IMG/VR virus record: IMGVR_UViG_3300017917_003852
Span: 1-64,000 of that record
From: a virus
Direction: 5' to 3' (one strand)
DNA length: 64,000 bases
Shown: in pieces, positions 1 to 64,000 of the stretch
Position numbering within the stretch: position 1 is the stretch's first letter
Layout: each line of letters begins with the position of its first letter
Program-made: the position numbers and the translations under genes
Notes under the pieces: generated by a model
What the model was told of the DNA's origin: nothing
The model's input: only the letters and a program-made list of their open reading frames with translations
The model's database searches: none

Positions 1-123
1 ATGTGTTTGAATGTGCTTTATCATCCGGATTTTACCACTGCGTTATCGCCACAGCTTCATCCTCGGCTCCGCCCGTTTGGCAAGTTATAGTGTTGCCGCA
101 GCCTCGTTCCGCTACACACTTTA

Positions 124-291
124 TTACTTGTGTCGTTTCGTTAAACGACGCAATTCTTTAAGTTCTTCTGATTGCTTTTGCAATCTTTCCATCTTACTTT
201 TAACTAATTGTTCAAGCAACCTATCGTCAAAAACAAAATTGCGTTCTTCTAACTTTTTGTGAAACGACAGTATTTCTTGTTCGTTCGTCAT
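124..291 (-). CDS. Small charged, probably coiled-coil protein (55 aa)
   Basis: A 55-residue reading frame starting MTNEQEILSF and ending in a very basic tail (LRRLTKRHK). AAGGAAGTG lies just ahead of the ATG and is a good ribosome binding site. The middle is rich in Glu, Lys, Leu and Gln with helical spacing, consistent with a short coiled coil. I do not recognise the family. It is followed by about 120 bases (1-123) in which I see no convincing gene or RNA. Confidence 0.6.
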   Translation of the reverse strand: MTNEQEILSFHKKLEERNFVFDDRLLEQLVKSKMERLQKQSEELKELRRLTKRHK

Positions 292-310
292 CACTTCCTT
301 TATAAAACAA

Positions 311-340
311 AAACCCCAGGGTGTTTAGTCCTGGGGTTTT
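311..340. terminator. Bidirectional hairpin terminator
   Basis: Perfect GC-rich inverted repeat ACCCCAGG/CCTGGGGT flanked by A-runs and T-runs on both sides, so it can end transcripts in either direction. It separates the 55-aa gene from the 49-aa gene upstream. Confidence 0.75.
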
Positions 341-362
341 ATAGAATTTGGTTATTTAAAAC

Positions 363-512
363 TTAGGTTCTATAATCCCCCAGGCCACGATTACTAATAT
401 CACGTGTAATCATACCCCAGTAGGCCACTAGCCCACATTCGGGTTGTGATATAAACGCTTTATGTAATAGTGCTGAAGTCATCATAGTATCTATTGTAGT
501 TTTATTTATCAT
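363..512 (-). CDS. Hypothetical protein (49 aa)
   Basis: An open frame of 49 codons beginning MINKTTIDTM with a TAA stop, between the BKACE gene and the terminator. The Shine-Dalgarno is weak (only GACAAG before the ATG). No recognisable domain. Accepted mainly because it fills a gap of normal size on the coding strand; it could be a chance ORF. Confidence 0.45.
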   Translation of the reverse strand: MINKTTIDTMMTSALLHKAFISQPECGLVAYWGMITRDISNRGLGDYRT

Positions 513-545
513 TCTTGTCAAGCTTTATTTTATTTATGATTGCCA

Positions 546-1421
546 TTATTTTTCTTGCAACTGTTGTATTTTTAGCAACTCTCTTGTTTCTTTGGTTGTA
601 GCTAACCGACTACCAACATCTTCAATAATCCTTTTTGCTTTTACAACTAGCTCTGCATTACTTTTTGCTAGTATCCTTGGACTAACAAATATATTGTCTT
701 CCATGCCAACACGAGCATGTCCGCCATTGATAGTACTTAATGCTACATATGGCATTTGCCAGCGGCCTACACCAAATGCATACCAATTTGCATTGCTGGG
801 TAACAGACTTCGAGCATATTGTAACGTCTCAGGGCAACTAGGCCAACCCCATTTTACACCAGTTGCAATTTGTACTAACGGAGGGTTGTCGATTTCGCCA
901 TTTTCAATTAGTTCTTTAGCAATCATCATGTCGCCGCTGTCAAAGATCTCTAACTCTGGTTTAACTCCTGCTTTCCTAATAAGTTCTGCCATAGCACGTA
1001 TAACAGGAATACTATTAACAGTAATTTGATCTCGCCCTCGATTCATTGTATTAAAGTCCAAACTACATATTTCTGGTTGAAGTTTTAACACATGGGCTAC
1101 ACGTTCTTCTGGAGATAGAAATCCAGGATGGCCATGGCGTACAGACTCAGCAGGCCCAGCAGCACCAGGTCCAGTAGTTAGATTAATTAGAATTTCCTTA
1201 TTCTGTGCGCGAATACGTTCTACTACTTCCTGATAGTATTCAAACTTTATACTAGGGCCAGTAGTTTCTGGGTCTCTAACATGTAAATGTACAATACTAG
1301 CGCCAGCATCGGCAGCTTCTAACGCTGAATCAGCAATCTCTTTGGGAGTGACTGGCAAGTTAGGATTACTCTTTTTTGTAGTATGAGCACCAGTAACTGC
1401 ACAAGTTAAGATAGTTTTCAT
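546..1421 (-). CDS. Beta-keto acid cleavage enzyme (BKACE, DUF849 family)
   Basis: A 291-aa protein with BKACE hallmarks: N-terminal TCAVTGA, the metal-binding HLHVRDP segment near residue 46, NLTTG, an ELEIFDSGD stretch, and GGHARVGMEDN near residue 234. The family (such as 3-keto-5-aminohexanoate cleavage enzyme) uses zinc to cleave a beta-keto acid with acetyl-CoA, giving acetoacetate and a CoA ester. Length matches the family, so it appears intact. The start overlaps the stop of the SDR gene by four bases (ATGA), so the two are probably translated together. The substrate cannot be read from sequence. Such an enzyme is unusual in a phage setting and is best viewed as an auxiliary metabolic gene. 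Confidence 0.88.
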   Translation of the reverse strand: MKTILTCAVTGAHTTKKSNPNLPVTPKEIADSALEAADAGASIVHLHVRDPETTGPSIKFEYYQEVVERIRAQNKEILINLTTGPGAAGPAESVRHGHPGFLSPEERVAHVLKLQPEICSLDFNTMNRGRDQITVNSIPVIRAMAELIRKAGVKPELEIFDSGDMMIAKELIENGEIDNPPLVQIATGVKWGWPSCPETLQYARSLLPSNANWYAFGVGRWQMPYVALSTINGGHARVGMEDNIFVSPRILAKSNAELVVKAKRIIEDVGSRLATTKETRELLKIQQLQEK

Positions 1422-2179
1422 AATGTACGACCACCATCAATAACAAAAGTATTACCTGTAGTAAAACGTAACCGAGTAGCAATAGCTTCTACTGCTGCGC
1501 CAATATCCTCGGGCGTACCTACTCGCTGTAGCGGAGTTAAAGATGCCATACGATCGTAAAAGTCCTGTCCGTACGACAAAAATCCAGTGTTAATCGAACT
1601 CGGACAAATAGACACAACACGAATATTAGGAGCAAAGGCCAGTGCTAAGTTTTTAGTAAGTGCTTCAACACCAGCTTTTGACGATACATAAGCCACGTTG
1701 CTACCATGCCCTGGGCGTTGCGTACTAGCTGAACTAATATTAACTATTAGTGCATTTGGGCTTTTGTCTAGCAATGGTTTAAAAGTTCTAATTGTAGAAA
1801 ATACTGATCTTAGATTAGATGTTAAAATTTCTTCAAAGAATTCGTCGGTTACCGATTCGATGTCTCGATGAGGAATTGGTCTTGAATGTCCTGCTGATGT
1901 TACTAAGATATCACATTGTGAAATTAATTCTTTAACAGAAACTAGGTCGTCGGTATTGCATACATCAGCATAAATGGCAAGATGATTGTCACCAGGTAAG
2001 GTGTTTATAAAATCCCTAAAATCATCTAAATTACTTCTTACTAAGCCCACAATACGTGCGCCGCTAGCTGCCAAACTTTGGCATACTGCCCGGCCAATTC
2101 CTCCATTGGCTCCGGTAATTACAGCAGTTTGTCCTGATAGATCTTTTAATGGTGTAAATGTCATAATAAATACTCGCAT
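1418..2179 (-). CDS. Short-chain dehydrogenase/reductase (FabG-like)
   Basis: A classical SDR of about 250 aa. It has the Rossmann dinucleotide motif TGANGGIGRAV near residue 18, SAGHSR, a catalytic Ser in NISSAS, and the YVSSK catalytic Tyr/Lys pair; the C terminus ends FVIDGG as in FabG-type reductases. It should oxidise or reduce a hydroxyl/keto group with NAD(P)H. The start is uncertain: an AGGA lies 2 nt before the first ATG, and a second in-frame ATG five codons later (MTFTPLKDL) is also possible. It is upstream of and overlapping the BKACE gene, which suggests a joint pathway on a hydroxy- or keto-acyl substrate (inference). Confidence 0.88.
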   Translation of the reverse strand: MRVFIMTFTPLKDLSGQTAVITGANGGIGRAVCQSLAASGARIVGLVRSNLDDFRDFINTLPGDNHLAIYADVCNTDDLVSVKELISQCDILVTSAGHSRPIPHRDIESVTDEFFEEILTSNLRSVFSTIRTFKPLLDKSPNALIVNISSASTQRPGHGSNVAYVSSKAGVEALTKNLALAFAPNIRVVSICPSSINTGFLSYGQDFYDRMASLTPLQRVGTPEDIGAAVEAIATRLRFTTGNTFVIDGGRTL

Positions 2180-2226
2180 CTTCCTGTGTTATAAACTATA
2201 CTACAAACTTCAACTACAGTCAATCT

Positions 2227-3381
2227 ATGCCCTCAACTCCTTTAGTCTATACTGGTGACCAATTTGGTTTCTATACCGTTGGTCCTAATTTTAAAACATA
2301 CAGCAAACTATTAGCCATTGAGGAAATGCAAAGAACTGGGCAGCATTTAGAATGGCATTTCAACGAACATACTTATAAACAATATACCTGGAAAACCGAA
2401 CCAGAAGAAACGTTAAGTGAATTGTATAAAAAAAGAGCTCAAGAAATTAGAGATTCTTATGATTATATTGTTTTATGGTATAGTGGCGGCGCTGATAGTA
2501 AATGTGTGCTTGATTCTTTCTTAGATAATGATATTAAAATAGATGAAATTGCAAATTTTATATCGTACGATGCTGACAAAAACAAAAAAAGTGTATTAAA
2601 CGAAGAAATATTTTGCACTGCGTTACCACACCTAGATCGAATAAAAGAAAAATGGCCCGATGTTAAGCACCGTGTTGTTGATATAAGTCAAATCATTGCT
2701 GATATTTATTTAAGACCTGACTTCAAGTTTGAACATATCTATTACATCAAGGGCATTATGTCTGCTAATAGTTTAGCACGGTCTTACATTAGAGAATATG
2801 TCAATGACTATAAATCTATAATGGACAGTGGAAAAAGAATGTGTTTCTTGTGGGGCGCAGAAAAACCTAGATTAATGAAGAAACAAGGAAAATGGAACAC
2901 ATATTTCATTGATGTCTTTAGTGAAACTAATTTAAGATTACAAAGCTTAGGACATTTAGGGTATTTTGACGAATGGTTTTTTTGGGGTCCTAATACTGCT
3001 CCGATTGTTGCAAAACAAAGTCATATATTAATGAACATTATGAAGCAAGCAGAAACTATGCCCGATCTACTTTCGCCAGTCTCAGGTGCTCATCTTCCAA
3101 TCGCAGACAATGGAATGTATTTACGCAATGACATTTATCATAGTGCAATCTATCCTAAATGGAATCCAAACCTAATCGTTGCACCAAAACCACACAATCT
3201 ACTACTGTCTGAAAGAGATCATTGGTTTTGGTCGCAAAATGTAGCATCCAATGAAGGAGTGAAAAACGCCCAAAACGGAATTAAAGAAATGGTTCGACGA
3301 ATTGGAAGTTATTGGTTAAATGATATCAATGATTTGTCAAGGGGAATTAAAGGATGCTATACACATTATCCATTAGAGTAA
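2227..3381 (+). CDS. PP-loop (adenine nucleotide alpha-hydrolase) family protein
   Basis: A 384-aa protein with the PP-loop signature WYSGGADSKCVLDSF near residue 81, the ATP-binding loop of the N-type ATP pyrophosphatases (PAPS reductase, asparagine synthetase C domain, tRNA thiolases). The rest does not match a subfamily I can name. It is one of only a few plus-strand genes. It starts about 47 bp from the divergent SDR start, has no clear Shine-Dalgarno, and ends overlapping the convergent ligase gene by 16 nt. A nucleotide-activating role beside an adenylate-forming ligase is plausible but unproven. Confidence 0.72.
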   Translation: MPSTPLVYTGDQFGFYTVGPNFKTYSKLLAIEEMQRTGQHLEWHFNEHTYKQYTWKTEPEETLSELYKKRAQEIRDSYDYIVLWYSGGADSKCVLDSFLDNDIKIDEIANFISYDADKNKKSVLNEEIFCTALPHLDRIKEKWPDVKHRVVDISQIIADIYLRPDFKFEHIYYIKGIMSANSLARSYIREYVNDYKSIMDSGKRMCFLWGAEKPRLMKKQGKWNTYFIDVFSETNLRLQSLGHLGYFDEWFFWGPNTAPIVAKQSHILMNIMKQAETMPDLLSPVSGAHLPIADNGMYLRNDIYHSAIYPKWNPNLIVAPKPHNLLLSERDHWFWSQNVASNEGVKNAQNGIKEMVRRIGSYWLNDINDLSRGIKGCYTHYPLE

Positions 3382-4463
3382 TGTTTTAACAACCATGTGC
3401 GTGATATCTTGTTTGCTGGCGACAACGGAATAGTATTAACTTGCTCGACAAAATCAGGCCTGCAATGTTGTCCTAGAGATAGTAAGAAATCTGTAATAGT
3501 ATTTTTATCACAATCACCAGTATAGATTACCCGAACACGATTTTCGCCAAACACAACACATTGACCAATGTCGGGTATATTAGAAGTTAGTTGATTTTCT
3601 ATACTCACTGGATTCACTTTAATTCCTCGTACATTAATTTGGTCTCGAGATCTTCCTAATATACGATAGTATCCATCCGCATCAACTTCAGCTAAATCTC
3701 CAGTATCATACCAATCTGCAGAGCAAACAGTATAGCCGCGAATTAATAAATGCCCGTCGTCAATCTTTGCTTCTACTCCGTCGGGTAATCCAACTGTGCC
3801 TACTTTTTGTATGCCATCTAACGGATTAGTAAAGCAATGACTTAGTGCTTCAGTCATTCCAAACGCTTCTACAATAGGAACAGAGAATTTTTCTCGAAGT
3901 CTATGATAAAGCTCATCGGGCATAGGCGAACTAGCAGATCGAATAAATCGCAACGACGGCAAGTTCATGTTTTCTATCAACTTTAATACATCAGGTATGG
4001 CAGTAACAAATGTGGGATCAAAAGTTTCTAGTTCTCTTATTTTTTTAATGTTTAAGAAAGATACCGTACATCCGGCTAATTTTGTTGCCCAATAAAATCC
4101 TTGTCCGTGTGCATGCCACAATGGCATTATACTAACATAGCGATCCTTGTCTGTAATGTTATAACTTTGTACAATTCGTCTGGCTAAGTTATTAACTTGA
4201 TCTTGTGTAAAACTACAGAATTTACTATCTCCGGTGGTGCCGCTAGTGTACCAAAATACTTTTTCGTTATGGTATGCACCACCATCTCTAGTATGGCGAC
4301 CTTCGCGATTTATTAATAAACTATAGTCAGAATGATCTAGTAGGTACTTAATTCTGTCTGCTGGGCTGTCTGGATTGATTATCATCAGACTGTATTCATC
4401 TAGAGTCGGAATTAAATCCCAGGGGTTATCAACACAGATAACTGCACGTTTGCGGTTTGTCAT
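3366..4463 (-). CDS. Truncated adenylate-forming (AMP-binding) acyl ligase
   Basis: A 365-aa member of the ANL superfamily. The P-loop YTSGTTG is near residue 72, followed by AFGMTEA, WYDTGD, the hinge GRSRDQINVRG and the C-terminal ANKISR with the catalytic Lys. All core motifs are present, but it is much shorter than typical acyl-CoA synthetases (about 500 aa) because most of the N-terminal subdomain is missing. It should activate a carboxylate as an acyl-AMP; the acceptor (CoA, carrier protein or other) is unknown. No carrier-protein gene is visible nearby. It fits the BKACE/SDR island chemically. Confidence 0.85.
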   Translation of the reverse strand: MTNRKRAVICVDNPWDLIPTLDEYSLMIINPDSPADRIKYLLDHSDYSLLINREGRHTRDGGAYHNEKVFWYTSGTTGDSKFCSFTQDQVNNLARRIVQSYNITDKDRYVSIMPLWHAHGQGFYWATKLAGCTVSFLNIKKIRELETFDPTFVTAIPDVLKLIENMNLPSLRFIRSASSPMPDELYHRLREKFSVPIVEAFGMTEALSHCFTNPLDGIQKVGTVGLPDGVEAKIDDGHLLIRGYTVCSADWYDTGDLAEVDADGYYRILGRSRDQINVRGIKVNPVSIENQLTSNIPDIGQCVVFGENRVRVIYTGDCDKNTITDFLLSLGQHCRPDFVEQVNTIPLSPANKISRTWLLKHYSNG

Positions 4464-4495
4464 AGTAAGTTAATTATAAAGAGTTTATGTAAAAA

Positions 4496-4513
4496 CAGCA
4501 ACCGGAGTTGCTG
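4496..4513 (-). terminator. Intrinsic terminator after the solute-binding protein gene
   Basis: On the minus strand CAGCAAC-TCCG-GTTGCTG is followed by a T run, just downstream of the stop at 4525. Confidence 0.8.
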
Positions 4514-4524
4514 TTTTGATTGAA

Positions 4525-5499
4525 TTAATGTAATGTTCTAATTCGTTTTATCAAACCATCGCTAAAGTGATATTTACATTTAGCATAGGTAATTTGCGAT
4601 TTGTGTTTTAAGATATTACGATCCTCGTCACTGATATCAACAATACTTACTCCGTTTTGTTTTGCTTCAGTTTCAAATTTTTCTGCATCTTCAATACTCC
4701 ATTGGCGCTCTTTGCGAGCTGCCTCAAATGCGGCGCTGCGGAATATCTCTTGTTCTGCCTCAGTCAATGTGGTCCAAAATTTATTGCTAATTAAAATAGT
4801 AGTCATAAACATTGAGTGATTTGTTTTTAAAATATGCTTACCTTCAAATCTTAGATAAGTTGTTTCTACAGCATCGCCGAGGTTGCTGTCAAGGATATCA
4901 TATTTTTTCCAAAGGTATGGAGGAATAGATACAGCTTCGCCACCGATACTTTCAATAGTTGTACCTAGAGTTAATGGTTTATCAACAATAATTTTTAATC
5001 CTTGTAAATCCTCAATCCCGTTAATTGGATTGTTAGAACCAATTACTCGATATCCACCTGAGTAAGTAAATGCTAATCCAGTAACTGGAGTACGGCGTCC
5101 CAACTCGGCACACAGTTCTTTACCAATTTCACCTTCAAGAACACGACTAACATGATCGTGATCGTCAAATATAAATGGTAAGTCAATTGCATCAAAATCG
5201 TTATAACGATCTCCAATGCGACCTACCTGTGTTTGACTCATTTCAATGTCGCCATCATCTAATGCCTTCCAGAAAGAATTAAATCCTTCGCTGAAATTTT
5301 CATTATTATAATCATTCATTAATTCTAAACCAGCAATAGGAGCATATTTTTCGCAATATTCTGGATAGGTAAGAATTTCTAAATCTATCGAATTTAAACC
5401 TTGTTTAATAAGTTCTTCTTTAAAAGCATTGGCAGTACGCACAAATAAATCTTGTGGTTGATGTGCAATAAGCCAGCGTACTTTGCGGGGGTTGTTCAT
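4525..5499 (-). CDS. TRAP-type (DctP-like) solute-binding protein without signal peptide
   Basis: A 324-aa protein with the DctP fold pattern: an N-terminal strand (KVRWLIAHQPQD), a helix FKEELIKQG, a central YRVIGSNNPI and the family-typical LQGLKIIV segment, then FWTTLTEAEQEIFRSAA near the C terminus. TRAP binding proteins normally capture carboxylates in the periplasm. Here the start ATGAACAAC, placed by a strong AGGAG five bases ahead, gives no hydrophobic leader, and no DctQ/M permease is present. It may act in the cytosol, ride on the virion or have a new role. A TATAAATA box lies 30 nt upstream, so it is probably expressed late. Confidence 0.78.
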   Translation of the reverse strand: MNNPRKVRWLIAHQPQDLFVRTANAFKEELIKQGLNSIDLEILTYPEYCEKYAPIAGLELMNDYNNENFSEGFNSFWKALDDGDIEMSQTQVGRIGDRYNDFDAIDLPFIFDDHDHVSRVLEGEIGKELCAELGRRTPVTGLAFTYSGGYRVIGSNNPINGIEDLQGLKIIVDKPLTLGTTIESIGGEAVSIPPYLWKKYDILDSNLGDAVETTYLRFEGKHILKTNHSMFMTTILISNKFWTTLTEAEQEIFRSAAFEAARKERQWSIEDAEKFETEAKQNGVSIVDISDEDRNILKHKSQITYAKCKYHFSDGLIKRIRTLH

Positions 5500-5528
5500 G
5501 TGTTCTCCTGGAGATTGATGTATAAATG

Positions 5529-5536
5529 TATTTATA
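5529..5536 (-). promoter_or_regulatory. T4-like late promoter box TATAAATA
   Basis: A perfect T4 late -10 octamer on the minus strand, 30 nt ahead of the ATG of the TRAP-type gene, with AGGAG between. T4 late promoters need only this box plus the phage sigma factor gp55. Confidence 0.65.
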
Positions 5537-5640
5537 CTTCGGGACAAAAGCAAAATTTCTAGTAATATTTAGCCCAATAAAAAAGCCCGTACATAGTACA
5601 CAACGATTAGGTTTTGAAGTCACTTTTGGTAAATAATTGT

Positions 5641-6117
5641 ATGAAACATATACATCATATTATACCAAAATATATGGGCGGGACCGATGACCCGAGCAAT
5701 CTAGTAGAACTTACTGTAGAAGAACATGCAGAAGCACACCGACTACTTTACGAACAACACGGAAACAAACAAGATTATATTGCTTGGCAGGCATTACTAG
5801 GAAGATTAGGACGAGAAGAAATACTAAGGTTGAAACAAAGTATGGGCATGAAGGGCAAAAAACACACACCCGAGGCCATTGCAAAGATGCAGGTGTCTTG
5901 TGCTAAACGTACCGAACGTCAAAGATTAAATGGTGTTTTAGAAGAAGCTAATGCTAAAAGATCTGCGTCTCATAAAGGGAAGAAAAAATCCCCCGAACAT
6001 CTGGCTAATTGGGCCGCTGCCCGTAAAGGGCATGTAGTATCCGACGAAACGAAAGAAAAGATAAGGCGAACCCTTGCAGAAACGAGGGCCAAAAAGAAAG
6101 CCCTACTAGAGGGCTAA
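5641..6117 (+). CDS. HNH homing endonuclease with NUMOD3 repeats
   Basis: A 158-aa protein. An N-terminal HNH-type core (HHIIPKYMGG, NLVELTVEEHAEAHRLL, residues 5-38) is followed by three basic NUMOD3-like DNA-binding repeats: MKGKKHTPEAIAKM, SHKGKKKSPEHLAN and ARKGHVVSDETKEKI. These are free-standing homing endonucleases like T4 seg/mob genes, spreading by cutting DNA of related phages at a nearby site. It runs opposite to the neighbouring genes and ends 18 bases from the PqqA-like gene, as expected for a recently inserted mobile gene. I chose the ATG at 5641, which opens directly on the HNH core. Confidence 0.85.
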   Translation: MKHIHHIIPKYMGGTDDPSNLVELTVEEHAEAHRLLYEQHGNKQDYIAWQALLGRLGREEILRLKQSMGMKGKKHTPEAIAKMQVSCAKRTERQRLNGVLEEANAKRSASHKGKKKSPEHLANWAAARKGHVVSDETKEKIRRTLAETRAKKKALLEG

Positions 6118-6134
6118 CTTATTGCTTTTATAGA

Positions 6135-6209
6135 TTAGCGATTTGCAATGTACATTGAAATCTCGAATCCGTATCTTAAGTCAGTCGCTGCTGGTGTAGT
6201 CCATGCCAT
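6135..6209 (-). CDS. pqqA: PqqA-like PQQ precursor peptide (24 aa)
   Basis: A 24-codon frame whose C-terminal 15 residues read DLRYGFEISMYIANR. This matches the precursor of pyrroloquinoline quinone, in which the Glu and Tyr of an E-x-x-x-Y motif (here E16 and Y20) are cross-linked by the radical SAM enzyme PqqE to form the cofactor. The preceding W-T-x-P-A-x-x-D region and the -ANR end are also typical. AAGGAG sits eight bases before the ATG, one of the strongest binding sites in the window, so the peptide is very likely made. No pqqB/C/D/E is visible here, so the host would have to process it. It lies behind DUF2061 and an inverted repeat, probably in the same transcript. Confidence 0.85.
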   Translation of the reverse strand: MAWTTPAATDLRYGFEISMYIANR

Positions 6210-6232
6210 GTTATTTCTCCTTGATTAAATTA

Positions 6233-6251
6233 ACATACTGCAACAGTATGT
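6233..6251. repeat. Inverted repeat in the pqqA leader
   Basis: ACATACTG-CAA-CAGTATGT, an 8-bp perfect stem with a 3-nt loop, lies between the DUF2061 stop and the ribosome binding site of the PqqA-like gene. There is no T run behind it, so it looks more like an mRNA processing or stabilising hairpin, or an operator, than a terminator. Confidence 0.5.
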
Positions 6252-6258
6252 ATCATAA

Positions 6259-6495
6259 TTATACGGTAAATCTTTCAGGTTTTGTATCCATAACATCATG
6301 ATTTTGTTCTAGTGATTTTACGGAGGTCCCCCATTTAACTCTTAACCATGCTCGCTCATGAATGTAATGTGCTAGAGTCATCCATATATTAATAATAATT
6401 GCTCCTGCTAATCCGGTGTAAAGTCCGGTAATAATGGTAGCAGTAATACGCCATGTAATTGCTCTTGCAATTGTTCTCTTATGTGATTCTGTCAA
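6259..6495 (-). CDS. DUF2061-like small membrane protein (78 aa)
   Basis: Begins with a basic stretch (HKRTIARAITWRITAT), then a hydrophobic segment around residues 20-42, then HYIHERAWLRVKWG. This arrangement, with R-A-x-T-W-R before the membrane part and H-E-R-A-W after it, is the DUF2061 pattern seen in bacteria and aquatic phages. Function unknown. The start is TTG, supported by GGAG seven bases upstream. It is probably the first gene of a two-gene unit with the PqqA-like peptide. Confidence 0.78.
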   Translation of the reverse strand: MTESHKRTIARAITWRITATIITGLYTGLAGAIIINIWMTLAHYIHERAWLRVKWGTSVKSLEQNHDVMDTKPERFTV

Positions 6496-6514
6496 TTTAT
6501 ATCTCCAATAAAAA

Positions 6515-6530
6515 AGCCCCTTTCGGGGCT
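6515..6530 (-). terminator. Intrinsic terminator after ahpD-like gene
   Basis: AGCCCC-GAAA-GGGGCT followed by six T on the minus strand, four bases past the ahpD-like stop. The GAAA tetraloop and U tract are textbook. Confidence 0.9.
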
Positions 6531-6533
6531 GAT

Positions 6534-7046
6534 TTAACTATTGAGCACCTTAGCTACTGACGTTATAACGGCAGCGATTCGTCCGATGTCTCTTAGCTGT
6601 TCTACTGTATATCCCATTTTCTTCAAATTGTCATAGTGTGACTTAACACAAAAATGACACTTACCCACAATACTAGCAGCAAGGCTGTAAGCTTCAAAAC
6701 GTTCCTTTGTGGTGCCGCCATGAGTACTTATAGCGTTCATACGTAGCTGTGCAGGTAATCCTTTAAGATTAGGATCGTCAGCCATTTCTACATATGGATA
6801 CCATACGTTGTTCATACCCATAAGACTTGAGGCTGTTAGTGCTGCATCTCGCTCGGTAGCATCTGCAATATTAGCTTGTATAAAGCTAACTAACTTACCG
6901 TTGCCGGTAGCCATTGCTGCTGCTAAAGCACAAGCATTAGCTTCAACAGGGTCAAGTGCAGACCTATTGATAACATTATCAAGATTAAGTTTTGTGTCTT
7001 TAGCATATTCTGGCAGACCTTCTTTAATTTGTTCAACCCAACTCAT
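6534..7046 (-). CDS. AhpD/carboxymuconolactone-decarboxylase-family peroxidase
   Basis: A 170-aa all-alpha protein with the AhpD redox centre C130-HF-C133 followed by VKSH (H137), the CxxC...H signature of alkylhydroperoxidase D. In mycobacteria AhpD passes electrons to the peroxiredoxin AhpC, and an AhpC-like gene lies 0.7 kb upstream in the same run, so the two probably form a peroxide-scavenging pair. The length matches AhpD. Its ATG overlaps the stop of the CDGSH-like gene (ATGA), and it ends at a strong terminator. Confidence 0.88.
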   Translation of the reverse strand: MSWVEQIKEGLPEYAKDTKLNLDNVINRSALDPVEANACALAAAMATGNGKLVSFIQANIADATERDAALTASSLMGMNNVWYPYVEMADDPNLKGLPAQLRMNAISTHGGTTKERFEAYSLAASIVGKCHFCVKSHYDNLKKMGYTVEQLRDIGRIAAVITSVAKVLNS

Positions 7047-7279
7047 TTTACTTGTTCCTTTTCTTGTTTTTCTCGTTCAGCTGCTTCCCAAGTTGTTTTA
7101 GCTACTTGGTACGCTGCTTCTGTTAGACTATGCCAACCAATGCAATCACCAGTTGGACTACGGCCGCAGCCGCATGTACCTTTTTTCATTGCTTTATCCT
7201 TTTTAAAAATTGCGTCCCAGTTAGCATCAAACGTTTTTTGACTAACACTATAAGGGCGCGGATTAGAACCTTTGCTCAT
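7043..7279 (-). CDS. Small protein with CDGSH-like C-x-C...C-x-G-x-H motif (78 aa)
   Basis: The key segment is CGCGRSPTGDCIGWHSL (about residues 36-52). C-x-C, a Ser, then C-x-G-x-H resembles the three-Cys/one-His centre of CDGSH [2Fe-2S] proteins, but the spacing is one residue shorter and the Asp is replaced. It may bind Fe-S or zinc. The C-terminal half is a charged helix ending EREKQEKEQVK. It is translationally coupled to the ahpD-like gene, so a redox role fits the context. I cannot name the family with certainty. Confidence 0.6.
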   Translation of the reverse strand: MSKGSNPRPYSVSQKTFDANWDAIFKKDKAMKKGTCGCGRSPTGDCIGWHSLTEAAYQVAKTTWEAAEREKQEKEQVK

Positions 7280-7344
7280 TTATTATCCTTGCATTTAGGG
7301 CAGTGATTGTTCTTTAAGTAATCAAATAATTCTCTAAAGTTCAT
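7276..7344 (-). CDS. 22-residue peptide with a CPKC knuckle
   Basis: Starts MNFRELFDYLKNNHCPKC. Its ATG overlaps the stop of the SGNH hydrolase gene and its TGA overlaps the ATG of the next gene, both as ATGA. Overlaps of exactly this kind at both ends are strong evidence that it is translated. CPKC is half of a zinc knuckle, so it may dimerise around a metal or simply serve as a coupling cistron. Confidence 0.6.
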   Translation of the reverse strand: MNFRELFDYLKNNHCPKCKDNK

Positions 7345-7748
7345 CGTGTTTGATCTCCAAGTATTTTATAACCTTTATAAGTAGGATGTACTCCGTCATT
7401 GCTAATATTGCTTTCGGGTCTAGGAATAACGGTATCCCCAAACTCAGCAGCAACTTGACGAACTGCTTCTACTTGTCTAGGCTTTAATCTTTGACTAGGC
7501 AGCAACCAAAACACTCTATCAGCTTGAGCATTAGTACGCAAAGATCTAATATGACCTTCAGTATTAATGCCTTGATAATCATTGGCCCCTAAACTGATAA
7601 CAAGTGTTCTGGCGGGCTTCAATTTATGCAAATGCTTTTTGTTCCAATCGCTGGAATTAATGCCGCTTTTTGCAATAGCCTGACACTCAGGACGAACTTG
7701 ACTTACACCTACAGCAATACTATCTCCAACAATTAGACATTCAAGCAT
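7341..7748 (-). CDS. SGNH/GDSL-type hydrolase (135 aa)
   Basis: Contains the block I motif VGDSIAVG with the catalytic Ser, SLGANDYQG (block III Asn), and DGVHPTYKGY with the Asp-x-x-His dyad near the C terminus. All catalytic positions of an SGNH esterase/lipase are present in a compact protein. The start MLECLIVGDS is chosen because AGGAG sits seven bases ahead. No signal peptide, so it acts in the cytosol or virion. The substrate is unknown; deacetylation of a glycan or lipid is typical of the family. Confidence 0.82.
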   Translation of the reverse strand: MLECLIVGDSIAVGVSQVRPECQAIAKSGINSSDWNKKHLHKLKPARTLVISLGANDYQGINTEGHIRSLRTNAQADRVFWLLPSQRLKPRQVEAVRQVAAEFGDTVIPRPESNISNDGVHPTYKGYKILGDQTR

Positions 7749-7761
7749 GTGCCATCTCCTA

Positions 7762-8307
7762 TTAAAGTGTTTCGCCACCAATTGGACGACTGCATGGGCA
7801 TAGTTCGCCGGTTTGCAATGCGTCTAAGATGCGTAGTGTTTCGTCTGGATTACGGCCAACATCTAAGTTATTAACTGTAACATGCTGAATAACGTTATCT
7901 GGATCAACAATAAATGTTGCACGTAGTGCCGCGCCAGCTGGTGCATAGAAAATACCTAGCTGTTCTGCAAGACTGTTTTCATCGCGGGCCACGTCAGCAA
8001 AAGACCAAGAATTAGTTTTCTTTAGATCTTCATGAGCATTACGCCAAGCAAGTTTGCAAAACTCGTTATCTGTGGAACCGATAAGCAATACTGCGTCACG
8101 ATCTGCGAAATCTTTATTAAGTTTATCATATGCAACGATTTCAGTTGGGCATACGAATGTAAAATCTTTTGGATAGTAAACGATAACTTTCCATTTGCCT
8201 TCAAAGCTTTTGTCTGTAATAGTTTCAAATGCATTGTCGGGTGTAAGAGCTCCAGGCTTGACACCAGTTACTGCAAAATGAGTTACTTTATCTCCAATTG
8301 TTTTCAT
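7762..8307 (-). CDS. ahpC: AhpC-type 2-Cys peroxiredoxin
   Basis: A 181-aa peroxiredoxin. The peroxidatic Cys is in FTFVCPTE (C53), the Arg of the active site is in RATFIVDPD, and a C-terminal GELCPCSRP carries the resolving Cys. It reduces hydroperoxides and would be recycled by the AhpD-like protein downstream rather than by AhpF. A GGAG site precedes the ATG. Phages may carry this to keep the host alive under oxidative stress during infection (inference). Confidence 0.92.
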   Translation of the reverse strand: MKTIGDKVTHFAVTGVKPGALTPDNAFETITDKSFEGKWKVIVYYPKDFTFVCPTEIVAYDKLNKDFADRDAVLLIGSTDNEFCKLAWRNAHEDLKKTNSWSFADVARDENSLAEQLGIFYAPAGAALRATFIVDPDNVIQHVTVNNLDVGRNPDETLRILDALQTGELCPCSRPIGGETL

Positions 8308-8336
8308 TTGATTTTCTCCTATAAGTTAAAATGAAA

Positions 8337-8681
8337 TTATCTTTGTGCCCTGCAATTAGGACAAATTACCATTAAATTTGTTTCTTCGTTGTTATGTGTA
8401 TTGTTATCTCTATGGTCAATTACTAGTGGTATATCTTTACCAGCATGATCATCACGCCCGCATATTTCACAATGTGCGCCACGATGTTCAATTAAGTATC
8501 TTCGTACATAATCAGGCACCTGTCGCCATGCAGTGGTAGATTGGTTTTCCTTCCACTCATTTACCAACAATCTACTTTTATGTTGTTGTTGGCAATGATT
8601 ATTACAATATTTGTTTGTGTAACTATGCCCTTTAACAGGATTTACACGCCCACAATTTAAACAAGTAAAACAAGAGTTCAT
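8337..8681 (-). CDS. HNH endonuclease with N-terminal zinc motifs
   Basis: A 114-aa protein: N-terminal CFTCLNCGR and NKYCNNHCQQQH metal-binding knots, then CEICGR, VIDHRDNNTHNNEETNLMVICPNCR, a standard HNH nuclease core with structural Cys pairs. It is probably a homing or free-standing endonuclease, like the NUMOD3 enzyme at 5.6 kb. It sits alone with its own sigma-70-like promoter between the peroxiredoxin and a conserved phage gene, consistent with later insertion. Confidence 0.82.
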   Translation of the reverse strand: MNSCFTCLNCGRVNPVKGHSYTNKYCNNHCQQQHKSRLLVNEWKENQSTTAWRQVPDYVRRYLIEHRGAHCEICGRDDHAGKDIPLVIDHRDNNTHNNEETNLMVICPNCRAQR

Positions 8682-8737
8682 AATTTAATAGAGTAAGTTG
8701 CAAAGCACTTTATAATATTTACTGCTCTATGTGAATC

Positions 8738-8766
8738 ATTATATAGGAGTATAACATGCTCTGCAA
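8738..8766 (-). promoter_or_regulatory. Sigma-70-like promoter for the HNH gene
   Basis: TTGCAG, 17 nt, TATAAT on the minus strand, with the -10 about 55 bp from the HNH gene start. The -10 is perfect; the -35 matches three of six. Confidence 0.5.
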
Positions 8767-8780
8767 CTATTTTGGTAAAA

Positions 8781-9317
8781 TTACTCTTCGTCGTCTTCTT
8801 CGTAATCGTCGTAGTCGTCGTCTCTGTAAATATACTCTTTGGTATCATAATCCTGATAGTAAGCTTCATTTGGTGCTAAAATTCTAAATGAATTAGCAAA
8901 CCTTAAAGTTATCACCATAAGTTCTTTTTCATCGCGGATATCACAAATAGCCCAACGACTTCCGCAACTACCAATTACATCTTTGATCTTACTATGCTCG
9001 TACTCACCTGCTTTAAGGGCTCGGAATAAATCGCTACCTTGACTGAAAATAATACGGCCAGCACGTCGTTCGGGATGTTTAAGCCACGCATCAGTAATAC
9101 CCAACTTTGAAATTGTGGCATTATTGTCCGGATCAATTGTTAACTTACATTTTTTAAATTTGATACTACCCTTGGTCTTTTCATTACCCGGGGTTTCCTT
9201 GGTGCTCCAAGGCATATCTGAGGTTACGTGATTAACGTAAAAAGTGACACCATGTGCTTTTACAACCCACATAGGAATGGTTGGATCTGTTAAATGACCT
9301 TTGTTAAAGTGAAACAC
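8781..9317 (-). CDS. Conserved T4-like phage protein with acidic tail (178 aa)
   Basis: Begins MFHFNKGHLTD, contains VNHVTSDMPWSTKETPG and ends in a run of Asp, Glu and Tyr (DDDYDDYEEDDEE). I recognise the pattern from conserved hypothetical proteins of marine T4-like phages, but no function is known to me. The acidic tail could mimic nucleic acid or contact a basic partner (inference). The start is GTG, with AAGGA just ahead; no in-frame ATG is available upstream. Confidence 0.7.
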   Translation of the reverse strand: MFHFNKGHLTDPTIPMWVVKAHGVTFYVNHVTSDMPWSTKETPGNEKTKGSIKFKKCKLTIDPDNNATISKLGITDAWLKHPERRAGRIIFSQGSDLFRALKAGEYEHSKIKDVIGSCGSRWAICDIRDEKELMVITLRFANSFRILAPNEAYYQDYDTKEYIYRDDDYDDYEEDDEE

Positions 9318-9376
9318 TAGGTCCTTACATGCATATTCAATCTATTTCATTTTTATTTTCCTTAAAATTTTATTTA

Positions 9377-9613
9377 TTAGTTCTCATCGAAGTTAGTAAC
9401 AATAAATTCTTTACTTGGTTTAAATTTAGCAGGAGCCTTTACTTTACTATCAAAAGTAATATGATATCCAGCAAATTTTTCACCTTCATATTTAACTCTA
9501 ATATCTGATACCTGACGACCAGTTTGTCGCTCAATCGCTGCCACAACTATATGATTAACGGTATTTGCACCAATGGTAGCAGTCATTTCAATATCAATAT
9601 CAAACTTATTCAT
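9377..9613 (-). CDS. Hypothetical protein (78 aa)
   Basis: Starts MNKFDIDIEMTATIGANTVN and has alternating hydrophobic strands, suggesting a small alpha/beta fold. AAAAGG lies just ahead of the ATG, immediately after the CCA end of the tRNA, so the same transcript must carry tRNA and mRNA and be cut between them. No family recognised. Confidence 0.7.
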   Translation of the reverse strand: MNKFDIDIEMTATIGANTVNHIVVAAIERQTGRQVSDIRVKYEGEKFAGYHITFDSKVKAPAKFKPSKEFIVTNFDEN

Positions 9614-9624
9614 AATAATCCTTT

Positions 9625-9700
9625 TGGTGCGCTAGGTGGGAATCGAACCCACGCATCTGGAGTTTTAGAGGCTCCTGCTGTTCCATTTAGCTACTAGCGC
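9625..9700 (-). tRNA. tRNA with CUA anticodon (putative amber suppressor)
   Basis: Full cloverleaf: acceptor stem GCGCTAG/CTAGCGC, D arm with GG in the loop, T arm GTGGG-TTCGATT-CCCAC, and an encoded CCA. The anticodon loop reads CTCTAAA, so positions 34-36 are CTA and would decode UAG. The anticodon stem has a C-A mismatch at 31:39 and the variable loop is six nt, one more than usual. Reading the loop as nine bases gives the same central triplet. The amino acid identity is unclear. The gene lies directly ahead of the 78-aa gene and behind a terminator. Confidence 0.82.
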
Positions 9701-9710
9701 ATGATACGAG

Positions 9711-9733
9711 AAAGGCAGCATTGCGCTGCCTTT
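9711..9733. terminator. Bidirectional hairpin terminator upstream of the tRNA
   Basis: AAAGGCAGC-loop-GCTGCCTTT, a 9-bp stem with A/T flanks, between the winged-helix gene stop (9754) and the tRNA. Confidence 0.75.
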
Positions 9734-9753
9734 ATTACTCAGCTAGACTAGAA

Positions 9754-10023
9754 TTAGTCTGCTAGGCCCATTGCGATGGCTTTGTAACCAGCTGCAACGA
9801 TTTTACGGCTAGCTTTACCATGACGGTACTCGGTTACACGAACGCCGTTACCTGCTTTACGGGTATTGGCATACACAGGAAAACCTGCGTAACGAATTTC
9901 GCTGATGGTAGCCGTTGGGTTCTTGATGCTAAAACGTTTAGCAATCTGGCTAGCAGTCAGGGTCTCACCGTCAAGGACGAGAGCGCGGAACAACTTACCT
10001 TGTTTTGTGTTTAAATCAAACAT
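9754..10023 (-). CDS. Small winged-helix DNA-binding protein (89 aa)
   Basis: Contains a helix-turn-helix, LTASQIAKRFSIKNPTATI (about residues 22-40), followed by a beta wing (GFPVYANTRKAGNGVRVTEY) and a basic C terminus. This layout is common in small regulators of T4-like aquatic phages. It follows its own TATAAT promoter and a GGAG site, so it is probably made early and may bind phage or host promoters. Confidence 0.75.
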   Translation of the reverse strand: MFDLNTKQGKLFRALVLDGETLTASQIAKRFSIKNPTATISEIRYAGFPVYANTRKAGNGVRVTEYRHGKASRKIVAAGYKAIAMGLAD

Positions 10024-10070
10024 CTTTAATATCTCCTAAATTAAGATATGCTGTACGACAGCATCTAAGT

Positions 10071-10099
10071 ATTATAGCTAAGTGTTTTGGAAAATGCAA
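10071..10099 (-). promoter_or_regulatory. Early sigma-70-type promoter
   Basis: TTGCAT, 17 nt, TATAAT, with AGC before the -10. It drives the winged-helix gene; one of a series of similar promoters in the window. Confidence 0.7.
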
Positions 10100-10103
10100 C
10101 TGT

Positions 10104-10526
10104 TTATTTCGCCGTTTTTTCTTCTTGTTTTACCAAACTGTAAGATCCATTTTCGTTATCGATCCATTGAATAGTATCGCCTTCTTTCCAACCTGCTTCG
10201 TTAAGAATTTCATCGGTAAAAGGTAACATAAGGTCACCAGTCTCGGGATCTTCTTCTAGTGTTACAGTATATGTTTTTCCCGTTGGAATAACATCAATAA
10301 CATTAGCAACTTTAAAGCTACGCCATTCATTTTTATCCGTGCACCAGACGCTTAAATTATCTAAATTAACTTTTTTCTTTTCGCTGGTTTTAGATTCAGA
10401 TATAGGTGCAGGTAGTAGATCAGCTTTTAATGTACAAGGCATATGACGCAATTCACCATTTACTTTAGTAAAGGTAACTGTGCATACACCTTGCTCTAGC
10501 ATAGCGATGATTTCATCTCTTGTCAT
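10104..10526 (-). CDS. Hypothetical protein (140 aa)
   Basis: Starts MTRDEIIAMLEQGVCTVTFTK VNGE and continues with a beta-rich region. The part ILNEAGWKEGDTIQWIDNE resembles an SpoVT/AbrB-like swapped-hairpin strand, but this is not firm. The N-terminal TFTKVNGELRHMPCTL motif is common in small phage proteins (a VKVTFTKADGT-like SH3 motif). Coupled by ATGA overlap to the 55-aa gene upstream. Confidence 0.65.
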   Translation of the reverse strand: MTRDEIIAMLEQGVCTVTFTKVNGELRHMPCTLKADLLPAPISESKTSEKKKVNLDNLSVWCTDKNEWRSFKVANVIDVIPTGKTYTVTLEEDPETGDLMLPFTDEILNEAGWKEGDTIQWIDNENGSYSLVKQEEKTAK

Positions 10527-10690
10527 TCTTCTGTTTGTCCTTTGTTTCTAGCAGATTTAGTTCGAGCATTCTTTGATTCAGCTTCTACAAACTCTCGAAT
10601 AAAATGTCTTTCGCGTTCTTTGTTAAAAGTTAGAATCGCTGCTGCTTTATCTGCTTTTTTAATTTTTACTGCACGTGGATCGTATCCCAT
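10523..10690 (-). CDS. Basic helical protein (55 aa)
   Basis: Starts MGYDPRAVKIKKADKAAAIL and is rich in Lys, Arg, Ala and Glu, so probably one long helix with nucleic-acid-binding potential. Its stop overlaps the next ATG (ATGA), and it begins two bases past the stop of the 133-aa gene. No family recognised. Confidence 0.65.
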   Translation of the reverse strand: MGYDPRAVKIKKADKAAAILTFNKERERHFIREFVEAESKNARTKSARNKGQTEE

Positions 10691-10691
10691 T

Positions 10692-11093
10692 TTAGTCCTC
10701 CTTGGTAATTTCTAGTGGGCCTGCTGCCCAACATTCTGTTTCGTACTGCACCCAACCTTCTTCTTCCCAGCCGCTGTAACCTTCTTCTTCCCAAAGTTCG
10801 TCTAAACGATCACGTTCTTCTTCGGACATATCATCGGGCCAAATAACATCGCCATACCACCCATCGTCTAAACTAACGAGCTCTGAATCGTAACCACAAT
10901 CATACATATTGACAGAATCAGCACCGGGACCTTCACTTTGATCTAACTCAGGTGGATCATCGTCTTCTGTGGTTATAATCCATGTACCCCAACGAAACCC
11001 ACTAATGCGACGAATAACCATATCATCTTTTTGCCAGAGTTCGTGTTCTTCAACGGATTTCTTTTCAGTTGTTGATACTTCCCATGTAGCCAT
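10692..11093 (-). CDS. Acidic, Trp-rich hypothetical protein (133 aa)
   Basis: Starts MATWEVSTTEKKSVEEHELW, contains FRWGTWIITTEDD and ends in an extremely acidic stretch (MSEEERDRLDELWEEEGYSG). Many Trp, Asp and Glu residues; possibly a DNA-mimic or inhibitor type protein, but nothing specific can be assigned. The ribosome binding site AAGGAAGT is good. Confidence 0.65.
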   Translation of the reverse strand: MATWEVSTTEKKSVEEHELWQKDDMVIRRISGFRWGTWIITTEDDDPPELDQSEGPGADSVNMYDCGYDSELVSLDDGWYGDVIWPDDMSEEERDRLDELWEEEGYSGWEEEGWVQYETECWAAGPLEITKED

Positions 11094-11094
11094 T

Positions 11095-11331
11095 TTAACT
11101 TCCTTTCAATTCTTTAAGCACCATATCCTTGGCACGATTATCGAGATCTTTGGTCTCAGCTTCGGTTATATAGTAAGCTATGTCTGATGCAAATGCATAT
11201 AACGCTATTTTACCTTCGTCAGTGAAATGGCTGTAATGCCTGCCCGTGCTACTATTATAGTAATATCGGCGATCTGACATAAGCTCTTTGATACCGCCGT
11301 ACATCATGTGTTTAATTGCAGTTTTATCCAT
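11095..11331 (-). CDS. Conserved phage protein (78 aa)
   Basis: Starts MDKTAIKHMMYGGIKELMSD at an ATG preceded by AAGGATATAG. Helical with a Tyr-rich patch (RRYYYNSSTGRHYSHF), and a long upstream extension in the same frame lies over the ligase gene and is not coding. Similar short proteins occur in T4-like aquatic phages; function unknown. Confidence 0.68.
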   Translation of the reverse strand: MDKTAIKHMMYGGIKELMSDRRYYYNSSTGRHYSHFTDEGKIALYAFASDIAYYITEAETKDLDNRAKDMVLKELKGS

Positions 11332-11341
11332 TCTATATCCT

Positions 11342-12655
11342 TTAGATCTTTTCGCCCGGTTCAAATCCTCTAAACCTAAGGAAACGCGGAAACCTAAGCG
11401 AATAAGTGCCATCTTGATTCTGAGTAACAGCATCGGCTCGAACCTCAACAATTTGTTTAACCATCGCAGTGCGTCCTGCCCAATAACTATCACGATCGCT
11501 ATCGGAAAAGCCACTGCCCACATTAACACGAATTCTACGACCATCGTCCTCGCCTTCACATATAATAGCACCTAGCCTGCCTGCATTGCGACCAGTTCCT
11601 TCTTCAAAATCCACCACTTCGAGGCTGATTTCAATAAATGGTTTGAGCTTAAGCCAACTTGCAGTACGCTTGCATTCGTATGGTGCAGCAGGATCTTTAA
11701 TCATAATGCCTTCGTATCCGCCAGCAATAGCTTGTGCATTGATCATTTTAAAACGAGCTTGTCCCTTGTGAGTATCAAGATCAATAAGTTCTTGACCAAC
11801 TACAGCAACATTAGGCAGCACTGCTTGATTTTGCAAATACCAAATGTTTAATGTAGTGCTACGATCTTTTTGACTCATCGGACAAGTGCCTGCATTAAAC
11901 TCGTCCAAGGTAAGCATATCAAACAAATTGAGTACAGCATCGTTGGTAACTACATTTTCTTTCCTATGGACCTGCTTCATAAGATCCTGGAAAGAGCTAG
12001 ACATTACTTCACCGTCAAGAACCATTGGCTTATTGAATTCATTGGACACTCCCGCAAGTTGGGCTCGGATAGTATCGAAGTTGAGCAACTCCTTGCCGTT
12101 TCTGCTAAACTGAAGAACACGACCATCTGGATACACAATAGTGATAACACGCACACCGTCGAGCTTGACTTCCACCAGTTTTTGACCGGTAAGCTTTCCT
12201 TCGTGATTAGCACTATCGTGAGCAAGCTGACAACCGAAAGTAGGTACAATGTAACGATCATTAATTTTCTCCACTACTTTGTTAATTGTTTTTTCCGAAA
12301 CACCACAACGAAGATCTTTGATAAGGATGCGACGGTACCACCCATTCCATTCTGCTTGGGTGGCGGCGGACATCATCTCTGCAACGGTATCGCGAGCTGC
12401 ATTGCCGGTGAGTGAACGATCAACCAAACGCTCAACGATATCATTAAAAGTATCCCAATGTAAGCCAGGACCATCTTCATCTTTTTTCTCCGGTATTTGT
12501 TTAAGGCCGAATGTAATCATACTATCTAATGCGAGTCGGCAACCAGCAAAAAAGATATCGTTGCCATGTGTAGCAACAACTTTAATAACAGCTTCTTTAG
12601 CAAGACGACTATCGTCGCTTTCTAGTTCTGCAATAACTTCCCAAGGATTACGCAT
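11342..12655 (-). CDS. ATP-dependent DNA ligase
   Basis: A 437-aa nucleotidyltransferase. The nucleotidylation motif EVKLDGVR has the lysine at about residue 164; motif III-type DGEVMSSSFQDL, motif IV EGIMIKDP and motif V ASWLKLKP follow, then an OB-fold C terminus. An alpha-helical N-terminal part (residues 1-140) like that of T4 gp30 is present. It seals nicks during phage replication and repair. The ATG at 12655 overlaps the end of the SWIM-protein gene and uses an AGGAG inside it. Confidence 0.93.
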   Translation of the reverse strand: MRNPWEVIAELESDDSRLAKEAVIKVVATHGNDIFFAGCRLALDSMITFGLKQIPEKKDEDGPGLHWDTFNDIVERLVDRSLTGNAARDTVAEMMSAATQAEWNGWYRRILIKDLRCGVSEKTINKVVEKINDRYIVPTFGCQLAHDSANHEGKLTGQKLVEVKLDGVRVITIVYPDGRVLQFSRNGKELLNFDTIRAQLAGVSNEFNKPMVLDGEVMSSSFQDLMKQVHRKENVVTNDAVLNLFDMLTLDEFNAGTCPMSQKDRSTTLNIWYLQNQAVLPNVAVVGQELIDLDTHKGQARFKMINAQAIAGGYEGIMIKDPAAPYECKRTASWLKLKPFIEISLEVVDFEEGTGRNAGRLGAIICEGEDDGRRIRVNVGSGFSDSDRDSYWAGRTAMVKQIVEVRADAVTQNQDGTYSLRFPRFLRFRGFEPGEKI

Positions 12656-13055
12656 TCTGGAGCTCCTGAATATGACGGCATGATCGACGGAATTGGAATC
12701 CTGGGCAAGTGCAGGTCCAAGAATTTTTTGTACGAATAACAGTATAACGAGATCCCTTTGATCCTTCAACGGACCAAGTTTCTGTTTTGTCTTTTACTGC
12801 TTCCACAGCAGCCTTACGACCGTCGGCGTATTCCAAATCAGTAATACGCTCTAACGGAATTTCCCTTATGCGAACTGGACTATCAAAATCTGTTACAATT
12901 CTAATAAAATCAGGCGGTGTAAATTTAGTTGCTTTTTCAACAATACCAGTGATTGTTGTTTTATTAACTTTTGGGCTACCAATTACGTAGCTAGGAAATT
13001 CAAAAGTAATAGCAACACGAGAACCGACGGAAGGGATAGAGAATTGTGTATTCAT
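12648..13055 (-). CDS. SWIM zinc-finger protein (135 aa)
   Basis: The C-terminal half holds a SWIM finger: CTCPGFQFRRSCRHI, the C-x-C-x(n)-C-x-H pattern, next to the stop. The N-terminal half (residues 1-80) is beta-rich with ITFEFPSYVIGSP and resembles an SH3-like or OB strand set. SWIM fingers bind DNA or protein. It is first in a two-gene unit with DNA ligase, overlapping it by 8 nt, so a role in replication or repair is likely. It follows a strong early promoter. Confidence 0.82.
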   Translation of the reverse strand: MNTQFSIPSVGSRVAITFEFPSYVIGSPKVNKTTITGIVEKATKFTPPDFIRIVTDFDSPVRIREIPLERITDLEYADGRKAAVEAVKDKTETWSVEGSKGSRYTVIRTKNSWTCTCPGFQFRRSCRHIQELQNA

Positions 13056-13061
13056 ACTCTA

Positions 13062-13090
13062 ATTATAGCAAAGAGCTGAATTTTGGTCAA
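13062..13090 (-). promoter_or_regulatory. Early promoter for the SWIM-ligase unit
   Basis: TTGACC, 17 nt ending in TTTGC, TATAAT. A hairpin-forming AGTTG...GCAACT lies directly upstream of the -35, as at other early promoters here. Confidence 0.82.
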
Positions 13091-13107
13091 TAGTTGCAAA
13101 AATACAA

Positions 13108-14199
13108 CTATCTGATATTCTTAAAGAAGCTTTGATCTACGTTAGCAAACATACCAAGTGCATATCGCATTTCGTTACTTCGATTTACCACAGTATGTGT
13201 ATAATTTTGATTATTGATTACGGATACGCAATTCTCTAATAATGGAAGTAATCCGACTCCGTTTATTTTAAAATAATGATCATCTGATGGATTTAGTGCA
13301 AAATAGAGTTGAGTGCAACCTTGCGGAAGTATTCCTGGTCTATGATCTACGTGTGGAGCAATATACCCGCCTGGCGGAAGAATTCCAATAAAACTTACAA
13401 ATATATTGTCCAAAGGCAAATTTTTATAAAAATTATAAAGATTAGGTAATTTGTTTTTATCTAAAGTAAAATCTTCAAGGGAATTATTTGTCCTAGGCAT
13501 GTATGTATAAACTGTTTTCCAGTTTAACGAAGGGTCAAATTTGGATCCAGAATCAGTTTGATTATAGCCGTGTTGTAGTGGTTTTAAAAACTCATTGGCA
13601 ATTAAATAGTCGTGATTTTCTTTTAACTCATTGAGTAAAGATTCTTTATCGTAATCATAGTCAAAGAAAAAATAAGGAATTTTACTATCGCCATAGAGAT
13701 TATTCTTTTCAACTTTTTTACGAGCATAAAAATCAAAATTATATTTAAAAAAATCTTTAATTAATTTTGAATAATTGCCATCTATTTCTATAGATTCCGG
13801 ATAAAAAATATCGTACTTTTCGAATAAATTGCTACCTAAATCGTTAGTGGCAAATTTTTCGTTGGCAATATTAATTAACAAACTTAACGGATTAGAAATA
13901 GGTATATGCCAAGTTAAATTTTCTTTCCACAATTCTGTACATGGTTGTATTTTTTGTCCTTCTTCTTCGGCCCAACTTAGAAATAAGAATTGTCTAAGAC
14001 CAACACCATCTATAAAAACATTTTCAAATTGAATTTTTGATGAATTTAATAGTTTAATTTTTAATACCGAAAGCCCAAAAAAATCTACATCGGCTGTAAT
14101 AGTATTATTTGTAATGATAAAATCTATTTCTTCATCGTTGATAGTAATCTGCAGGTTGGCATCGCTACCACCTGTTACTGGTATTTCTAGTTTTGTCAT
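13108..14199 (-). CDS. Putative 2-oxoglutarate/Fe(II) oxygenase (aspartyl-hydroxylase-like), 363 aa
   Basis: The C-terminal third contains PPGGYIAPHVDH (metal-binding H-x-D), then QLYFALNPSD and THTVVNRSNEMRYAL with the distal His and a 2OG-binding Arg. This order matches aspartyl/asparaginyl beta-hydroxylase-like dioxygenases. The N-terminal 180 residues are beta-rich and unassigned. No clear Shine-Dalgarno precedes the ATG. The product could hydroxylate a protein or small molecule; the target is unknown. Confidence 0.7.
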   Translation of the reverse strand: MTKLEIPVTGGSDANLQITINDEEIDFIITNNTITADVDFFGLSVLKIKLLNSSKIQFENVFIDGVGLRQFLFLSWAEEEGQKIQPCTELWKENLTWHIPISNPLSLLINIANEKFATNDLGSNLFEKYDIFYPESIEIDGNYSKLIKDFFKYNFDFYARKKVEKNNLYGDSKIPYFFFDYDYDKESLLNELKENHDYLIANEFLKPLQHGYNQTDSGSKFDPSLNWKTVYTYMPRTNNSLEDFTLDKNKLPNLYNFYKNLPLDNIFVSFIGILPPGGYIAPHVDHRPGILPQGCTQLYFALNPSDDHYFKINGVGLLPLLENCVSVINNQNYTHTVVNRSNEMRYALGMFANVDQSFFKNIR

Positions 14200-14227
14200 T
14201 ATTTGTGTTGTTTATATTTAAAACGGA

Positions 14228-14620
14228 TTACTTAACCCAATTTGATTCTCTTATCGTAACAATATTAGAATCTGTTTTAATTTTTTCAAACCATTTAAAA
14301 TAGTGAGGATGGATTAAATCATTGGGTTCATCTGGACCGTCGGCGATAAATTTTATGTAGTAACCGGATTGTTGGTCATTTCCGTTTGGGTTAGCTGTGG
14401 TTCCATCTGGAAACGGGATATCTTCGTATAACGTTTCTATTAGAACAAGTTTTCCTTGATCAAACAAATTCGCTTCAAAAGCATCAATTTCGGCAAAATC
14501 TTTGTCAAACTCAACTAAATCGTCCCCGGATAAGAATTCACGATATGTGCGTTCGGTTATAAACATATAACTATCGTAGTTTTTATAAACATGAGCTAGA
14601 CTGCGCCAAACGAATTCCAT
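14228..14620 (-). CDS. Hypothetical protein (130 aa)
   Basis: Starts MEFVWRSLAHVYKNYDSYMF; acidic, with aromatic clusters. The ATG is chosen because a perfect TATAAATA box and an AAGGA precede it, making the further upstream frame untranslated. No known domain. Likely a late gene transcribed together with the oxygenase gene that follows. Confidence 0.68.
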   Translation of the reverse strand: MEFVWRSLAHVYKNYDSYMFITERTYREFLSGDDLVEFDKDFAEIDAFEANLFDQGKLVLIETLYEDIPFPDGTTANPNGNDQQSGYYIKFIADGPDEPNDLIHPHYFKWFEKIKTDSNIVTIRESNWVK

Positions 14621-14646
14621 AACAAATATCCTTAAAAATTTACTAG

Positions 14647-14654
14647 TATTTATA
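14647..14654 (-). promoter_or_regulatory. T4-like late promoter box TATAAATA
   Basis: Perfect octamer 27 nt upstream of the 130-aa gene, directly after the tmRNA terminator. Confidence 0.65.
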
Positions 14655-14676
14655 AAATATAGCACACTTAATAAAA

Positions 14677-14698
14677 AACAGGGCCCAAAAGCCCTGTT
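14677..14698 (-). terminator. Terminator of the tmRNA gene
   Basis: AACAGGGC-TTTTGG-GCCCTGTT followed by a T run on the minus strand, just past the coding piece of the tmRNA. Confidence 0.85.
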
Positions 14699-14699
14699 A

Positions 14700-21681: not shown

Positions 21682-21929
21682 TATACCCACCTTAATGCAA
21701 ACTCAATTGCATCACGCTCGTTAATAAACTGCCACACAACTTGATAGTCGAACTGATCACAGAAATTTCGGTTAATAATACGATCACGCCACCCACACCG
21801 ACTGGCTTTTACGCCATGCTTTTCTTTTAACCAGTCCCACATTTCTACATAATGGTACCAATCTCGTGCAATGGTTGCGATACTGTACCGCCACAGTTTT
21901 CGATCTCGTCTTCGTTGTCGGCTGTTCAT
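21681..21929 (-). CDS. LRW-family small protein 1 (82 aa)
   Basis: Begins MNSRQRRRDRKLWRYSIATI and ends AIEFALRWV. Member of the paralogue set described under findings: 60-90 residues, Trp-rich, with a final helix (N/D)-E-x-D-A-x-x-F-x-L-R-W. Its ATG overlaps the stop of the upstream family member. The codons for ALRWV supply AAGGTGG to the GGQ gene. A GTG two codons earlier is a possible alternative start. Confidence 0.72.
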   Translation of the reverse strand: MNSRQRRRDRKLWRYSIATIARDWYHYVEMWDWLKEKHGVKASRCGWRDRIINRNFCDQFDYQVVWQFINERDAIEFALRWV

Positions 21930-22108
21930 GCCCACCTCAATAAAAATGAGGTTAAATCTTGTTCAGTCTTATACACAATACCAGTGGCATAAACTTCGTA
22001 GTTGCCATTTTCATCGCACCAATCTTGCATTGGATCAATTTGAGCCCAGGAGAGCCAGTCATTAAATCCAATATGGTTATAGCGACGATCAATAGTAAAT
22101 TTACTCAT
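21926..22108 (-). CDS. LRW-family small protein 2 (60 aa)
   Basis: Starts MSKFTIDRRYNHIGFNDWLS and ends TSFLLRWA. The last codons TTG AGG TGG GCA TGA contain GAGGTGG and overlap the next ATG. The middle holds W-x-D-x-x-x-x-Q-D-W-C, shared with several family members. Confidence 0.72.
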   Translation of the reverse strand: MSKFTIDRRYNHIGFNDWLSWAQIDPMQDWCDENGNYEVYATGIVYKTEQDLTSFLLRWA

Positions 22109-22326
22109 GCCCATCTCAATGCAAACATTGTAGCATCATCTTGATTTTTGAACAACCACGAAGACTTACCAAACGCGGTAATTAACGCCCATTGTTTGTC
22201 TTTGTTTGAAGTATATAATCCACCTTCGCCCAATTGCCTGACACACCAAACTATCATATCCTCAACTTCATGATAGCGATCTCGTTCAAAATGTACCTGA
22301 AATGGATGCGTATGATCAACGCTCAT
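22105..22326 (-). CDS. LRW-family small protein 3 (73 aa)
   Basis: Starts MSVDHTHPFQVHFERDRYHE and ends DDATMFALRWA, with the ending TTGAGATGGGCATGA. KSSWLFKNQDDA shows the conserved (F/W)-x-F-x-(N/D)-x-x-D-A lead-in. Its ATG overlaps the TAA of member 4. Confidence 0.72.
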   Translation of the reverse strand: MSVDHTHPFQVHFERDRYHEVEDMIVWCVRQLGEGGLYTSNKDKQWALITAFGKSSWLFKNQDDATMFALRWA

Positions 22327-22541
22327 TACGCCCACTTTAATTGGAATAATACAGCATCTTGTTCGTGTTTAAAATACCATTCGGTTTGTTCCTTTGGGCC
22401 ATCCAAAAATCCTAGTATATCAATACCTAGCTTGTACCATGCTTCGCCAAAAGGGCCTATGTTTTCTTCGCACCACTCCTGTGCCAATGGCCACTCTGGA
22501 TTGTTAATTATGATGTGGTACCGCCACTCTGGATCCATCAT
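22326..22541 (-). CDS. LRW-family small protein 4 (71 aa)
   Basis: Starts MMDPEWRYHIIINNPEWPLA and ends VLFQLKWA. Contains AQEWCEENIG, matching the W-C-x-E-x motif of members 2 and at 44.9 kb. The ATG overlaps the TGA of the upstream gene. A TTG further upstream is an unlikely alternative. Confidence 0.7.
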   Translation of the reverse strand: MMDPEWRYHIIINNPEWPLAQEWCEENIGPFGEAWYKLGIDILGFLDGPKEQTEWYFKHEQDAVLFQLKWA

Positions 22542-22810
22542 GTCTGTTTTTTTAACAAGTCCCAAGCTAATCCATCCCAGGGTTCAAACTCAACATCTAT
22601 CCACCCAGGGTGGTGCCGCGGTTTTATTTCCCACCACTCATTTTTGGTATCACGATAAACTGTACGGAACTTGGAGCCATAGTATGATTGAACATATTTT
22701 ATTACCCGCTCGGCATTGTTTGTAATGCTCATAAACGGGCCGCCGAGGTCTTCTAAGAACACTATACCGTGTTCTCGGTCTATGGACAAGACATGCAGTT
22801 GTGTTCTCAT
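22538..22810 (-). CDS. Hypothetical protein (90 aa)
   Basis: Starts MRTQLHVLSIDREHGIVFLE and ends AWDLLKKQT. Mixed alpha/beta with several Trp; lacks the LRW ending, but sits at the head of the LRW run. No family recognised. Confidence 0.64.
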   Translation of the reverse strand: MRTQLHVLSIDREHGIVFLEDLGGPFMSITNNAERVIKYVQSYYGSKFRTVYRDTKNEWWEIKPRHHPGWIDVEFEPWDGLAWDLLKKQT

Positions 22811-23004
22811 TATTCAATTCCAAAATGTTCTGACAGCCATTGCCTTGCTTGAAAACGTGCTATCAATTGATTCTCACCCGGATCTAAAACATTCATACAT
22901 TCTCGTACAATCAACTCAGCGAATTTTTCGTTGTCAAAATGAAGTTGTCCTTCCGGACGCTCGTTCCAGCATTGTTCAGCAAGTAGTTTAATTCTTTCGT
23001 TCAT
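22810..23004 (-). CDS. MNERI-family phage protein (64 aa)
   Basis: Starts MNERIKLLAEQCWNERPEG, contains KFAELIVRECMNVLD and ends LSEHFGIE. This N-E-R-I...F-A-E-L-I-V-R-E-C...H-F-G-(I/V)-E layout is a common family of T4-like phages with unknown function. A second copy is at 39.9 kb. Confidence 0.76.
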   Translation of the reverse strand: MNERIKLLAEQCWNERPEGQLHFDNEKFAELIVRECMNVLDPGENQLIARFQARQWLSEHFGIE

Positions 23005-23204
23005 TTTGAAAGTACCTTTGCAAGATAACTATGGATCTGATCCATTTCTTCCTGTTCAACATAAAAATCGGTCTGTGGATCCCAATACTGTCCGGCTTTA
23101 GGATCATAGTATAGCACACGACCATCAGCATAAAAGAAAGGACCTTCCAGGCCTTCTCGCGGTTGCCAACGATTGTCACGCTCACCAAGAACAGCATATC
23201 CCAT
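23001..23204 (-). CDS. Hypothetical protein (67 aa)
   Basis: Starts MGYAVLGERDNRWQPREGLE; aromatic and acidic with several Asp-Pro turns, ending in a helix (QIHSYLAKVLSK). The stop overlaps the MNERI start. Unknown. Confidence 0.62.
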   Translation of the reverse strand: MGYAVLGERDNRWQPREGLEGPFFYADGRVLYYDPKAGQYWDPQTDFYVEQEEMDQIHSYLAKVLSK

Positions 23205-23206
23205 GA

Positions 23207-23332
23207 TTATTCCTCTACAATTTGAGTTTGACGCATATATAGAACAAAGGCAAAAAATACACTGCCTACAATATCAAGCCCATTGTACCTTAGGGCTTGA
23301 TAACATTCACTATAGGTTGCAATACGAGTCAT
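23207..23332 (-). CDS. Single-span membrane peptide (41 aa)
   Basis: Starts MTRIATYSECYQALRYNGLD, then the hydrophobic run GLDIVGSVFFAFVLYM. Coupled at its start to the 53-aa gene by a TAATG overlap. Function unknown. Confidence 0.6.
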   Translation of the reverse strand: MTRIATYSECYQALRYNGLDIVGSVFFAFVLYMRQTQIVEE

Positions 23333-23493
23333 TATTCCACCTCAAATTCTTTATACTTGCGCCATTCCCACTCAGTGGGCTCGACTTCCTCAGACCATAC
23401 CAGTGCCTTTGCTTCGTCGTCAAACACTCTCTCAACATAGTCCCAGAATTCAACACCATTAGTGCAACTTGTAAAACCGATATACACTTTCAT
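23332..23493 (-). CDS. Acidic hypothetical protein (53 aa)
   Basis: Starts MKVYIGFTSCTNGVEFWDYV and ends YKEFEVE; acidic with four Trp. The GAGGTGG near its stop serves as binding site for the next gene, a solution also used by the LRW genes. Unknown function. Confidence 0.6.
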   Translation of the reverse strand: MKVYIGFTSCTNGVEFWDYVERVFDDEAKALVWSEEVEPTEWEWRKYKEFEVE

Positions 23494-23792
23494 CACATTG
23501 ACCAATACGATTCAGAAGAAGGCGAGCAGTAGTACGGAGTATCATAACGCTCTTGGAACTTCTGGCCCGACAGCAGGTTGTCGCGAGTCACATAAGTTTC
23601 AAATACCTTTGCAACGAATCCAGCCATTTCAAAATCACGCTGGACGGTAAGGATGTGAGCCTTGGTAGTAGGTGCAAAGTCAATTACTTTTTGGAAACGC
23701 AGACCCACTCGGTTACGACCATAACGCTCGTCTTTTTTAATACGACGATCGGCTTTGTACAGTTCAACAGTATAAGCGGTAAGCTTGGACAT
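23493..23792 (-). CDS. Hypothetical protein (99 aa)
   Basis: Starts MSKLTAYTVELYKADRRIKK. Basic N-terminal part (DERYGRNRVGLRF) and a later strand-helix unit (AHILTVQRDFEMAGFVAKVF). First gene after an early promoter, so an early protein. No family recognised. Confidence 0.66.
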   Translation of the reverse strand: MSKLTAYTVELYKADRRIKKDERYGRNRVGLRFQKVIDFAPTTKAHILTVQRDFEMAGFVAKVFETYVTRDNLLSGQKFQERYDTPYYCSPSSESYWSM

Positions 23793-23824
23793 TTGGTACG
23801 CTCCTAATTAATTACTATAAACAT

Positions 23825-23853
23825 ATTATAGCAAAATGGGTCTTTTTGGACAA
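23825..23853 (-). promoter_or_regulatory. Early promoter with upstream hairpin
   Basis: TTGTCC, 17 nt ending TTTTGC, TATAAT. TTGTTGC-TAAAATT-GCAACAA, a possible terminator of the 94-aa gene, is directly upstream (about 23866-23887). Confidence 0.8.
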
Positions 23854-23895
23854 CCGTTTTATTTGTTGCAATTTTAGCAACAAAGTATTAGTTGC

Positions 23896-24180
23896 TTATT
23901 CAGCAACAGTTAGCATATTAGCAGGAACATTCCAAGTGGTAAAACCTTCGCGTACCTTGACATTTTTAATGTTAATTTTAACAACCGCACCTTGGTGGGT
24001 ACGTCCAGTTTTGGGGTGTGTGAATTTAACAACATCACCAAGCATAAGCGAACGTCTTGCATCTTTAGTAACTTGGGCACGGCGATATTTAATAGCCGAT
24101 GCGATGCTATTCAGCTGTTCGTTAGTAAAGTTACCAAACATAATTGCTGAATTAACATCCTGAATAGAAAGTTGCGACAT
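23896..24180 (-). CDS. KOW/SH3-like conserved phage protein (94 aa)
   Basis: Starts MSQLSIQDVNSAIMFGNFTN. The N-terminal half is helical; the second half, LMLGDVVKFTHPKTGRTHQGAVVKIN, has the strand and Gly pattern of a KOW/SH3-like barrel, which often binds RNA or the ribosome. I recognise such proteins from T4-like aquatic phages. The second of two ATGs has the better spacing from AGGAG. Confidence 0.7.
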   Translation of the reverse strand: MSQLSIQDVNSAIMFGNFTNEQLNSIASAIKYRRAQVTKDARRSLMLGDVVKFTHPKTGRTHQGAVVKINIKNVKVREGFTTWNVPANMLTVAE

Positions 24181-24210
24181 CATTAACTCCTAGTTAGTTA
24201 CAGTTCTAAG

Positions 24211-24239
24211 AGTATAACAAAATGGGCAATTTAGGTCAA
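24211..24239 (-). promoter_or_regulatory. Early promoter
   Basis: TTGACC, 17 nt ending TTTTGT, TATACT, with GTTGC...ACAAC hairpin bases just upstream. Confidence 0.78.
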
Positions 24240-24248
24240 GTGTTGTTT

Positions 24249-24614
24249 TTATGCAACATGAAAGATAGGATATACTGCATCACTGCCAGGCATGCCGTTC
24301 CATACGGTGCGTACAATAAGAATTTTATGTTGTTCGTGTAGCAGTTGCACGCCTAGTGCTATATGATTGGTATTGTCATACAACCAAAAGTGCTGTCCTG
24401 CACCTAGTAGGCGTATTTTGGCTTTGGCTCGAGGAATTTTTGGAATAACTTCTTGAATTACAAAATCATCAACTTTGCGTTCGTGTGCTTGATCTAGTAA
24501 ATGTTCGTCCAAGAATAAGGTATAGTCGCCAACATCTAGCCTCCCCACTACTTCAGGTCTGCGGCTAAAATATCTTACGGCTGTTTGTTTATTATCAAAT
24601 TCATGAGAACGCAT
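24249..24614 (-). CDS. Protein with MRSHEF-type N terminus (121 aa)
   Basis: Starts MRSHEFDNKQTAVRYFSRRP, close to the MRAxEF leader of the genes that follow, but without a clear (L/I)-x-E cleavage motif. The rest is alpha/beta, with LLGAGQHFWLYDN and LLHEQHKILIVRTVW. It continues in the same frame as the diiron gene upstream, separated from it by a single TAG. No enzyme family recognised. Confidence 0.62.
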   Translation of the reverse strand: MRSHEFDNKQTAVRYFSRRPEVVGRLDVGDYTLFLDEHLLDQAHERKVDDFVIQEVIPKIPRAKAKIRLLGAGQHFWLYDNTNHIALGVQLLHEQHKILIVRTVWNGMPGSDAVYPIFHVA

Positions 24615-24617
24615 CAA

Positions 24618-25517
24618 CTATTTAGTTTTGTATTCTTCAAGAATTTGTTCAAGATCTTCTTGAGTTACTGTAGGAAAAACAATGTTGTAGAAATGCCATA
24701 TTTTTTTTAGAAAAATTTTGTTAAACCCATGATGAAATTCTGTATCGTATGAATTAATTAAAATATTATTTTTCTTTTCTGTATCTTTAACTAATTTGTC
24801 CAGTAGCAATTTAAAATTCTGTTCTTCAAATTTTAACCTACGTAATGCATGCATTATAAAAGATGTTCGAAAATGTAAAACATCTAATTCATTGATTTTA
24901 GCTTTTTTTATAAAATTAGTGAAATGTGCTAGATGCTTAGATTCTTCTTTAATAAATTCTTTAAAAATTTGTTTTTTAATTGGATTTTTAGTATATCTAT
25001 AAAACGACATAAATGAAGTAATCAAATAACTTTCCCCAGTTACTATGTCAGCTAGAAAACCAAATAAAGTTCCGCGATCCCAATTGCTAAGTTCCGACCT
25101 AACAAGTTCTTGACAGGTTGGATTATAATAGTCAGGTTGATAATTACCGGGCTTTTCTTCCATTTTGTCAATGATAGCCCCAAATAATTCTCGGTGCCGT
25201 AATTCGTCGCTAATAATTACTTCAAAATTTTCTTTAAAAGATTGTAAGTCGGTAGGAGATAAGTGCTTATAATAATGATCTAACTCTCCGTTGTTTAATC
25301 TTTCTAAAATAGAATCATAAAAAATCGAAGCAGTACTTTCTCCATTAAAACAAAAAATTAACCAACTATTGTAACATGATTTCTCGAATAGTTTTGAGAC
25401 AGTTGCTGAACTGAGACTATTAATCCCAGGAAATAAGTTCTCATGTAATTCAAAAGGATCTTCGGCAGGAAACTCGCATTGATCTATTAGACCAAAAACA
25501 CATTCAGTATTAGACAT
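24618..25517 (-). CDS. Ferritin-like diiron protein (AurF-type oxygenase candidate), 299 aa
   Basis: Helical protein with paired metal motifs: ISDELRHRELF (E-x-x-H) in the first bundle half, GESYLIT, and KEESKHLAHF (E-x-x-H) in the second. This is the carboxylate/His spacing of diiron oxygenases such as the AurF N-oxygenase and related ferritin-like enzymes. The N-terminal region may recognise the substrate. It ends at TAG. Which substrate is oxidised cannot be told. Confidence 0.72.
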   Translation of the reverse strand: MSNTECVFGLIDQCEFPAEDPFELHENLFPGINSLSSATVSKLFEKSCYNSWLIFCFNGESTASIFYDSILERLNNGELDHYYKHLSPTDLQSFKENFEVIISDELRHRELFGAIIDKMEEKPGNYQPDYYNPTCQELVRSELSNWDRGTLFGFLADIVTGESYLITSFMSFYRYTKNPIKKQIFKEFIKEESKHLAHFTNFIKKAKINELDVLHFRTSFIMHALRRLKFEEQNFKLLLDKLVKDTEKKNNILINSYDTEFHHGFNKIFLKKIWHFYNIVFPTVTQEDLEQILEEYKTK

Positions 25518-25525
25518 GTAATTAC

Positions 25526-25729
25526 TTATTTTTTAGAGCGACCGCTCTTCATATTTGCACACCAATGATACATTTTGGCTCGCTCACCACTGGCATTTTT
25601 AGCACGTTGGCGTAAATCAGTAACGGATCCCGAACAACTAGCACCAGCACGTTTAACGCGACCAGGACGGCTCTTACCTTTGATCTTACCATCGGCAAAG
25701 TTTTCTGTAATAAACTCGTATGCTCTCAT
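25526..25729 (-). CDS. Basic peptide with capsid-targeting-like N terminus (67 aa)
   Basis: Starts MRAYEFITE, very close to the T4 internal-protein targeting sequence MKTYQEFIAE, after which T4 gp21 protease cuts. The rest is strongly basic (KIKGKSRPGRVKRAGASC) with a conserved KMYHWCANMKSGR end that I know from T4-like aquatic phages. It may be packaged with the DNA and injected, like T4 IPI-III. The ATG overlaps the upstream stop (ATGA). Confidence 0.78.
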   Translation of the reverse strand: MRAYEFITENFADGKIKGKSRPGRVKRAGASCSGSVTDLRQRAKNASGERAKMYHWCANMKSGRSKK

Positions 25730-26811
25730 GAGCGTAACCACAATACAAAGGGATCATTTACTACAATAGTTCCATCAGCTCTCTGCATATAATTTCCACC
25801 GTGTAAATCTATTGCGAATCCTTGATCCCTACCAAACTTTGCAACTGTATGAACAGTATCTAATAAATTTTTAGTATTCACTGGCCCACCTAGATATTTA
25901 ATAACTTTCTTTACGGTGTATGGATCAATTGTGCGTTTAACTTCGTTGTAATATTCTCTGCGAGCCAGATCTTTAAGAGCTTGATTAAAGTCGCCATTGG
26001 CCATATGATCTATTGCTAGATCTATATAACCGACTAAATGCTTTACTTGATCTGGTAATTCTTTTAAAGGTTCCATTCTAGCTTGAATGTAATTCTTACC
26101 ACCAAATTGAAAACTTTCAAATCCTGAAAATTTTGGTAAATGCGGATTATCTGTGTTTGCATTACAGTAATCAATCCAATTTATGAACATACGCTGGTCG
26201 GGACTAAAATCTTTATGACCTTTACGATAGCCAAATATGATCAATACTTGTCCAGTACCTGGCTCTAAGTATGCTTGTTTGTCGATGCCACTACCTAAGT
26301 ATTTGTAACCTTTATCCATTAATACTTTACGAACACCGCCGTGTATTTCTCCGGCCATTTCATCAATCGTATTCCATGCACCCGTAGATTTATCTAATAC
26401 CTCAGCATCACCAGTGCGTCCTGCGGTCCAACGTGGTAATTTTTCTTGTGGAATTCTAACTTGTGCATTAGTTGGAATATCCTTCCAAGGGCGCCCAAAA
26501 TAACCTTCAGCGTCTCCTTGGCTCCAATATTTTGTATCTGTGTCCCAAGTAGTTTTTCCAGGATTAGGATTTTTTTCAAAATAACCTGATTTTTTAGCTG
26601 CCGCTAACTCTTCTGGACTCATGTTTCTATATACATGAGTTACATCGTCGGGACTTCCAGGTACTCGACCGCCGAACATTCCGCCCTTGGGTTGATCAAT
26701 ATAATTTTTTACCTTAGGGGCCTGACCCGCTGCATAATCAACAGCATCCTTACCTAGTTTCCATAACCAGGACCGTAGTCCGCCTTCATCTAAAAAATCA
26801 TCTGCTCTCAT
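25726..26811 (-). CDS. Kinase-like protein with capsid-targeting-like leader (361 aa)
   Basis: Starts MRADDFLDE (F-L-D-E as a possible gp21-type site). A kinase-like C-terminal half has LGSGIDKQAYL (172-182) as nucleotide loop, DLHGGN (335-340) as catalytic loop and NDPF (352-355) in place of DFG, like phosphotransferases of the APH/fructosamine-kinase type. Residues 58-106 (VYRNMSPEELAAAKKSGYF...) recall ADP-ribosyltransferase-like modules of phage polyvalent proteins, with low confidence. A packaged, injected modifier of host proteins is plausible (inference; T4 Alt is a known precedent). Confidence 0.66.
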   Translation of the reverse strand: MRADDFLDEGGLRSWLWKLGKDAVDYAAGQAPKVKNYIDQPKGGMFGGRVPGSPDDVTHVYRNMSPEELAAAKKSGYFEKNPNPGKTTWDTDTKYWSQGDAEGYFGRPWKDIPTNAQVRIPQEKLPRWTAGRTGDAEVLDKSTGAWNTIDEMAGEIHGGVRKVLMDKGYKYLGSGIDKQAYLEPGTGQVLIIFGYRKGHKDFSPDQRMFINWIDYCNANTDNPHLPKFSGFESFQFGGKNYIQARMEPLKELPDQVKHLVGYIDLAIDHMANGDFNQALKDLARREYYNEVKRTIDPYTVKKVIKYLGGPVNTKNLLDTVHTVAKFGRDQGFAIDLHGGNYMQRADGTIVVNDPFVLWLRS

Positions 26812-29723
26812 CTTGCTGGCACAATCGTAAATGGACCGCGATCTCTAACATCGCGAGGTGCAGTAGTGGTCATCCACTGTCTTGCATATTGGTTAGCGTC
26901 GCCTTGGTTTGTGGTGTTAATAAACGAATACACTTCTTGATCGTTACGATCTAATATTAACCAACGTGCATTACCCGGTGGCAAGCTACCTGTACCTTGT
27001 GCTTGATTTACCGGCTCAGCTTCGATGTTTCTAATGTAATAACCATTGGCGTCTAATTGCCTACGCACATAGTCCATAGCAGCATTGGAATTCGCTGCTG
27101 ACACAGTTACATTAGTAGTTCTACCATCTGTTCCAGTGTAAGTTACACGATATCGTTCTTGCCCAACACTACCAGCTGGAACCGGTTCTCCTGTTGTTGC
27201 TGGTATTGCACGTTGTCTTGCAAGTTCTGCACTGCTACCGGGAATACCTCTACCCTCTATACGACGCCAACCATAAGTTTCTGTATCATCATCTATACCG
27301 CGTCCTGCTAACCAATCAGAATATTTTCTCGATGCTTCTTGATCTGTATTGGCAATAAATCTAAACACAGGACGATATGGTACTGTACTACGATCTACGA
27401 TTTCGTAATTAGCGTCAGAACTTTGTTCGCCACCAACCGCAGGGAAGTCACGCCCTGCACTAGCAGGTTGGCCACTAAGTAAGTATGCACGATTTTGTTC
27501 CATGTCGATGATACGAATATCTTCGCGAGGAATTCCGCGTCTATTCCTTATATTATCTGCTATAGTTTGAATATAAGTCCATGTGCCTTGCTGCCCAGGA
27601 AGTAATACTTCACCGTCGTAATTATTAATGATAGAATAAATTGCCGGACCTGGTCTATTGGTGCTGCCGGATTCTCTTGATCGCATCTGTGGGCGAACAT
27701 AAACAGGATCATCAAATCCTGTTTGCTCTTGCCATCTTGCAGCATGACGCTCGGCGTCGGCAACCAAATTACCAATACCACTTATAGTATGAACAACTTC
27801 ATTAGAGTTTCTACTTACTACTTCCCAAGTGCCGGTAAATTCTTGATCTTGGCTTCTTGGTGTTTGCTGTGTATGTCTTTCTACGCGAATGTCAGCAAAT
27901 GGCACATAGGAGAATCTACCTGGATGTTCCATAGTCGCTATTTGTCGTGCCGCATAGTCTGATGTGGCACGAACTACTACTCCGCGTTCTCTGTCGTGTT
28001 CAGGATAAACCAAATAGTCTCGTGCATTAGAATCTGGCTCATTCGCTTCAATTGACGCAATTTCTAATTCAGTAGCTGGTCGTTGAGGTACTGCACGCCA
28101 TCCTCGTGTAAATTCTTCCACGGATCGTCCTGCAATGTTCAGACTCCACTTTAATATAGCACGAGCTTTAGCTTGTTCGGGACTGGTAGCAATGACTTCG
28201 GTACCTTGGCTTTGGTAAGGCGAGTCTGGAGAACCAAACACCATCCAAACAAATGGTACATCTAAGTTTGCATCGCCTTGTTGTTTTCCAATTTGTCGCT
28301 TCTGCTGAATTTGTCGAACAAAACTCTTTAGTGCTTGCTTAGGCAATTCACCAGCTGCATATTTGGCAAAGTATTGAATACTATCATCTTCTTTGCCTTG
28401 TGTTAAAGTCTTATATAACTTTTTGTAATATTCTTGTTTATATTCTTCGGGCTTGGTAGCAACATCTAATGCCACCACAGCTCGCAATAGTGTGTTCTTA
28501 ACATTACCTATACTGCCGCTACCGCTCATCCAGTCTCCGCCCGGACCTCGGAATTCAATCCACTTGTCACGATTATTAATACTGGTAAATTTCTCTGTTG
28601 ATCCGGTGTGTAGTATTTTGCTGGCTAATTGATTAAGACCACCTTGGAACTGTCTCATCATTTCTTCAACACGATCTGGATTGTTTCGTGCTTGCAACAC
28701 AATTTTCTTTAGCGCAGATTTACAGTAAGTATTACCTTCACGACCAAATTGTTCAAGAACGTAATTGTCGCCTAAGAACATGGCCAACTTTACATAATCA
28801 AGATTCTGTTGATTAGGAACGCTAACATTCATATGTAAGCCGGTGCTGTCATTAGTATAAGCACCTACTCTATTAGCCCACTTTATCACCTTATCTATAT
28901 CCGACAGCATTTCGGGAACGGTCAATGGAGGACTAACGAACTCTAAGCCAGACTCACCATCGTCACCGTGTAAGCTACCATCAGGTTCTACTACATAATG
29001 CCCAGGTCGTCTTGTGGCACCATGATAGCTAGATGCAGAATTCACCGGACGATCTATTGCATTACTAAAATCATCAGCTATGTCATCGATGCTAGTTCCA
29101 CCGCCACCATAATAGTCTGGCTCGGTCCAATATGGCCATTCTAGATCATATTCGTTAGCAAAGCTTGACATATATTCTATGTCTTCCTCTTCTAGATATT
29201 CTACAAATCGATCGTCGGCTTCGTCATTAAATTCATCTAATAGCTGCTCGCGAATATCGTCTTCGTGTTCGTCGATGTATGCTCGAAGAGCGATTTCATA
29301 TTCTTCAGTGGTGTCGTAATCGCCTTCACTTACATATTCTGTGGCAATTTCCAGTGCTCGCTCATTCCCAGAGTCAGAATCCATCCACTCGTTGAACTTT
29401 TCATCCATCCAGCCCCAGAAGTTTTCATTGAGTTCATCAATTTTTCTTTGGATCACCCCGGTGCTGCTGCCCATCGAGCCGCCACGGAAGAAACTAATGA
29501 CATCTCTCGCCCACCCGGGTCCAGTAGGAAAACTCTCATCATACTCGTAGTCAGGTTCAGATTCAAACTCATCTTCTTCATCACCAAAATAATTCGGAAC
29601 AATCAATTCAAATTCCATGCCTACTCGAGCATCAATATTTGCTGCCATTTTTGTTAAATTAGTTGGGCTCATATTAAGCTCAAATAATTCATCTTCACTT
29701 AAATTAAATTCGCGATATCTCAT
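26808..29723 (-). CDS. Giant amidoligase-like protein with C-terminal repeat array (971 aa)
   Basis: Starts MRYREFNLSE. The core has VGMEFEL (34-40), EPDGSL (246-251), GLEFVSPPL (259-267) and GLHMNV (295-300): the G-x-E-x-E, D-x-S, E-(F/I)-x-S-P and G-x-H-x-(H/N)-V series of amidoligase_2 enzymes, related to glutamine synthetase. An acidic insert (about 105-200) interrupts it. From about residue 510 there are seven degenerate 60-80-residue modules of strand-helix-strand type (for example YRVTYTGTDGRTTNVTVSA). Amidoligases form peptide-type bonds on proteins or cell-wall parts. Probably virion-associated given the leader and neighbours. Confidence 0.72.
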   Translation of the reverse strand: MRYREFNLSEDELFELNMSPTNLTKMAANIDARVGMEFELIVPNYFGDEEDEFESEPDYEYDESFPTGPGWARDVISFFRGGSMGSSTGVIQRKIDELNENFWGWMDEKFNEWMDSDSGNERALEIATEYVSEGDYDTTEEYEIALRAYIDEHEDDIREQLLDEFNDEADDRFVEYLEEEDIEYMSSFANEYDLEWPYWTEPDYYGGGGTSIDDIADDFSNAIDRPVNSASSYHGATRRPGHYVVEPDGSLHGDDGESGLEFVSPPLTVPEMLSDIDKVIKWANRVGAYTNDSTGLHMNVSVPNQQNLDYVKLAMFLGDNYVLEQFGREGNTYCKSALKKIVLQARNNPDRVEEMMRQFQGGLNQLASKILHTGSTEKFTSINNRDKWIEFRGPGGDWMSGSGSIGNVKNTLLRAVVALDVATKPEEYKQEYYKKLYKTLTQGKEDDSIQYFAKYAAGELPKQALKSFVRQIQQKRQIGKQQGDANLDVPFVWMVFGSPDSPYQSQGTEVIATSPEQAKARAILKWSLNIAGRSVEEFTRGWRAVPQRPATELEIASIEANEPDSNARDYLVYPEHDRERGVVVRATSDYAARQIATMEHPGRFSYVPFADIRVERHTQQTPRSQDQEFTGTWEVVSRNSNEVVHTISGIGNLVADAERHAARWQEQTGFDDPVYVRPQMRSRESGSTNRPGPAIYSIINNYDGEVLLPGQQGTWTYIQTIADNIRNRRGIPREDIRIIDMEQNRAYLLSGQPASAGRDFPAVGGEQSSDANYEIVDRSTVPYRPVFRFIANTDQEASRKYSDWLAGRGIDDDTETYGWRRIEGRGIPGSSAELARQRAIPATTGEPVPAGSVGQERYRVTYTGTDGRTTNVTVSAANSNAAMDYVRRQLDANGYYIRNIEAEPVNQAQGTGSLPPGNARWLILDRNDQEVYSFINTTNQGDANQYARQWMTTTAPRDVRDRGPFTIVPAR

Positions 29724-31078
29724 TCTATAATCTCTGGATGTTCTTTGCCGTATAATTTCATCAGGTAGCCGGCTACGGCATCGGCTTCTTGTTCTATAGG
29801 TGATCCCGGATAACTTTGGTCACCATGCACACGACGATCCTCGTGTTGCTTACGATGTGTTAATTCATGTGCCACGGTACGCATTATGTCAATCATGTTT
29901 CTGTTACCAGTGTAAATCCACATGATATCTTCTGCATCGTCATAGTATCCAGTACGATGTTGATCTGGTCCTTCCTTAGCATCCTGGAATCTAATTTGAG
30001 GAAGTTCTTGTTTAATCTTTAATTTTTTTACGCACCAGTGAATAAAGTCACGTAATTGTTCTTCATGATCACGGAATGTGCTTTCTGTTAAATTATCAGC
30101 ACGAGTGAATGTATCTACTATTTTATAATGCTTGGGTCCTACTAATTCAAAGTCATACTTGTCATCGTCATCTATATTAAAAGGACGAAGAAAATGCTTT
30201 GTCTTACGCTTAATTGCTAACGCACCGTTAGGAGTAAATCCTGTTTGCTCGAGGTCTGCACGATAAACTCTACCCATCGCACCAATTACCGCTAAATCAA
30301 CTTTATAACCTTGCTTCAACAATCTATCAGTAATGGTAACAATCTGGCTGATTCCTTCACCATCATCACCATCCCGGTCGTCTAAGAATTCATTAACCTG
30401 TGTTTCCGCCACACCTTGCTCACCGTGACGAATACTACCGTCCTTCATCAACTTTAAGTTGAGATTGTATTGTTTATTGTCGTGCTTGACTTTGTTCATA
30501 CGACCTGCTTTGAAGCCTTTGGCAAAGTATTGTTTATACATTCCATCGTGTTGGGTGTGCCAATAGTTTATCTTCATAGCTCGTTCTAATGTTGCACCAT
30601 CAGCAAGACTTACGCCTTTAGTGAAACCATCCTCTTGTGCCATCTTGGCAATTTCTGGACTAAATCCTTCATCGTCATCATCACCGTTGAGTCCATCTGG
30701 AGCGAATTCGTTTAACTGTGCATTGAAAATTAACTCCGCAAGTCTAAGAGCATTGTCTCTAGTTTTTGGAATAGCTACACCGGCTTTGCGGCCTCTGCCG
30801 AATCCTTGTTCATAATCAAGCAAATGAATATTAACAGTAGGGTATTCACCTTGACGACCAACTACACTGTAAAGCATTGCACCATTGCGAGATTTGTCTT
30901 TTGGTTCAAACTTCACACTAACTTGTTCAGGTTTTTCTCTATCCTGTCTTGTATATCCACGACCTAAATATTGCTCTATAATATCAGCAAATTCAGTTAG
31001 TGGAAAAGAGTCAGGATCGTCTCTGCCACTATCACCGTTGGTGTCTAAAAATTCCCTTAAAAAATCACTTGCTCGCAT
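29720..31078 (-). CDS. Zinc metallopeptidase with capsid-targeting-like leader (452 aa)
   Basis: Starts MRASDFLREF. The C-terminal 110 residues carry VAHELTHRKQHE, a H-E-x-T-H zinc site, with a downstream EQEADAVAGYL that can give the third ligand. Two internal segments, QLNEFAPDG and QVNEFLDDRDG, resemble repeated processing sites. The middle is charged, without an assigned fold. ATGA overlap with both neighbours. It could cut host or virion proteins after injection; the alternative is a head-maturation role. Confidence 0.74.
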   Translation of the reverse strand: MRASDFLREFLDTNGDSGRDDPDSFPLTEFADIIEQYLGRGYTRQDREKPEQVSVKFEPKDKSRNGAMLYSVVGRQGEYPTVNIHLLDYEQGFGRGRKAGVAIPKTRDNALRLAELIFNAQLNEFAPDGLNGDDDDEGFSPEIAKMAQEDGFTKGVSLADGATLERAMKINYWHTQHDGMYKQYFAKGFKAGRMNKVKHDNKQYNLNLKLMKDGSIRHGEQGVAETQVNEFLDDRDGDDGEGISQIVTITDRLLKQGYKVDLAVIGAMGRVYRADLEQTGFTPNGALAIKRKTKHFLRPFNIDDDDKYDFELVGPKHYKIVDTFTRADNLTESTFRDHEEQLRDFIHWCVKKLKIKQELPQIRFQDAKEGPDQHRTGYYDDAEDIMWIYTGNRNMIDIMRTVAHELTHRKQHEDRRVHGDQSYPGSPIEQEADAVAGYLMKLYGKEHPEIIE

Positions 31079-31955
31079 TTCTTTTTGCCTTTTCTTGGTC
31101 GTCTTGACCTTTTAAGTATTTGTTAAATTGATTTGCTATAAATTCATTTTTTTTACGTTCTGCATCGGTAACTGTATCAGCAGCCATCCTAGCACTACTC
31201 ATTACACCAGATCTAATCGCTGGATCTAGCGCAGCGGTTCTCAATGATTTATCTGTTAAACGATCTAGAATACTAGTAAAGCTTGGTTGTCCTCTTGGTA
31301 TTTTAGTAGGAACCTGGGCGCCAACATTTCCTCCAATGTCAGAAATAGGTCGCGGACTCATTGAGTAACCTCTATTTACAAACTTATTAGACAAATCAGC
31401 ATATTTGCTACTAGCTTGTCTATAAGCAGCCGGTCCGCCAAATTGCTGTATTTCTTTATCTATATTGCTATAGCTAGGAGGTTCCATTCCGTATTCTTTT
31501 CTAAAGGCTTTAGCAGCATGAAACTTTGCTGTTCCTTCTTCGCGACCGATATTTTTAGCAGTTAAAGGATTATATGGATGTGGCTTATTAGCAAGATCGT
31601 ATCCTATATCTTTAATTTTACCAACAGTATCTTTAGCAAGTTCCGGTGCAACTGTAGCTGATTTTGCTGCTGCATCTGCTGCTGTTCTTGTACCTACATT
31701 CCTTGCTAATCCTGTAACACCTTGAACTACTTTTTTACCTAAACCAGCAAAAGGAAATAAAATATCTTCGGGACTGATTAAGGGTGCTTCTAATCCAGGC
31801 TCGATAGGCCAACCTCGTTCATCTCTAGGTAACGTAACATTTTTACCGCGGTTTTCCGCCGATGGCACATACCCTTGTGGCATCCAGTCCTTTTGTAACT
31901 CTTTTCTTGCAGCCTCTACATCGTCGGCTTCATTTATAAATTCATGAGCTCGCAT
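31065..31955 (-). CDS. Ala/Gly-rich protein with capsid-targeting-like leader (296 aa)
   Basis: Starts MRAHEFINEADDVEAARKEL; F-I-N-E|A is almost the T4 cleavage site (F-I-A-E|A). Hydrophobic/Ala segments follow (ILFPFAGLGKKVVQGVTG, TAADAAAKSATVA), with a basic C-terminal third. No enzyme motif. Possibly a head-internal or injected structural protein. The ATG at 31955 is preferred over an upstream start because it opens on the leader. Confidence 0.68.
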   Translation of the reverse strand: MRAHEFINEADDVEAARKELQKDWMPQGYVPSAENRGKNVTLPRDERGWPIEPGLEAPLISPEDILFPFAGLGKKVVQGVTGLARNVGTRTAADAAAKSATVAPELAKDTVGKIKDIGYDLANKPHPYNPLTAKNIGREEGTAKFHAAKAFRKEYGMEPPSYSNIDKEIQQFGGPAAYRQASSKYADLSNKFVNRGYSMSPRPISDIGGNVGAQVPTKIPRGQPSFTSILDRLTDKSLRTAALDPAIRSGVMSSARMAADTVTDAERKKNEFIANQFNKYLKGQDDQEKAKRNASK

Positions 31956-32595
31956 TGTCTTTATCCTGTGGCCCGGCAATCATCTTGCCGTAGTCTTTAC
32001 TCTGTATATTCTGTGGTTCGTGCTCACGCTGTCCTTTTAATATTTCAAAAGCTCGACGTAATCCACGGGCCACCGTATCTAGGCCATTTTCATCTGCTTG
32101 ATACTTAATACCAATACCTCCCGATTGTTCCCATTCGGTAATTACAGTATTACGATCATCAACTAGTATATTCGGCGTGCCGTCGGCTTGTTTAGCGTAT
32201 TTTCCCTTGCGGGGAGTAATAATAATTTTATTAGGCTGTGGATCTAGGTTTTCAGCAATCCAAGCACGTTTCATTGCTTCGCTGTTTTTGTGATCACCAC
32301 GTAATGGGCTAGAGCAAATATTGTAAGATCCAAATACTTGTACGGCCATTGCTACTAATCTATCAGCTGATGCAAATTTAGGCAGTCTATAGAAGAAATC
32401 TGTACCAACCATTTGTTGTATAACGGGCTCACGCTTTTCTGGTGGAATAGCGTGATAATCGTATCTTCCTTGTGTGTTAGGTGGTACTCCAGCTAATTTT
32501 GCATATTCTGCAAAGAAATCAGCTAATACACCGTCCATATCTAAGAATATTTCTGGACGTCCGTGAGATTGTTGTTCTAGTTCAAATAAGCGCAT
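31942..32595 (-). CDS. HAD-superfamily 5'(3')-nucleotidase-like protein (217 aa)
   Basis: Starts MRLFELEQQ, then FLDMDGVLADFFAEY with the DxDGV catalytic motif, ICSSPLRGD (motif II), and ILVDDRNTVI (motif IV D-D). These match deoxyribonucleotidase-type HAD enzymes of phages. It would dephosphorylate nucleotides. The leader LFELE resembles that of the preceding group, which suggests packaging, but the match is weaker. It overlaps the next gene by 14 nt. Confidence 0.8.
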   Translation of the reverse strand: MRLFELEQQSHGRPEIFLDMDGVLADFFAEYAKLAGVPPNTQGRYDYHAIPPEKREPVIQQMVGTDFFYRLPKFASADRLVAMAVQVFGSYNICSSPLRGDHKNSEAMKRAWIAENLDPQPNKIIITPRKGKYAKQADGTPNILVDDRNTVITEWEQSGGIGIKYQADENGLDTVARGLRRAFEILKGQREHEPQNIQSKDYGKMIAGPQDKDNASS

Positions 32596-32609
32596 TTTGT
32601 ATTTATTGA

Positions 32610-33467
32610 TTAAAAGAAATGGACTGCTTTTACAAATTGTCTTGTTTCAAGATCTTTTAGTATATCACCTGTGTAATCTAAATCAGCTACTGGTATGCTA
32701 CCTATAGTCTGAGATAAATCCTGCCAACTATATCCTAGTGAATTAAAAAACTCATGATGTTTATTGTAATATACTTTTAGATTTTGCTCTAAACTAACTT
32801 GCTCATCGTTATAAAATTTTACTACAAAATCAGCTGAATAATGACAAAAAGGTTGAAACGCTTCGGGTTGAATATAGGAATCGTTGTCTAACATTAAATC
32901 GTACAATGTTTTACCAATCTCTGCATAGTTAATATACACTGATCCAAATTTAATTTGGGATTCAAAATATTGGTAATCATTGCTATCAAGTACTTCTGTT
33001 TTTGGTAATCCAAAGTAAGTAACTACGTGTCTGGGATGTGCGCCTCGAGCTACACTTTCGCAACGATGTACTAGTAAATTTAGATCGCATAAATGTTTTT
33101 TAAATTCTGAGTTAGGGTCTTTTTTATCTAGTAGTCCATGTTCGATTTCAAATATATGATGTAAGCGATTTAGGGTGTCTTGCTCCGTTGCTGATTCTAA
33201 ACGGTAATCAATTTTAATCCACTGATTTAATTTTACTATTAGATTGTTAATATCGTTTAGAGCTCGGTTGGTTTGTTGTTCTACAGTACCAAATCCGTAA
33301 AATCTAGCAGGATCATCAATTGGATATCCTAGATGTTGTGCTAGCTCAACTCTTTGTATCCATTTTTTAGTAATAGGCGTATTGCGTAATGAATAATCTA
33401 CTACTATTTGATCGCTGTGTTCGTGAGGATTTGCATAGATAATTTGTAATTTTTTATATTTTAACAT
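32610..33467 (-). CDS. Hypothetical protein (285 aa)
   Basis: Starts MLKYKKLQIIYANPHEHSDQ. Helical middle with HHIFEIEHGL and C-terminal aromatic strands; no catalytic signature. Conserved-looking size and placement downstream of the SprT gene, with which it overlaps by 7 nt, suggest a shared transcript. It could be a structural or chaperone protein; not recognised. Confidence 0.62.
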   Translation of the reverse strand: MLKYKKLQIIYANPHEHSDQIVVDYSLRNTPITKKWIQRVELAQHLGYPIDDPARFYGFGTVEQQTNRALNDINNLIVKLNQWIKIDYRLESATEQDTLNRLHHIFEIEHGLLDKKDPNSEFKKHLCDLNLLVHRCESVARGAHPRHVVTYFGLPKTEVLDSNDYQYFESQIKFGSVYINYAEIGKTLYDLMLDNDSYIQPEAFQPFCHYSADFVVKFYNDEQVSLEQNLKVYYNKHHEFFNSLGYSWQDLSQTIGSIPVADLDYTGDILKDLETRQFVKAVHFF

Positions 33468-33940
33468 TTATTAAAATCTTGATGTCTAAACCAACGACGT
33501 TGCCCAAAGCTAGTTTTTAATGTAAGTCCGTAATATGCAAATTCTTCGCGCCAAGCAAAAAAACTAGGCCCGTGTCCGCCGCTATTTTCTGGCACTCCGT
33601 AATCCCAACGATGTACATCCCATTGATATTGATGTACCATTTCGTGTGCTAGGGTATTCATAAACCATTGCGGGCAAAACCATTTGTTGTTTAATCGTAT
33701 GCGTACCCAACTACCATTCCAAACATGACGTTTTTCCCACTGACAGTAACCCCAACATTTTTGTGTCTGCCCGAGTTCTATTATTGGCCTACGTAGCTGA
33801 TTTTCAAATACATAGCGATTGATTATTTTATACGCATATATTGCGTCATCGTATGTAGGTCTAAATAGTTTTCGTCTTTGATAAGTTAAACTAGGAAGCT
33901 CAGCTTCCATAATTGATCTAATAGGATTGGGTCTTGCCAT
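33461..33940 (-). CDS. SprT-like zinc metalloprotease (159 aa)
   Basis: Contains FMNTLAHEMVHQYQWDVH (HExxH zinc site with the expected helix) and HGPSFFAWREEF, whose His is the third ligand. This is the SprT/Spartan core, which in eukaryotes digests DNA-protein cross-links. The C-terminal zinc ribbon found in many SprT proteins is absent. The ATG at 33940 follows the GGGGGTG of a long inverted repeat, so translation may depend on that structure. Confidence 0.82.
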   Translation of the reverse strand: MARPNPIRSIMEAELPSLTYQRRKLFRPTYDDAIYAYKIINRYVFENQLRRPIIELGQTQKCWGYCQWEKRHVWNGSWVRIRLNNKWFCPQWFMNTLAHEMVHQYQWDVHRWDYGVPENSGGHGPSFFAWREEFAYYGLTLKTSFGQRRWFRHQDFNKC

Positions 33941-33943
33941 AAG

Positions 33944-33984
33944 AACACCCCCGGACAAAGTATTTAAACTTGTGCGGGGGTGTT
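33944..33984 (-). promoter_or_regulatory. Inverted repeat at the SprT ribosome binding site
   Basis: AACACCCCCG and CGGGGGTGTT form a perfect 10-bp stem around a 21-nt loop that contains TTTAAATAC (late-box-like). The 3' arm is the G-rich sequence just before the ATG, so folding would hide the start signal. Confidence 0.5.
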
Positions 33985-33999
33985 TAACAGAAGTTTTAA

Positions 34000-34557
34000 T
34001 TATCGCTTAGTATCCAACTCTTTAAGCAATTTTTCACCTTCAATTTCGTTACTACGAGCTAGTGCTTGACGATCCTTACGATCCTTTAGGGGATTTTCGT
34101 CAATTGGCAATACTATCTTTACATACGTTTGAAAGTATTGTCCATTAGGCACCGTTTCTCTTTTAACAGAAACACCCGTAATATCTACCCGATCGCAAAA
34201 GCTACGAATAGCAGTTTTCATATTTGTAGTAGAATTTTTACCTTCTTGTGTTCGATAAGTTTTACTAACCTTATCAACTTGACCACCGGCGGTATCACAA
34301 ATTTTACCCTTAGCTAGTTCAATCGCTAGGTCCTCAGACGTTTGCATGTCGTCGCTTTGGGCTGTGGCCATTGCACATGCAATAGCAGTCGTTGCAGTAC
34401 AATCTTCTTTGTACCAAGAAGGTTGGCTCTTTACCGCAGTTTTAACTGCTTCGACGTTACGTTCGTGACGTTCTTCAGCCGCTTTAATAGCCGGATCTTT
34501 AGTGCTACTACATGCAGACAACATTACTGCTAGAATTACCGGAATTACCTTATACAT
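34000..34557 (-). CDS. Lipoprotein (185 aa)
   Basis: Signal peptide MYKVIPVILAVMLSACSSTK with lipobox L-S-A-C; the mature part is helical, then a beta-rich half with VKRETVPNGQYFQTYVKIVLP, which resembles bacterial LPP20/LpoB-type outer-membrane lipoproteins. It would be anchored in the outer membrane or at the inner membrane, facing the periplasm. First of a rare set of phage-coded exported proteins here. Shine-Dalgarno AGAGG. Confidence 0.75.
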   Translation of the reverse strand: MYKVIPVILAVMLSACSSTKDPAIKAAEERHERNVEAVKTAVKSQPSWYKEDCTATTAIACAMATAQSDDMQTSEDLAIELAKGKICDTAGGQVDKVSKTYRTQEGKNSTTNMKTAIRSFCDRVDITGVSVKRETVPNGQYFQTYVKIVLPIDENPLKDRKDRQALARSNEIEGEKLLKELDTKR

Positions 34558-34568
34558 AATTTACCTCT

Positions 34569-34694
34569 TTATTTAGAAATCGTATTACCCAAACTGGTCA
34601 AGTCCTTGCCAAGACCACCCACAAGTCCGCCAACTGTACCACAGCCAGTGAGACTAACTACTACTGCAAAAATTAAAGCTTTCATAATGTACAT
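34569..34694 (-). CDS. Entericidin-like small lipoprotein (41 aa)
   Basis: Hydrophobic leader ending SLTGCGTVGGLVGGLGKDL: a lipobox (L-T-G-C) followed by the Gly-rich, K-D-containing amphipathic mature peptide seen in EcnA/EcnB entericidins, which are envelope toxins/antidotes in bacteria. Start MYIMKAL fits AAGG spacing; a shorter start three codons in is possible. Too short to be in routine gene lists. May alter the envelope late in infection (inference). Confidence 0.65.
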   Translation of the reverse strand: MYIMKALIFAVVVSLTGCGTVGGLVGGLGKDLTSLGNTISK

Positions 34695-34712
34695 AGTTTA
34701 TTACCTTTTTGA

Positions 34713-35306
34713 TTATTTGTCAATACGGCTTTGTTCCCATTTTTTCCAAATGGTCCAATTACGCCCAGTCTGACAAACATAACCTTTGTACTGTACAGCT
34801 ACGCCAGACGGACGAATTTCATTTTCAATAAAAATACTACATACCAAATTTTGGTTATCAATTGGATATACATATCTAATCGAACCATCGGCATTTACAT
34901 ATTTTGGATCTATAGTAAGATCACTCAAATTAACTTGTTGGCCCACACGAACGGTAGTTATCTGTTTCTTAGCGGTATCACAAACGGTTTCGACGTTTTG
35001 TTGCACACTTACATCATATTCGGGTGTATTAGATAGTAACCAAGTACTAGCAGCATCTCGAGCTGCCATACAGGATCGAACTGCGGTATTGCCCTCTCCA
35101 TATTTTTCAGCCCAAGTCCAAGTGCGATCAACTAACACACGGAACGAGTATGTGCATCGGAATCGATTTTTATCCACTTGCACATATGACTCACGTTGAT
35201 TGTCAATAGGCAAGCCACCTACGCTAAGAATTTCTTTACGTTGGAAACACTCGCCACTAGCTGCGGTAGCTGTTACTAACAATAAACTGGCAATTAATTT
35301 CTGCAT
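34713..35306 (-). CDS. Secreted protein (197 aa)
   Basis: Signal peptide MQKLIASLLLVTATAASGEC with an Ala-x-Ala-like cleavage region and several Cys in the mature part (CMAARD, ETVCDTAKK, NLVCSIF), likely disulphide-bonded in the periplasm. Beta-rich. No family recognised. The stop lies in the promoterless gap before the entericidin-like gene. Confidence 0.7.
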   Translation of the reverse strand: MQKLIASLLLVTATAASGECFQRKEILSVGGLPIDNQRESYVQVDKNRFRCTYSFRVLVDRTWTWAEKYGEGNTAVRSCMAARDAASTWLLSNTPEYDVSVQQNVETVCDTAKKQITTVRVGQQVNLSDLTIDPKYVNADGSIRYVYPIDNQNLVCSIFIENEIRPSGVAVQYKGYVCQTGRNWTIWKKWEQSRIDK

Positions 35307-35614
35307 GTTTTATATCTATCGTATTCGGCCATGCGTTGCACTGAGCTACGGCGACCTTCGTCTATGTTTCTACGTTCTTGGTAAGTTCCATCATTAACCG
35401 ATGCCAAAAACCCAAACACACTGCGAATCATAAAGAAATTAACAATTTCATCACGCTCGCTCACACGCTGACTTTCTAAAAAATCCTTTTGGCTCTTATC
35501 CGAACAATTAATTTGGTAATGATTAAGATCTTGTGTAGTTATCCTAGACTCTGTGGTCATAACAGAACATCCAGACAAAGACATAACAATTAACGCGATG
35601 GCTTGGAGCCGCAT
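35294..35614 (-). CDS. Lipoprotein (106 aa)
   Basis: Leader MRLQAIALIVMSLSGCSVMT with lipobox L-S-G-C, then a Gln/Ser-rich linker and a polar, helical mature part with NCSDKSQKDFLESQRVS. Overlaps both neighbours, so it belongs to the exported-protein operon. Shares the layout (N-x-W/Y-Q-x-x-C near residue 35) with the next upstream lipoprotein, suggesting an old duplication. Confidence 0.72.
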   Translation of the reverse strand: MRLQAIALIVMSLSGCSVMTTESRITTQDLNHYQINCSDKSQKDFLESQRVSERDEIVNFFMIRSVFGFLASVNDGTYQERRNIDEGRRSSVQRMAEYDRYKTCRN

Positions 35615-35859
35615 AATTCGTCCGATTCAAGTAACTTCTGGTTTATAATTCCGTTCTTTTCTCTAGCTACCGGATCCCATTCAAAACTTGCTTCGTCAAT
35701 AAGCGTTAAGGTTTTCCATAGCAAGTTACGTTCCACCCCTTTATTAGTGCAACTAACTTGCCATTTATTTAGAGTAGCATTAGATGCCGGACGCTCAGTG
35801 GGCGGCAACAAGGCGCACCCACTGAGTATAACCGGAATTAAAAGACTGATCCTTTTCAT
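35590..35859 (-). CDS. Lipoprotein (89 aa)
   Basis: Leader MKRISLLIPVILSGCALLPP with lipobox L-S-G-C. The mature part has LNKWQVSCTNKGVERNLLW, comparable to LNHYQINCSDKSQKDFL in the lipoprotein that follows. Ends with a third Cys (ESDELCGS). Probably outer-membrane-associated; function unknown. Confidence 0.72.
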   Translation of the reverse strand: MKRISLLIPVILSGCALLPPTERPASNATLNKWQVSCTNKGVERNLLWKTLTLIDEASFEWDPVAREKNGIINQKLLESDELCGSKPSR

Positions 35860-36011
35860 CTTTTTTTGCTAGGAACTGCGGCAGATTTAAAAGCGGCCAT
35901 TGCTTCAACATCGCTACAGCCAGCATTACGCTGGATATATTTCACCGCGTCACGGGTGTTAAGTTGAAGGATGAAAATTGCCTCGTCGGCGAATTTTTGT
36001 GCTCGGGTCAT
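35856..36011 (-). CDS. Small helical protein (51 aa)
   Basis: Starts MTRAQKFADEAIFILQLNTR and ends SAAVPSKKR. Good AAAGGAAAC site ahead of the ATG; the TGA overlaps the ATG of the lipoprotein gene. No known family. Confidence 0.62.
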   Translation of the reverse strand: MTRAQKFADEAIFILQLNTRDAVKYIQRNAGCSDVEAMAAFKSAAVPSKKR

Positions 36012-36022
36012 GCTTGTTTCCT

Positions 36023-36430
36023 TTACCATGAGGAGTTGTAAAAAACTTTAAGTCCAGTAAAAATTTCGGCTCGCGCCTTACGTATAAATTCTAGATCCTG
36101 CTCGCGATAGTAATCATCGCTAGGATCACCAAAAAAGAAACCTGTAGTATGCGGAAGCACACCATTTTTTATATCCGCTTCTAGAGCATCAAGGTCCTCC
36201 CAAGTAAGTTCAAGTTCAATACCATTAAACATTGGATCTGTAGTTGGATCAGTATTTTTACTGCGCCAAAGTTGTTCCATCCAACCATGGAGGTTAGGAT
36301 GTTTGCGCCAATACGCAATTTCTACAGTCGGATCGGCTACATTTTTATTACCTTTTTCGTAATACTCTTCATAATACTCATCTTTAGCATTACGTTTAGC
36401 CGCAGCGTAAGCATACATATCCAAACCCAT
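36023..36430 (-). CDS. Conserved 'MGLDMYAYA' phage protein (135 aa)
   Basis: The MGLDMYAYA start, the acid/Tyr-rich KDEYYEEYYEKGNK and YWRKHPNLHGWMEQLW are features of a family widespread in phages and bacteria, with no proven function that I know. Ends FYNSSW as usual for the family. It follows a strong early promoter. Confidence 0.78.
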   Translation of the reverse strand: MGLDMYAYAAAKRNAKDEYYEEYYEKGNKNVADPTVEIAYWRKHPNLHGWMEQLWRSKNTDPTTDPMFNGIELELTWEDLDALEADIKNGVLPHTTGFFFGDPSDDYYREQDLEFIRKARAEIFTGLKVFYNSSW

Positions 36431-36458
36431 GATATCTCCTATAAATTACAATAAAACA

Positions 36459-36487
36459 ATTATAGTTAAAAACTGATTTTTGGTCAA
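36459..36487 (-). promoter_or_regulatory. Early promoter
   Basis: TTGACC, 17 nt, TATAAT ahead of the MGLDMYAYA gene; the -35 overlaps the stop region of the upstream gene. Confidence 0.82.
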
Positions 36488-36762
36488 TCGTTTTTTGGAA
36501 GCTTAACTACAGTTAATTTGTTACTATTGGTTTTAAATTTTGGTTTAGGTTTAGATGGTGTAAATTCTTTGCTTACATAATATTCGCAAAGGCGATGACG
36601 ACACAATGTAGGAATGTCTTCGAAACCGGGTTCAAGGATAAATTGGTAAGGACTACGACCCCACGTGGAGAATTTTAGAAAATTATAGTAGGCCTTACGA
36701 TGTTCTTTAATTGTTGAATCAAATACTGTGGGCGGACGGCAATTTAATAGCAAGTTATTCAT
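36484..36762 (-). CDS. Basic hypothetical protein (92 aa)
   Basis: Starts MNNLLLNCRPPTVFDSTIKE after GAGGAATT, and ends with a Lys/Pro-rich tail (PSKPKPKFKTNSNKLTVVK). The middle has LCRHRLCEYYVSKEF. Possibly nucleic-acid-binding by charge. No family recognised. Confidence 0.65.
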   Translation of the reverse strand: MNNLLLNCRPPTVFDSTIKEHRKAYYNFLKFSTWGRSPYQFILEPGFEDIPTLCRHRLCEYYVSKEFTPSKPKPKFKTNSNKLTVVKLPKND

Positions 36763-36794
36763 TGTCAATTCCTCTATAGATTTAACAAGTGTAT

Positions 36795-36831
36795 ATACTA
36801 GCATAAGAAAAAAGCCCTGTCAAGCAGGGCT
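36795..36831 (-). promoter_or_regulatory. Composite terminator-promoter
   Basis: AGCCCTG-loop-CAGGGCT with T run (36813-36831) ends the upstream phasin-like transcript. The perfect -35 TTGACA lies inside this hairpin, and 17 nt on is TAGTAT as -10, so the same DNA stops one transcript and starts the next. Confidence 0.7.
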
Positions 36832-36859
36832 TTTTAGTGTTGTATTTTTACAACAATGT

Positions 36860-37078
36860 TTATTTTTTAGCAACAGGTTGCTTAGGGAAAAAAGCAGTTG
36901 CTGATTCAGCAACAGTTTTTGCTAAGTCAAAACTGGTGTTATAAACAGTTTTGGTAAAAGTTGCATTTGCATCAACTAGGGTTTCTAGGCTAGCACGTAC
37001 ATCTTCATTTGGAACATGGATCAAAACTGATTTGGTTGTCTTTACTGCGTTATCAACTACTGTATCTACTGTAAACAT
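36860..37078 (-). CDS. Phasin-like small protein (72 aa)
   Basis: Starts MFTVDTVVDNAVKTTKSVLI and ends FFPKQPVAKK; an amphipathic helix pair with Val/Thr/Ala repeats like phasins and phasin-type phage proteins. AAGGAG precedes the ATG. Phasins coat polyhydroxyalkanoate granules or act as chaperones; here the match is on composition and pattern only. Confidence 0.58.
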   Translation of the reverse strand: MFTVDTVVDNAVKTTKSVLIHVPNEDVRASLETLVDANATFTKTVYNTSFDLAKTVAESATAFFPKQPVAKK

Positions 37079-37107
37079 TTGAATCTCCTTAAAAGTAATG
37101 TTCAATG

Positions 37108-37137
37108 ATTATACTATATTTACATGTTGCGGTGCAA
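37108..37137 (-). promoter_or_regulatory. Promoter with operator-like inverted repeat
   Basis: TTGCAC, 18 nt, TATAAT for the phasin-like gene. ATGTTGC-acc-GCAACAT, a perfect 7-bp repeat, covers the -35 and could be a repressor site. Confidence 0.65.
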
Positions 37138-37222
37138 CATTTAATCTACCCATATAATGATTTTATTTGTCCGTTTTTAATGGCTAAATATTTTACAACA
37201 TATTTCAAGGAGATGTTTAAAA

Positions 37223-37531
37223 ATGGAATTTCTAATTCTTATTATTGCAGTTATTGCTGTACTTGGTTGGTTTATTTGGAAGGATCGGAAATTTGAAGAT
37301 TCCAGTTCTCATCCGTTAGATGGCGCTACCAAAAATGCAGTTGTTGAGACTCTTGACGTTAATAAGGACGGCAAAGTTGATCTTAAAGATGCTGTAGCCG
37401 CTGCTGAAGTAGTAGTTGAAAAAACAAAAAAGACTGCTACCAAAGCCAAGGAAGTTGCTAAGAAAACTGTAGCTAAGGCCAAAGCTAAGGCTCCTGCTAA
37501 GAAGACCACTGCAAAAAAATCAGCTAAATGA
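37223..37531 (+). CDS. Membrane-anchored histone-H1-like protein with EF-hand-type loop (102 aa)
   Basis: Residues 1-18 form one membrane span (MEFLILIIAVIAVLGWFI). Then a calcium-loop-like DVNKDGKVDLKDAV (about 50-63), as in EF-hand or dockerin loops, and a Lys/Ala/Thr-rich C terminus (KKTVAKAKAKAPAKKTTA) like histone H1 or bacterial Hc1. It could tether DNA to the membrane in a calcium-dependent way (inference). On the plus strand, its TGA overlaps the ATG of the glycosyltransferase-like gene. SD AAGGAG. Confidence 0.7.
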   Translation: MEFLILIIAVIAVLGWFIWKDRKFEDSSSHPLDGATKNAVVETLDVNKDGKVDLKDAVAAAEVVVEKTKKTATKAKEVAKKTVAKAKAKAPAKKTTAKKSAK

Positions 37532-38652
37532 TAGAAATATTGCCACTGACTAATGTCAGTGTTTATACCGATACTGGCGTTAGTTCGTGGCATTTCTTTC
37601 AACTCAATGACTATAAGTATAGATTTTATTCTAAAGATTTATACAACAACGTCGAAGAATTTTTATCTACTAATACCGATCTAAAACTTGCTGGGTTCCA
37701 TGTGCCATTTCCAGCTAACCGCGATTGGCTTGATCGGTTTGATCGAGTTTATAATCATGTTGCACACACCTTTATATTCTGTTCAGAATTACACGAATCA
37801 ACAGTAAATCAACTAATAGCATTAGATAAACCAAATGTATCTATATACATTTGCGGGCGTATTCGACATCGTTTCCAACATGCCCGTGTGCATCTTTGGA
37901 TGGACTGGTTTATTACTACTAGTCATTTTTATAAAAACATACGCCCGGATCTACTAGGACAAAAATTACATAACAACAATAAAGAAAAATATTTTGATGT
38001 TCTACTAGGTTGTGCTAGAACACATAGAGATTTTGTATATTCTGTAGTCAATGATAAAAACTTAAATGATAAAGTGATAATGAGTTATCACAAATCAGCT
38101 AATCAAGATTTAAAGAATACTTCGTTTGTATTTGAGACTGAGGGATTAGAATTCGAAGAGACTAGAACCTATCAGCACACTATCGATCCTGTGGTGTATT
38201 ATGGTAAAGGTATGTCTTTAAGTCAAGTTATACCAATAACTGTATATAATCAAACTCATTACTCAATAGTAGCAGAAACTAACTTTAGTAATGATTACAA
38301 TTTTTATACCGAAAAAATAGTTAAGCCGATACTTGCTGGAAGACTGTTTATTGCCATTGCTGGGCAAGGATATTTAGAATTCTTACGCGAACTTGGTTTT
38401 CGTACTTTTAGTAATGTAATAGATGAATCATATGATCTTGAGCCCGATAATCTAAAAAGATGGGCTATGGCGATGAATCAGGTTGAACTATTATGTTCTA
38501 TGGATGCCGACAAAGTTGCTGAAGAGATTAAAGAAATAGTTAGCCATAACCAGCAACTTATGTTAAAGACTGACTGGTATGGCCAACTAGCACGTGATTT
38601 TATTCTTGAATTGGATTCATTCTTAGGGCCTGCTCATATAATTGCCGGCTAG
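37528..38652 (+). CDS. GT10-like glycosyltransferase (374 aa)
   Basis: The C-terminal half has YSIVAETNFSNDYNFYTEKIV, then KPILAGRLFIAIAGQGYLEFL and FSNVIDESYD. The E-T-x-(F/Y)...(Y/L)-T-E-K-(I/V) core matches the nucleotide-sugar-binding region of GT10 fucosyltransferase-like enzymes. A paralogue lies at 52-53.3 kb. It probably adds a sugar to a phage or host surface glycan. It ends at TAG and overlaps the convergent UvdE gene by 53 nt. Confidence 0.7.
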   Translation: MIEILPLTNVSVYTDTGVSSWHFFQLNDYKYRFYSKDLYNNVEEFLSTNTDLKLAGFHVPFPANRDWLDRFDRVYNHVAHTFIFCSELHESTVNQLIALDKPNVSIYICGRIRHRFQHARVHLWMDWFITTSHFYKNIRPDLLGQKLHNNNKEKYFDVLLGCARTHRDFVYSVVNDKNLNDKVIMSYHKSANQDLKNTSFVFETEGLEFEETRTYQHTIDPVVYYGKGMSLSQVIPITVYNQTHYSIVAETNFSNDYNFYTEKIVKPILAGRLFIAIAGQGYLEFLRELGFRTFSNVIDESYDLEPDNLKRWAMAMNQVELLCSMDADKVAEEIKEIVSHNQQLMLKTDWYGQLARDFILELDSFLGPAHIIAG

Positions 38653-39637
38653 CCAAATTTTTAGCTTTGCTTTCGCACATAATATCAAATTGATCGCGGA
38701 AGCTGAGTGCCCATTCATTCACAGAAGTATTCCAATAAAAGTTAGAGTGTGCTCTAAGTTTTTGTCTGTTGTGGCCTTCAGTTAGTAATGTTGCAAAATC
38801 AGGCTGTACAAAGTCTGGGTGCCCAACCAAGCAATCTTCGCGACTAACAGAGTAATGCATAGTAGGCCTAACACCACGCCAGCTATCCACCACCATTTGT
38901 ACCCTATCATCGGTGGGCGATATATACTCTCCACCGCTTTTGATCCAATGGTGATGAATGTCCATAACGATAGGCAAGATATCGCTAAGAGTAAGACATT
39001 CGTTGAGTCCATAGCCTATTTCTTCGTTTTCGATGGTAATGGTATTTCTTGCTTCTGGGGATAACCTCGTGTATGCACTGCGGATACCTTGGGGACCGAG
39101 CTTACCCGCGATGTGGACGTTGATCTTAAAGTCCTGGAAGGATCGGCCATAGCCCATCCAAGCGGCCATTGTAGCATGATATTCAAACTCCTCTATACTT
39201 TTATTTACAACGTCAGGGCGATCACTCGCCAAGACAGTAAACTGACCGGGATGGAAGCTAAGACGAGTCCCACTGTCCATAGCCAATCGTCCCACTTCAT
39301 TGAAGTGCGTTTCACAATACCGTCGTACATCTGCTTGCTGCCAATAATAAGACCAACTAGGCTCAGTATAGCAAGGCAATATATCGCTGCTAAGACGCAC
39401 CATTCTAAGATCTGGCTCAAGATTTCCTACCCTTTCTACAAGCTTACGAGTTGCTTCAATATTCTGGACCATGAGGTCCCATAGTTTTTGTTCGGCCACA
39501 TCACGCTTTTGCCTGTTGAGCCATGCAACAGTAGTGGCGCCAGTGTTGTATTTTTTCGCATCGTCCTTTGGTCCAATGCCATCAACTTGAGTTTCATTGT
39601 CGATCCATTTGCATGCAAAACCAATTCGTTTAATCAT
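38600..39637 (-). CDS. uvdE: UV-damage endonuclease UvdE
   Basis: A 345-aa TIM-barrel endonuclease. MIKRIGFACKW at the N terminus, RLSSDILPCYT, RLSFHPGQF, the metal-ligand region INVHIAGK, ITIENEE and VMDIHHHWI are all family landmarks. It nicks 5' of pyrimidine dimers and other lesions to start repair; UvsE-type genes are known from aquatic T4-like phages. It is full length. First gene of a minus-strand series is the 93-aa membrane protein, whose stop overlaps its start. Confidence 0.93.
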   Translation of the reverse strand: MIKRIGFACKWIDNETQVDGIGPKDDAKKYNTGATTVAWLNRQKRDVAEQKLWDLMVQNIEATRKLVERVGNLEPDLRMVRLSSDILPCYTEPSWSYYWQQADVRRYCETHFNEVGRLAMDSGTRLSFHPGQFTVLASDRPDVVNKSIEEFEYHATMAAWMGYGRSFQDFKINVHIAGKLGPQGIRSAYTRLSPEARNTITIENEEIGYGLNECLTLSDILPIVMDIHHHWIKSGGEYISPTDDRVQMVVDSWRGVRPTMHYSVSREDCLVGHPDFVQPDFATLLTEGHNRQKLRAHSNFYWNTSVNEWALSFRDQFDIMCESKAKNLASRQLYEQALRMNPIQE

Positions 39638-39915
39638 TGTTTTAATTTACCTTCTCTTACTGTTTCTCGTTTTGTAAATTGTCTTGCTATAAATTCGTCG
39701 GCTAGTTGTTCAGTATCAAATGTTTCTTCTAACAGCCAATTGCAACTAGAGCAATCTAGGCTTTCGTATTGGAAATATACTTCGTATTTTTCTTCACCTA
39801 GAGTATTTGTCACTCGAACAATCTTATATGCCTTACCGGCACCTCTCCAAGTAAGTGCAGCAAACACAATTATTATAGCAGGAATAGATAAAAAATACAC
39901 TAGATCCATTAACAT
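39634..39915 (-). CDS. Membrane-anchored protein (93 aa)
   Basis: N-terminal membrane span (VYFLSIPAIIIVFAALTW, residues 6-23), then a soluble beta-rich part with a SLDCSSCNWLLEE C-x-x-C and a terminal helix. It overlaps both neighbours. Unknown function. Confidence 0.63.
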   Translation of the reverse strand: MLMDLVYFLSIPAIIIVFAALTWRGAGKAYKIVRVTNTLGEEKYEVYFQYESLDCSSCNWLLEETFDTEQLADEFIARQFTKRETVREGKLKQ

Positions 39916-40163
39916 TATTCTATCCCAAAATGTTGTTTTATTTTTTTGATTTTATGATCAAGTAGTTCTAAGCCATCAACACCGCCAAGATACCCTTGTG
40001 CCCACACTTCATGCTCTTCAGTAGGCTGCACAACTGCTATACATTCTTGCACAACTAATCGAGCTAGTTCTTCGTTATAAACTTCTATCCAGCGAGGCAC
40101 ATCCAAACCCGACGGAACTTTTTGCTTGGCGGCTGCTGCTAATTCTTGTATTCGCTCGTTCAT
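39915..40163 (-). CDS. MNERI-family phage protein, second copy (82 aa)
   Basis: Starts MNERIQELAAAAKQKVPSGL, contains ELARLVVQECIAVVQ and ends IKKIKQHFGIE, the same pattern as the protein at 22.8 kb, with an 18-residue longer middle. Coupled on both sides by ATGA-type overlaps. Function unknown. Confidence 0.76.
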   Translation of the reverse strand: MNERIQELAAAAKQKVPSGLDVPRWIEVYNEELARLVVQECIAVVQPTEEHEVWAQGYLGGVDGLELLDHKIKKIKQHFGIE

Positions 40164-40402
40164 GCGTTCTTTAAAATATACATAGTTAAATCAACTGCAT
40201 CGAGTCTAACAGTTTCGTAAGGATATTTACGATAATCTGCATCGTTCCATTTGCGGCGGCGAGTATCTAAACTTTGTATGCTTAACATTTTTGGATTAAG
40301 TTTAGTAATCTTACCAATCATTAATCCATTATGATCCGGAAATGCTACTGCATCTCCAACGACAAGGGCTCTACCTAGTTTGTCTTGATGTTCGTAAATC
40401 AT
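40160..40402 (-). CDS. Hypothetical protein (80 aa)
   Basis: Starts MIYEHQDKLGRALVVGDAVA. The run VGDAVAFPDHNGLMIGKITKLN looks like a small SH3/KOW-type barrel. The start is fixed by the ATGA overlap with the zinc-finger gene upstream. Unknown function. Confidence 0.64.
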   Translation of the reverse strand: MIYEHQDKLGRALVVGDAVAFPDHNGLMIGKITKLNPKMLSIQSLDTRRRKWNDADYRKYPYETVRLDAVDLTMYILKNA

Positions 40403-40674
40403 GATATTGCGCTGCCTAGTCCAGTAGGGCAGTTGTTTTGTATGCAAACATATCCCATTGCACCTTCTAATAGCAACCCGCATTTTGGACATTTGTTTGA
40501 CACTTGGGTAGTTACTTCAGGAACATCCTGCCAGTCTGACCATTGATAATTTGCAGTTCTTAACATATCTTCATTTGACCAGTTTAGTCCTGCACGAATG
40601 GTAACATCGTATTTCTGACGATATTGTAGTCTGCGACTGTTATCGTTATTCACTAGCCAACGCATTTCGATCAT
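40399..40674 (-). CDS. Zinc-knuckle protein (91 aa)
   Basis: C-terminal CPKCGLLLEGAMGYVC and NNCP give a four-Cys zinc site. The first 60 residues are Trp- and Tyr-containing and unassigned. Probably protein- or RNA-binding. Confidence 0.66.
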   Translation of the reverse strand: MIEMRWLVNNDNSRRLQYRQKYDVTIRAGLNWSNEDMLRTANYQWSDWQDVPEVTTQVSNKCPKCGLLLEGAMGYVCIQNNCPTGLGSAIS

Positions 40675-40871
40675 TTATTCTGCTCCGCTTGTTGAAAACA
40701 TTCTAAACAAAGTACATAGGTTCTAGGGCCACCCATGCCGCTAACAATTCGATTACATTGACTACAACCAATTACTGCGGCAGTATAAATGTAACCTTCT
40801 TTTAGTTCTTCAATAGGTCGCCAGTTACCCGAGTGTGTTCGTTCCCAACCTATAATGTTTGTATCATCCAT
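40671..40871 (-). CDS. Zinc-knuckle protein (66 aa)
   Basis: Starts MDDTNIIGWERTHSGNWRPI and has GCSQCNR and LCLECFQQ as two C-x-x-C halves, 19 residues apart. First gene of this run after its promoter; ATGA overlap to the next. Confidence 0.67.
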   Translation of the reverse strand: MDDTNIIGWERTHSGNWRPIEELKEGYIYTAAVIGCSQCNRIVSGMGGPRTYVLCLECFQQAEQNK

Positions 40872-40877
40872 AGTATA

Positions 40878-40906
40878 ATAATAGCAGTTAATTGATTAAA
40901 TGTCAA
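40878..40906 (-). promoter_or_regulatory. Early promoter
   Basis: TTGACA, 17 nt ending CTGC, TATTAT, with the -35 touching the stop of the 110-aa gene. Confidence 0.76.
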
Positions 40907-41235
40907 TTCCACATTAAGGCAATATGACTAGCATAAATGGCATGTTTCGCTCTCATCCGGATAGTTAGACGTCCGTTTTGTTCGCCGGTTTCGATATTTC
41001 TTCCGTGCCATGCTAATTGCCAATCCCAATCCCAACCTTGGCGTCCGATCCATTGTTCTAAAAATGGACGGTAATGATCATTTGGGTCTGCGGATTCGAA
41101 CCCTATCCAAACAGCTCCACCTAAGTCTGCCCATCGGGGATCATTATGATCTACTACTATTTCGCCTGAAGGCCATTTTACATCTATTTCAATGTAATCA
41201 ACTAACCACCAATATAATTTTTTAAAGATGCTCAC
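40903..41235 (-). CDS. Hypothetical protein, distant LRW relative (110 aa)
   Basis: Starts MSIFKKLYWWLVDYIEIDVK, has many Trp (WDWDWQLAWHG) and ends AIYASHIALMWN, which echoes the F-x-L-R-W ending. The similarity is too weak to call membership. Overlaps the gene upstream by 14 nt. Confidence 0.62.
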   Translation of the reverse strand: MSIFKKLYWWLVDYIEIDVKWPSGEIVVDHNDPRWADLGGAVWIGFESADPNDHYRPFLEQWIGRQGWDWDWQLAWHGRNIETGEQNGRLTIRMRAKHAIYASHIALMWN

Positions 41236-41434
41236 GGTACGGATAAACCTTTCTTACACGATAATTATGACAATGAGAACAATAACGAGTTTGGATATAT
41301 TTGTCTGTATTTTTATTAACTTGATATGGCTTACACCACCGTGTCCAAGAATGCCAACCAAAGTTGCACCAAAAACTAGTTACTAGTGGTTCTTCATCCT
41401 TTAATATCCTAGCTGTATTTTCAACTTCGTTCAT
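41222..41434 (-). CDS. Zinc-binding hypothetical protein (70 aa)
   Basis: Starts MNEVENTARILKDEEPLVTS; WCNFGWHSWTRWCKPY and RYCSHCHNYR provide Cys/His ligands for zinc. Its ATG overlaps the TGA of the LRW-type gene upstream. Unknown function. Confidence 0.64.
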   Translation of the reverse strand: MNEVENTARILKDEEPLVTSFWCNFGWHSWTRWCKPYQVNKNTDKYIQTRYCSHCHNYRVRKVYPYREHL

Positions 41435-41664
41435 TTTACCCCAAATTTTAAAGCAAATAGTATAGCAGGTTCTTCCCACTCAAATTGAAAAATATCGTAA
41501 GTTCGTTGATGCACACTTCCCCATTCTACATGAAAACGACGAAAGTGTTTTCCTTCAGTATTATAGTTTAAACACCAGTTATACATTTCTTCTGTGCATT
41601 TTGGCACACGAATTCTATACCTAAAATACGGACGATGCCCACCTTCGCAATGAAAGTATTCCAT
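41431..41664 (-). CDS. LRW-family small protein 5 (77 aa)
   Basis: Starts MEYFHCEGGHRPYFRYRIRV and ends EPAILFALKFGVK. The ending is the F-A-L-(R/K)-(F/W) variant; DIFQFEWEEPA is the usual lead-in. Follows the 125-aa gene directly. Confidence 0.7.
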   Translation of the reverse strand: MEYFHCEGGHRPYFRYRIRVPKCTEEMYNWCLNYNTEGKHFRRFHVEWGSVHQRTYDIFQFEWEEPAILFALKFGVK

Positions 41665-42041
41665 TAGTAATTGTACTCAAACGTACCCCAACCTAGTAAG
41701 GTTCTAGGTGTGTTTTTTCGAGCTTGTATCCACATGTAACCATCTTTGTCGTATTCGCTAAACCAATCTACATAACTTTTGTTGTAAAGAATATCTTGCA
41801 TTTCCCAAAGATAATTTTTTGGATACTGATAACATGGATCGTCTCCTTTGTATCGACGCCGCATCGGCAATTTTTGCGATGGGTGTTCTGATAGTACCAT
41901 CAAAAGATGCTCTTGTTCTAACTCCTTAAGGGTAATAGGAACGAAGTTTGCCTTATGATACAAACTAGGCAAAGCTCGATCGACCACTTTGTTGTAATCG
42001 TATTCTCGAATAATAACTCTGCGTCGTAATTGTTTCTTCAT
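41664..42041 (-). CDS. Hypothetical protein inside the LRW array (125 aa)
   Basis: Starts MKKQLRRRVIIREYDYNKVV at an ATG overlapping the stop of member 6. Larger than the LRW proteins and without their ending (WGTFEYNY). Basic N terminus, aromatic C terminus. Not recognised. Confidence 0.64.
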   Translation of the reverse strand: MKKQLRRRVIIREYDYNKVVDRALPSLYHKANFVPITLKELEQEHLLMVLSEHPSQKLPMRRRYKGDDPCYQYPKNYLWEMQDILYNKSYVDWFSEYDKDGYMWIQARKNTPRTLLGWGTFEYNY

Positions 42042-42286
42042 GCAAACCTCAGTGCAAATTTTACAGCAATTTGTGAATCATCAAACCAAAATATATTGCC
42101 CGTCCATGAATAACGATTAGGATGATTTTTACTAAGCCAACCGTGTATTTCGCCCCATTTCATATAGTTGGCGTGTATTGGAATATAGCCGGCACGCTCA
42201 AACTGTTCGCAGTGAGTTTCATGTACCACAGGAGAACCGTCGAGCTGTGTCCGAATAAATGTTCTAATCGGTATTAACTCACTCAC
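42038..42286 (-). CDS. LRW-family small protein 6 (82 aa)
   Basis: Begins with GTG (MSELIPIRTFIRTQLDG) overlapping the previous TGA, and ends VKFALRFA. The last codons CTG AGG TTT GCA TGA give GAGG five bases before the next ATG. NIFWFDDSQIAVKF is the family lead-in. Confidence 0.72.
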   Translation of the reverse strand: MSELIPIRTFIRTQLDGSPVVHETHCEQFERAGYIPIHANYMKWGEIHGWLSKNHPNRYSWTGNIFWFDDSQIAVKFALRFA

Positions 42287-42543
42287 GCAAACCTCAGTGC
42301 AAATTCTGTAGCAGCCTTTTCGTCTCGAAAGACAAACATAGTATCTGTAGTTTCTAAATCCTCTACATCACCTACAATCCATTGATTATAATAGCACCAG
42401 TCGTCACCGTTAAGCCAGTGGTTAATCGATCCTTCTCGACCGCCATAACGAGCACTGCCTTGTCCGGCATTTGCTGCTAGCCAAGATTCAATTTCCGCCT
42501 TTTTATCTCGCATTGTGTTGAAAGGTACTTTAACTTTGTTCAT
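42283..42543 (-). CDS. LRW-family small protein 7 (86 aa)
   Basis: Starts MNKVKVPFNTMRDKKAEIES and ends KAATEFALRFA. Same ending codons as member 6 (CTGAGGTTTGCGTGA), which overlap the GTG start of the next gene. The start lies within the last codons of member 8. Confidence 0.72.
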   Translation of the reverse strand: MNKVKVPFNTMRDKKAEIESWLAANAGQGSARYGGREGSINHWLNGDDWCYYNQWIVGDVEDLETTDTMFVFRDEKAATEFALRFA

Positions 42544-42796
42544 TGCCTGCCCATCTTAATAAGAATAATGCTTTTTGTTTCTTATTACTAAAATAAAAAG
42601 TTTTATTATAGTATCCCCACTCATCTTCCATGACTTCATCTAACCATTTGCAGCGTTGGACAATATCGTCATTATATAATAAAGTATCATACATCTCATA
42701 CGATTCCGGATATTGCAGTTCTAGCAGCAAAGTTTGGTCCATGGCATCAGCTAGTTCCTTTGCTACTCGATTTACATATTCTTCTGCTATGTCCAT
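42530..42796 (-). CDS. LRW-family small protein 8 (88 aa)
   Basis: Starts MDIAEEYVNRVAKELADAMD and has ALFLLRWAGNEQS; the motif is followed by six extra residues that overlap the next start. The N-terminal half is more helical than in its relatives. ATG overlaps the TAA of member 9. Confidence 0.7.
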   Translation of the reverse strand: MDIAEEYVNRVAKELADAMDQTLLLELQYPESYEMYDTLLYNDDIVQRCKWLDEVMEDEWGYYNKTFYFSNKKQKALFLLRWAGNEQS

Positions 42797-43041
42797 TATG
42801 CCCACCTCAATAAAAACCAAGCGAATTTCTCTTCATTAACAACTCTATAATCTTCGATAGTTATTAACCTCGCGTCCATTTCTATTTCTATACCATACTC
42901 ATCTAGTATGCGATGCAATTGTGCGTCATATCTTGGACTGCCGGTGATTACTCGTGCTTGCCCGGTAATGGGCCAAGATCGGTGCTGCCCTTCTTCGTTC
43001 CATTCTCTACTTAGAATTTTCTGTAGTTCGCCGGGTGTCAT
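42796..43041 (-). CDS. LRW-family small protein 9 (81 aa)
   Basis: Starts MTPGELQKILSREWNEEGQH and ends KFAWFLLRWA; codons TTG AGG TGG GCA, then TAATG. The middle is acidic with IEIEMDARLI. Confidence 0.72.
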   Translation of the reverse strand: MTPGELQKILSREWNEEGQHRSWPITGQARVITGSPRYDAQLHRILDEYGIEIEMDARLITIEDYRVVNEEKFAWFLLRWA

Positions 43042-43247
43042 GCCCACCTCAATGCAAAATGTACAGCATCTTCTCTATTTTCAAATTGAATAAATTTGTC
43101 AGTAGTCCAACCAGGATTGTGAAAATACATACCTGTGCAATTCTCTTCTAACCACCGATCAACTAACCAATCCTTGTAACTGCGACGAAATCGGCTTTGG
43201 ATATTATCGTAATCGTATTTGGCATATACTACTGTGTGTAAAGGCAT
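43038..43247 (-). CDS. LRW-family small protein 10 (69 aa)
   Basis: Starts MPLHTVVYAKYDYDNIQSRF and ends EDAVHFALRWA, encoded by TTGAGGTGGGCATGA, identical over 15 bases to the end of member 2. FIQFENREDAVHF is the best match to the family lead-in. Confidence 0.74.
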   Translation of the reverse strand: MPLHTVVYAKYDYDNIQSRFRRSYKDWLVDRWLEENCTGMYFHNPGWTTDKFIQFENREDAVHFALRWA

Positions 43248-43444
43248 TATCCGCCCCACCTAAGCATAAAGAATGTAGCATCCTCTTGACGCTTGAACAC
43301 AAAGTAAAGACCGTTGTTGCGCCAATTGCCACTTTTAAAATTCTCGTAGCAAAATCTCTGCAACCTTTCGGATTGCCCCCAAGCATCTACTTCAGGAAGC
43401 ATACGAAATTGATGCGGCCAATATTTTTTATTATAGGTTTGCAT
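43247..43444 (-). CDS. LRW-family small protein 11 (65 aa)
   Basis: Starts MQTYNKKYWPHQFRMLPEVD and ends EDATFFMLRWGG, with TTAGGTGGGGCGGATAATG joining it to member 10. LYFVFKRQEDATFF shows the strand-then-helix ending. Confidence 0.72.
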   Translation of the reverse strand: MQTYNKKYWPHQFRMLPEVDAWGQSERLQRFCYENFKSGNWRNNGLYFVFKRQEDATFFMLRWGG

Positions 43445-43715
43445 AGTCTGCGGTTAATGCATTTAAAATAACTTGATTGCGTTCAGCTTGCCAACTTTTA
43501 AGCCAAGGAGTACGATCACATTCCTCAATGTGTTTTAAAATTTGAGTGCGGCTACTAGATTCAATTGCTTCATGTAATCCAATCATCATAACTGGTTGTC
43601 GCCAACGATATACTACTATACACATTTTGTCATCGGGATGCAAGTTCCATGCCCACTCATAAGGGTAATCACCATCAAGATCTGGAATATCACTTAAATG
43701 TTTAAATTTCGTCAT
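43431..43715 (-). CDS. Hypothetical protein (94 aa)
   Basis: Starts MTKFKHLSDIPDLDGDYPYE; a strand MCIVVYRWRQPVMMIG then a helical end (AERNQVILNALTADYANL). Overlaps both neighbours by 14 nt. No LRW ending; not recognised. Confidence 0.64.
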   Translation of the reverse strand: MTKFKHLSDIPDLDGDYPYEWAWNLHPDDKMCIVVYRWRQPVMMIGLHEAIESSSRTQILKHIEECDRTPWLKSWQAERNQVILNALTADYANL

Positions 43716-44097
43716 AATAATCCTCTACCACAACCCAACCTAACTTTTGAAAGTCTTCTCTAATCTCATCAGTAATAACACTTTCTGCTACATACTTTCT
43801 TAGATCAAATCCTTGCGCTAGTGCTGCTTCGTAGTCAATTTCTTCTGGATTGCCGCGAATACCCGAACAATACCAATTCATGTAATCACCTTCGCACCGA
43901 ATGTCGGCAACTACGCCACCGGCATAGCGCCAAGTACAGGACCATATAGCATCTTTAAGTATAGGCACGACTTCCATTTTTTGGAATGCATTATTGCATA
44001 GTGCGGCATAAAGATTTTGTGAGTATGCGTCACTGGCACGTACTTTATCCACAAACCACTTTGCGTCTTTCATGTCTCGTTCTAAATTGTAATCCAT
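43702..44097 (-). CDS. Conserved T4-like phage protein (131 aa)
   Basis: Starts MDYNLERDMKDAKWFVDKVR and contains SQNLYAALCNNAFQKMEV, WSCTWRYAGGVVADIRCEGDY and NWYCSGI. I recognise this block layout from a conserved hypothetical family of aquatic T4-like phages. Ends KLGWVVVEDYYDEI. Function unknown. Confidence 0.76.
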   Translation of the reverse strand: MDYNLERDMKDAKWFVDKVRASDAYSQNLYAALCNNAFQKMEVVPILKDAIWSCTWRYAGGVVADIRCEGDYMNWYCSGIRGNPEEIDYEAALAQGFDLRKYVAESVITDEIREDFQKLGWVVVEDYYDEI

Positions 44098-44291
44098 TAT
44101 TGTCCTTCCCATTTTAACTGAAATAACATTGCATCCTGTTCGTTGGTGAATTCAAACTCGTATCGAAGATACCAATCTTCATCCGCAAGTTCGCTTTCAT
44201 ATACTAGCCAACAAACAAAACTAGGGCAATTTTCTCTTGCCCAAGTTGAGAGTTCAATCTCGTCGATGTCAAATAATACTACTATTGCCAT
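44097..44291 (-). CDS. LRW-family small protein 12 (64 aa)
   Basis: Starts MAIVVLFDIDEIELSTWARE and ends QDAMLFQLKWEGQ. The ending AAATGGGAAGGACAATAATG carries AAGGA for the next gene. Its own ATG lies inside the K-W codons of member 13. Confidence 0.72.
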   Translation of the reverse strand: MAIVVLFDIDEIELSTWARENCPSFVCWLVYESELADEDWYLRYEFEFTNEQDAMLFQLKWEGQ

Positions 44292-44518
44292 TTTAGTAAA
44301 AAATTACTAGCGTCTGCTTCGTTTTCTATAACTACCACCATACCTTGTTGATGTTTCCGTCCGTTAGGCAAGCACTGATCCATCCATGCATATATTTCTG
44401 GCTCATTGTCCGTCCACCAACGAAAGTCAGTGATGATTATGTAATAATATGGCATCTCTTCATCAAACGGACCGGTGGCGATAAATCTGCCTTTGTCGTC
44501 TGGAAACACTACGCTCAC
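44282..44518 (-). CDS. LRW-family small protein 13 (78 aa)
   Basis: Starts MSVVFPDDKGRFIATGPFDE and ends ADASNFLLKWQ, followed by two TAG codons in a row. WMDQCLPNGR parallels the W-C-x-E motif of other members. ATGA overlap upstream. Confidence 0.72.
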   Translation of the reverse strand: MSVVFPDDKGRFIATGPFDEEMPYYYIIITDFRWWTDNEPEIYAWMDQCLPNGRKHQQGMVVVIENEADASNFLLKWQ

Positions 44519-44706
44519 TGTTTTTGTTCCTTTTCTTTAGGTGCTTTTACTGCACAAATGGCAACAAAGCCTTTGCCATCCCATTCTTTACGAGCATCCA
44601 TACACGCTTGATAATCGGGATATTCTTTTTTGTAAATGAATTTTATTTGTGGTGGCGGATCAGTCCAAAGTTGCACAACCAATATCCAAGGCATTAAGTC
44701 TAACAT
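44515..44706 (-). CDS. Membrane-associated small protein (63 aa)
   Basis: Starts MLDLMPWILVVQLWTDPPPQ: a short hydrophobic leader that could be a signal or anchor, then a two-Cys domain (DYQACMDARKEW, FVAICAVK) and a Lys/Glu tail. It resembles small exported proteins with one disulphide. Unknown function. Confidence 0.62.
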   Translation of the reverse strand: MLDLMPWILVVQLWTDPPPQIKFIYKKEYPDYQACMDARKEWDGKGFVAICAVKAPKEKEQKQ

Positions 44707-44707
44707 A

Positions 44708-44959
44708 TCAGTTCCTTAATATTTCAAAAGTCCATTTAGCACTATCGGGATCTACTTCAAACCATAATTGATTACTTTCGTCTAGCCATACAGTAAAACC
44801 TTTACTGGTAAAAAAATCTACAGCAATTTGTTTAAATCGTTGATCATCGTAGTCAGGAATAGTTTTAGCTTCTTTTTGAATAGCATGTAGTTCATTGGTA
44901 TAATAATTTAGAATATGAGCGTGAAACCATTCGGGTGCGTATCTAAAAGAGAATTGCAT
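44708..44959 (-). CDS. Hypothetical protein (83 aa)
   Basis: Starts MQFSFRYAPEWFHAHILNYY and ends LWFEVDPDSAKWTFEILRN. The last 20 residues repeat the strand-D-x-x-x-A-x-x-F pattern of LRW proteins, so it could be a divergent member. Its ATG uses AAGGTGG from the end of member 14. Confidence 0.64.
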   Translation of the reverse strand: MQFSFRYAPEWFHAHILNYYTNELHAIQKEAKTIPDYDDQRFKQIAVDFFTSKGFTVWLDESNQLWFEVDPDSAKWTFEILRN

Positions 44960-44960
44960 T

Positions 44961-45185
44961 TCAACTCCACCTTAACAAAAAAGTCATCATTTCTTCTTCA
45001 GTATCAAACTGCCAAAGATCGAAACTCATACGACGCCCACAATTATGTTCTTGGCACCACTCTTGTGCGGGCATTAACATGTGCTCACGCAAGCCAGTTG
45101 GTGTTACTGCACCATGTTCGTGAGCTAATTGTACTCTTAACCAATAACCTTGAGGGCGAGGCCAAGACTCCCATACTAATTTCAT
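44961..45185 (-). CDS. LRW-family small protein 14 (74 aa)
   Basis: Starts MKLVWESWPRPQGYWLRVQL and ends EEMMTFLLRWS; TTAAGGTGGAGTTGAAATG joins it to the next gene. AQEWCQEHNCG matches the W-C-x-E-x-x motif of members 2 and 4. Confidence 0.72.
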   Translation of the reverse strand: MKLVWESWPRPQGYWLRVQLAHEHGAVTPTGLREHMLMPAQEWCQEHNCGRRMSFDLWQFDTEEEMMTFLLRWS

Positions 45186-45532
45186 GTTATTTTTATTCTG
45201 TCAGTATTGGCTCTATTGCTATACACTTTATAACCGCGCTCTCGCATTAGATCTGCTGCTGCCTGAGGACTGTCATCGAACATTAGTTCGAGATCCTCTT
45301 TAGTAATATCATTGCTGCAATCGATGGCGTACAGTTCATAATGCCGCTGACTATTAACTCTGGCCCTTAGTAGCATTTGTTGAAGCATACCATTCATTGG
45401 ATTGCGAACAGGCTCTTCGTCATTGAGAATCCTAAAAGTATTTTCTGCGTCCCAGTGTTCATACTGAGTGATAGGAATAATGCTTTCTAGTCCTTCTTCA
45501 CACCAATAAACAAGATATGCGTTAGTAGTCAT
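45182..45532 (-). CDS. Hypothetical protein (116 aa)
   Basis: Starts MTTNAYLVYWCEEGLESIIP. Mixed alpha/beta; a C-terminal DLELMFDDSPQAAADLMRER could be a helical hairpin. No LRW ending. ATGA overlaps at both ends. Not recognised. Confidence 0.64.
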   Translation of the reverse strand: MTTNAYLVYWCEEGLESIIPITQYEHWDAENTFRILNDEEPVRNPMNGMLQQMLLRARVNSQRHYELYAIDCSNDITKEDLELMFDDSPQAAADLMRERGYKVYSNRANTDRIKIT

Positions 45533-45756
45533 AGATATTTTATTTGAAAAAATGTTGCTCGAGCCGGATCGTCAAAGTCTAATCTAATATCAGTTGCACG
45601 TTGATTATATTCATCGTAACAAAAATGTGTTCTAACTGTAAAACCCAATTCTCTTTTTAAACGCCAGGTTATTAAAAAAATTTTATCGCCGTGCTCGTTC
45701 TCAATGCGTTGGCGCAAAGTTTTCCATTCTGGTTTGCTAAAGATCAAAGTGGTCAT
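45529..45756 (-). CDS. LRW-family small protein 15, first of the array (75 aa)
   Basis: Starts MTTLIFSKPEWKTLRQRIEN and ends ARATFFQIKYL, the most divergent ending (I-K-Y for L-R-W). DIRLDFDDPARATFF is the usual lead-in. First gene after the promoter at 45762. Confidence 0.7.
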   Translation of the reverse strand: MTTLIFSKPEWKTLRQRIENEHGDKIFLITWRLKRELGFTVRTHFCYDEYNQRATDIRLDFDDPARATFFQIKYL

Positions 45757-45761
45757 ACTGC

Positions 45762-45790
45762 ATTATAGCAGTATATTTAGATTAGGTCAA
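45762..45790 (-). promoter_or_regulatory. Early promoter of the LRW array
   Basis: TTGACC, 17 nt ending ACTGC, TATAAT. No other promoter is obvious until 40.9 kb, so about 4.8 kb and some 17 genes may be one transcript. Confidence 0.82.
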
Positions 45791-46146
45791 GCTATCCAGC
45801 CTTGTCCGGTTATCTGATGATACCAGGGATAAAACGGTCCGACTACAATAAACTGCCAATCGCTAGTTATCCATGCGGTCGCCGGATTGGCAAGATGTTG
45901 GTACTTGGGTAGCACTTCGTGCCCGTTTATTGTTATTTTTGCAACTTCTACTGCACCGTTGCTAATCTTACAACTAAAGTTTAACCCTTCTAGTAAATCA
46001 AAATACATTGTTGATTTTACCGGCTGATTATTCACTGTAAAATGATATTTTGGATTATGGTGCTCAACTAAATGAATCTTTACTTCAATTTGATTAGCTG
46101 TATCAATATCCGTAATGTCTAAGAAATTTTTCATATCTTGGTGCAT
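45787..46146 (-). CDS. Hypothetical protein (119 aa)
   Basis: Starts MHQDMKNFLDITDIDTANQI; beta-rich with TINGHEVLPKYQ and a Trp-rich end (WITSDWQFIVVGPFYPW). It overlaps the radical SAM gene by 44 nt in another frame, unusually long, so the true start may be MKNFL four codons in. Could be a carbohydrate-binding-like beta sandwich. Confidence 0.6.
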   Translation of the reverse strand: MHQDMKNFLDITDIDTANQIEVKIHLVEHHNPKYHFTVNNQPVKSTMYFDLLEGLNFSCKISNGAVEVAKITINGHEVLPKYQHLANPATAWITSDWQFIVVGPFYPWYHQITGQGWIA

Positions 46147-47413
46147 AATCTAAAATGGAATTTCCCCGCAGGGATTCAAACGCTTTTAAAAAGGATATTA
46201 AATTGTATCTTAATTCCTCGACATTTTTTGGTACGTTATAGTCGCAAATAAATTGATAGTAATCTAGTATAATGTTTGCAGTAGCCTGGTCAATTTGATT
46301 AGTTTGTCTGACATTAACTAAATTTTCTTTAGTAAGTCGATATTTTTTAATTAATGTTTGTAATTTTTCTTTAATCTCTTGACGTATGTCTTCGGGCATT
46401 ATTTCCATGCGAAGCCACTCGGGTCTATACAGTATATTACAACTTTCTGATATTACTTTATTGTTAATCATAAACTCAAATAATTTATCTAATTCGTATA
46501 TAGAAAAAATATTAGGTGTAATTCGTAAAGAAATAACTAGTCCGGAATTCTCTTTTCTTAGTTGTAAAAAATTATCTATGTTCGACAGTATTTCTGTAAT
46601 TTGTCCAGGCCAGCGTATATAATCGTTAATAGGATCTACAGATTCTATACTAATACCTAAATGAAATTGTTCAAAATGTCCTATTAGATTATGGATTCGT
46701 TGATTATATATTGTGCCATTTGTTGTGGTGCCAACAATTATATCTTTAGCTAAATCATGCTCAATTAATTTTTCACAGATAGTATAAAATGCTTCTTCGT
46801 ATAATGTTTCTCCTCCTAAGAAATGTATATAACGAAGATTAGGAATTTCTTTTAGTTCTTCAATGAATTGATTTATTAATGTTTGGTCCTTAGTCCAAGA
46901 TTCAATTTTTTCAGGTTTCAAAAATAATTTAGAATTTATTTTGTGTAGCTTATGAAATTCTTGTTCTAGTTTGCTGCTTGCTTCGGGTCTGCACATTATA
47001 CAAGCACTATTACATGTATTACCTAGTTCAACTTGTAATTCAACTGGCGCTAAATTTGCTTCACCGTTATTATTAAAACTATATTCAAAGTTTTTGTAAT
47101 GCGGACTGCTTCTAAAAGTTTTTAGAAAGTCATTTGTATCAACAGCACTTTTATTAAGTTGTCTCATACGTCCGTTTAACTTACCAAAACTTTCTTCATA
47201 ATAACAAATGGAACAATGATTAGGTTCTTCGCCGGCCAATAACTGTTGGCGAAGAATTTTCATCTGATCGCTGTTGTAATATTGCATTATCGATTGATTA
47301 CTAAACGAATGGAGCCGTTGTGGATTTTTAGCCCAACTACATGACTCAAAACTTCCGTCGTAGGTAAGTCTCACGTGGAACCACGGACTAGAACAAAAAG
47401 TTTTTTCAAACAT
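46103..47413 (-). CDS. Twitch/SPASM-type radical SAM enzyme (436 aa)
   Basis: Radical SAM cluster motif CNSACIMC (about residues 134-141) and, in the barrel, HFLGGETLYEE. Extra Cys groups near the N terminus (CSSPWFHVRL, SFESCSWAK, HCSICYYEE) could bind an auxiliary cluster, as in twitch-domain proteins of aquatic T4-like phages. Such enzymes modify peptides or proteins; PqqE is a SPASM relative, but this protein's layout is different. The target is unknown. The short proteins nearby are possible substrates (speculative). Confidence 0.82.
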   Translation of the reverse strand: MFEKTFCSSPWFHVRLTYDGSFESCSWAKNPQRLHSFSNQSIMQYYNSDQMKILRQQLLAGEEPNHCSICYYEESFGKLNGRMRQLNKSAVDTNDFLKTFRSSPHYKNFEYSFNNNGEANLAPVELQVELGNTCNSACIMCRPEASSKLEQEFHKLHKINSKLFLKPEKIESWTKDQTLINQFIEELKEIPNLRYIHFLGGETLYEEAFYTICEKLIEHDLAKDIIVGTTTNGTIYNQRIHNLIGHFEQFHLGISIESVDPINDYIRWPGQITEILSNIDNFLQLRKENSGLVISLRITPNIFSIYELDKLFEFMINNKVISESCNILYRPEWLRMEIMPEDIRQEIKEKLQTLIKKYRLTKENLVNVRQTNQIDQATANIILDYYQFICDYNVPKNVEELRYNLISFLKAFESLRGNSILDYAPRYEKFLRHYGY

Positions 47414-48672
47414 TAATCAATAATTCCGAAGTTGGCCCAGTTAGATGCACCAAGACACACCCAACCCATTGGGCCTCCAGGATTTGGATTTGTGTTCCAA
47501 ACTACATGTCCGCGTTGGCTTACATAATTTGGTGGTTCAGCAGCAGAGGTAAATTTCATTGTTCCAATTCGTAAATCATTTATAGTTGCCGAGCCATCAG
47601 TATCTAAAGTTATATTTTCTTTGTTGTTAGATGTTAAAATTAACTTTTGATTTCTTGGAGTTCCAAAATTGCCAACGCCGGCTGATTTCTTGTTGGCCAC
47701 AATTTCAACTTCTTGATCCCAAATTGACAATGCTGCACTAGGTTCAATGGTGTTAATACCGACACGTTTTGGTGTTACATATAAAGTTTCTGCTAACAAA
47801 GATTCACCGCTTACTTGCAATTCTTTAAGCACACCAAGATGCTGTAAATTACTGCTTATTATAGTGGATCCAAGTTTATTGTCGGTGATTACGTCTGCAC
47901 CGTTTAACTTAATCTTAGTAAGATCTAAACCGTCAGTTTTGATTTTATCAAATACCAATGAACTAAAACTGTCAAACAATCCTCTGTTCATATTTGACAA
48001 TGCCGAGGTAGTAGTTTCTTTGATTAAGTTTGTATAAAATACACATTCTCGATCTACTTCGCCGTTAATTGACAAATTACCGTTGATTGACACTAATCCT
48101 TCAACTGTAAGATCTTTTGTTAGTAAGTTGTTTTCAATAACAGTAGCATCATCGAGTATTGTTAAGGCTACACCAGTTGATCGATCATCAATACCGGTAC
48201 TGCTAAAATTCTCTATTAGTCCGCCTTTAATATTATCGCCACTAATAATTAAATCATTTAATTTTATTGCCGCAGGATTGATACTATTGTCAGGGAATGT
48301 AATCTCTCTGATACGATCCACTATTAATGTAGCAGTAGCATCATTGACTGCTTGATTTAAATTAAACTTAGCTAATCGTTCTGATACAGTTTTGTTAATT
48401 AACTCCACAGTAGAAGTTTGGGCTTCAGTGATAGTTTCATTAATTCTATCTGTGATGCGTTTTTCTAATTTCTTACTATCAATTGTGTATTGTGCAGCTT
48501 TTTTGTCTAATGCTGCATTGGCAGCATTTTGTACGTGCGTATTGTAATCAAAAGATTCTAAGCGAGAGTTGATACTATCTAATATTAGTTTATCAACTTG
48601 AGTTGATACATTGACGGTAATCTCGCTTACTATTTGATCGACTATTTTGCTTATGTGTTCGTTAAGATCCAT
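47413..48672 (-). CDS. Fibre-like structural protein (419 aa)
   Basis: Long coiled-coil N-terminal half (repeats like KIVDQIVSEITVNVSTQVDK and RITDRINETITEAQTS), then beta-repeats (LTVEGLVSINGNLSINGEVD, NIKGGLIENFSSTG) and a C-terminal VVWNTNPNPGGPMGWVC. This is typical of phage tail-fibre or collar fibres with a triple beta-helix. It would contact the cell surface or link other fibres. Follows the MTase-like gene by overlap. Confidence 0.72.
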   Translation of the reverse strand: MDLNEHISKIVDQIVSEITVNVSTQVDKLILDSINSRLESFDYNTHVQNAANAALDKKAAQYTIDSKKLEKRITDRINETITEAQTSTVELINKTVSERLAKFNLNQAVNDATATLIVDRIREITFPDNSINPAAIKLNDLIISGDNIKGGLIENFSSTGIDDRSTGVALTILDDATVIENNLLTKDLTVEGLVSINGNLSINGEVDRECVFYTNLIKETTTSALSNMNRGLFDSFSSLVFDKIKTDGLDLTKIKLNGADVITDNKLGSTIISSNLQHLGVLKELQVSGESLLAETLYVTPKRVGINTIEPSAALSIWDQEVEIVANKKSAGVGNFGTPRNQKLILTSNNKENITLDTDGSATINDLRIGTMKFTSAAEPPNYVSQRGHVVWNTNPNPGGPMGWVCLGASNWANFGIID

Positions 48673-49402
48673 TATTATCAAATTGAATACTAATTACGTG
48701 CTCGTAATTTTTCTTGATTAAACTTTTATACATTAAATTCTTATGCACACTAAAACCAACGCCGCCAGCATCTGCACTAAATTTTGCTAGTTGTTTAAAA
48801 AACATAGCCCTTCTATCAAATGGGCCTACATTTACTAACTGATCGTTGGTTATTTCGAATACTTTTGTTACCCACTTATTTCTATCTTGAAGATTATAAT
48901 CGTGAAATTCTAAAAATACAGAATTTTGGTTTGTGCTGCGTATTAGTGCAGGAACGGAAAATTCTTTATCTTTAAAGTCTTGATTTTTGTAATCCTTACA
49001 AGTAGTTATCAAATATTCTTTAGTAAGATTACAAATTTCTACTACTCGATTTTTTTGATCCGAATCAGAATCTGCAAAGGTAAAATACTCATCCAATGCA
49101 ACTACTACATCAAATGATTTTTGATACTGTTCAAAGTTCTTTTTATCAATATAATTATATTTTATATTAAGTTCGTCTAATAGCTTTCTTGCATCGTTGC
49201 TTATTTTGGTAACTGATACATTTTTACAATTGGTCGCAAGTATAGCCGGACTGAAGCCCACAAACAAAATAGAATTAGGAGAAAAATTGTGGAATTCTGC
49301 TACTCCATCAATTATTTCTTTTTTGCGTTTAACTATATCAGCTGGTTTTTGATGTGATTTAAATGCTCTAAACAAACAATCCGTGTAACTTTCAAAGCTC
49401 AT
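48662..49402 (-). CDS. Methyltransferase-fold-like protein (246 aa)
   Basis: SILFVGFSPAILATNCK near residue 44 and SFDVVVALDEYFTFAD near residue 95 follow the strand order of a Rossmann methyltransferase, but the glycine-rich SAM loop is degenerate (V-G-F-S-P for V-G-x-G-x-G). It may be an inactive relative. Downstream of it is the fibre gene, so an assembly role is possible. I recall similar proteins next to structural genes in T4-like aquatic phages. Confidence 0.6.
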   Translation of the reverse strand: MSFESYTDCLFRAFKSHQKPADIVKRKKEIIDGVAEFHNFSPNSILFVGFSPAILATNCKNVSVTKISNDARKLLDELNIKYNYIDKKNFEQYQKSFDVVVALDEYFTFADSDSDQKNRVVEICNLTKEYLITTCKDYKNQDFKDKEFSVPALIRSTNQNSVFLEFHDYNLQDRNKWVTKVFEITNDQLVNVGPFDRRAMFFKQLAKFSADAGGVGFSVHKNLMYKSLIKKNYEHVISIQFDNNGS

Positions 49403-49436
49403 GATGCCCTTTAATTTTTTATTATCGTGTAGTTAT

Positions 49437-50354
49437 TTATTGAGTTTGACGTATTAAATCAAGTGTAACACAGTGAAAACCGCCGCCTAATGTTCTACTA
49501 TGCCTTAATTCTAACGGTATAACTGTAAAATTGTAATTTTCTAATATATTCATTAACTTGTGTTGATGTTTATCAATGATAACAGTATAAGGATCTACAA
49601 CTAACATGTTTAGAGCTATCCATTTACTAGCATATGGATACTTGTAAAAATCTTGTGCTACTACGTCATCAACCCAAATAATTTCCCAGTTATGAAAAAC
49701 ATTGGGTAAATTATCCATATTGACTCTGCTAGCATTTACCATTACTAGACCTTCGCGTAATGGTACAATAGTACTATCAATATGAACTCCAGAATAGAAA
49801 TTACAAACTTCTACTTTAACATCCGGAAATTTATGTTGTAACCATTTTGCTGCACTGCGATTACCACTGGCACTTTCTAAGTATAACATAGTATCATTAA
49901 GACGTAAAACATTTGCGGCATCTAAAATCATACCTTCGTTTCTTGGCATGCGATGCACAGTATCGGCGCGAAATATTACATCGTCTAATCCCTCTATTTC
50001 CATGTCTCTACAAGGATACATCATAGCAGGATCCACAATTGTGTCGCCATAAATTAGTAATCGATCTCTTGGGCAATATCCATACATACCACCATGCTCT
50101 TGATAATTAATTGCTCGAGGTCTATGTACTGTTGCTCCAAATTGTTCTAGGGTGTCAGCTAATATATCAAGATCCTCGTTAGCTTCGTCAATGATCCAGT
50201 CCGGAACTGGGCCGCTAGGTACTGGAGTTTCTGTCCATGTAGTTTTTTCACTTTCTTTTGCAAATACCGGATCGTCACTAGGCCAATTAGCAAAGTCTGC
50301 TCGACCAACTACTACTTCGACTAACGTATCCCATTCATTATAACTGTGTATCAT
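49437..50354 (-). CDS. Amidinotransferase (glycine/inosamine-phosphate amidinotransferase-like)
   Basis: A 305-aa protein of the guanidino-group-modifying superfamily: YGYCPRDRLLIYGDTI, ILDAANVLRL (catalytic Asp), GVHIDSTIVPL (catalytic His) and near the C terminus LGGGFHCVTLDL with the nucleophilic Cys. Such enzymes move an amidino group from arginine to an amine, as in creatine or streptomycin biosynthesis. It is shorter than human AGAT but has all key residues. The acceptor here is unknown; surface-sugar or nucleotide amines are possible. Confidence 0.86.
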   Translation of the reverse strand: MIHSYNEWDTLVEVVVGRADFANWPSDDPVFAKESEKTTWTETPVPSGPVPDWIIDEANEDLDILADTLEQFGATVHRPRAINYQEHGGMYGYCPRDRLLIYGDTIVDPAMMYPCRDMEIEGLDDVIFRADTVHRMPRNEGMILDAANVLRLNDTMLYLESASGNRSAAKWLQHKFPDVKVEVCNFYSGVHIDSTIVPLREGLVMVNASRVNMDNLPNVFHNWEIIWVDDVVAQDFYKYPYASKWIALNMLVVDPYTVIIDKHQHKLMNILENYNFTVIPLELRHSRTLGGGFHCVTLDLIRQTQ

Positions 50355-50866
50355 ACATGCCCAGTGATTTGTAAAGTATAACGAGGCTCAAATCCCATGT
50401 TATATGCTCCGTGGGGAGCATCCCATGGCCATACTAATGTAAAGCCTGCCTTCCATTCTGAGTAGCCGGTGCCTTGACACTCTGCAAAGTGCCCGGGCTT
50501 GCGATCTTCGAGAAATATAACTGCTCGCCTAATAGAACTTTCTTTTCCTTTTAAGTTAAAGAGCTCAATATATTTGCGATATGTATCAATATGTTCAGGT
50601 AAGCTACTACCAGGATCCATGCGATAATATGATGTACCAACGTCTTTCCAATGCTCATATCTTTCAAAAAAATCAATAAATCTTTTATTCCATGTAGGTT
50701 GTGTATTACGCATGTCGCACATCCAACCACCAAAAGGTCCCCGGAATCCTGCATCTTCCCAATCTATTTCTGTTGTAGGATCATTGAATTTTTCTTTAAT
50801 GTAATTGAGATTTTTAAATTCGTCGTCCCAAAATTTTTCTAAGTTAAATGATTCGTGTGTTGCCAT
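50351..50866 (-). CDS. 2-oxoglutarate/Fe(II) oxygenase-like hydroxylase (171 aa)
   Basis: PEHIDTYRKYIEL gives the H-x-D iron ligands, and WPWDAPHGAYNMGFEPRYTLQITG has a distal His and an Arg that can bind 2-oxoglutarate. Matches the aspartyl-hydroxylase-like cupin fold. Overlaps the dehydrogenase gene upstream and the amidinotransferase downstream, so the three may modify one product. Target unknown. Confidence 0.74.
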   Translation of the reverse strand: MATHESFNLEKFWDDEFKNLNYIKEKFNDPTTEIDWEDAGFRGPFGGWMCDMRNTQPTWNKRFIDFFERYEHWKDVGTSYYRMDPGSSLPEHIDTYRKYIELFNLKGKESSIRRAVIFLEDRKPGHFAECQGTGYSEWKAGFTLVWPWDAPHGAYNMGFEPRYTLQITGHV

Positions 50867-52070
50867 AGTATATTACCTCATACTCCTTACTTGTTTTGTA
50901 TTGTCTCCATGGATCTACAATAACACTCCCTGGTTCTAGATCCACGTATAATTCTTGTTCTTTCTCCTTGCCGGTATAACCGTAAGTGATATTTCTGTTA
51001 TGCGCCAAGAATGCAATTACCGGCATTCCATCAAACGGTGGTTGATCACCAGTTAGTGGATCAATGTAAAAATATTTTGCTTGTATTTCATCTAGGTAGT
51101 GCCCTATTAATAAACTATAACTACCGTCGCAATAATCAACATCGGGCTTATAGGCTTTGCCCATAATAAAGATAGGAAGATTTTTTTGTATTTGAATTCG
51201 TTTAAGATATCTTGCTAGGTTCTTTGCTTGTTGCTCTCTAGCATGCATTACAGTATCAAAGATATCATAGCCTAGATTTAAGTTTTCTGCTAACCAACGT
51301 AATGCAATGTTATCTCTTGGATGACATGGGCCGGCATCACCCATGCCTGCAGTCATGTATTTTGAACTCATAATACGTGTAGTACTCTTGGCTAATGCAT
51401 CTGTAACTACATCTACATTAATATTACCGTTCTTCATTGCAACATCTTGAATCATATTTACTAGACCAACCTTAGTACTAATAAAAGTATTATAGAAAAT
51501 TTTAATAGATTCTGCTTCGTCCCATGTACCTACAACATAGCGAGGATCATTTTGCATCAATGGTTGATAAAAATCTATTAGCAGTTTTGCATCACCAGTT
51601 TCGCTACCATCTTCAGTGCCAATGATAACCATTTCAGGATTGACCATATCCCACTCTACACTTCCCATTGCAATAAGATAAGGGTTGTAAATGAAACGTG
51701 CATTAGTAATACATGGCCTAAGTTCTCTTCTAACTGTTCCTGGGAGTACTGTAGAAATAAGGACAACTAATTGTTCAGGGCCGACCCAGGCATCAATTTG
51801 ACTTAGTACTTCTTTTACTATTGTATAATCAAAATCTTTATTAGGCAAATGTGTAATGGGTTTTGATCCATCGTAGTCGGGATCATGCGGAGTTTGTACG
51901 GCCACAAAAATAATATCCTTTCCAACAACTGCGCCACGAAGATTGTCGGATATTTTAATCACCCCACTGGATTTTGGGTAAATATCATAGCCGGTGACTT
52001 CATAATGCGTTGCCATTACTTCTGCACACGGCAACCCCAATTTACCAATTCCTATAAACCCAACTTGCAT
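50844..52070 (-). CDS. UDP-glucose/GDP-mannose dehydrogenase family protein (408 aa)
   Basis: Rossmann start VGFIGIGKLGLPCAEVM, then STVLPGTV, YNPYLIAMG (NPEF-like), FYNTFISTKVGLVN, and the catalytic Cys in GDAGPCHPRDNIAL; the C-terminal half ends in an NAD domain (FIMGKAYKPDVDYCDGS). The family oxidises a sugar alcohol twice to a uronic acid. The catalytic Gly-Gly-x-Cys is slightly altered, but the Cys and Lys/Arg are present. GGAG seven bases ahead of the ATG lies inside the divergent gene's coding sequence. Confidence 0.88.
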   Translation of the reverse strand: MQVGFIGIGKLGLPCAEVMATHYEVTGYDIYPKSSGVIKISDNLRGAVVGKDIIFVAVQTPHDPDYDGSKPITHLPNKDFDYTIVKEVLSQIDAWVGPEQLVVLISTVLPGTVRRELRPCITNARFIYNPYLIAMGSVEWDMVNPEMVIIGTEDGSETGDAKLLIDFYQPLMQNDPRYVVGTWDEAESIKIFYNTFISTKVGLVNMIQDVAMKNGNINVDVVTDALAKSTTRIMSSKYMTAGMGDAGPCHPRDNIALRWLAENLNLGYDIFDTVMHAREQQAKNLARYLKRIQIQKNLPIFIMGKAYKPDVDYCDGSYSLLIGHYLDEIQAKYFYIDPLTGDQPPFDGMPVIAFLAHNRNITYGYTGKEKEQELYVDLEPGSVIVDPWRQYKTSKEYEVIYYGNTRII

Positions 52071-52072
52071 AT

Positions 52073-53326
52073 ATGTTCTCCATTGAAAAATTTATTAATG
52101 TAATACATGAACAATTACTTAGACCTTTGCTTATACAATCCTACGGATTTGATCCTTCTTATTCAACAAAGATTGAGGATTTACGTTTCTTATTTTATCC
52201 CCCATACTGTAAAGCAAATGCCGGTAGATTAGCAGGAAGATGCACTTGGTGGCATGAGGAACCTTTAAACAACGAAGATCTAACTAAATTACAATATTAC
52301 GATATAATACTTCCTCCAGATCATCAACTATTAGATTATGCTGCAATAATAGCAAATATTTCTCCAGAATCACCTTCACAACCCCCGTGCTATACTCTAA
52401 TGCACGAATGCAATTTTCATTTATTTGCAAATTCCGAGATCAGTCTATTGAAGAAAAAATTTCTTCAAGAATATCGAGCAAATGACTGGTATTTTTTCTA
52501 TCATGGATTTGTTGCGTTAGATTGGTTTCATAACTACAAATATTTGAATTTTTCGCATTACAAGATTAACAAAGTATTTATTTGTTTAAATCATTTGCTC
52601 AGTAATAATCGTAGCTACAGACTAAATCTATTGTCTCATATAAAATCTAAAAAAATAGAACAATTTGGTTACGTTTCTGCACCGTTACTATCCAAAGATG
52701 TTATAAAAAACGAAATTTTAGATGAAAATTCTCGGTTGAGTATTGTTGCAAAAAAACATATTTTAAATCACTTGGTACATTCTGCAGATCCGATGGTATT
52801 AGATTCTATTGACTACAAAAAAGCCAGTGCTGATATATGTCATGATTATATACATTCAGCTATGTGGAATGTAGTAACTGAAACTAATTTTTACGATGAT
52901 AAATTGCATTTAACAGAAAAAATATTCAAGCCCATAGTGACACGGCGTCCATTTATTTTAGTTTCTGCTCCGGGCAACTTGGCTTATTTGAGAAGTTATG
53001 GATTCAAAACATTTAGTGATTATATAGACGAAAGTTACGATGATGAACAAGACCCTGATAAGAGAATTGAAATGATAACCAGAGAGTTAGAAAAACTGTG
53101 TCAATTATCGCATACTGAATTAATGGATATGTTTGATAAAATGCAAGACATATTAGAATTCAACCACCAACATTTCTATGGAAAGTTTAAAGAAATAATT
53201 GTAAACGAACTAGTGGATAATTTTGAAGGTTGCGCTAAAAAATATAATTTGCATTTGTCGGACTGGCGCCAGGTACCTACACATTTAATTAATTTTGAAA
53301 AAGTAAAGAAACTATTATTGTCCTAA
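52073..53326 (+). CDS. GT10-like glycosyltransferase, paralogue (417 aa)
   Basis: Shares with the 37.5-kb protein the core VVTETNFYDDKLHLTEKIF, KPIVTRRPFILVSAPGNLAYL and FSDYIDESYDD. The N-terminal half (YPPYCKANAGRLAGRCTWWH) differs, so acceptor use is likely different. It may build a surface glycan with the dehydrogenase. Its ATG is only 2 bp from the divergent dehydrogenase ATG and no Shine-Dalgarno is visible, so the true start could be further in. Confidence 0.7.
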   Translation: MFSIEKFINVIHEQLLRPLLIQSYGFDPSYSTKIEDLRFLFYPPYCKANAGRLAGRCTWWHEEPLNNEDLTKLQYYDIILPPDHQLLDYAAIIANISPESPSQPPCYTLMHECNFHLFANSEISLLKKKFLQEYRANDWYFFYHGFVALDWFHNYKYLNFSHYKINKVFICLNHLLSNNRSYRLNLLSHIKSKKIEQFGYVSAPLLSKDVIKNEILDENSRLSIVAKKHILNHLVHSADPMVLDSIDYKKASADICHDYIHSAMWNVVTETNFYDDKLHLTEKIFKPIVTRRPFILVSAPGNLAYLRSYGFKTFSDYIDESYDDEQDPDKRIEMITRELEKLCQLSHTELMDMFDKMQDILEFNHQHFYGKFKEIIVNELVDNFEGCAKKYNLHLSDWRQVPTHLINFEKVKKLLLS

Positions 53327-54057
53327 GATTTAGAAATAGTATCTAGTATTAATGTTTCCATATCATGTATTCTAGTTCTCGTAGTTTTGCTGTTTAAAAC
53401 TACAAATAACTTTTTCTGCCCTTTTATGTAGGCGCTCATAACAAGACATCCGCCACTTAATCTAACATAACCAGTCTTGCTAACAATAACGTTGTATTTT
53501 GCAACCAATGGATTTGTATTATTAAACTTTAATTTTCTTTTTTTCTTTACCAATTGAATTATACTTTGATTACTAGCATTAACAATTGCCGGATATTTTT
53601 CTGCTGCTAATAATAATTTTATTAAATCATTTCCATTACTTACATTTCGATTGTCTAGCCCAGTACTGTCATAGAATTGAGTATTGTTCATTCCGAGAAC
53701 TCGAGCTTTATGATTCATGTCGGAAATACATGCTTCATATCCGCGGCGATAAATTTTGCATAGCATATTAGCAGCATCATTGTCACTACGTACAATTGCA
53801 AGATCAATTAATTGTTGTCTAGTAAGTGTTAATCCTCTAAACTTTTTAAATTTTGTTTGTTCAATTAGAGATTCATTGCTATCTAATATTACCATCACAG
53901 TCATTAGTTTAGTTATACTAGCAATCGGTTGAACTGCATCTACATTGTGTTGTTCAATAATAGATCCATTTTCATCAGCAATGGCCCATGCTTTAGCATC
54001 AATATTAACTGAATGCACCAGGGCAGGAAATAATAATAGCAAGAACAATAATTTCAT
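53323..54057 (-). CDS. Exported D-Ala-D-Ala carboxypeptidase/endopeptidase (PBP7-like)
   Basis: Signal peptide MKLLFLLLLFPALVHS, then the S11 motifs SITK (S47, K50), SDN (91-93) and a KTG in SKTGYVRLSG. At 244 aa it is compact, like PbpG/DacD-type enzymes without the C-terminal domain. It would cut peptidoglycan cross-links in the periplasm. A phage could use this as a Sec-exported wall-remodelling or lysis helper; it is not a typical endolysin. Ends at TAG. Confidence 0.88.
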   Translation of the reverse strand: MKLLFLLLLFPALVHSVNIDAKAWAIADENGSIIEQHNVDAVQPIASITKLMTVMVILDSNESLIEQTKFKKFRGLTLTRQQLIDLAIVRSDNDAANMLCKIYRRGYEACISDMNHKARVLGMNNTQFYDSTGLDNRNVSNGNDLIKLLLAAEKYPAIVNASNQSIIQLVKKKRKLKFNNTNPLVAKYNVIVSKTGYVRLSGGCLVMSAYIKGQKKLFVVLNSKTTRTRIHDMETLILDTISKS

Positions 54058-54074
54058 TACTATACTTAGTAAGA

Positions 54075-54911
54075 TTAAATTACTTCAAAATCCCAATATC
54101 CTTTGTAAAGAGTATTGCATGGATTTTCTTTGTTTGGAAGATCTGGATTCCAGAATATGCGTATTGGCTGACTGCAATCTTCTATAAACAATCGCGGTGG
54201 ATACTGCCAATTTTGTGTAGATGATTGATTAAGGTAAAGGTAATCTTTTTTAAATCCAATTTTATTAACAAATACTATTGTTGCTGATTCTAGATCTTTA
54301 ATAGTTAATTTATTTTCTATATTAGATAAACACGTACCAGGAGTTACAGAAATAAAATCTTCAATGATTAAATCTGGTTTAACGCTTATTTCAGATATTA
54401 CGTTATAAAAATTTGTAGGCAAATTAGAACAGTTGTTAAGAACATTATCAATATCGTGCAATTTATTATCTTTATATATATGCAAATCTACTGACAATTC
54501 ATCTGGTATTGAAATATAGTCCGAAGCAAAAATTTTGTTAGCTTGCTGCCAAATTTTTAATTGCAATTGATCAAACATTGCTGGGCCAACTTGTTCTGAA
54601 ATTAGAACCTCAACATTGTTTAATGTGATGTTTTCAAAATTATCATTGATACAAGTTATTTTATCTTTATATCCTAGTTTGGATAATATGTGTTTTCCTA
54701 TAATACTTGCTTCTTTAGAAATTTCTATTAAGTATCCGTGCTTGGCGCCGGCTTCTAATGCATAAGCAGATAAAATTCCCGTCCCTGACCCAATATCAGC
54801 AAATAACTTATTCTGGACTTCATTATGAATGTGTTTTTGAAACCATGCATTTCTAAGGGAATCATTGAGCATGCCCTTATATTGAGTAATTACTCTTTTT
54901 GACAAAATCAT
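54075..54911 (-). CDS. PRMT-like SAM-dependent methyltransferase (278 aa)
   Basis: DIGSGTGILSAYALEAGA (about residues 39-56) is the SAM loop. VLISEQVGPAMFDQL sits where protein arginine methyltransferases have their double-Glu loop (S-E-x-x-G). The C-terminal half is beta-rich, like the PRMT barrel. Bacterial and phage PRMT-like enzymes are uncommon. Here only one Glu is in the usual position, so the substrate may not be arginine. Confidence 0.72.
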   Translation of the reverse strand: MILSKRVITQYKGMLNDSLRNAWFQKHIHNEVQNKLFADIGSGTGILSAYALEAGAKHGYLIEISKEASIIGKHILSKLGYKDKITCINDNFENITLNNVEVLISEQVGPAMFDQLQLKIWQQANKIFASDYISIPDELSVDLHIYKDNKLHDIDNVLNNCSNLPTNFYNVISEISVKPDLIIEDFISVTPGTCLSNIENKLTIKDLESATIVFVNKIGFKKDYLYLNQSSTQNWQYPPRLFIEDCSQPIRIFWNPDLPNKENPCNTLYKGYWDFEVI

Positions 54912-54942
54912 ATGTTATATTACATTAAAAATCTTAGAATGT

Positions 54943-55077
54943 CTAGCTGTAATCGGTAATTACGTTTGCAACTTCTTCAATATGTAAATTCAATTTTTTT
55001 GCAATCTGAACTATCGAAAACCCTTGCCTATGAAGATCTAGTATCAGTCTGATTATGCTTGAGTTTATGGTTGTCAA
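54943..55077 (-). CDS. Small HTH protein with TTG start (44 aa)
   Basis: (TTG)TTINSSIIRLILDLHRQGFS then IVQIAKKLNLHIEEVANVI: one helix-turn-helix. GGAG seven bases before the TTG supports the start. Similar in pattern to the next gene upstream and to the protein at 19.4 kb. Ends at TAG. Confidence 0.66.
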   Translation of the reverse strand: MTTINSSIIRLILDLHRQGFSIVQIAKKLNLHIEEVANVITDYS

Positions 55078-55219
55078 TTATTTTCTCCACGATATCATTT
55101 GGATATCGTAATCGTAGGCATATATCTTCAATAGAATAATTGTGATCAAAATGCATACGTATCACTAAATCTATGTTTGCCTTAAAACTATATTTAACGT
55201 TGCTCTTGCTCACAATCAA
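55028..55219 (-). CDS. Small HTH protein (about 61-63 aa)
   Basis: Contains ANIDLVIRMHFDHNYSIEDI then CLRLRYPNDIVEKII, a helix-turn-helix resembling the following gene (hydrophobic spacing identical, duplication likely). The start is uncertain: TTG at 55219 or GTG at 55213, both inside the end of the upstream gene. Probably DNA-binding. Confidence 0.62.
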   Translation of the reverse strand: MIVSKSNVKYSFKANIDLVIRMHFDHNYSIEDICLRLRYPNDIVEKIIDNHKLKHNQTDTRSS

Positions 55220-55979
55220 CCCATTTTAAATTATTGTAATGTTGATATGGCCAAGTTCCTTTTGGTATCAAACAATTCCCTAGTTCTGGATAATTATCAA
55301 TTCTAATTTGCACAATTGCCCAGGATAACCATATTAAATATGAGATTGCAATTACGCAAATTGACCAGCAGGTGATACGATATTTTAATATTTTACGTTT
55401 CCTAGCATCGACTTTCTTTTTTATCGCGTCTCGTTGCATTTCTGCAGCAATGGCTCCGGCTTGTTCTTTACCTACTACTTTCATCATTGCTTCTACTTCT
55501 GTCCATAATGCACCTAATTCAGGAGGGCTTTGATAGACCATAATCTCGCGCAATTCTGCGCCCATTGCGTCTAATTGCTTTTTGAGCAATACTCGTTGTA
55601 AAGCACGTTTGCCCAGACTGTCTTCGCCGTGATATACTTCTGTTTTACTTCTGCGTTCTTCTTCTGCGAATACTGCATTGCATTTATAAAGATTGTCAAA
55701 ATATACGCCTAGCTGTTGGCCAATTTCTGTATAGATATTAGTAGTGTCGCCAGATTGTTTGTTTAAGTCAATGATACGATTGCGTTCAGTGACATATTGA
55801 TTTTTTTCTGCTATTGTGGGTTGATGGTCTTTGAACTTATTATGGAATTGGTCATCAAGATCCTTGAGTACATCTTTAATGTCCCCAGCGGCTCCTTTGA
55901 TATCCTTGTAAAGCTTACATCCCTCTTTAACAAGTTTAACAGCTCCATTTGCAAGAGCAAACAGCGTCAATGGATCCAA
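55194..55979 (-). CDS. Conserved phage protein with C-terminal membrane span (261 aa)
   Basis: Begins (TTG)DPLTLFALANGAVKLVKEGC with GGAG seven bases ahead. Long helical middle (coiled-coil tendency), a span SICVIAISYLIWLSWAIVQI near residue 212, and two Cys after it. The N-terminal pattern (M-D-P-L-T-L-F-A-L-A-N-G) is one I know from T4-like aquatic phages near structural genes. A virion or membrane role is possible. Confidence 0.68.
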   Translation of the reverse strand: MDPLTLFALANGAVKLVKEGCKLYKDIKGAAGDIKDVLKDLDDQFHNKFKDHQPTIAEKNQYVTERNRIIDLNKQSGDTTNIYTEIGQQLGVYFDNLYKCNAVFAEEERRSKTEVYHGEDSLGKRALQRVLLKKQLDAMGAELREIMVYQSPPELGALWTEVEAMMKVVGKEQAGAIAAEMQRDAIKKKVDARKRKILKYRITCWSICVIAISYLIWLSWAIVQIRIDNYPELGNCLIPKGTWPYQHYNNLKWVDCEQEQR

Positions 55980-56115
55980 CGTTCGACTCCATTAAATGCT
56001 GCTATAATTTTTAAGCAAAAAATAAAGCCTGTCACGGCCTTGGTCCTTTATGTTTATTATAATCGAAGACCAAAAATAATTGACTTATAGATATTTACAA
56101 CAAAGTCAATAAAAA

Positions 56116-56130
56116 AGCCCTTTACGGGCT
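56116..56130 (-). terminator. Intrinsic terminator
   Basis: AGCCC-GTAAA-GGGCT followed by six T on the minus strand, just past the 25-aa peptide gene. Confidence 0.86.
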
Positions 56131-56138
56131 GGTTTAAC

Positions 56139-56216
56139 CTACATTCTATGTGGTGGTGTTACTGGTGTAGGTTGTGGTGGATTCTTGGGTGGTCTATGTG
56201 CAAACCAATATAACAT
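56139..56216 (-). CDS. Proline-rich peptide (25 aa)
   Basis: Starts MLYWFAHRPPKNPPQPTPVT. GGAG seven bases ahead of the ATG and terminators on both sides suggest a genuine tiny gene. It ends at TAG; reading through would add ten residues before TGA. PP-rich sequence can stall ribosomes or bind SH3-like folds; role unknown. Confidence 0.5.
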   Translation of the reverse strand: MLYWFAHRPPKNPPQPTPVTPPHRM

Positions 56217-56235
56217 TGCTATGCTCCTTAATAAA

Positions 56236-56258
56236 AATCCTGCTTTTAAAGCAGGATT
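56236..56258. terminator. Bidirectional terminator at the desaturase stop
   Basis: AATCCTGC-TTTTAAA-GCAGGATT, followed by a T run on the minus strand; the stop codon TAA of the desaturase overlaps its first bases. Confidence 0.8.
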
Positions 56259-56976
56259 AACTTCTTGTTGTATGTGCTAGTCTAGTCCATAATAATAACT
56301 GTATAAAAATTGCGCCTGGGTCGATCTCATACCATTTAGCCCTAAAAGACCAGTGACTAGATTTTGCATGATGGTTATTGTGCAGCTCTTCTCCAAACAA
56401 TATTAATGCCCACGGAATAATATTTCTGGAATTATCTTTTGTATCAAAATTTCTATTACCAATGTAATGACTAAACACGACGTGAATTCTCTCGGCCATT
56501 AAATGTGGCCATAATACCACAATAGACCAAATTATAAATCCAGCCAGCGGACTAGTTACAGATAAAATAAACAATAATAAAATTACTTTTCCTAAGTACG
56601 AATGCTTTAAATAAAATTCTTCTAATCTAGTAATTACTAAGTCCTTGGAGTTTAATTCGATAATACTGTCCAACTTGGGCCCAAGATCTTTTTTTATGTG
56701 ATAAAAAGCACCGTTGATTAGTATCGGAATTATTCCTTTGAATAAAGGACTATGCGGATCATTATGAGTATCGGCTGTATGATGATGATAACGATGTATT
56801 CCTACCCACAACTTTGGTGGAAACGGAGTTAAAATCCAAAGAGCAATTCTAAAAAAATGATTTAAAAAAGGATGCAGTTTTACACTCCTGTGAGTTAAAA
56901 CTCTATGGAGATATACTGTAACTGCGAAATTGCTTATTGATAATAATGTTAAAAGTATGGTTAAGTTAAGCAACAT
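56257..56976 (-). CDS. Acyl-lipid/acyl-CoA delta-9-type desaturase (239 aa)
   Basis: Three His boxes of membrane desaturases: HRVLTH (24-29), HRYHHH (61-66) and ELHNNHHAK near residue 200, with four membrane spans around them. It binds a diiron centre and inserts a double bond in a fatty acyl chain. Shorter than bacterial DesC/Ole1 types but with all ligands. Desaturases are known in some aquatic phages, where they may tune host membrane fluidity. Confidence 0.88.
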   Translation of the reverse strand: MLLNLTILLTLLSISNFAVTVYLHRVLTHRSVKLHPFLNHFFRIALWILTPFPPKLWVGIHRYHHHTADTHNDPHSPLFKGIIPILINGAFYHIKKDLGPKLDSIIELNSKDLVITRLEEFYLKHSYLGKVILLLFILSVTSPLAGFIIWSIVVLWPHLMAERIHVVFSHYIGNRNFDTKDNSRNIIPWALILFGEELHNNHHAKSSHWSFRAKWYEIDPGAIFIQLLLWTRLAHTTRS

Positions 56977-57318
56977 TTACTTGTATAATATTCGAGTCCC
57001 AAGCCCAGTGCCTTGTTTTAAAGGACTTTGATCTGGTATATAGATCTTATCCCCGACTCCTAACATACAGTATTCGTTAGTTTGCAAATCATGTATAAAC
57101 CAACTAGTTGTTTGAGTTTCAAAATTAGCATATACTAAATTAACAGTTTGTTCATCGGGTGCTCGTGTAGCCATAATCAGCTTTTCACCATATTTTTCCA
57201 TAGTAGCTTCTACATCTTCGTAGCTACCACACATAAAACGAATCTGTCGTGATCTAGGGTCAGCATTAGCTGCCAGAGCTATTGTGGCCAGTAAGATGGC
57301 AGCTAATAAGTTTTTCAT
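56977..57318 (-). CDS. Exported protein (113 aa)
   Basis: Signal peptide MKNLLAAILLATIALAANAD with an Ala-x-Ala site, then a beta-rich mature protein with one or two Cys pairs (FMCGSYEDV, EYCMLGVG). A GTG five codons earlier overlaps the upstream stop and may be the real start, which would place MIYTY before the leader. It probably acts in the periplasm. No family recognised. Confidence 0.7.
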   Translation of the reverse strand: MKNLLAAILLATIALAANADPRSRQIRFMCGSYEDVEATMEKYGEKLIMATRAPDEQTVNLVYANFETQTTSWFIHDLQTNEYCMLGVGDKIYIPDQSPLKQGTGLGTRILYK

Positions 57319-57329
57319 ATAAGTATATA

Positions 57330-57962
57330 TCACTTATTTGCTAGTGGATTATCTAATGCTTTTTTAATTTTATCATCTAGCTCACGACGTAGTTGTTTAA
57401 TTTCAGCTTCGTTTTCGCGTTGCATTTGACGTACCGCTTGATCTACTGCTCGCTGCAATTCCTTGTTTTGAGTACTAGTATCTTTTTCTAACTGTCTAGT
57501 AATCTTATCTACATCTGCTTTAGTATCGCGTACATCCTTACGTGCGTCCTGCACAGACTTATCAGTTTCACGCTGATTTGCTTTGCTGTCACGCTCTACA
57601 CCTTCAACAACACCTTCTAGACGACGGATATCGCTCTTAAGATCGTTTTTGATATCTTGTGTATATTGCACAGACTTTTCAGAATTCTGCATAGTAACTT
57701 CCATTTTCTTGTTTAGTTCAGACAAGTCTGGCGCTACGTACTCAGCAATCTTTTTCTTCATTCCCATGTAATCTTTATACACTTCAAACGCACCATAAAG
57801 TCCGCCTAGTGTAGATGATACAATAGTAGCCGCTACCATTAGTTTAGCAGGAGTAAATTCGTAGCCACCAATACTGATAACAGTATCTTTACTGGCATAC
57901 TTTTTCATTGCTGCTTCGGCTTCGTCAATTTTAGCATTAACATCTTTAATTTCTTCGCTCAT
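57330..57962 (-). CDS. Membrane-anchored coiled-coil protein (210 aa)
   Basis: Residues 35-62 form a hydrophobic span (KLMVAATIVSSTLGGLYGAF). From 75 to 205 there is a long, highly charged coiled coil with heptads (DIKNDLKSDIRRLEGVVEGV, DARKDVRDTKADVDKITRQL). It could be a spacer or scaffold in the envelope, or a spanin-like or baseplate-associated protein. No signature of a known family. Confidence 0.68.
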   Translation of the reverse strand: MSEEIKDVNAKIDEAEAAMKKYASKDTVISIGGYEFTPAKLMVAATIVSSTLGGLYGAFEVYKDYMGMKKKIAEYVAPDLSELNKKMEVTMQNSEKSVQYTQDIKNDLKSDIRRLEGVVEGVERDSKANQRETDKSVQDARKDVRDTKADVDKITRQLEKDTSTQNKELQRAVDQAVRQMQRENEAEIKQLRRELDDKIKKALDNPLANK

Positions 57963-57963
57963 T

Positions 57964-60231
57964 TTAATTTCCTAAGTTATATTGTGAATCAACCATTTGT
58001 TGATGGACACGGTCGCTGCCCCCAAATAATCCTCGACCTGACGGTGAATCAACAGTGCGTTGATTATTATAAATTGAATATGGTTTATACCCTGCGGCAT
58101 CGGGTAATATAAATCGATTATAATTATCAAATCCCGGCGTATAACCCATTGCTTGAATAACTACATTCTGTACTTCTACTTGTGCTGCCATATCTGCTGC
58201 TTTACCCATTTCATTGGCCAAGTCTTTACCTTTTTCTACTGCTTCTTTTTTAGCTGCCTCGCGGCGCTGTTCTGCTATTTGTTCTCTAGTTGTAGTAGGT
58301 CTTGTTGGACGAATGCCATCGTCGGGTGCTTTGACAGTTGTAGTAGTTTCTGTTTTTTTAGTTTCTTTTGTAGTAGTTTCTTGATTGACCGCAGTAGTAG
58401 TTGGTGCTGGAGCAGTTAATTTAACTGCTGCTGCCGGACTTGCTTCATTTGTAGTAGCAGTGCTCTTGGTTGTTACCACACTATTAACTACTGGATCTGA
58501 TACTGTTGGTGCTGCTTGTGCCACCGGATCACTAGTTGTTTGTGCCACTACTATAGTAGTTGTTGATTCGGTTACTGTAGTTGTAGTAGAACCAACATTT
58601 AAAATATTTTTCTTAGCATAAGCCTCGGCATAGTTAGGACATTGTTTGCTGTACAGTCCATCAAGACTACAATCATAAGCAAATTGATATCCTGGGCAAT
58701 ATGTAGCATATAAAGGACTTGCTGCACAACTAGCTGTTGCAGTTTGATATGCCGGGCAATATGAATGTGACAATGGGTCTGCGTTACACTCTGTTGCTGC
58801 ATTTGCATAGCCAGGGCAGTACGAACCGTATAATGGGTTTGAACTACATTCTGTTGTTGCAGTTTGATATGCCGGGCAGTATGAATATGTTAATGGATTT
58901 GAATTGCATTCAGACAATGCTGTACTGTACCCCGAACATGCTGTACTATATAATGGATTTAAACTACACTGATAAGTTAAATATGCTGCGGCATATCCTG
59001 GACACGCAGGATCTGACAGTTGATTTGCATTACATTGTTGAGTAAATATGGCTGCGGCATATCCTGGACAATTAGGACTATATAGCGCACTAATTGAACA
59101 TTGTTGAGTAAAGTATGCTTGCTCATATCCAGGGCAACTTGGACTAGATAATGGATTTACGGTACAAGGATCTGGTGTATAAACAGCGGTACTATACATA
59201 TTTGTAATACTAGCGGAACCAGATGTCCATGGATTCATACTAAACGTTCCTAGTGTGCTCATTGGCACTGATGAACTTAATCTATATTCTTTAGAATATG
59301 TTCCGCTGGTTCCGTTATTGCCACCATTGTGTGTTTGATTATCTGTGTAAATTGTTGTTCCGGAACTGTTTGTTAGTGATGTATGAACACCGGCGTCAGA
59401 ATAATTATAACCAGTTAAGCAAAACCCAAATATGTCAAAGAAGGAACAGGTTCTTCCAGCAACATTATAATTGTAGCCATAGTTGAAACCATGTATAGTT
59501 GCACCAGCGCCGGCTAATGCTAGTGCAGAATTGATTGCATAGGCCTGGGGGCCTGTAGTGCCGGATAAAAGATTTTCACTAATACTTACGGTATTATAGT
59601 TTGCACAGGTTGGATTATATGCAGGATTTGAATAACAAGGATCTACAGTATAACGTAGTCCTATACTAACGTTACGAATTTCTGGTCCAAAATATCCTGC
59701 CCAGAAGCCGCCGTCTTTCCCGCTAAATTGTACAGTTAAGTTTCCAAAATCGCTTACCGGTCCAGGATTAGCATAATTTATAATACCACTAAATGTAGTC
59801 CAGTCAATTTTAGTACTGTAAATCCAACTGTCAGTTCTACGTATTGTGCTGTTATTGGCGGCATAGGTATTAACTGTTGCAGTTAGTGTGTCGATACCAC
59901 CTTGTCGATTATCACCATTCATGTTACGAATATCCCATGAATAGCTATAACCTTGAACGGTGATTCCTGCACCAGCATTCTGTAACGCTTGATTTATAGC
60001 GAATGTCTGTGCTACTGTTGCTTGTCCATAACTAAAGTGAATAGTGTTAGTGGATGGGTCATAAAGCGGTTGTGGTCCGCCTGGCATGTATCCTGGTGGC
60101 AGCGGCCCTGTAGTGGCACCAGTCCAGGTATGTGTAGTACCTGACGTTATTTGGTTAGGTGTCGTTTCTACAGTCTGAGCGCCTACTGAAATAAACAACC
60201 CCAACAATAAAATTGTTAGGATTTTTTTCAT
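57964..60231 (-). CDS. Exported protein with ten Cys repeats (755 aa)
   Basis: Signal peptide MKKILTILLLGLFISVGAQ. N-terminal domain rich in Thr, Gly, Asn, Tyr (residues about 20-350), then ten repeats of C-x3-(N/D/A)-x-L-x4-C-(P/S)-(G/A/N)-Y with about 20-residue spacing, such as CSISALYSPNCPGY and CNSNPLTYSYCPAY. A Thr/Val/Pro-rich linker with many TTT runs and a polar, Lys-rich C terminus follow. Each repeat has two Cys and could form one disulphide. Probably periplasmic, surface-exposed or virion-linked; function unknown. Confidence 0.75.
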   Translation of the reverse strand: MKKILTILLLGLFISVGAQTVETTPNQITSGTTHTWTGATTGPLPPGYMPGGPQPLYDPSTNTIHFSYGQATVAQTFAINQALQNAGAGITVQGYSYSWDIRNMNGDNRQGGIDTLTATVNTYAANNSTIRRTDSWIYSTKIDWTTFSGIINYANPGPVSDFGNLTVQFSGKDGGFWAGYFGPEIRNVSIGLRYTVDPCYSNPAYNPTCANYNTVSISENLLSGTTGPQAYAINSALALAGAGATIHGFNYGYNYNVAGRTCSFFDIFGFCLTGYNYSDAGVHTSLTNSSGTTIYTDNQTHNGGNNGTSGTYSKEYRLSSSVPMSTLGTFSMNPWTSGSASITNMYSTAVYTPDPCTVNPLSSPSCPGYEQAYFTQQCSISALYSPNCPGYAAAIFTQQCNANQLSDPACPGYAAAYLTYQCSLNPLYSTACSGYSTALSECNSNPLTYSYCPAYQTATTECSSNPLYGSYCPGYANAATECNADPLSHSYCPAYQTATASCAASPLYATYCPGYQFAYDCSLDGLYSKQCPNYAEAYAKKNILNVGSTTTTVTESTTTIVVAQTTSDPVAQAAPTVSDPVVNSVVTTKSTATTNEASPAAAVKLTAPAPTTTAVNQETTTKETKKTETTTTVKAPDDGIRPTRPTTTREQIAEQRREAAKKEAVEKGKDLANEMGKAADMAAQVEVQNVVIQAMGYTPGFDNYNRFILPDAAGYKPYSIYNNQRTVDSPSGRGLFGGSDRVHQQMVDSQYNLGN

Positions 60232-60692
60232 TAGTCTTTGCTCTTAACTTTTTGTGGTGCTCGACTAGGATTAGCGTCCCAAATTTCTCTTGCTGCTTCA
60301 CCGATCTTACCATCTACTGGACAAGGTGTGCCGGCGTTCATCATTGCTGTAAATACACGCTCATCTTGACACATTACCGCGACCGCAGCAACTTTCATGC
60401 CCATGTCAAATAGTGTTTTTGATAATTTTAAACGTTCGCAGTTCTTATCTACAAATGTGCTACCAATGGAAACACCTAATATTTGTGTTTGTACTGCGCC
60501 GCTTGCTGCTACAGCACAAAGATCATTGTTTAGAGTGGTAATAGCAGGTGCCACGGCTGTTGGCGGTGGCGATTTAACTGTAGTGGTGGTTGTAGATTCT
60601 GTGGTACTACGAGATGTAGAATCTGTGATAATAGGATCAACTGCATAAGCAGTAGATGCTACTAAACTAAGGGTTACTAATAACTTTTTCAT
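60231..60692 (-). CDS. Exported Thr-rich protein (153 aa)
   Basis: Signal peptide MKKLLVTLSLVASTAYAVDP, a Thr/Ser/Pro-rich linker (STTESTTTTTVKSPPPTAV) and a C-terminal helical domain with paired Cys (LCAVAAS, NCERLK, MCQDER, PCPVDG). Its linker matches that in the adjacent 755-aa protein, suggesting that both act together at the envelope. Stop and next start overlap. Confidence 0.72.
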   Translation of the reverse strand: MKKLLVTLSLVASTAYAVDPIITDSTSRSTTESTTTTTVKSPPPTAVAPAITTLNNDLCAVAASGAVQTQILGVSIGSTFVDKNCERLKLSKTLFDMGMKVAAVAVMCQDERVFTAMMNAGTPCPVDGKIGEAAREIWDANPSRAPQKVKSKD

Positions 60693-60759
60693 TTTTGCTC
60701 CTGGACTTTATAGCCTCTTTTTGTGGGAGCCTAAAATTGAAAATATATTTTTGAATAGG

Positions 60760-60793
60760 CAAAAGCTCCTTTATCTTATTTAAGGAACTTTTG
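60760..60793 (-). terminator. Stem-loop in the 60.7-60.8 kb gap (possible terminator)
   Basis: CAAAAGTTCCTT and AAGGAGCTTTTG form a 12-bp stem with one G-U and a 10-nt loop. The following T run is short, so termination is likely but not certain. The remainder of the gap holds an AGGAG site for the next gene. Confidence 0.55.
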
Positions 60794-60807
60794 AAAAAAA
60801 TTAACGG

Positions 60808-61125
60808 CTAATTATTTTGTTCTAGAGCAAATCTTGAGCAAACAATATCATAAAACTCATCTAGATTACCACCAAATTTACCTTTAAGATATTCGGCTAG
60901 ATCATTGCATAGTTTTTCGTTTTTATCTTTATTAGCCTGTACAAATTCATTGTGTAACTTTTTCCAGTGATTTAACATCGTAATTTCCGTTAGCGGAATT
61001 TCCTCTGTTGGAACTACACAAAATGTTTCTAGTATTTTATCTTCAACAATATGCGGTTCTAGTTCCAGTACCACATACTTTTCAGATAATTCCTCAGCTA
61101 TTTGTCTTGAAAATATAATATCCAT
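60808..61125 (-). CDS. Conserved phage protein (105 aa)
   Basis: Starts MDIIFSRQIAEELSEKYVVL, an acidic protein with a VEDKILETFCVVPTEEIPL stretch and a helical C terminus. I believe this pattern occurs in aquatic T4-like phages, near exonuclease genes, but I know no function. ATG overlaps the exonuclease stop. Confidence 0.66.
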   Translation of the reverse strand: MDIIFSRQIAEELSEKYVVLELEPHIVEDKILETFCVVPTEEIPLTEITMLNHWKKLHNEFVQANKDKNEKLCNDLAEYLKGKFGGNLDEFYDIVCSRFALEQNN

Positions 61126-61682
61126 TATTTGTTTGCGCTTTCGTAGGTACGTTTCTTAATTCCTGCATCTGCATATATTTGCTGTACTGCACGAGCTTGA
61201 TAATAGCAGTCTATTAATGCATTGTGAGCACCGTGCCTATCTTTCTTTCTAGGATCACCATGAACTCCAAAAAGAGTACGGCTATCTCTAATTTGCCAGA
61301 ACTGCCATGGAGTAGGACGTCCTACTTGTCTATACAAGTCCTCTAATATAACAATGTCAAAAGCAGGTCCTTGACACCAAATATTATCGACACCAACTAA
61401 GAAGCGATTAAGATCATCGAGCATTGTGTTGAGGCTAACTCTACCTTCGGTGCCCATTGCTTCTTCACGCACTTCTTCTGTTTGAGTCCCCCACCATGCC
61501 ACAGTCTCATCTTGTACGTGACGGTCCATAGCTAACTGTTCATCTACATCAGGTTTAAGATATAAACCGTTTTCTGTATTAACATCAACGTCCCACGGAC
61601 TGAACTTTACAGCGCCAAGTGTAAGGATAACTGACCACGGACGAGTGCTTAGTGTTTCAAGATCTAGCATGGCATCCATCAT
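61125..61682 (-). CDS. DEDD-family 3'-5' exonuclease (185 aa)
   Basis: Exo I motif AMLDLETLS, Exo II GPAFDIVIL and Exo III HNALIDCYYQ, giving the four acidic residues and the His of DnaQ-type (DEDDh) exonucleases. The size is that of stand-alone enzymes such as phage ExoX/DexA-like proteins. It would degrade single strands or host DNA or RNA. Coupled by overlap to the cytidylyltransferase gene upstream and the 105-aa gene downstream. Confidence 0.9.
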   Translation of the reverse strand: MMDAMLDLETLSTRPWSVILTLGAVKFSPWDVDVNTENGLYLKPDVDEQLAMDRHVQDETVAWWGTQTEEVREEAMGTEGRVSLNTMLDDLNRFLVGVDNIWCQGPAFDIVILEDLYRQVGRPTPWQFWQIRDSRTLFGVHGDPRKKDRHGAHNALIDCYYQARAVQQIYADAGIKKRTYESANK

Positions 61683-62155
61683 TGACCCCTTAGTGCTTTA
61701 TCGGCTTCACTTGCTGCTACACGCTTACGCAGGCTACTAGAACTAAACGAATGATCTCTTCCATTGAATACTATTTGAATGCCGCGATTATAACATTCCA
61801 CATCACCAGTGAATGGTTTATCTGCATATTCTACACCTAGTATTCTAACATCCAAAGGAAGAATTAAAAGTAAGTCTATAAGATCTTGCTCGGTCTGGTA
61901 TACAACCACCTCATCAACATAACGGCACGCCGCGAGTTGTATTTGCCTTTCAACGATTGACTGTACAGGTTTATTTTTAGTGTCTGGGCGGTCAATCGTG
62001 GGATCAGTTTGTAGCCCGGCAATAAGATAGTCGCAATGATTCTTAGCCTCGGCCAGCATAGCAACATGTCCCGCATGGAGCATGTCGAAGGTTGAAAAAG
62101 TAATCCCAATCTTAAGTCCTTTGTCCTTAAGTTCTCGAATATGATTGAATATCAT
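61679..62155 (-). CDS. Nucleotidyltransferase of the cytidylyltransferase family (158 aa)
   Basis: FDMLHAGHVAMLAEAK contains the H-x-x-H nucleotide-binding motif, and SFSSSSLRKRV the R/K-rich second motif. This is the glycerol-3-phosphate cytidylyltransferase/HldE C-domain fold. It joins CTP or ATP to a phospho-substrate, for example for activated sugars or lipid head groups. The family is common in T4-like aquatic phages. Confidence 0.86.
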   Translation of the reverse strand: MIFNHIRELKDKGLKIGITFSTFDMLHAGHVAMLAEAKNHCDYLIAGLQTDPTIDRPDTKNKPVQSIVERQIQLAACRYVDEVVVYQTEQDLIDLLLILPLDVRILGVEYADKPFTGDVECYNRGIQIVFNGRDHSFSSSSLRKRVAASEADKALRGQ

Positions 62156-62466
62156 TATTTTACAGGTTCTAATTTAATGCTTAAAGGAAAACCATTTGTT
62201 CTTGCTAATAGTGTAGCTTCAACACCTTTTTGTTCAGCAATTTCATATGGTAAAGTTTTTACAATACTGCTACCATCTTCGTGAATTTTCTTTGTTAGTT
62301 CAACCGCAGTATTTTCATCATGATGAAAAATTACTTTTAAACTTTCAATAACGAATTCCATTGTGGTTACGTTATCATTCATGTAGATTACATTAAACAA
62401 ACTTGGTGGTTCGATAGTATGTTTAACAGCAACTTTGGGTTTGTTGATAGTTTCAGTTTTGCTCAT
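62155..62466 (-). CDS. clpS: ClpS-like protease adaptor (103 aa)
   Basis: After a polar leader, SLFNVIYMNDNVTTMEFV matches the ClpS signature (V-I-L-H-N-D-D-x-T-x-M-x-x-V), followed by HEDGSSIVKTLPYEIAEQK and a C-terminal strand. ClpS loads N-end-rule substrates on ClpAP. A phage version could redirect host proteolysis, or protect phage proteins; an alternative is altering the fate of tmRNA-tagged proteins. Residues for N-degron binding (N-D, M, V) are largely kept. Confidence 0.88.
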   Translation of the reverse strand: MSKTETINKPKVAVKHTIEPPSLFNVIYMNDNVTTMEFVIESLKVIFHHDENTAVELTKKIHEDGSSIVKTLPYEIAEQKGVEATLLARTNGFPLSIKLEPVK

Positions 62467-62481
62467 GTTATTGTCTAATTA

Positions 62482-62506
62482 AGTGGAGGGAAAGAACCCC
62501 TCCACT
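62482..62506 (-). terminator. Stem-loop between hsp20 and clpS (probable terminator)
   Basis: AGTGGAGGG-loop-CCCTCCACT, a 9-bp stem with TTAATT behind it on the minus strand. Confidence 0.6.
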
Positions 62507-62520
62507 GTCGCTACATTATA

Positions 62521-62973
62521 TTACTTAGCGAAGGTAATTGCAATCTTCTTGGGCTTTTGTTCTTCAGGAACAATATGCTCAAGGCTAATTGCAAGGATGC
62601 CATTGATAACAGTGGCGCCTTTTACTTCAACGTTTTCATTTAATGTAAATGAGCGATTAAAAGTTCGGGCACTAATACCGCGATGGATATATTCCTGCTC
62701 GTCTTTTACTTTACGCTCGCCCTTGATGTATAAGACATTGTCCTTGCGTTCAATGTCTAATTCATCTTCCCCAAAGCCTGCAACGGCAACTTGAATAGCC
62801 CAGTTGTTTTCATCAACTTTGATAATGTTATAGGGAGGATAGTTTTCTGCTTTTGCGCTATTGGCCCATGTGCGGCCTAGCTCATCGAATAGTCGATCAA
62901 AGCCGATCGCGTGACGATGAATTTGTGCAGATAGTTGTGGAAGGTCAAGGGTGTTGATACTGAATTGTGTCAT
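62521..62973 (-). CDS. Hsp20/alpha-crystallin-type small heat-shock protein (150 aa)
   Basis: YPPYNIIKVDENNWAIQVAV starts the alpha-crystallin domain; VLYIKGERK and the C-terminal NGILAISLEHIVPE with an I-x-I-like ending are typical. It keeps proteins soluble under stress and is regular equipment of T4-like aquatic phages. A TATAAATA box lies about 60 nt upstream and an AGGAG ahead of the ATG. Confidence 0.93.
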   Translation of the reverse strand: MTQFSINTLDLPQLSAQIHRHAIGFDRLFDELGRTWANSAKAENYPPYNIIKVDENNWAIQVAVAGFGEDELDIERKDNVLYIKGERKVKDEQEYIHRGISARTFNRSFTLNENVEVKGATVINGILAISLEHIVPEEQKPKKIAITFAK

Positions 62974-63031
62974 AATTTTCTCCTTTCAAATAAGCAAGTA
63001 TGACTATGTAGCCCTATCGGCGCTACATATA

Positions 63032-63039
63032 TATTTATA
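63032..63039 (-). promoter_or_regulatory. T4-like late promoter box TATAAATA
   Basis: Perfect octamer upstream of hsp20, ahead of an A/T-rich leader. Confidence 0.62.
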
Positions 63040-63062
63040 CACGATTTCTCGTGTTTTTGCAA

Positions 63063-63305
63063 CTATTTTGGATTCTTAAATTCAAATCTGTGTGATGCAT
63101 AAGAATGTGGTTCCCAAGTTAATGCAAATTGTGTATATTCTTTATCGTTATTAAGGCACAACCGAAATGTATATTTGTGTATTTTGGTTCGATATTTAAT
63201 ATCGTATTTTTCAGCCCAAGCTTCAATATCTTTTTTAATTAACTGAAGAGCATGCTGTGCAGACATTCCGCCTGCACCCATTGGCAAGCGAAATTCAATA
63301 TACAT
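63063..63305 (-). CDS. Conserved T4-like phage protein with FALTW ending (80 aa)
   Basis: Starts MYIEFRLPMGAGGMSAQHAL and has KYTQFALTWEPHSY. The M-Y-I-E-F-R-L-P and F-A-L-T-W blocks are familiar from conserved T4-like aquatic phage proteins. The F-A-L-x-W motif suggests that it is a relative of the LRW arrays, here in a conserved gene neighbourhood. ATG follows the bS21 stop directly. Confidence 0.76.
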   Translation of the reverse strand: MYIEFRLPMGAGGMSAQHALQLIKKDIEAWAEKYDIKYRTKIHKYTFRLCLNNDKEYTQFALTWEPHSYASHRFEFKNPK

Positions 63306-63541
63306 TAGAATAGTTTTTTAGGTAGCTGTTCAGCTGATAGCTTTTTCTGCCAGCGACGCTTGGCTGCAGATTTTGCTTTCTTGCGAGCAGTTGTAGGTTT
63401 TTCGTAAAATTCGCGCTCGCGCAATTCCTGCAAAAGTCCGCTATCGCTTACTTTCTTTTTAAATTTACGCAAAGCTTTTTCTACGTTATCATTTACTACT
63501 AGGACTTTATTTCCGGTTACTTTATTAAATTTATCGAACAT
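63305..63541 (-). CDS. rpsU: Phage ribosomal protein bS21 homologue (78 aa)
   Basis: VNDNVEKALRKFKKKVSDSG matches the bS21 N-terminal helix; FYEKPTTARKKAKSAAKRRW matches its second, very basic helix. Slightly longer than E. coli S21 (71 aa) with an added C-terminal tail. bS21 sits near the anti-Shine-Dalgarno on the 30S subunit and affects start-site choice, so a phage copy may favour phage mRNA. Phage bS21 genes are established in aquatic phages. Confidence 0.92.
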   Translation of the reverse strand: MFDKFNKVTGNKVLVVNDNVEKALRKFKKKVSDSGLLQELREREFYEKPTTARKKAKSAAKRRWQKKLSAEQLPKKLF

Positions 63542-63544
63542 GAT

Positions 63545-63904
63545 TTATTTATTTTGTTGATGGTATCTAAGTGCAAAATATTGATATACATTTTCTACTT
63601 TGATAGCGTTTGTTAAAAAGTTCTCCGGACCAAAGTAGTATGTTTTTTCTAATGTACATAACTGATCTATCACTGGATCTCGTTGTGCAACATTTACAAC
63701 TACAGCATCGCTTAATTCTACAGCACGATTAAGCCAATCTGTATCGTTCATCTCGGAGCGATACAAATAAATGTTAAACTGATCGTCACTTCCTTTACAC
63801 ATTCGAGCTAATAGCTCAACTTCATCGACAGTAGCATTAACTACTGTAACTGTGTGAAATGGATCCTCAACAAAGTCTGGAGGAGTAATAAAATTACTAT
63901 ACAT
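63545..63904 (-). CDS. Conserved phage protein with FALRY ending (119 aa)
   Basis: Starts MYSNFITPPDFVEDPFHTVT and ends QYFALRYHQQNK. Middle has NIYLYRSEMNDTDWLNRAVE and DAVVVNVAQRD, like a small Rossmann-type or nucleoside-binding strand set. The ending is near the LRW motif. Function unknown. Confidence 0.68.
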   Translation of the reverse strand: MYSNFITPPDFVEDPFHTVTVVNATVDEVELLARMCKGSDDQFNIYLYRSEMNDTDWLNRAVELSDAVVVNVAQRDPVIDQLCTLEKTYYFGPENFLTNAIKVENVYQYFALRYHQQNK

Positions 63905-64000
63905 TTTTATTCTTTAAAATTTCTTCGATTTGTTGTTCAACTTGTGCTTGCTCGGCATCGCTTAGATCCTCAATTTCGTATTCTCCAGCTTCAAGCTTTT
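63897..64000 (-). CDS. C-terminal part of an acidic protein (cut by the window end)
   Basis: The last 33 codons of a gene continuing beyond 64000: an acidic helix ending QVEQQIEEILKNKNV with stop TAG, overlapped by the next start (ATGTATAG). Too little is visible to assign it. Confidence 0.6.
   Translation of the reverse strand, partial: KLEAGEYEIEDLSDAEQAQVEQQIEEILKNKNV

Follow-up and report, generated by a model that had tools for sequence, protein, structure and literature searches.

A hyperdiverse family of tiny phage proteins forms gene arrays by single-gene shuffling, with a start signal laid onto its C-terminal motif

In two stretches of a virus genome, tiny genes follow one another so closely that the codons for the end of one protein lie at the ribosome binding site of the next gene. 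This raises the question of what these proteins are, of how such arrays grow, and of whether the shared protein end or the translation signal came first. The window analyzed here is the 64,000 nucleotides at positions 1 to 64,000 of the 78,424-bp record IMGVR_UViG_3300017917_003852, and all genes named below lie on its minus strand. Ten ORFs at 41431-45185 encode proteins with the C terminus F-x-L-(R/K)-(W/F) plus 1 to 6 residues, an eleventh ORF of this main run (45529-45756) has a divergent end, and four tandem genes at 21681-22565 make up a second run with the same C-terminal pattern, Fx(L/I)(R/K)(W/F/Y). The features are listed from high to low coordinates; E values are those of the family HMM described below, and names such as L030 denote loci of the comparison set.

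45529..45756, minus strand: array protein, 75 aa, ends FQIKYL; outside the HMM set (E<1e-3).
44961..45185, minus strand: array protein, 74 aa, ends FLLRWS; E 3e-7; L030 ortholog 45%; AAGGTGGAG precedes the next ATG.
44282..44518, minus strand: array protein, 78 aa, ends FLLKWQ; E 5e-8; L030 ortholog 77%; the start codon of the next gene lies within the motif (CTA AAA TGG; AAATGG).
44097..44291, minus strand: array protein, 64 aa, ends FQLKWEGQ; E 3e-10; next start TAATG, with the Shine-Dalgarno (SD) sequence supplied by codons after the motif.
43247..43444, minus strand: array protein, 65 aa, ends FMLRWGG (CTT AGG TGG); E 2e-13.
43038..43247, minus strand: array protein, 69 aa, ends FALRWA (TTG AGG TGG GCA TGA); E 8e-11.
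42796..43041, minus strand: array protein by reading frame and C-terminal pattern, ends FLLRWA; its ATG overlaps the preceding stop (ATGA), next start TAATG; not one of the 13 members that the HMM finds in the window record.
42530..42796, minus strand: array protein, 88 aa, ends FLLRWAGNEQS; E 2e-9.
42283..42543, minus strand: array protein, 86 aa, ends FALRFA (CTG AGG TTT GCG TGA); E 6e-8; L030 ortholog with 91% identity and another upstream neighbor.
42038..42286, minus strand: array protein, 82 aa, GTG start, ends FALRFA (CTG AGG TTT GCA TGA); E 8e-9.
41431..41664, minus strand: array protein, 77 aa, ends FALKFGVK; E 3e-9; L039 ortholog 61%.
40903..41235, minus strand: probable divergent member beyond the range first given for the run, ends IALMWN; outside the HMM set; matches the N-terminal portion of member L039:8397-8783 at 40% over 48 aa.
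22326..22565, minus strand: second array, member 1, ends FQLKWA; E 3e-17; AlphaFold2 pLDDT 79.
22105..22326, minus strand: second array, member 2, ends FALRWA (TTG AGA TGG GCA TGA); E 4e-13.
21926..22108, minus strand: second array, member 3, ends FLLRWA (TTG AGG TGG GCA TGA); E 1e-10.
21681..21929, minus strand: second array, member 4, ends FALRWV (TTA AGG TGG GTA TAATG); E 6e-10; its L030 relative sits within the main array there.
21274..21681, minus strand: RF-1 (GGQ) domain gene, Pfam PF00472 E 3e-11; its start is coupled to member 4 of the second array.

The run of about 11 genes at 41431-45756 that an earlier note had read from the sequence is real: among window ORFs of at least 40 aa, the C-terminal pattern occurs in 16 of 356, whereas 200 shuffles gave 0.4 on average and never more than 2. 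That note had also placed one junction string at many junctions, naming positions near 43040 and 21930. The string is present at both, but since exact TTGAGGTGGGCATGA is limited to two places across all 78,424 bp of the record (43038-43052 and 21926-21940), "many" was too strong for it. The AGGTGG, AGGTTT, and AAGGTGG variants near 42040, 42285, 42797, 43250, and 44962 were all confirmed. Exceptions among the window junctions are AGA at 42530 and 22105 and the Lys codon AAG at 22326; Lys is encoded by AAA in the motif at 41431, 44097, 44282, and 45529.

Our results clearly place the window genes in an undescribed, hyperdiverse family of tiny proteins of large phages, with 480 nonredundant members in 90 loci. 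As the loci were picked by a DNA pattern that contains the motif, this sample favors phages with FAL(R/K)WA. The family HMM, proposed earlier as a way of finding arrays in other phages, gave 547 matches at E<1e-3 among the 14,143 ORFs of these loci and 0 in reversed or shuffled sets. Homology between members is not confined to the last five residues but spans about 60; the last helix of the domain reads DAxxF(A)L(R/K)W, with W and F conserved across the whole domain model. The median dN/dS is 0.21 for 89 ortholog pairs, which are, like the gene swaps considered below, nonindependent events. Structure prediction, likewise suggested by the earlier note, gave the C-terminal domain as strand-helix-strand-strand-helix in both of two models (pLDDT 79 and 86).

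When 116 diverse members were profiled, no Pfam or PHROG family was found for the C-terminal domain; Gp23/major head matches appeared in only 2, both within an N-terminal extension, and 77 long members compared with profile families gave Gp23 in 7, the remaining matches being single and weak. By sequence the family appears to be restricted to viruses, with 0 matches in bacterial and archaeal contigs to a pattern that 57 members of the set fit. A single-member search for related loci gave no relative, and tblastn of 50,697 phage records, with two members in turn and with a consensus as queries, turned up nothing relevant. Three weak matches (E about 1e-5 to 1e-4) lie in Agrobacterium phage Atu_ph07; BcepSauron, to which a BFVD fold match had pointed, has none. 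The PDB sequence search returned one match, at E 0.52. Searches of the open-access literature showed no description of such arrays, which is no proof of absence.

At the N terminus, some array proteins carry an additional module that, judged from sequence similarity, resembles the Gol region of the T4 major capsid protein gp23. This region, which we take to be gp23 residues 93-122, binds EF-Tu. Gol-like modules were found in 12 of 64 records, always on array proteins, and align to T4 gp23 at about 95-123. Five of them score 59-91 against T4 gp23 about 77-128, where the maximum of 300 shuffles is 45, and a sixth scores 44; their identity to the gp23 of these phages is about 31-52%. A search with the modules gave 38 matches at E<0.01, nearly all to gp23, versus 1 with reversed sequences. 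Gol-like modules and LRW subfamilies are freely combined: the 43247..43444 protein lacks a Gol-like N terminus, and its relatives in L081, L085, L083, and L168 have one. No significant gp23 module was found in the members of the window record itself, where the N-terminal helix of 42530..42796 shows a weak, nonsignificant likeness to that of the gp23 P domain (profile E 0.063). Such a P-domain-like helix is significant in some members (profile versus gp23 E 6e-6), and it is weaker than the Gol module, since a model built from gp23 P domains only found no array ORF. The LRW domain was rejected as a piece of gp23 (HK97 fold), with a family-gp23 profile comparison probability of 0.2-0.3%. Three further modules are not claimed as copies of known proteins: DIxSMYP as DNA polymerase B-like (profile E 1), GRQTGKS as terminase-like Walker A (E about 0.9), and KGRGLIQITGR as endolysin-like (E 6e-4 over just 15 residues).

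From these observations we propose that the array serves as an accessory arsenal with which the phage takes over its host or counters defenses, made as one coupled operon, in which the constant C-terminal domain would be a shared handle and the N-terminal part would give the target. Members bearing the Gol-like module may, though we lean against it, act on EF-Tu or on defenses that sense capsid protein. In its full form, which we put forward tentatively and think somewhat improbable, the proposal is that phages reshuffle, in these arrays, a library of two-part host-takeover proteins, with an LRW handle and exchangeable N-terminal modules that choose EF-Tu or capsid-sensing defenses, some copied from core proteins (for example, Gol), and with LRW codons that would let an inserted module gene be translated at once.

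Three other roles are to be weighed against such two-part effectors. The modules may instead form a library of decoys that mimic phage parts, chiefly the capsid, and occupy host sensors without firing them, which we consider unlikely. No sensor that recognizes the P-domain helix piece of gp23 is known to us. Decoys would fit the free combination of modules with LRW subfamilies and the available text of two reports: phage capsid protein is a known trigger of CapRel (PMC9712102), and Gol, 29 residues in the first quarter of gp23, is the trigger of Lit, the module stretch being the most conserved of gp23 (PMC3014915). However, gp23 alone has statistical support as a source, the polymerase-, endolysin-, and terminase-like modules resting on short, weak matches. 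That gp23-like modules, whether of Gol or P-domain type, place the proteins within the head or on its surface, or poison head assembly of a competing phage, is quite unlikely, as a gp23 piece is absent from most members, the modules share low identity with gp23, and no capsid-targeting peptide was noticed on array proteins. It is distinctly doubtful that the proteins are small RNA-binding or regulatory proteins with a ferredoxin-like fold of the RRM/KH/ACT type: the order of strands and helices agrees, and structure comparison matched RRM, ACT, PII-like, and EF-G domains at Z about 5-7 and many unrelated folds at Z about 4.5-6.9, but values below 8 are uninformative for so common a fold, and Foldseek searches of the PDB gave no match below E 0.38.

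Whatever the role of the proteins, the arrays grow by the shuffling of single genes between phages, with tandem duplication not the main process. The earlier note had suggested that the motif could drive modular duplication, each unit bringing the start signal for the next. Read as tandem duplication driven by a built-in start signal, with the array a recent local expansion, this is very unlikely, and recent tandem duplication as the main process was rejected: of 472 members, 440 have their best relative in a different locus and 32 in their own, orthologs of window genes occur in other phages at 30-91%, and only 40 of 290 adjacent pairs match at E<1e-3. In its favor, motif codons supply the SD at most R-type junctions, and adjacent genes are slightly more alike than others (192 of 2,056 other pairs match), which indicates that some tandem duplication occurs. 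What survives of the idea of modular units is gene-by-gene shuffling with breakpoints at junctions. In 113 of 134 ortholog comparisons the array neighbor is different. At 55-70%, 70-85%, and 85-97% identity, family neighbors are kept in 6/124, 11/64, and 36/51 cases, versus 79/225, 87/140, and 38/44 for nonfamily neighbors. Downstream breakpoints lie at a median of +3 nt from the stop (interquartile range, -2 to +4; n = 27); nonfamily genes also break at gene ends, less sharply. Motif DNA at swapped junctions is as alike as in random pairs (12.4 versus 12.35 of 18; n = 12).

The claim that the motif codons are the SD of the next gene, with codon choice under selection, stands. AGG encodes the motif Arg in 197 of the 249 members that are coupled to a following gene but in 6 of 25 uncoupled ones, and it accounts for 144 of 1,830 internal Arg codons; the shift with coupling persists after thinning to 338 clusters (Fisher p 2e-6). 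The Arg codon is kept in 30 of 35 coupled ortholog pairs versus 141 of 251 for other Arg codons. The features of SD-assisted coupling are found here, in that the start overlaps or adjoins the stop and the SD lies inside the upstream coding part: SD-like strings occur at 162 of 205 R-type junctions and in 174 of the 261 members with an ATG at -1. In most relatives LRW is not written with non-SD codons. The longest directly coupled chain has 19 members (L085), and in record G002 about 44 small genes occupy 10 kb, most of them overlapping by 4 nt and 29 of them being members by gene calls.

Two further readings found no support. One is that dual coding is special to the family: in unrelated ATGA-overlapping genes of these loci, AGG encodes 10 of the 17 Arg residues at codon -3 and 10 of the 14 at codon -4. 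The other is that the start signal shapes the protein motif: the R:K ratio is 250:56 in coupled and 25:6 in uncoupled members, W is present in 283 of 306 and 30 of 31, respectively, and of 45 ATGA-coupled members with Lys just 4 have an SD-like string. As the amino acids are independent of coupling, LKW couples without the signal, and unrelated overlapping genes behave alike, the motif belongs to the protein, and a start signal has been superimposed on it. It is extremely improbable that the protein motif merely follows from selection at the nucleotide level for GAGGTGG and ATGA where gene ends overlap, common as both are, because uncoupled members and the dN/dS value rule out a nucleotide artifact, LKW and LRW encoded by CGN or AGA persist, and conservation reaches far beyond the junction, over the whole domain.

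Taken as anatomy, the array is probably a row of single-gene cassettes from this large, hyperdiverse phage protein family. Each cassette gene encodes a small protein with the conserved C-terminal domain and its LRW-type last helix, some with an extra N-terminal module, most clearly one copied from gp23 Gol. Each gene overlaps or adjoins the next, which puts the bases under L-R-W at the ribosome binding site of that gene, and there AGG has been fixed by selection in the LRW type; alternatives are a next start codon inside the motif (A-TGG) or coupling geometry without an SD (LKW). Cassettes are exchanged singly between phages, and because swaps break at the stop/start junction, every gene brings the start signal for whatever follows.

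Several known systems are alike in part. The arrays share spacings of -4, -1, and -8 and AGG-rich 3' ends with ATGA/TAATG translational coupling, for which the available part of PMC12548453 gives these spacings as general in prokaryotes; here, however, the conserved motif of one protein family supplies the signal at junction after junction. As in the idea of short conserved boundary sequences between mosaic phage genes (set out in the available part of PMC3029335), breaks fall at gene ends and a short junction sequence is shared, but here it codes for protein, doubles as an SD, and shows no extra likeness at the swaps. Like integron cassettes, single genes stand in a row and are freely reordered; the arrays work like integrons without being members of that class, and there is no space between their overlapping genes where an intergenic site could lie. 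Unlike the Gol region of T4, the array modules are fused to an unrelated C-terminal domain and, where record length allows, are separate from the phage's own full-length gp23. Release factors, tmRNA, and ribosomal proteins are reported in huge phages in the available part of PMC7162821, which does not mention LRW arrays; the window phage likewise encodes a tmRNA and the RF-1 domain gene beside the second array, and shows a weak match to L7/L12. RF-1 genes occur in 10 of 24 records and adjoin array members in three (G000, the window record; G001; and G009).

Hundreds of unnamed small phage genes are brought together in a single family that has its own fold, end motif, and assembly rule, which explains why the end of a protein can resemble a translation signal. 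If the role that we infer is true, phages would maintain small proteins as an exchangeable stock, some of which bear exactly that piece of the phage's own capsid protein to which EF-Tu binds and which sets off Lit, and the arrays would offer a testable link of capsid sensing, translation, and phage gene exchange.

Two arrays of tiny proteins, sharing a C-terminal domain that ends in F-x-(L/I)-(R/K)-(W/F/Y) (the LRW family), are carried by the 78,424-bp IMG/VR virus record. Eleven open reading frames (ORFs) on the minus strand at 41431-45756 form the main array, and four further ORFs with the same C-terminal pattern lie in tandem at 21681-22565. The pattern is matched by 16 of the 356 ORFs in the window, compared with a mean of 0.4 and a maximum of 2 in 200 shuffles. 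The exact string TTGAGGTGGGCATGA occurs twice in the whole record.

Motif Arg or Lys codon of the array members, by codon reading
42038, 42283, 42796, 43038, 43247, 44961, 21681, 21926, minus strand: Arg AGG
42530, 22105, minus strand: Arg AGA
41431, 44097, 44282, 45529, minus strand: Lys AAA
22326, minus strand: Lys AAG

Other features of the window
46103-47413, minus strand: Radical SAM / SPASM protein (PF04055, E 1e-11), just upstream of the main array
21274-21681, minus strand: gene with an RF-1 (GGQ) release-factor domain, directly after the second array
20229-20627, minus strand: weak L7/L12 C-terminal match (E 9e-5, below cut-off), a few genes beyond the RF-1 gene
9625-9700, minus strand: tRNA with anticodon CUA, named tRNA-Pyl by ARAGORN, a possible amber suppressor
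14644-15063, minus strand: tmRNA marked with an asterisk, denoting a permuted form; its tag, ANAANDEVFALAA, looks betaproteobacterial
24249-32595, minus strand: several proteins starting MR(A/S/x)(H/S/D/Y)(E/D)F(I/L), reminiscent of the T4 capsid-targeting peptide
26808-29723, minus strand: protein of 971 amino acids, weakly matching an amidoligase (phrog_2443, E 1e-4)

RF-1 genes were present in 10 of 24 records and adjoined array members in 3.

Because single-sequence searches with array members found no family, IMG/VR virus contigs were scanned for DNA encoding D-A-x-x-F-A-L-(R/K)-W-A with the Arg/Lys codon left open. This yielded 89 stretches, 86 of them with a stop codon within 15 residues, including two (loci L021 and L058) that are visibly unrelated. 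An iterated HMM (E<1e-3), applied to 14,143 stop-to-stop ORFs from 90 loci (the window record among them, 861 kb in total; loci selected by the motif, contigs mostly fragments), recovered 547 members and none in reversed or shuffled sets. The match ended more than 15 residues short of the C terminus in 10 of the 547; of the 537 ending within 10 residues, 480 remained once identical junctions had been discarded, and 445 of these have a readable end of the L-(R/K)-(W/F/Y/L) type. The family is extremely diverse (338 clusters at 50% identity), and neither Pfam nor PHROGs holds a family for the C-terminal domain. The median dN/dS of 89 ortholog pairs was 0.21 (10-90% range, 0.10-0.28), and the array genes are therefore real. 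Members were present in 14 of the 15 whole records searched, with 3 to 42 in each. Among cultured phages, Atu_ph07 carries three weakly matching members. Compact arrays include 29 members at 157.7-167.5 kb in record G002, which has a run of about 44 small genes, most with four-base overlaps, and 34 members at 119-134 kb in G011. A stricter form of the pattern, which 57 members of our set would fit, had no match in a bacterial and archaeal genome collection. AlphaFold2 models of two different members (mean pLDDT, 79 and 86) concur in a predicted strand, helix, strand, strand, helix order, with the LRW end at the terminus of the last helix. PDB searches gave no clear relative, and the top BFVD matches were unnamed proteins of uncultured phages.

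The next gene is another member for 288 of the 480 members and another ATG ORF for 143, and 35 have no start nearby. The next start most often takes one of three positions: an ATG that precedes the stop by one base (ATGA), TAATG/TGATG, or a site 7 bases ahead of the stop, where the start codon falls within the motif as (A)TGG (33 cases among members whose motif is readable). The earlier note had claimed that the motif codons double as the Shine-Dalgarno (SD) signal of the next gene, and our counts bear this out: where members are coupled through ATGA or TAATG, AGG encodes the motif Arg in 197 of 249, but it does so in only 6 of 25 uncoupled members, and it stands at 144 of 1,830 internal Arg positions in these genes. 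When each cluster contributed a single member per class, the mean counts were 136/175 and 5/21 (Fisher p 2e-6). The motif Arg codon was identical across orthologs in 30/35 coupled pairs, compared with 11/18 others and 141/251 other Arg sites, whereas the Leu codon before it was not better kept (24/55 versus 150/252). Thus, the Arg codon is under selection for the start signal of the next gene.

The LRW motif is nevertheless a feature of the protein. The ratio of Arg to Lys was 250:56 in coupled and 25:6 in uncoupled members, and Trp was present in 283/306 and 30/31, respectively. Coupling also occurs in members with Lys: 45 of them have the ATGA arrangement, and an SD-like string is present in 4 of these. 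This split is partly built in because AGG itself belongs to the SD string. An SD within the upstream gene is general and extends beyond the family: when 201 ATGA pairs formed by unrelated genes in these loci were examined, AGG accounted for 10 of 17 Arg at codon -3 and 10 of 14 at codon -4, compared with 131 of 1,806 internal Arg. What sets the family apart is that almost all of its junctions have an Arg in the position required.

The modular duplication which, according to the earlier note, this dual encoding could drive did not hold up as the main process. For 440 of 472 members, the closest relative (identity up to 95%) came from a different locus, and matching pairs numbered 40/290 among adjacent members, 192/2,056 among non-adjacent members of one locus and 9,754/112,606 between loci. 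The array neighbor differed in 113 of 134 ortholog comparisons (55-97%). At equal identity, family genes keep their neighbors less often (6/124, 11/64 and 36/51) than non-family genes from those loci (79/225, 87/140 and 38/44), the pairs in this comparison not being independent. Counted from the first base of the stop, similarity between family genes ends at a median of +3 nt (interquartile range [IQR], -2 to +4; n=27), compared with +2 and a wider spread for non-family genes (IQR, -11.5 to +9.5; n=35). On the upstream side, where the preceding gene differs, it starts inside that gene's motif, at a median distance of 20.5 nt ahead of its stop (n=30); the corresponding distance in the non-family set is 1 nt (n=32). 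Examined as a candidate crossover site, the motif DNA at the swaps was no more alike than in random pairs (12.4 versus 12.35 of 18; n=12). These comparisons argue that arrays change by gene-wise shuffling, not by duplication. The window itself also shows shuffling, as relatives of 21681 and 43038, which are 21 kb apart here, share one array in locus L030.

The T4-type major capsid protein gp23 was matched in the N-terminal extension of 2 of 116 diverse members and by 7 of 77 long members. When N-terminal parts of 456 members were compared with 1,022 other proteins from five records, 38 matches had E<0.01, nearly all to gp23, compared with 1 for reversed queries. With a model of the gp23 N-arm, apart from full gp23 and one spurious match (another frame, E 0.007), array-type proteins with an L(R/K)W end were the only matches. 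Gp23 searches of 14 and then 50 further records placed the module in 12 of the 64 (G002, G003, G006, G007, G010, G013, G014, G016, G020, G021, G023 and G057; the gene in G003 is the same as that in G006), and in every ORF bearing it L(R/K)W is followed by a single last residue. The gp23 search of the window record gave no significant module. The modules align with T4 gp23 residues about 95-123, a stretch that in T4 is the Gol region; five of them score 59-91 and a sixth scores 44, against a maximum of 45 for shuffled sequences. Gol, as described in PMC3014915, spans 29 residues within the first quarter of gp23 and is the best-conserved stretch of that protein; it binds EF-Tu domains II and III and lets Lit cut EF-Tu. 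CapRel is also triggered by capsid protein, according to PMC9712102.

One LRW subfamily can carry differing N-terminal modules. Within the FSRAKWY subfamily, Gol is present in loci L005 and L166 and a piece resembling Walker A in L046, L085 and L034, whereas L057 has another module and L069 none. The window member at 43247-43444 is without Gol, and its subfamily has Gol in L081, L085, L083 and L168. Other N-terminal stretches recur as well. DIxSM(Y/H), common to three array proteins of differing subfamilies (L059:2352-2621, L069:5767-6063 and L057:9269-9616), resembles the polymerase B motif; its match to a polymerase B profile was not significant. KG(R/K)GL(I/V)Q(I/M)TGR-x-x-GKS (L012:5142-5534 and L089:1080-1463) resembles an endolysin segment (E 6e-4) and, not significantly, terminase Walker A. 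A glycine-rich stretch (LGGAGGGGP.WISKAQ) is found in L026:1131-1445 and L053:9-323.

Our computations establish a predicted fold, dual coding, codon selection, coupling geometry, Gol-like modules and, at the level of sequence comparison, gene-wise shuffling. The array would be expressed as one operon, and the shared C-terminal domain may act as a handle. The likeliest action of Gol-bearing members, albeit with low confidence, would be to bind EF-Tu or to disturb capsid-sensing systems. The role of the array in phage biology may be takeover of the host or counter-defense.
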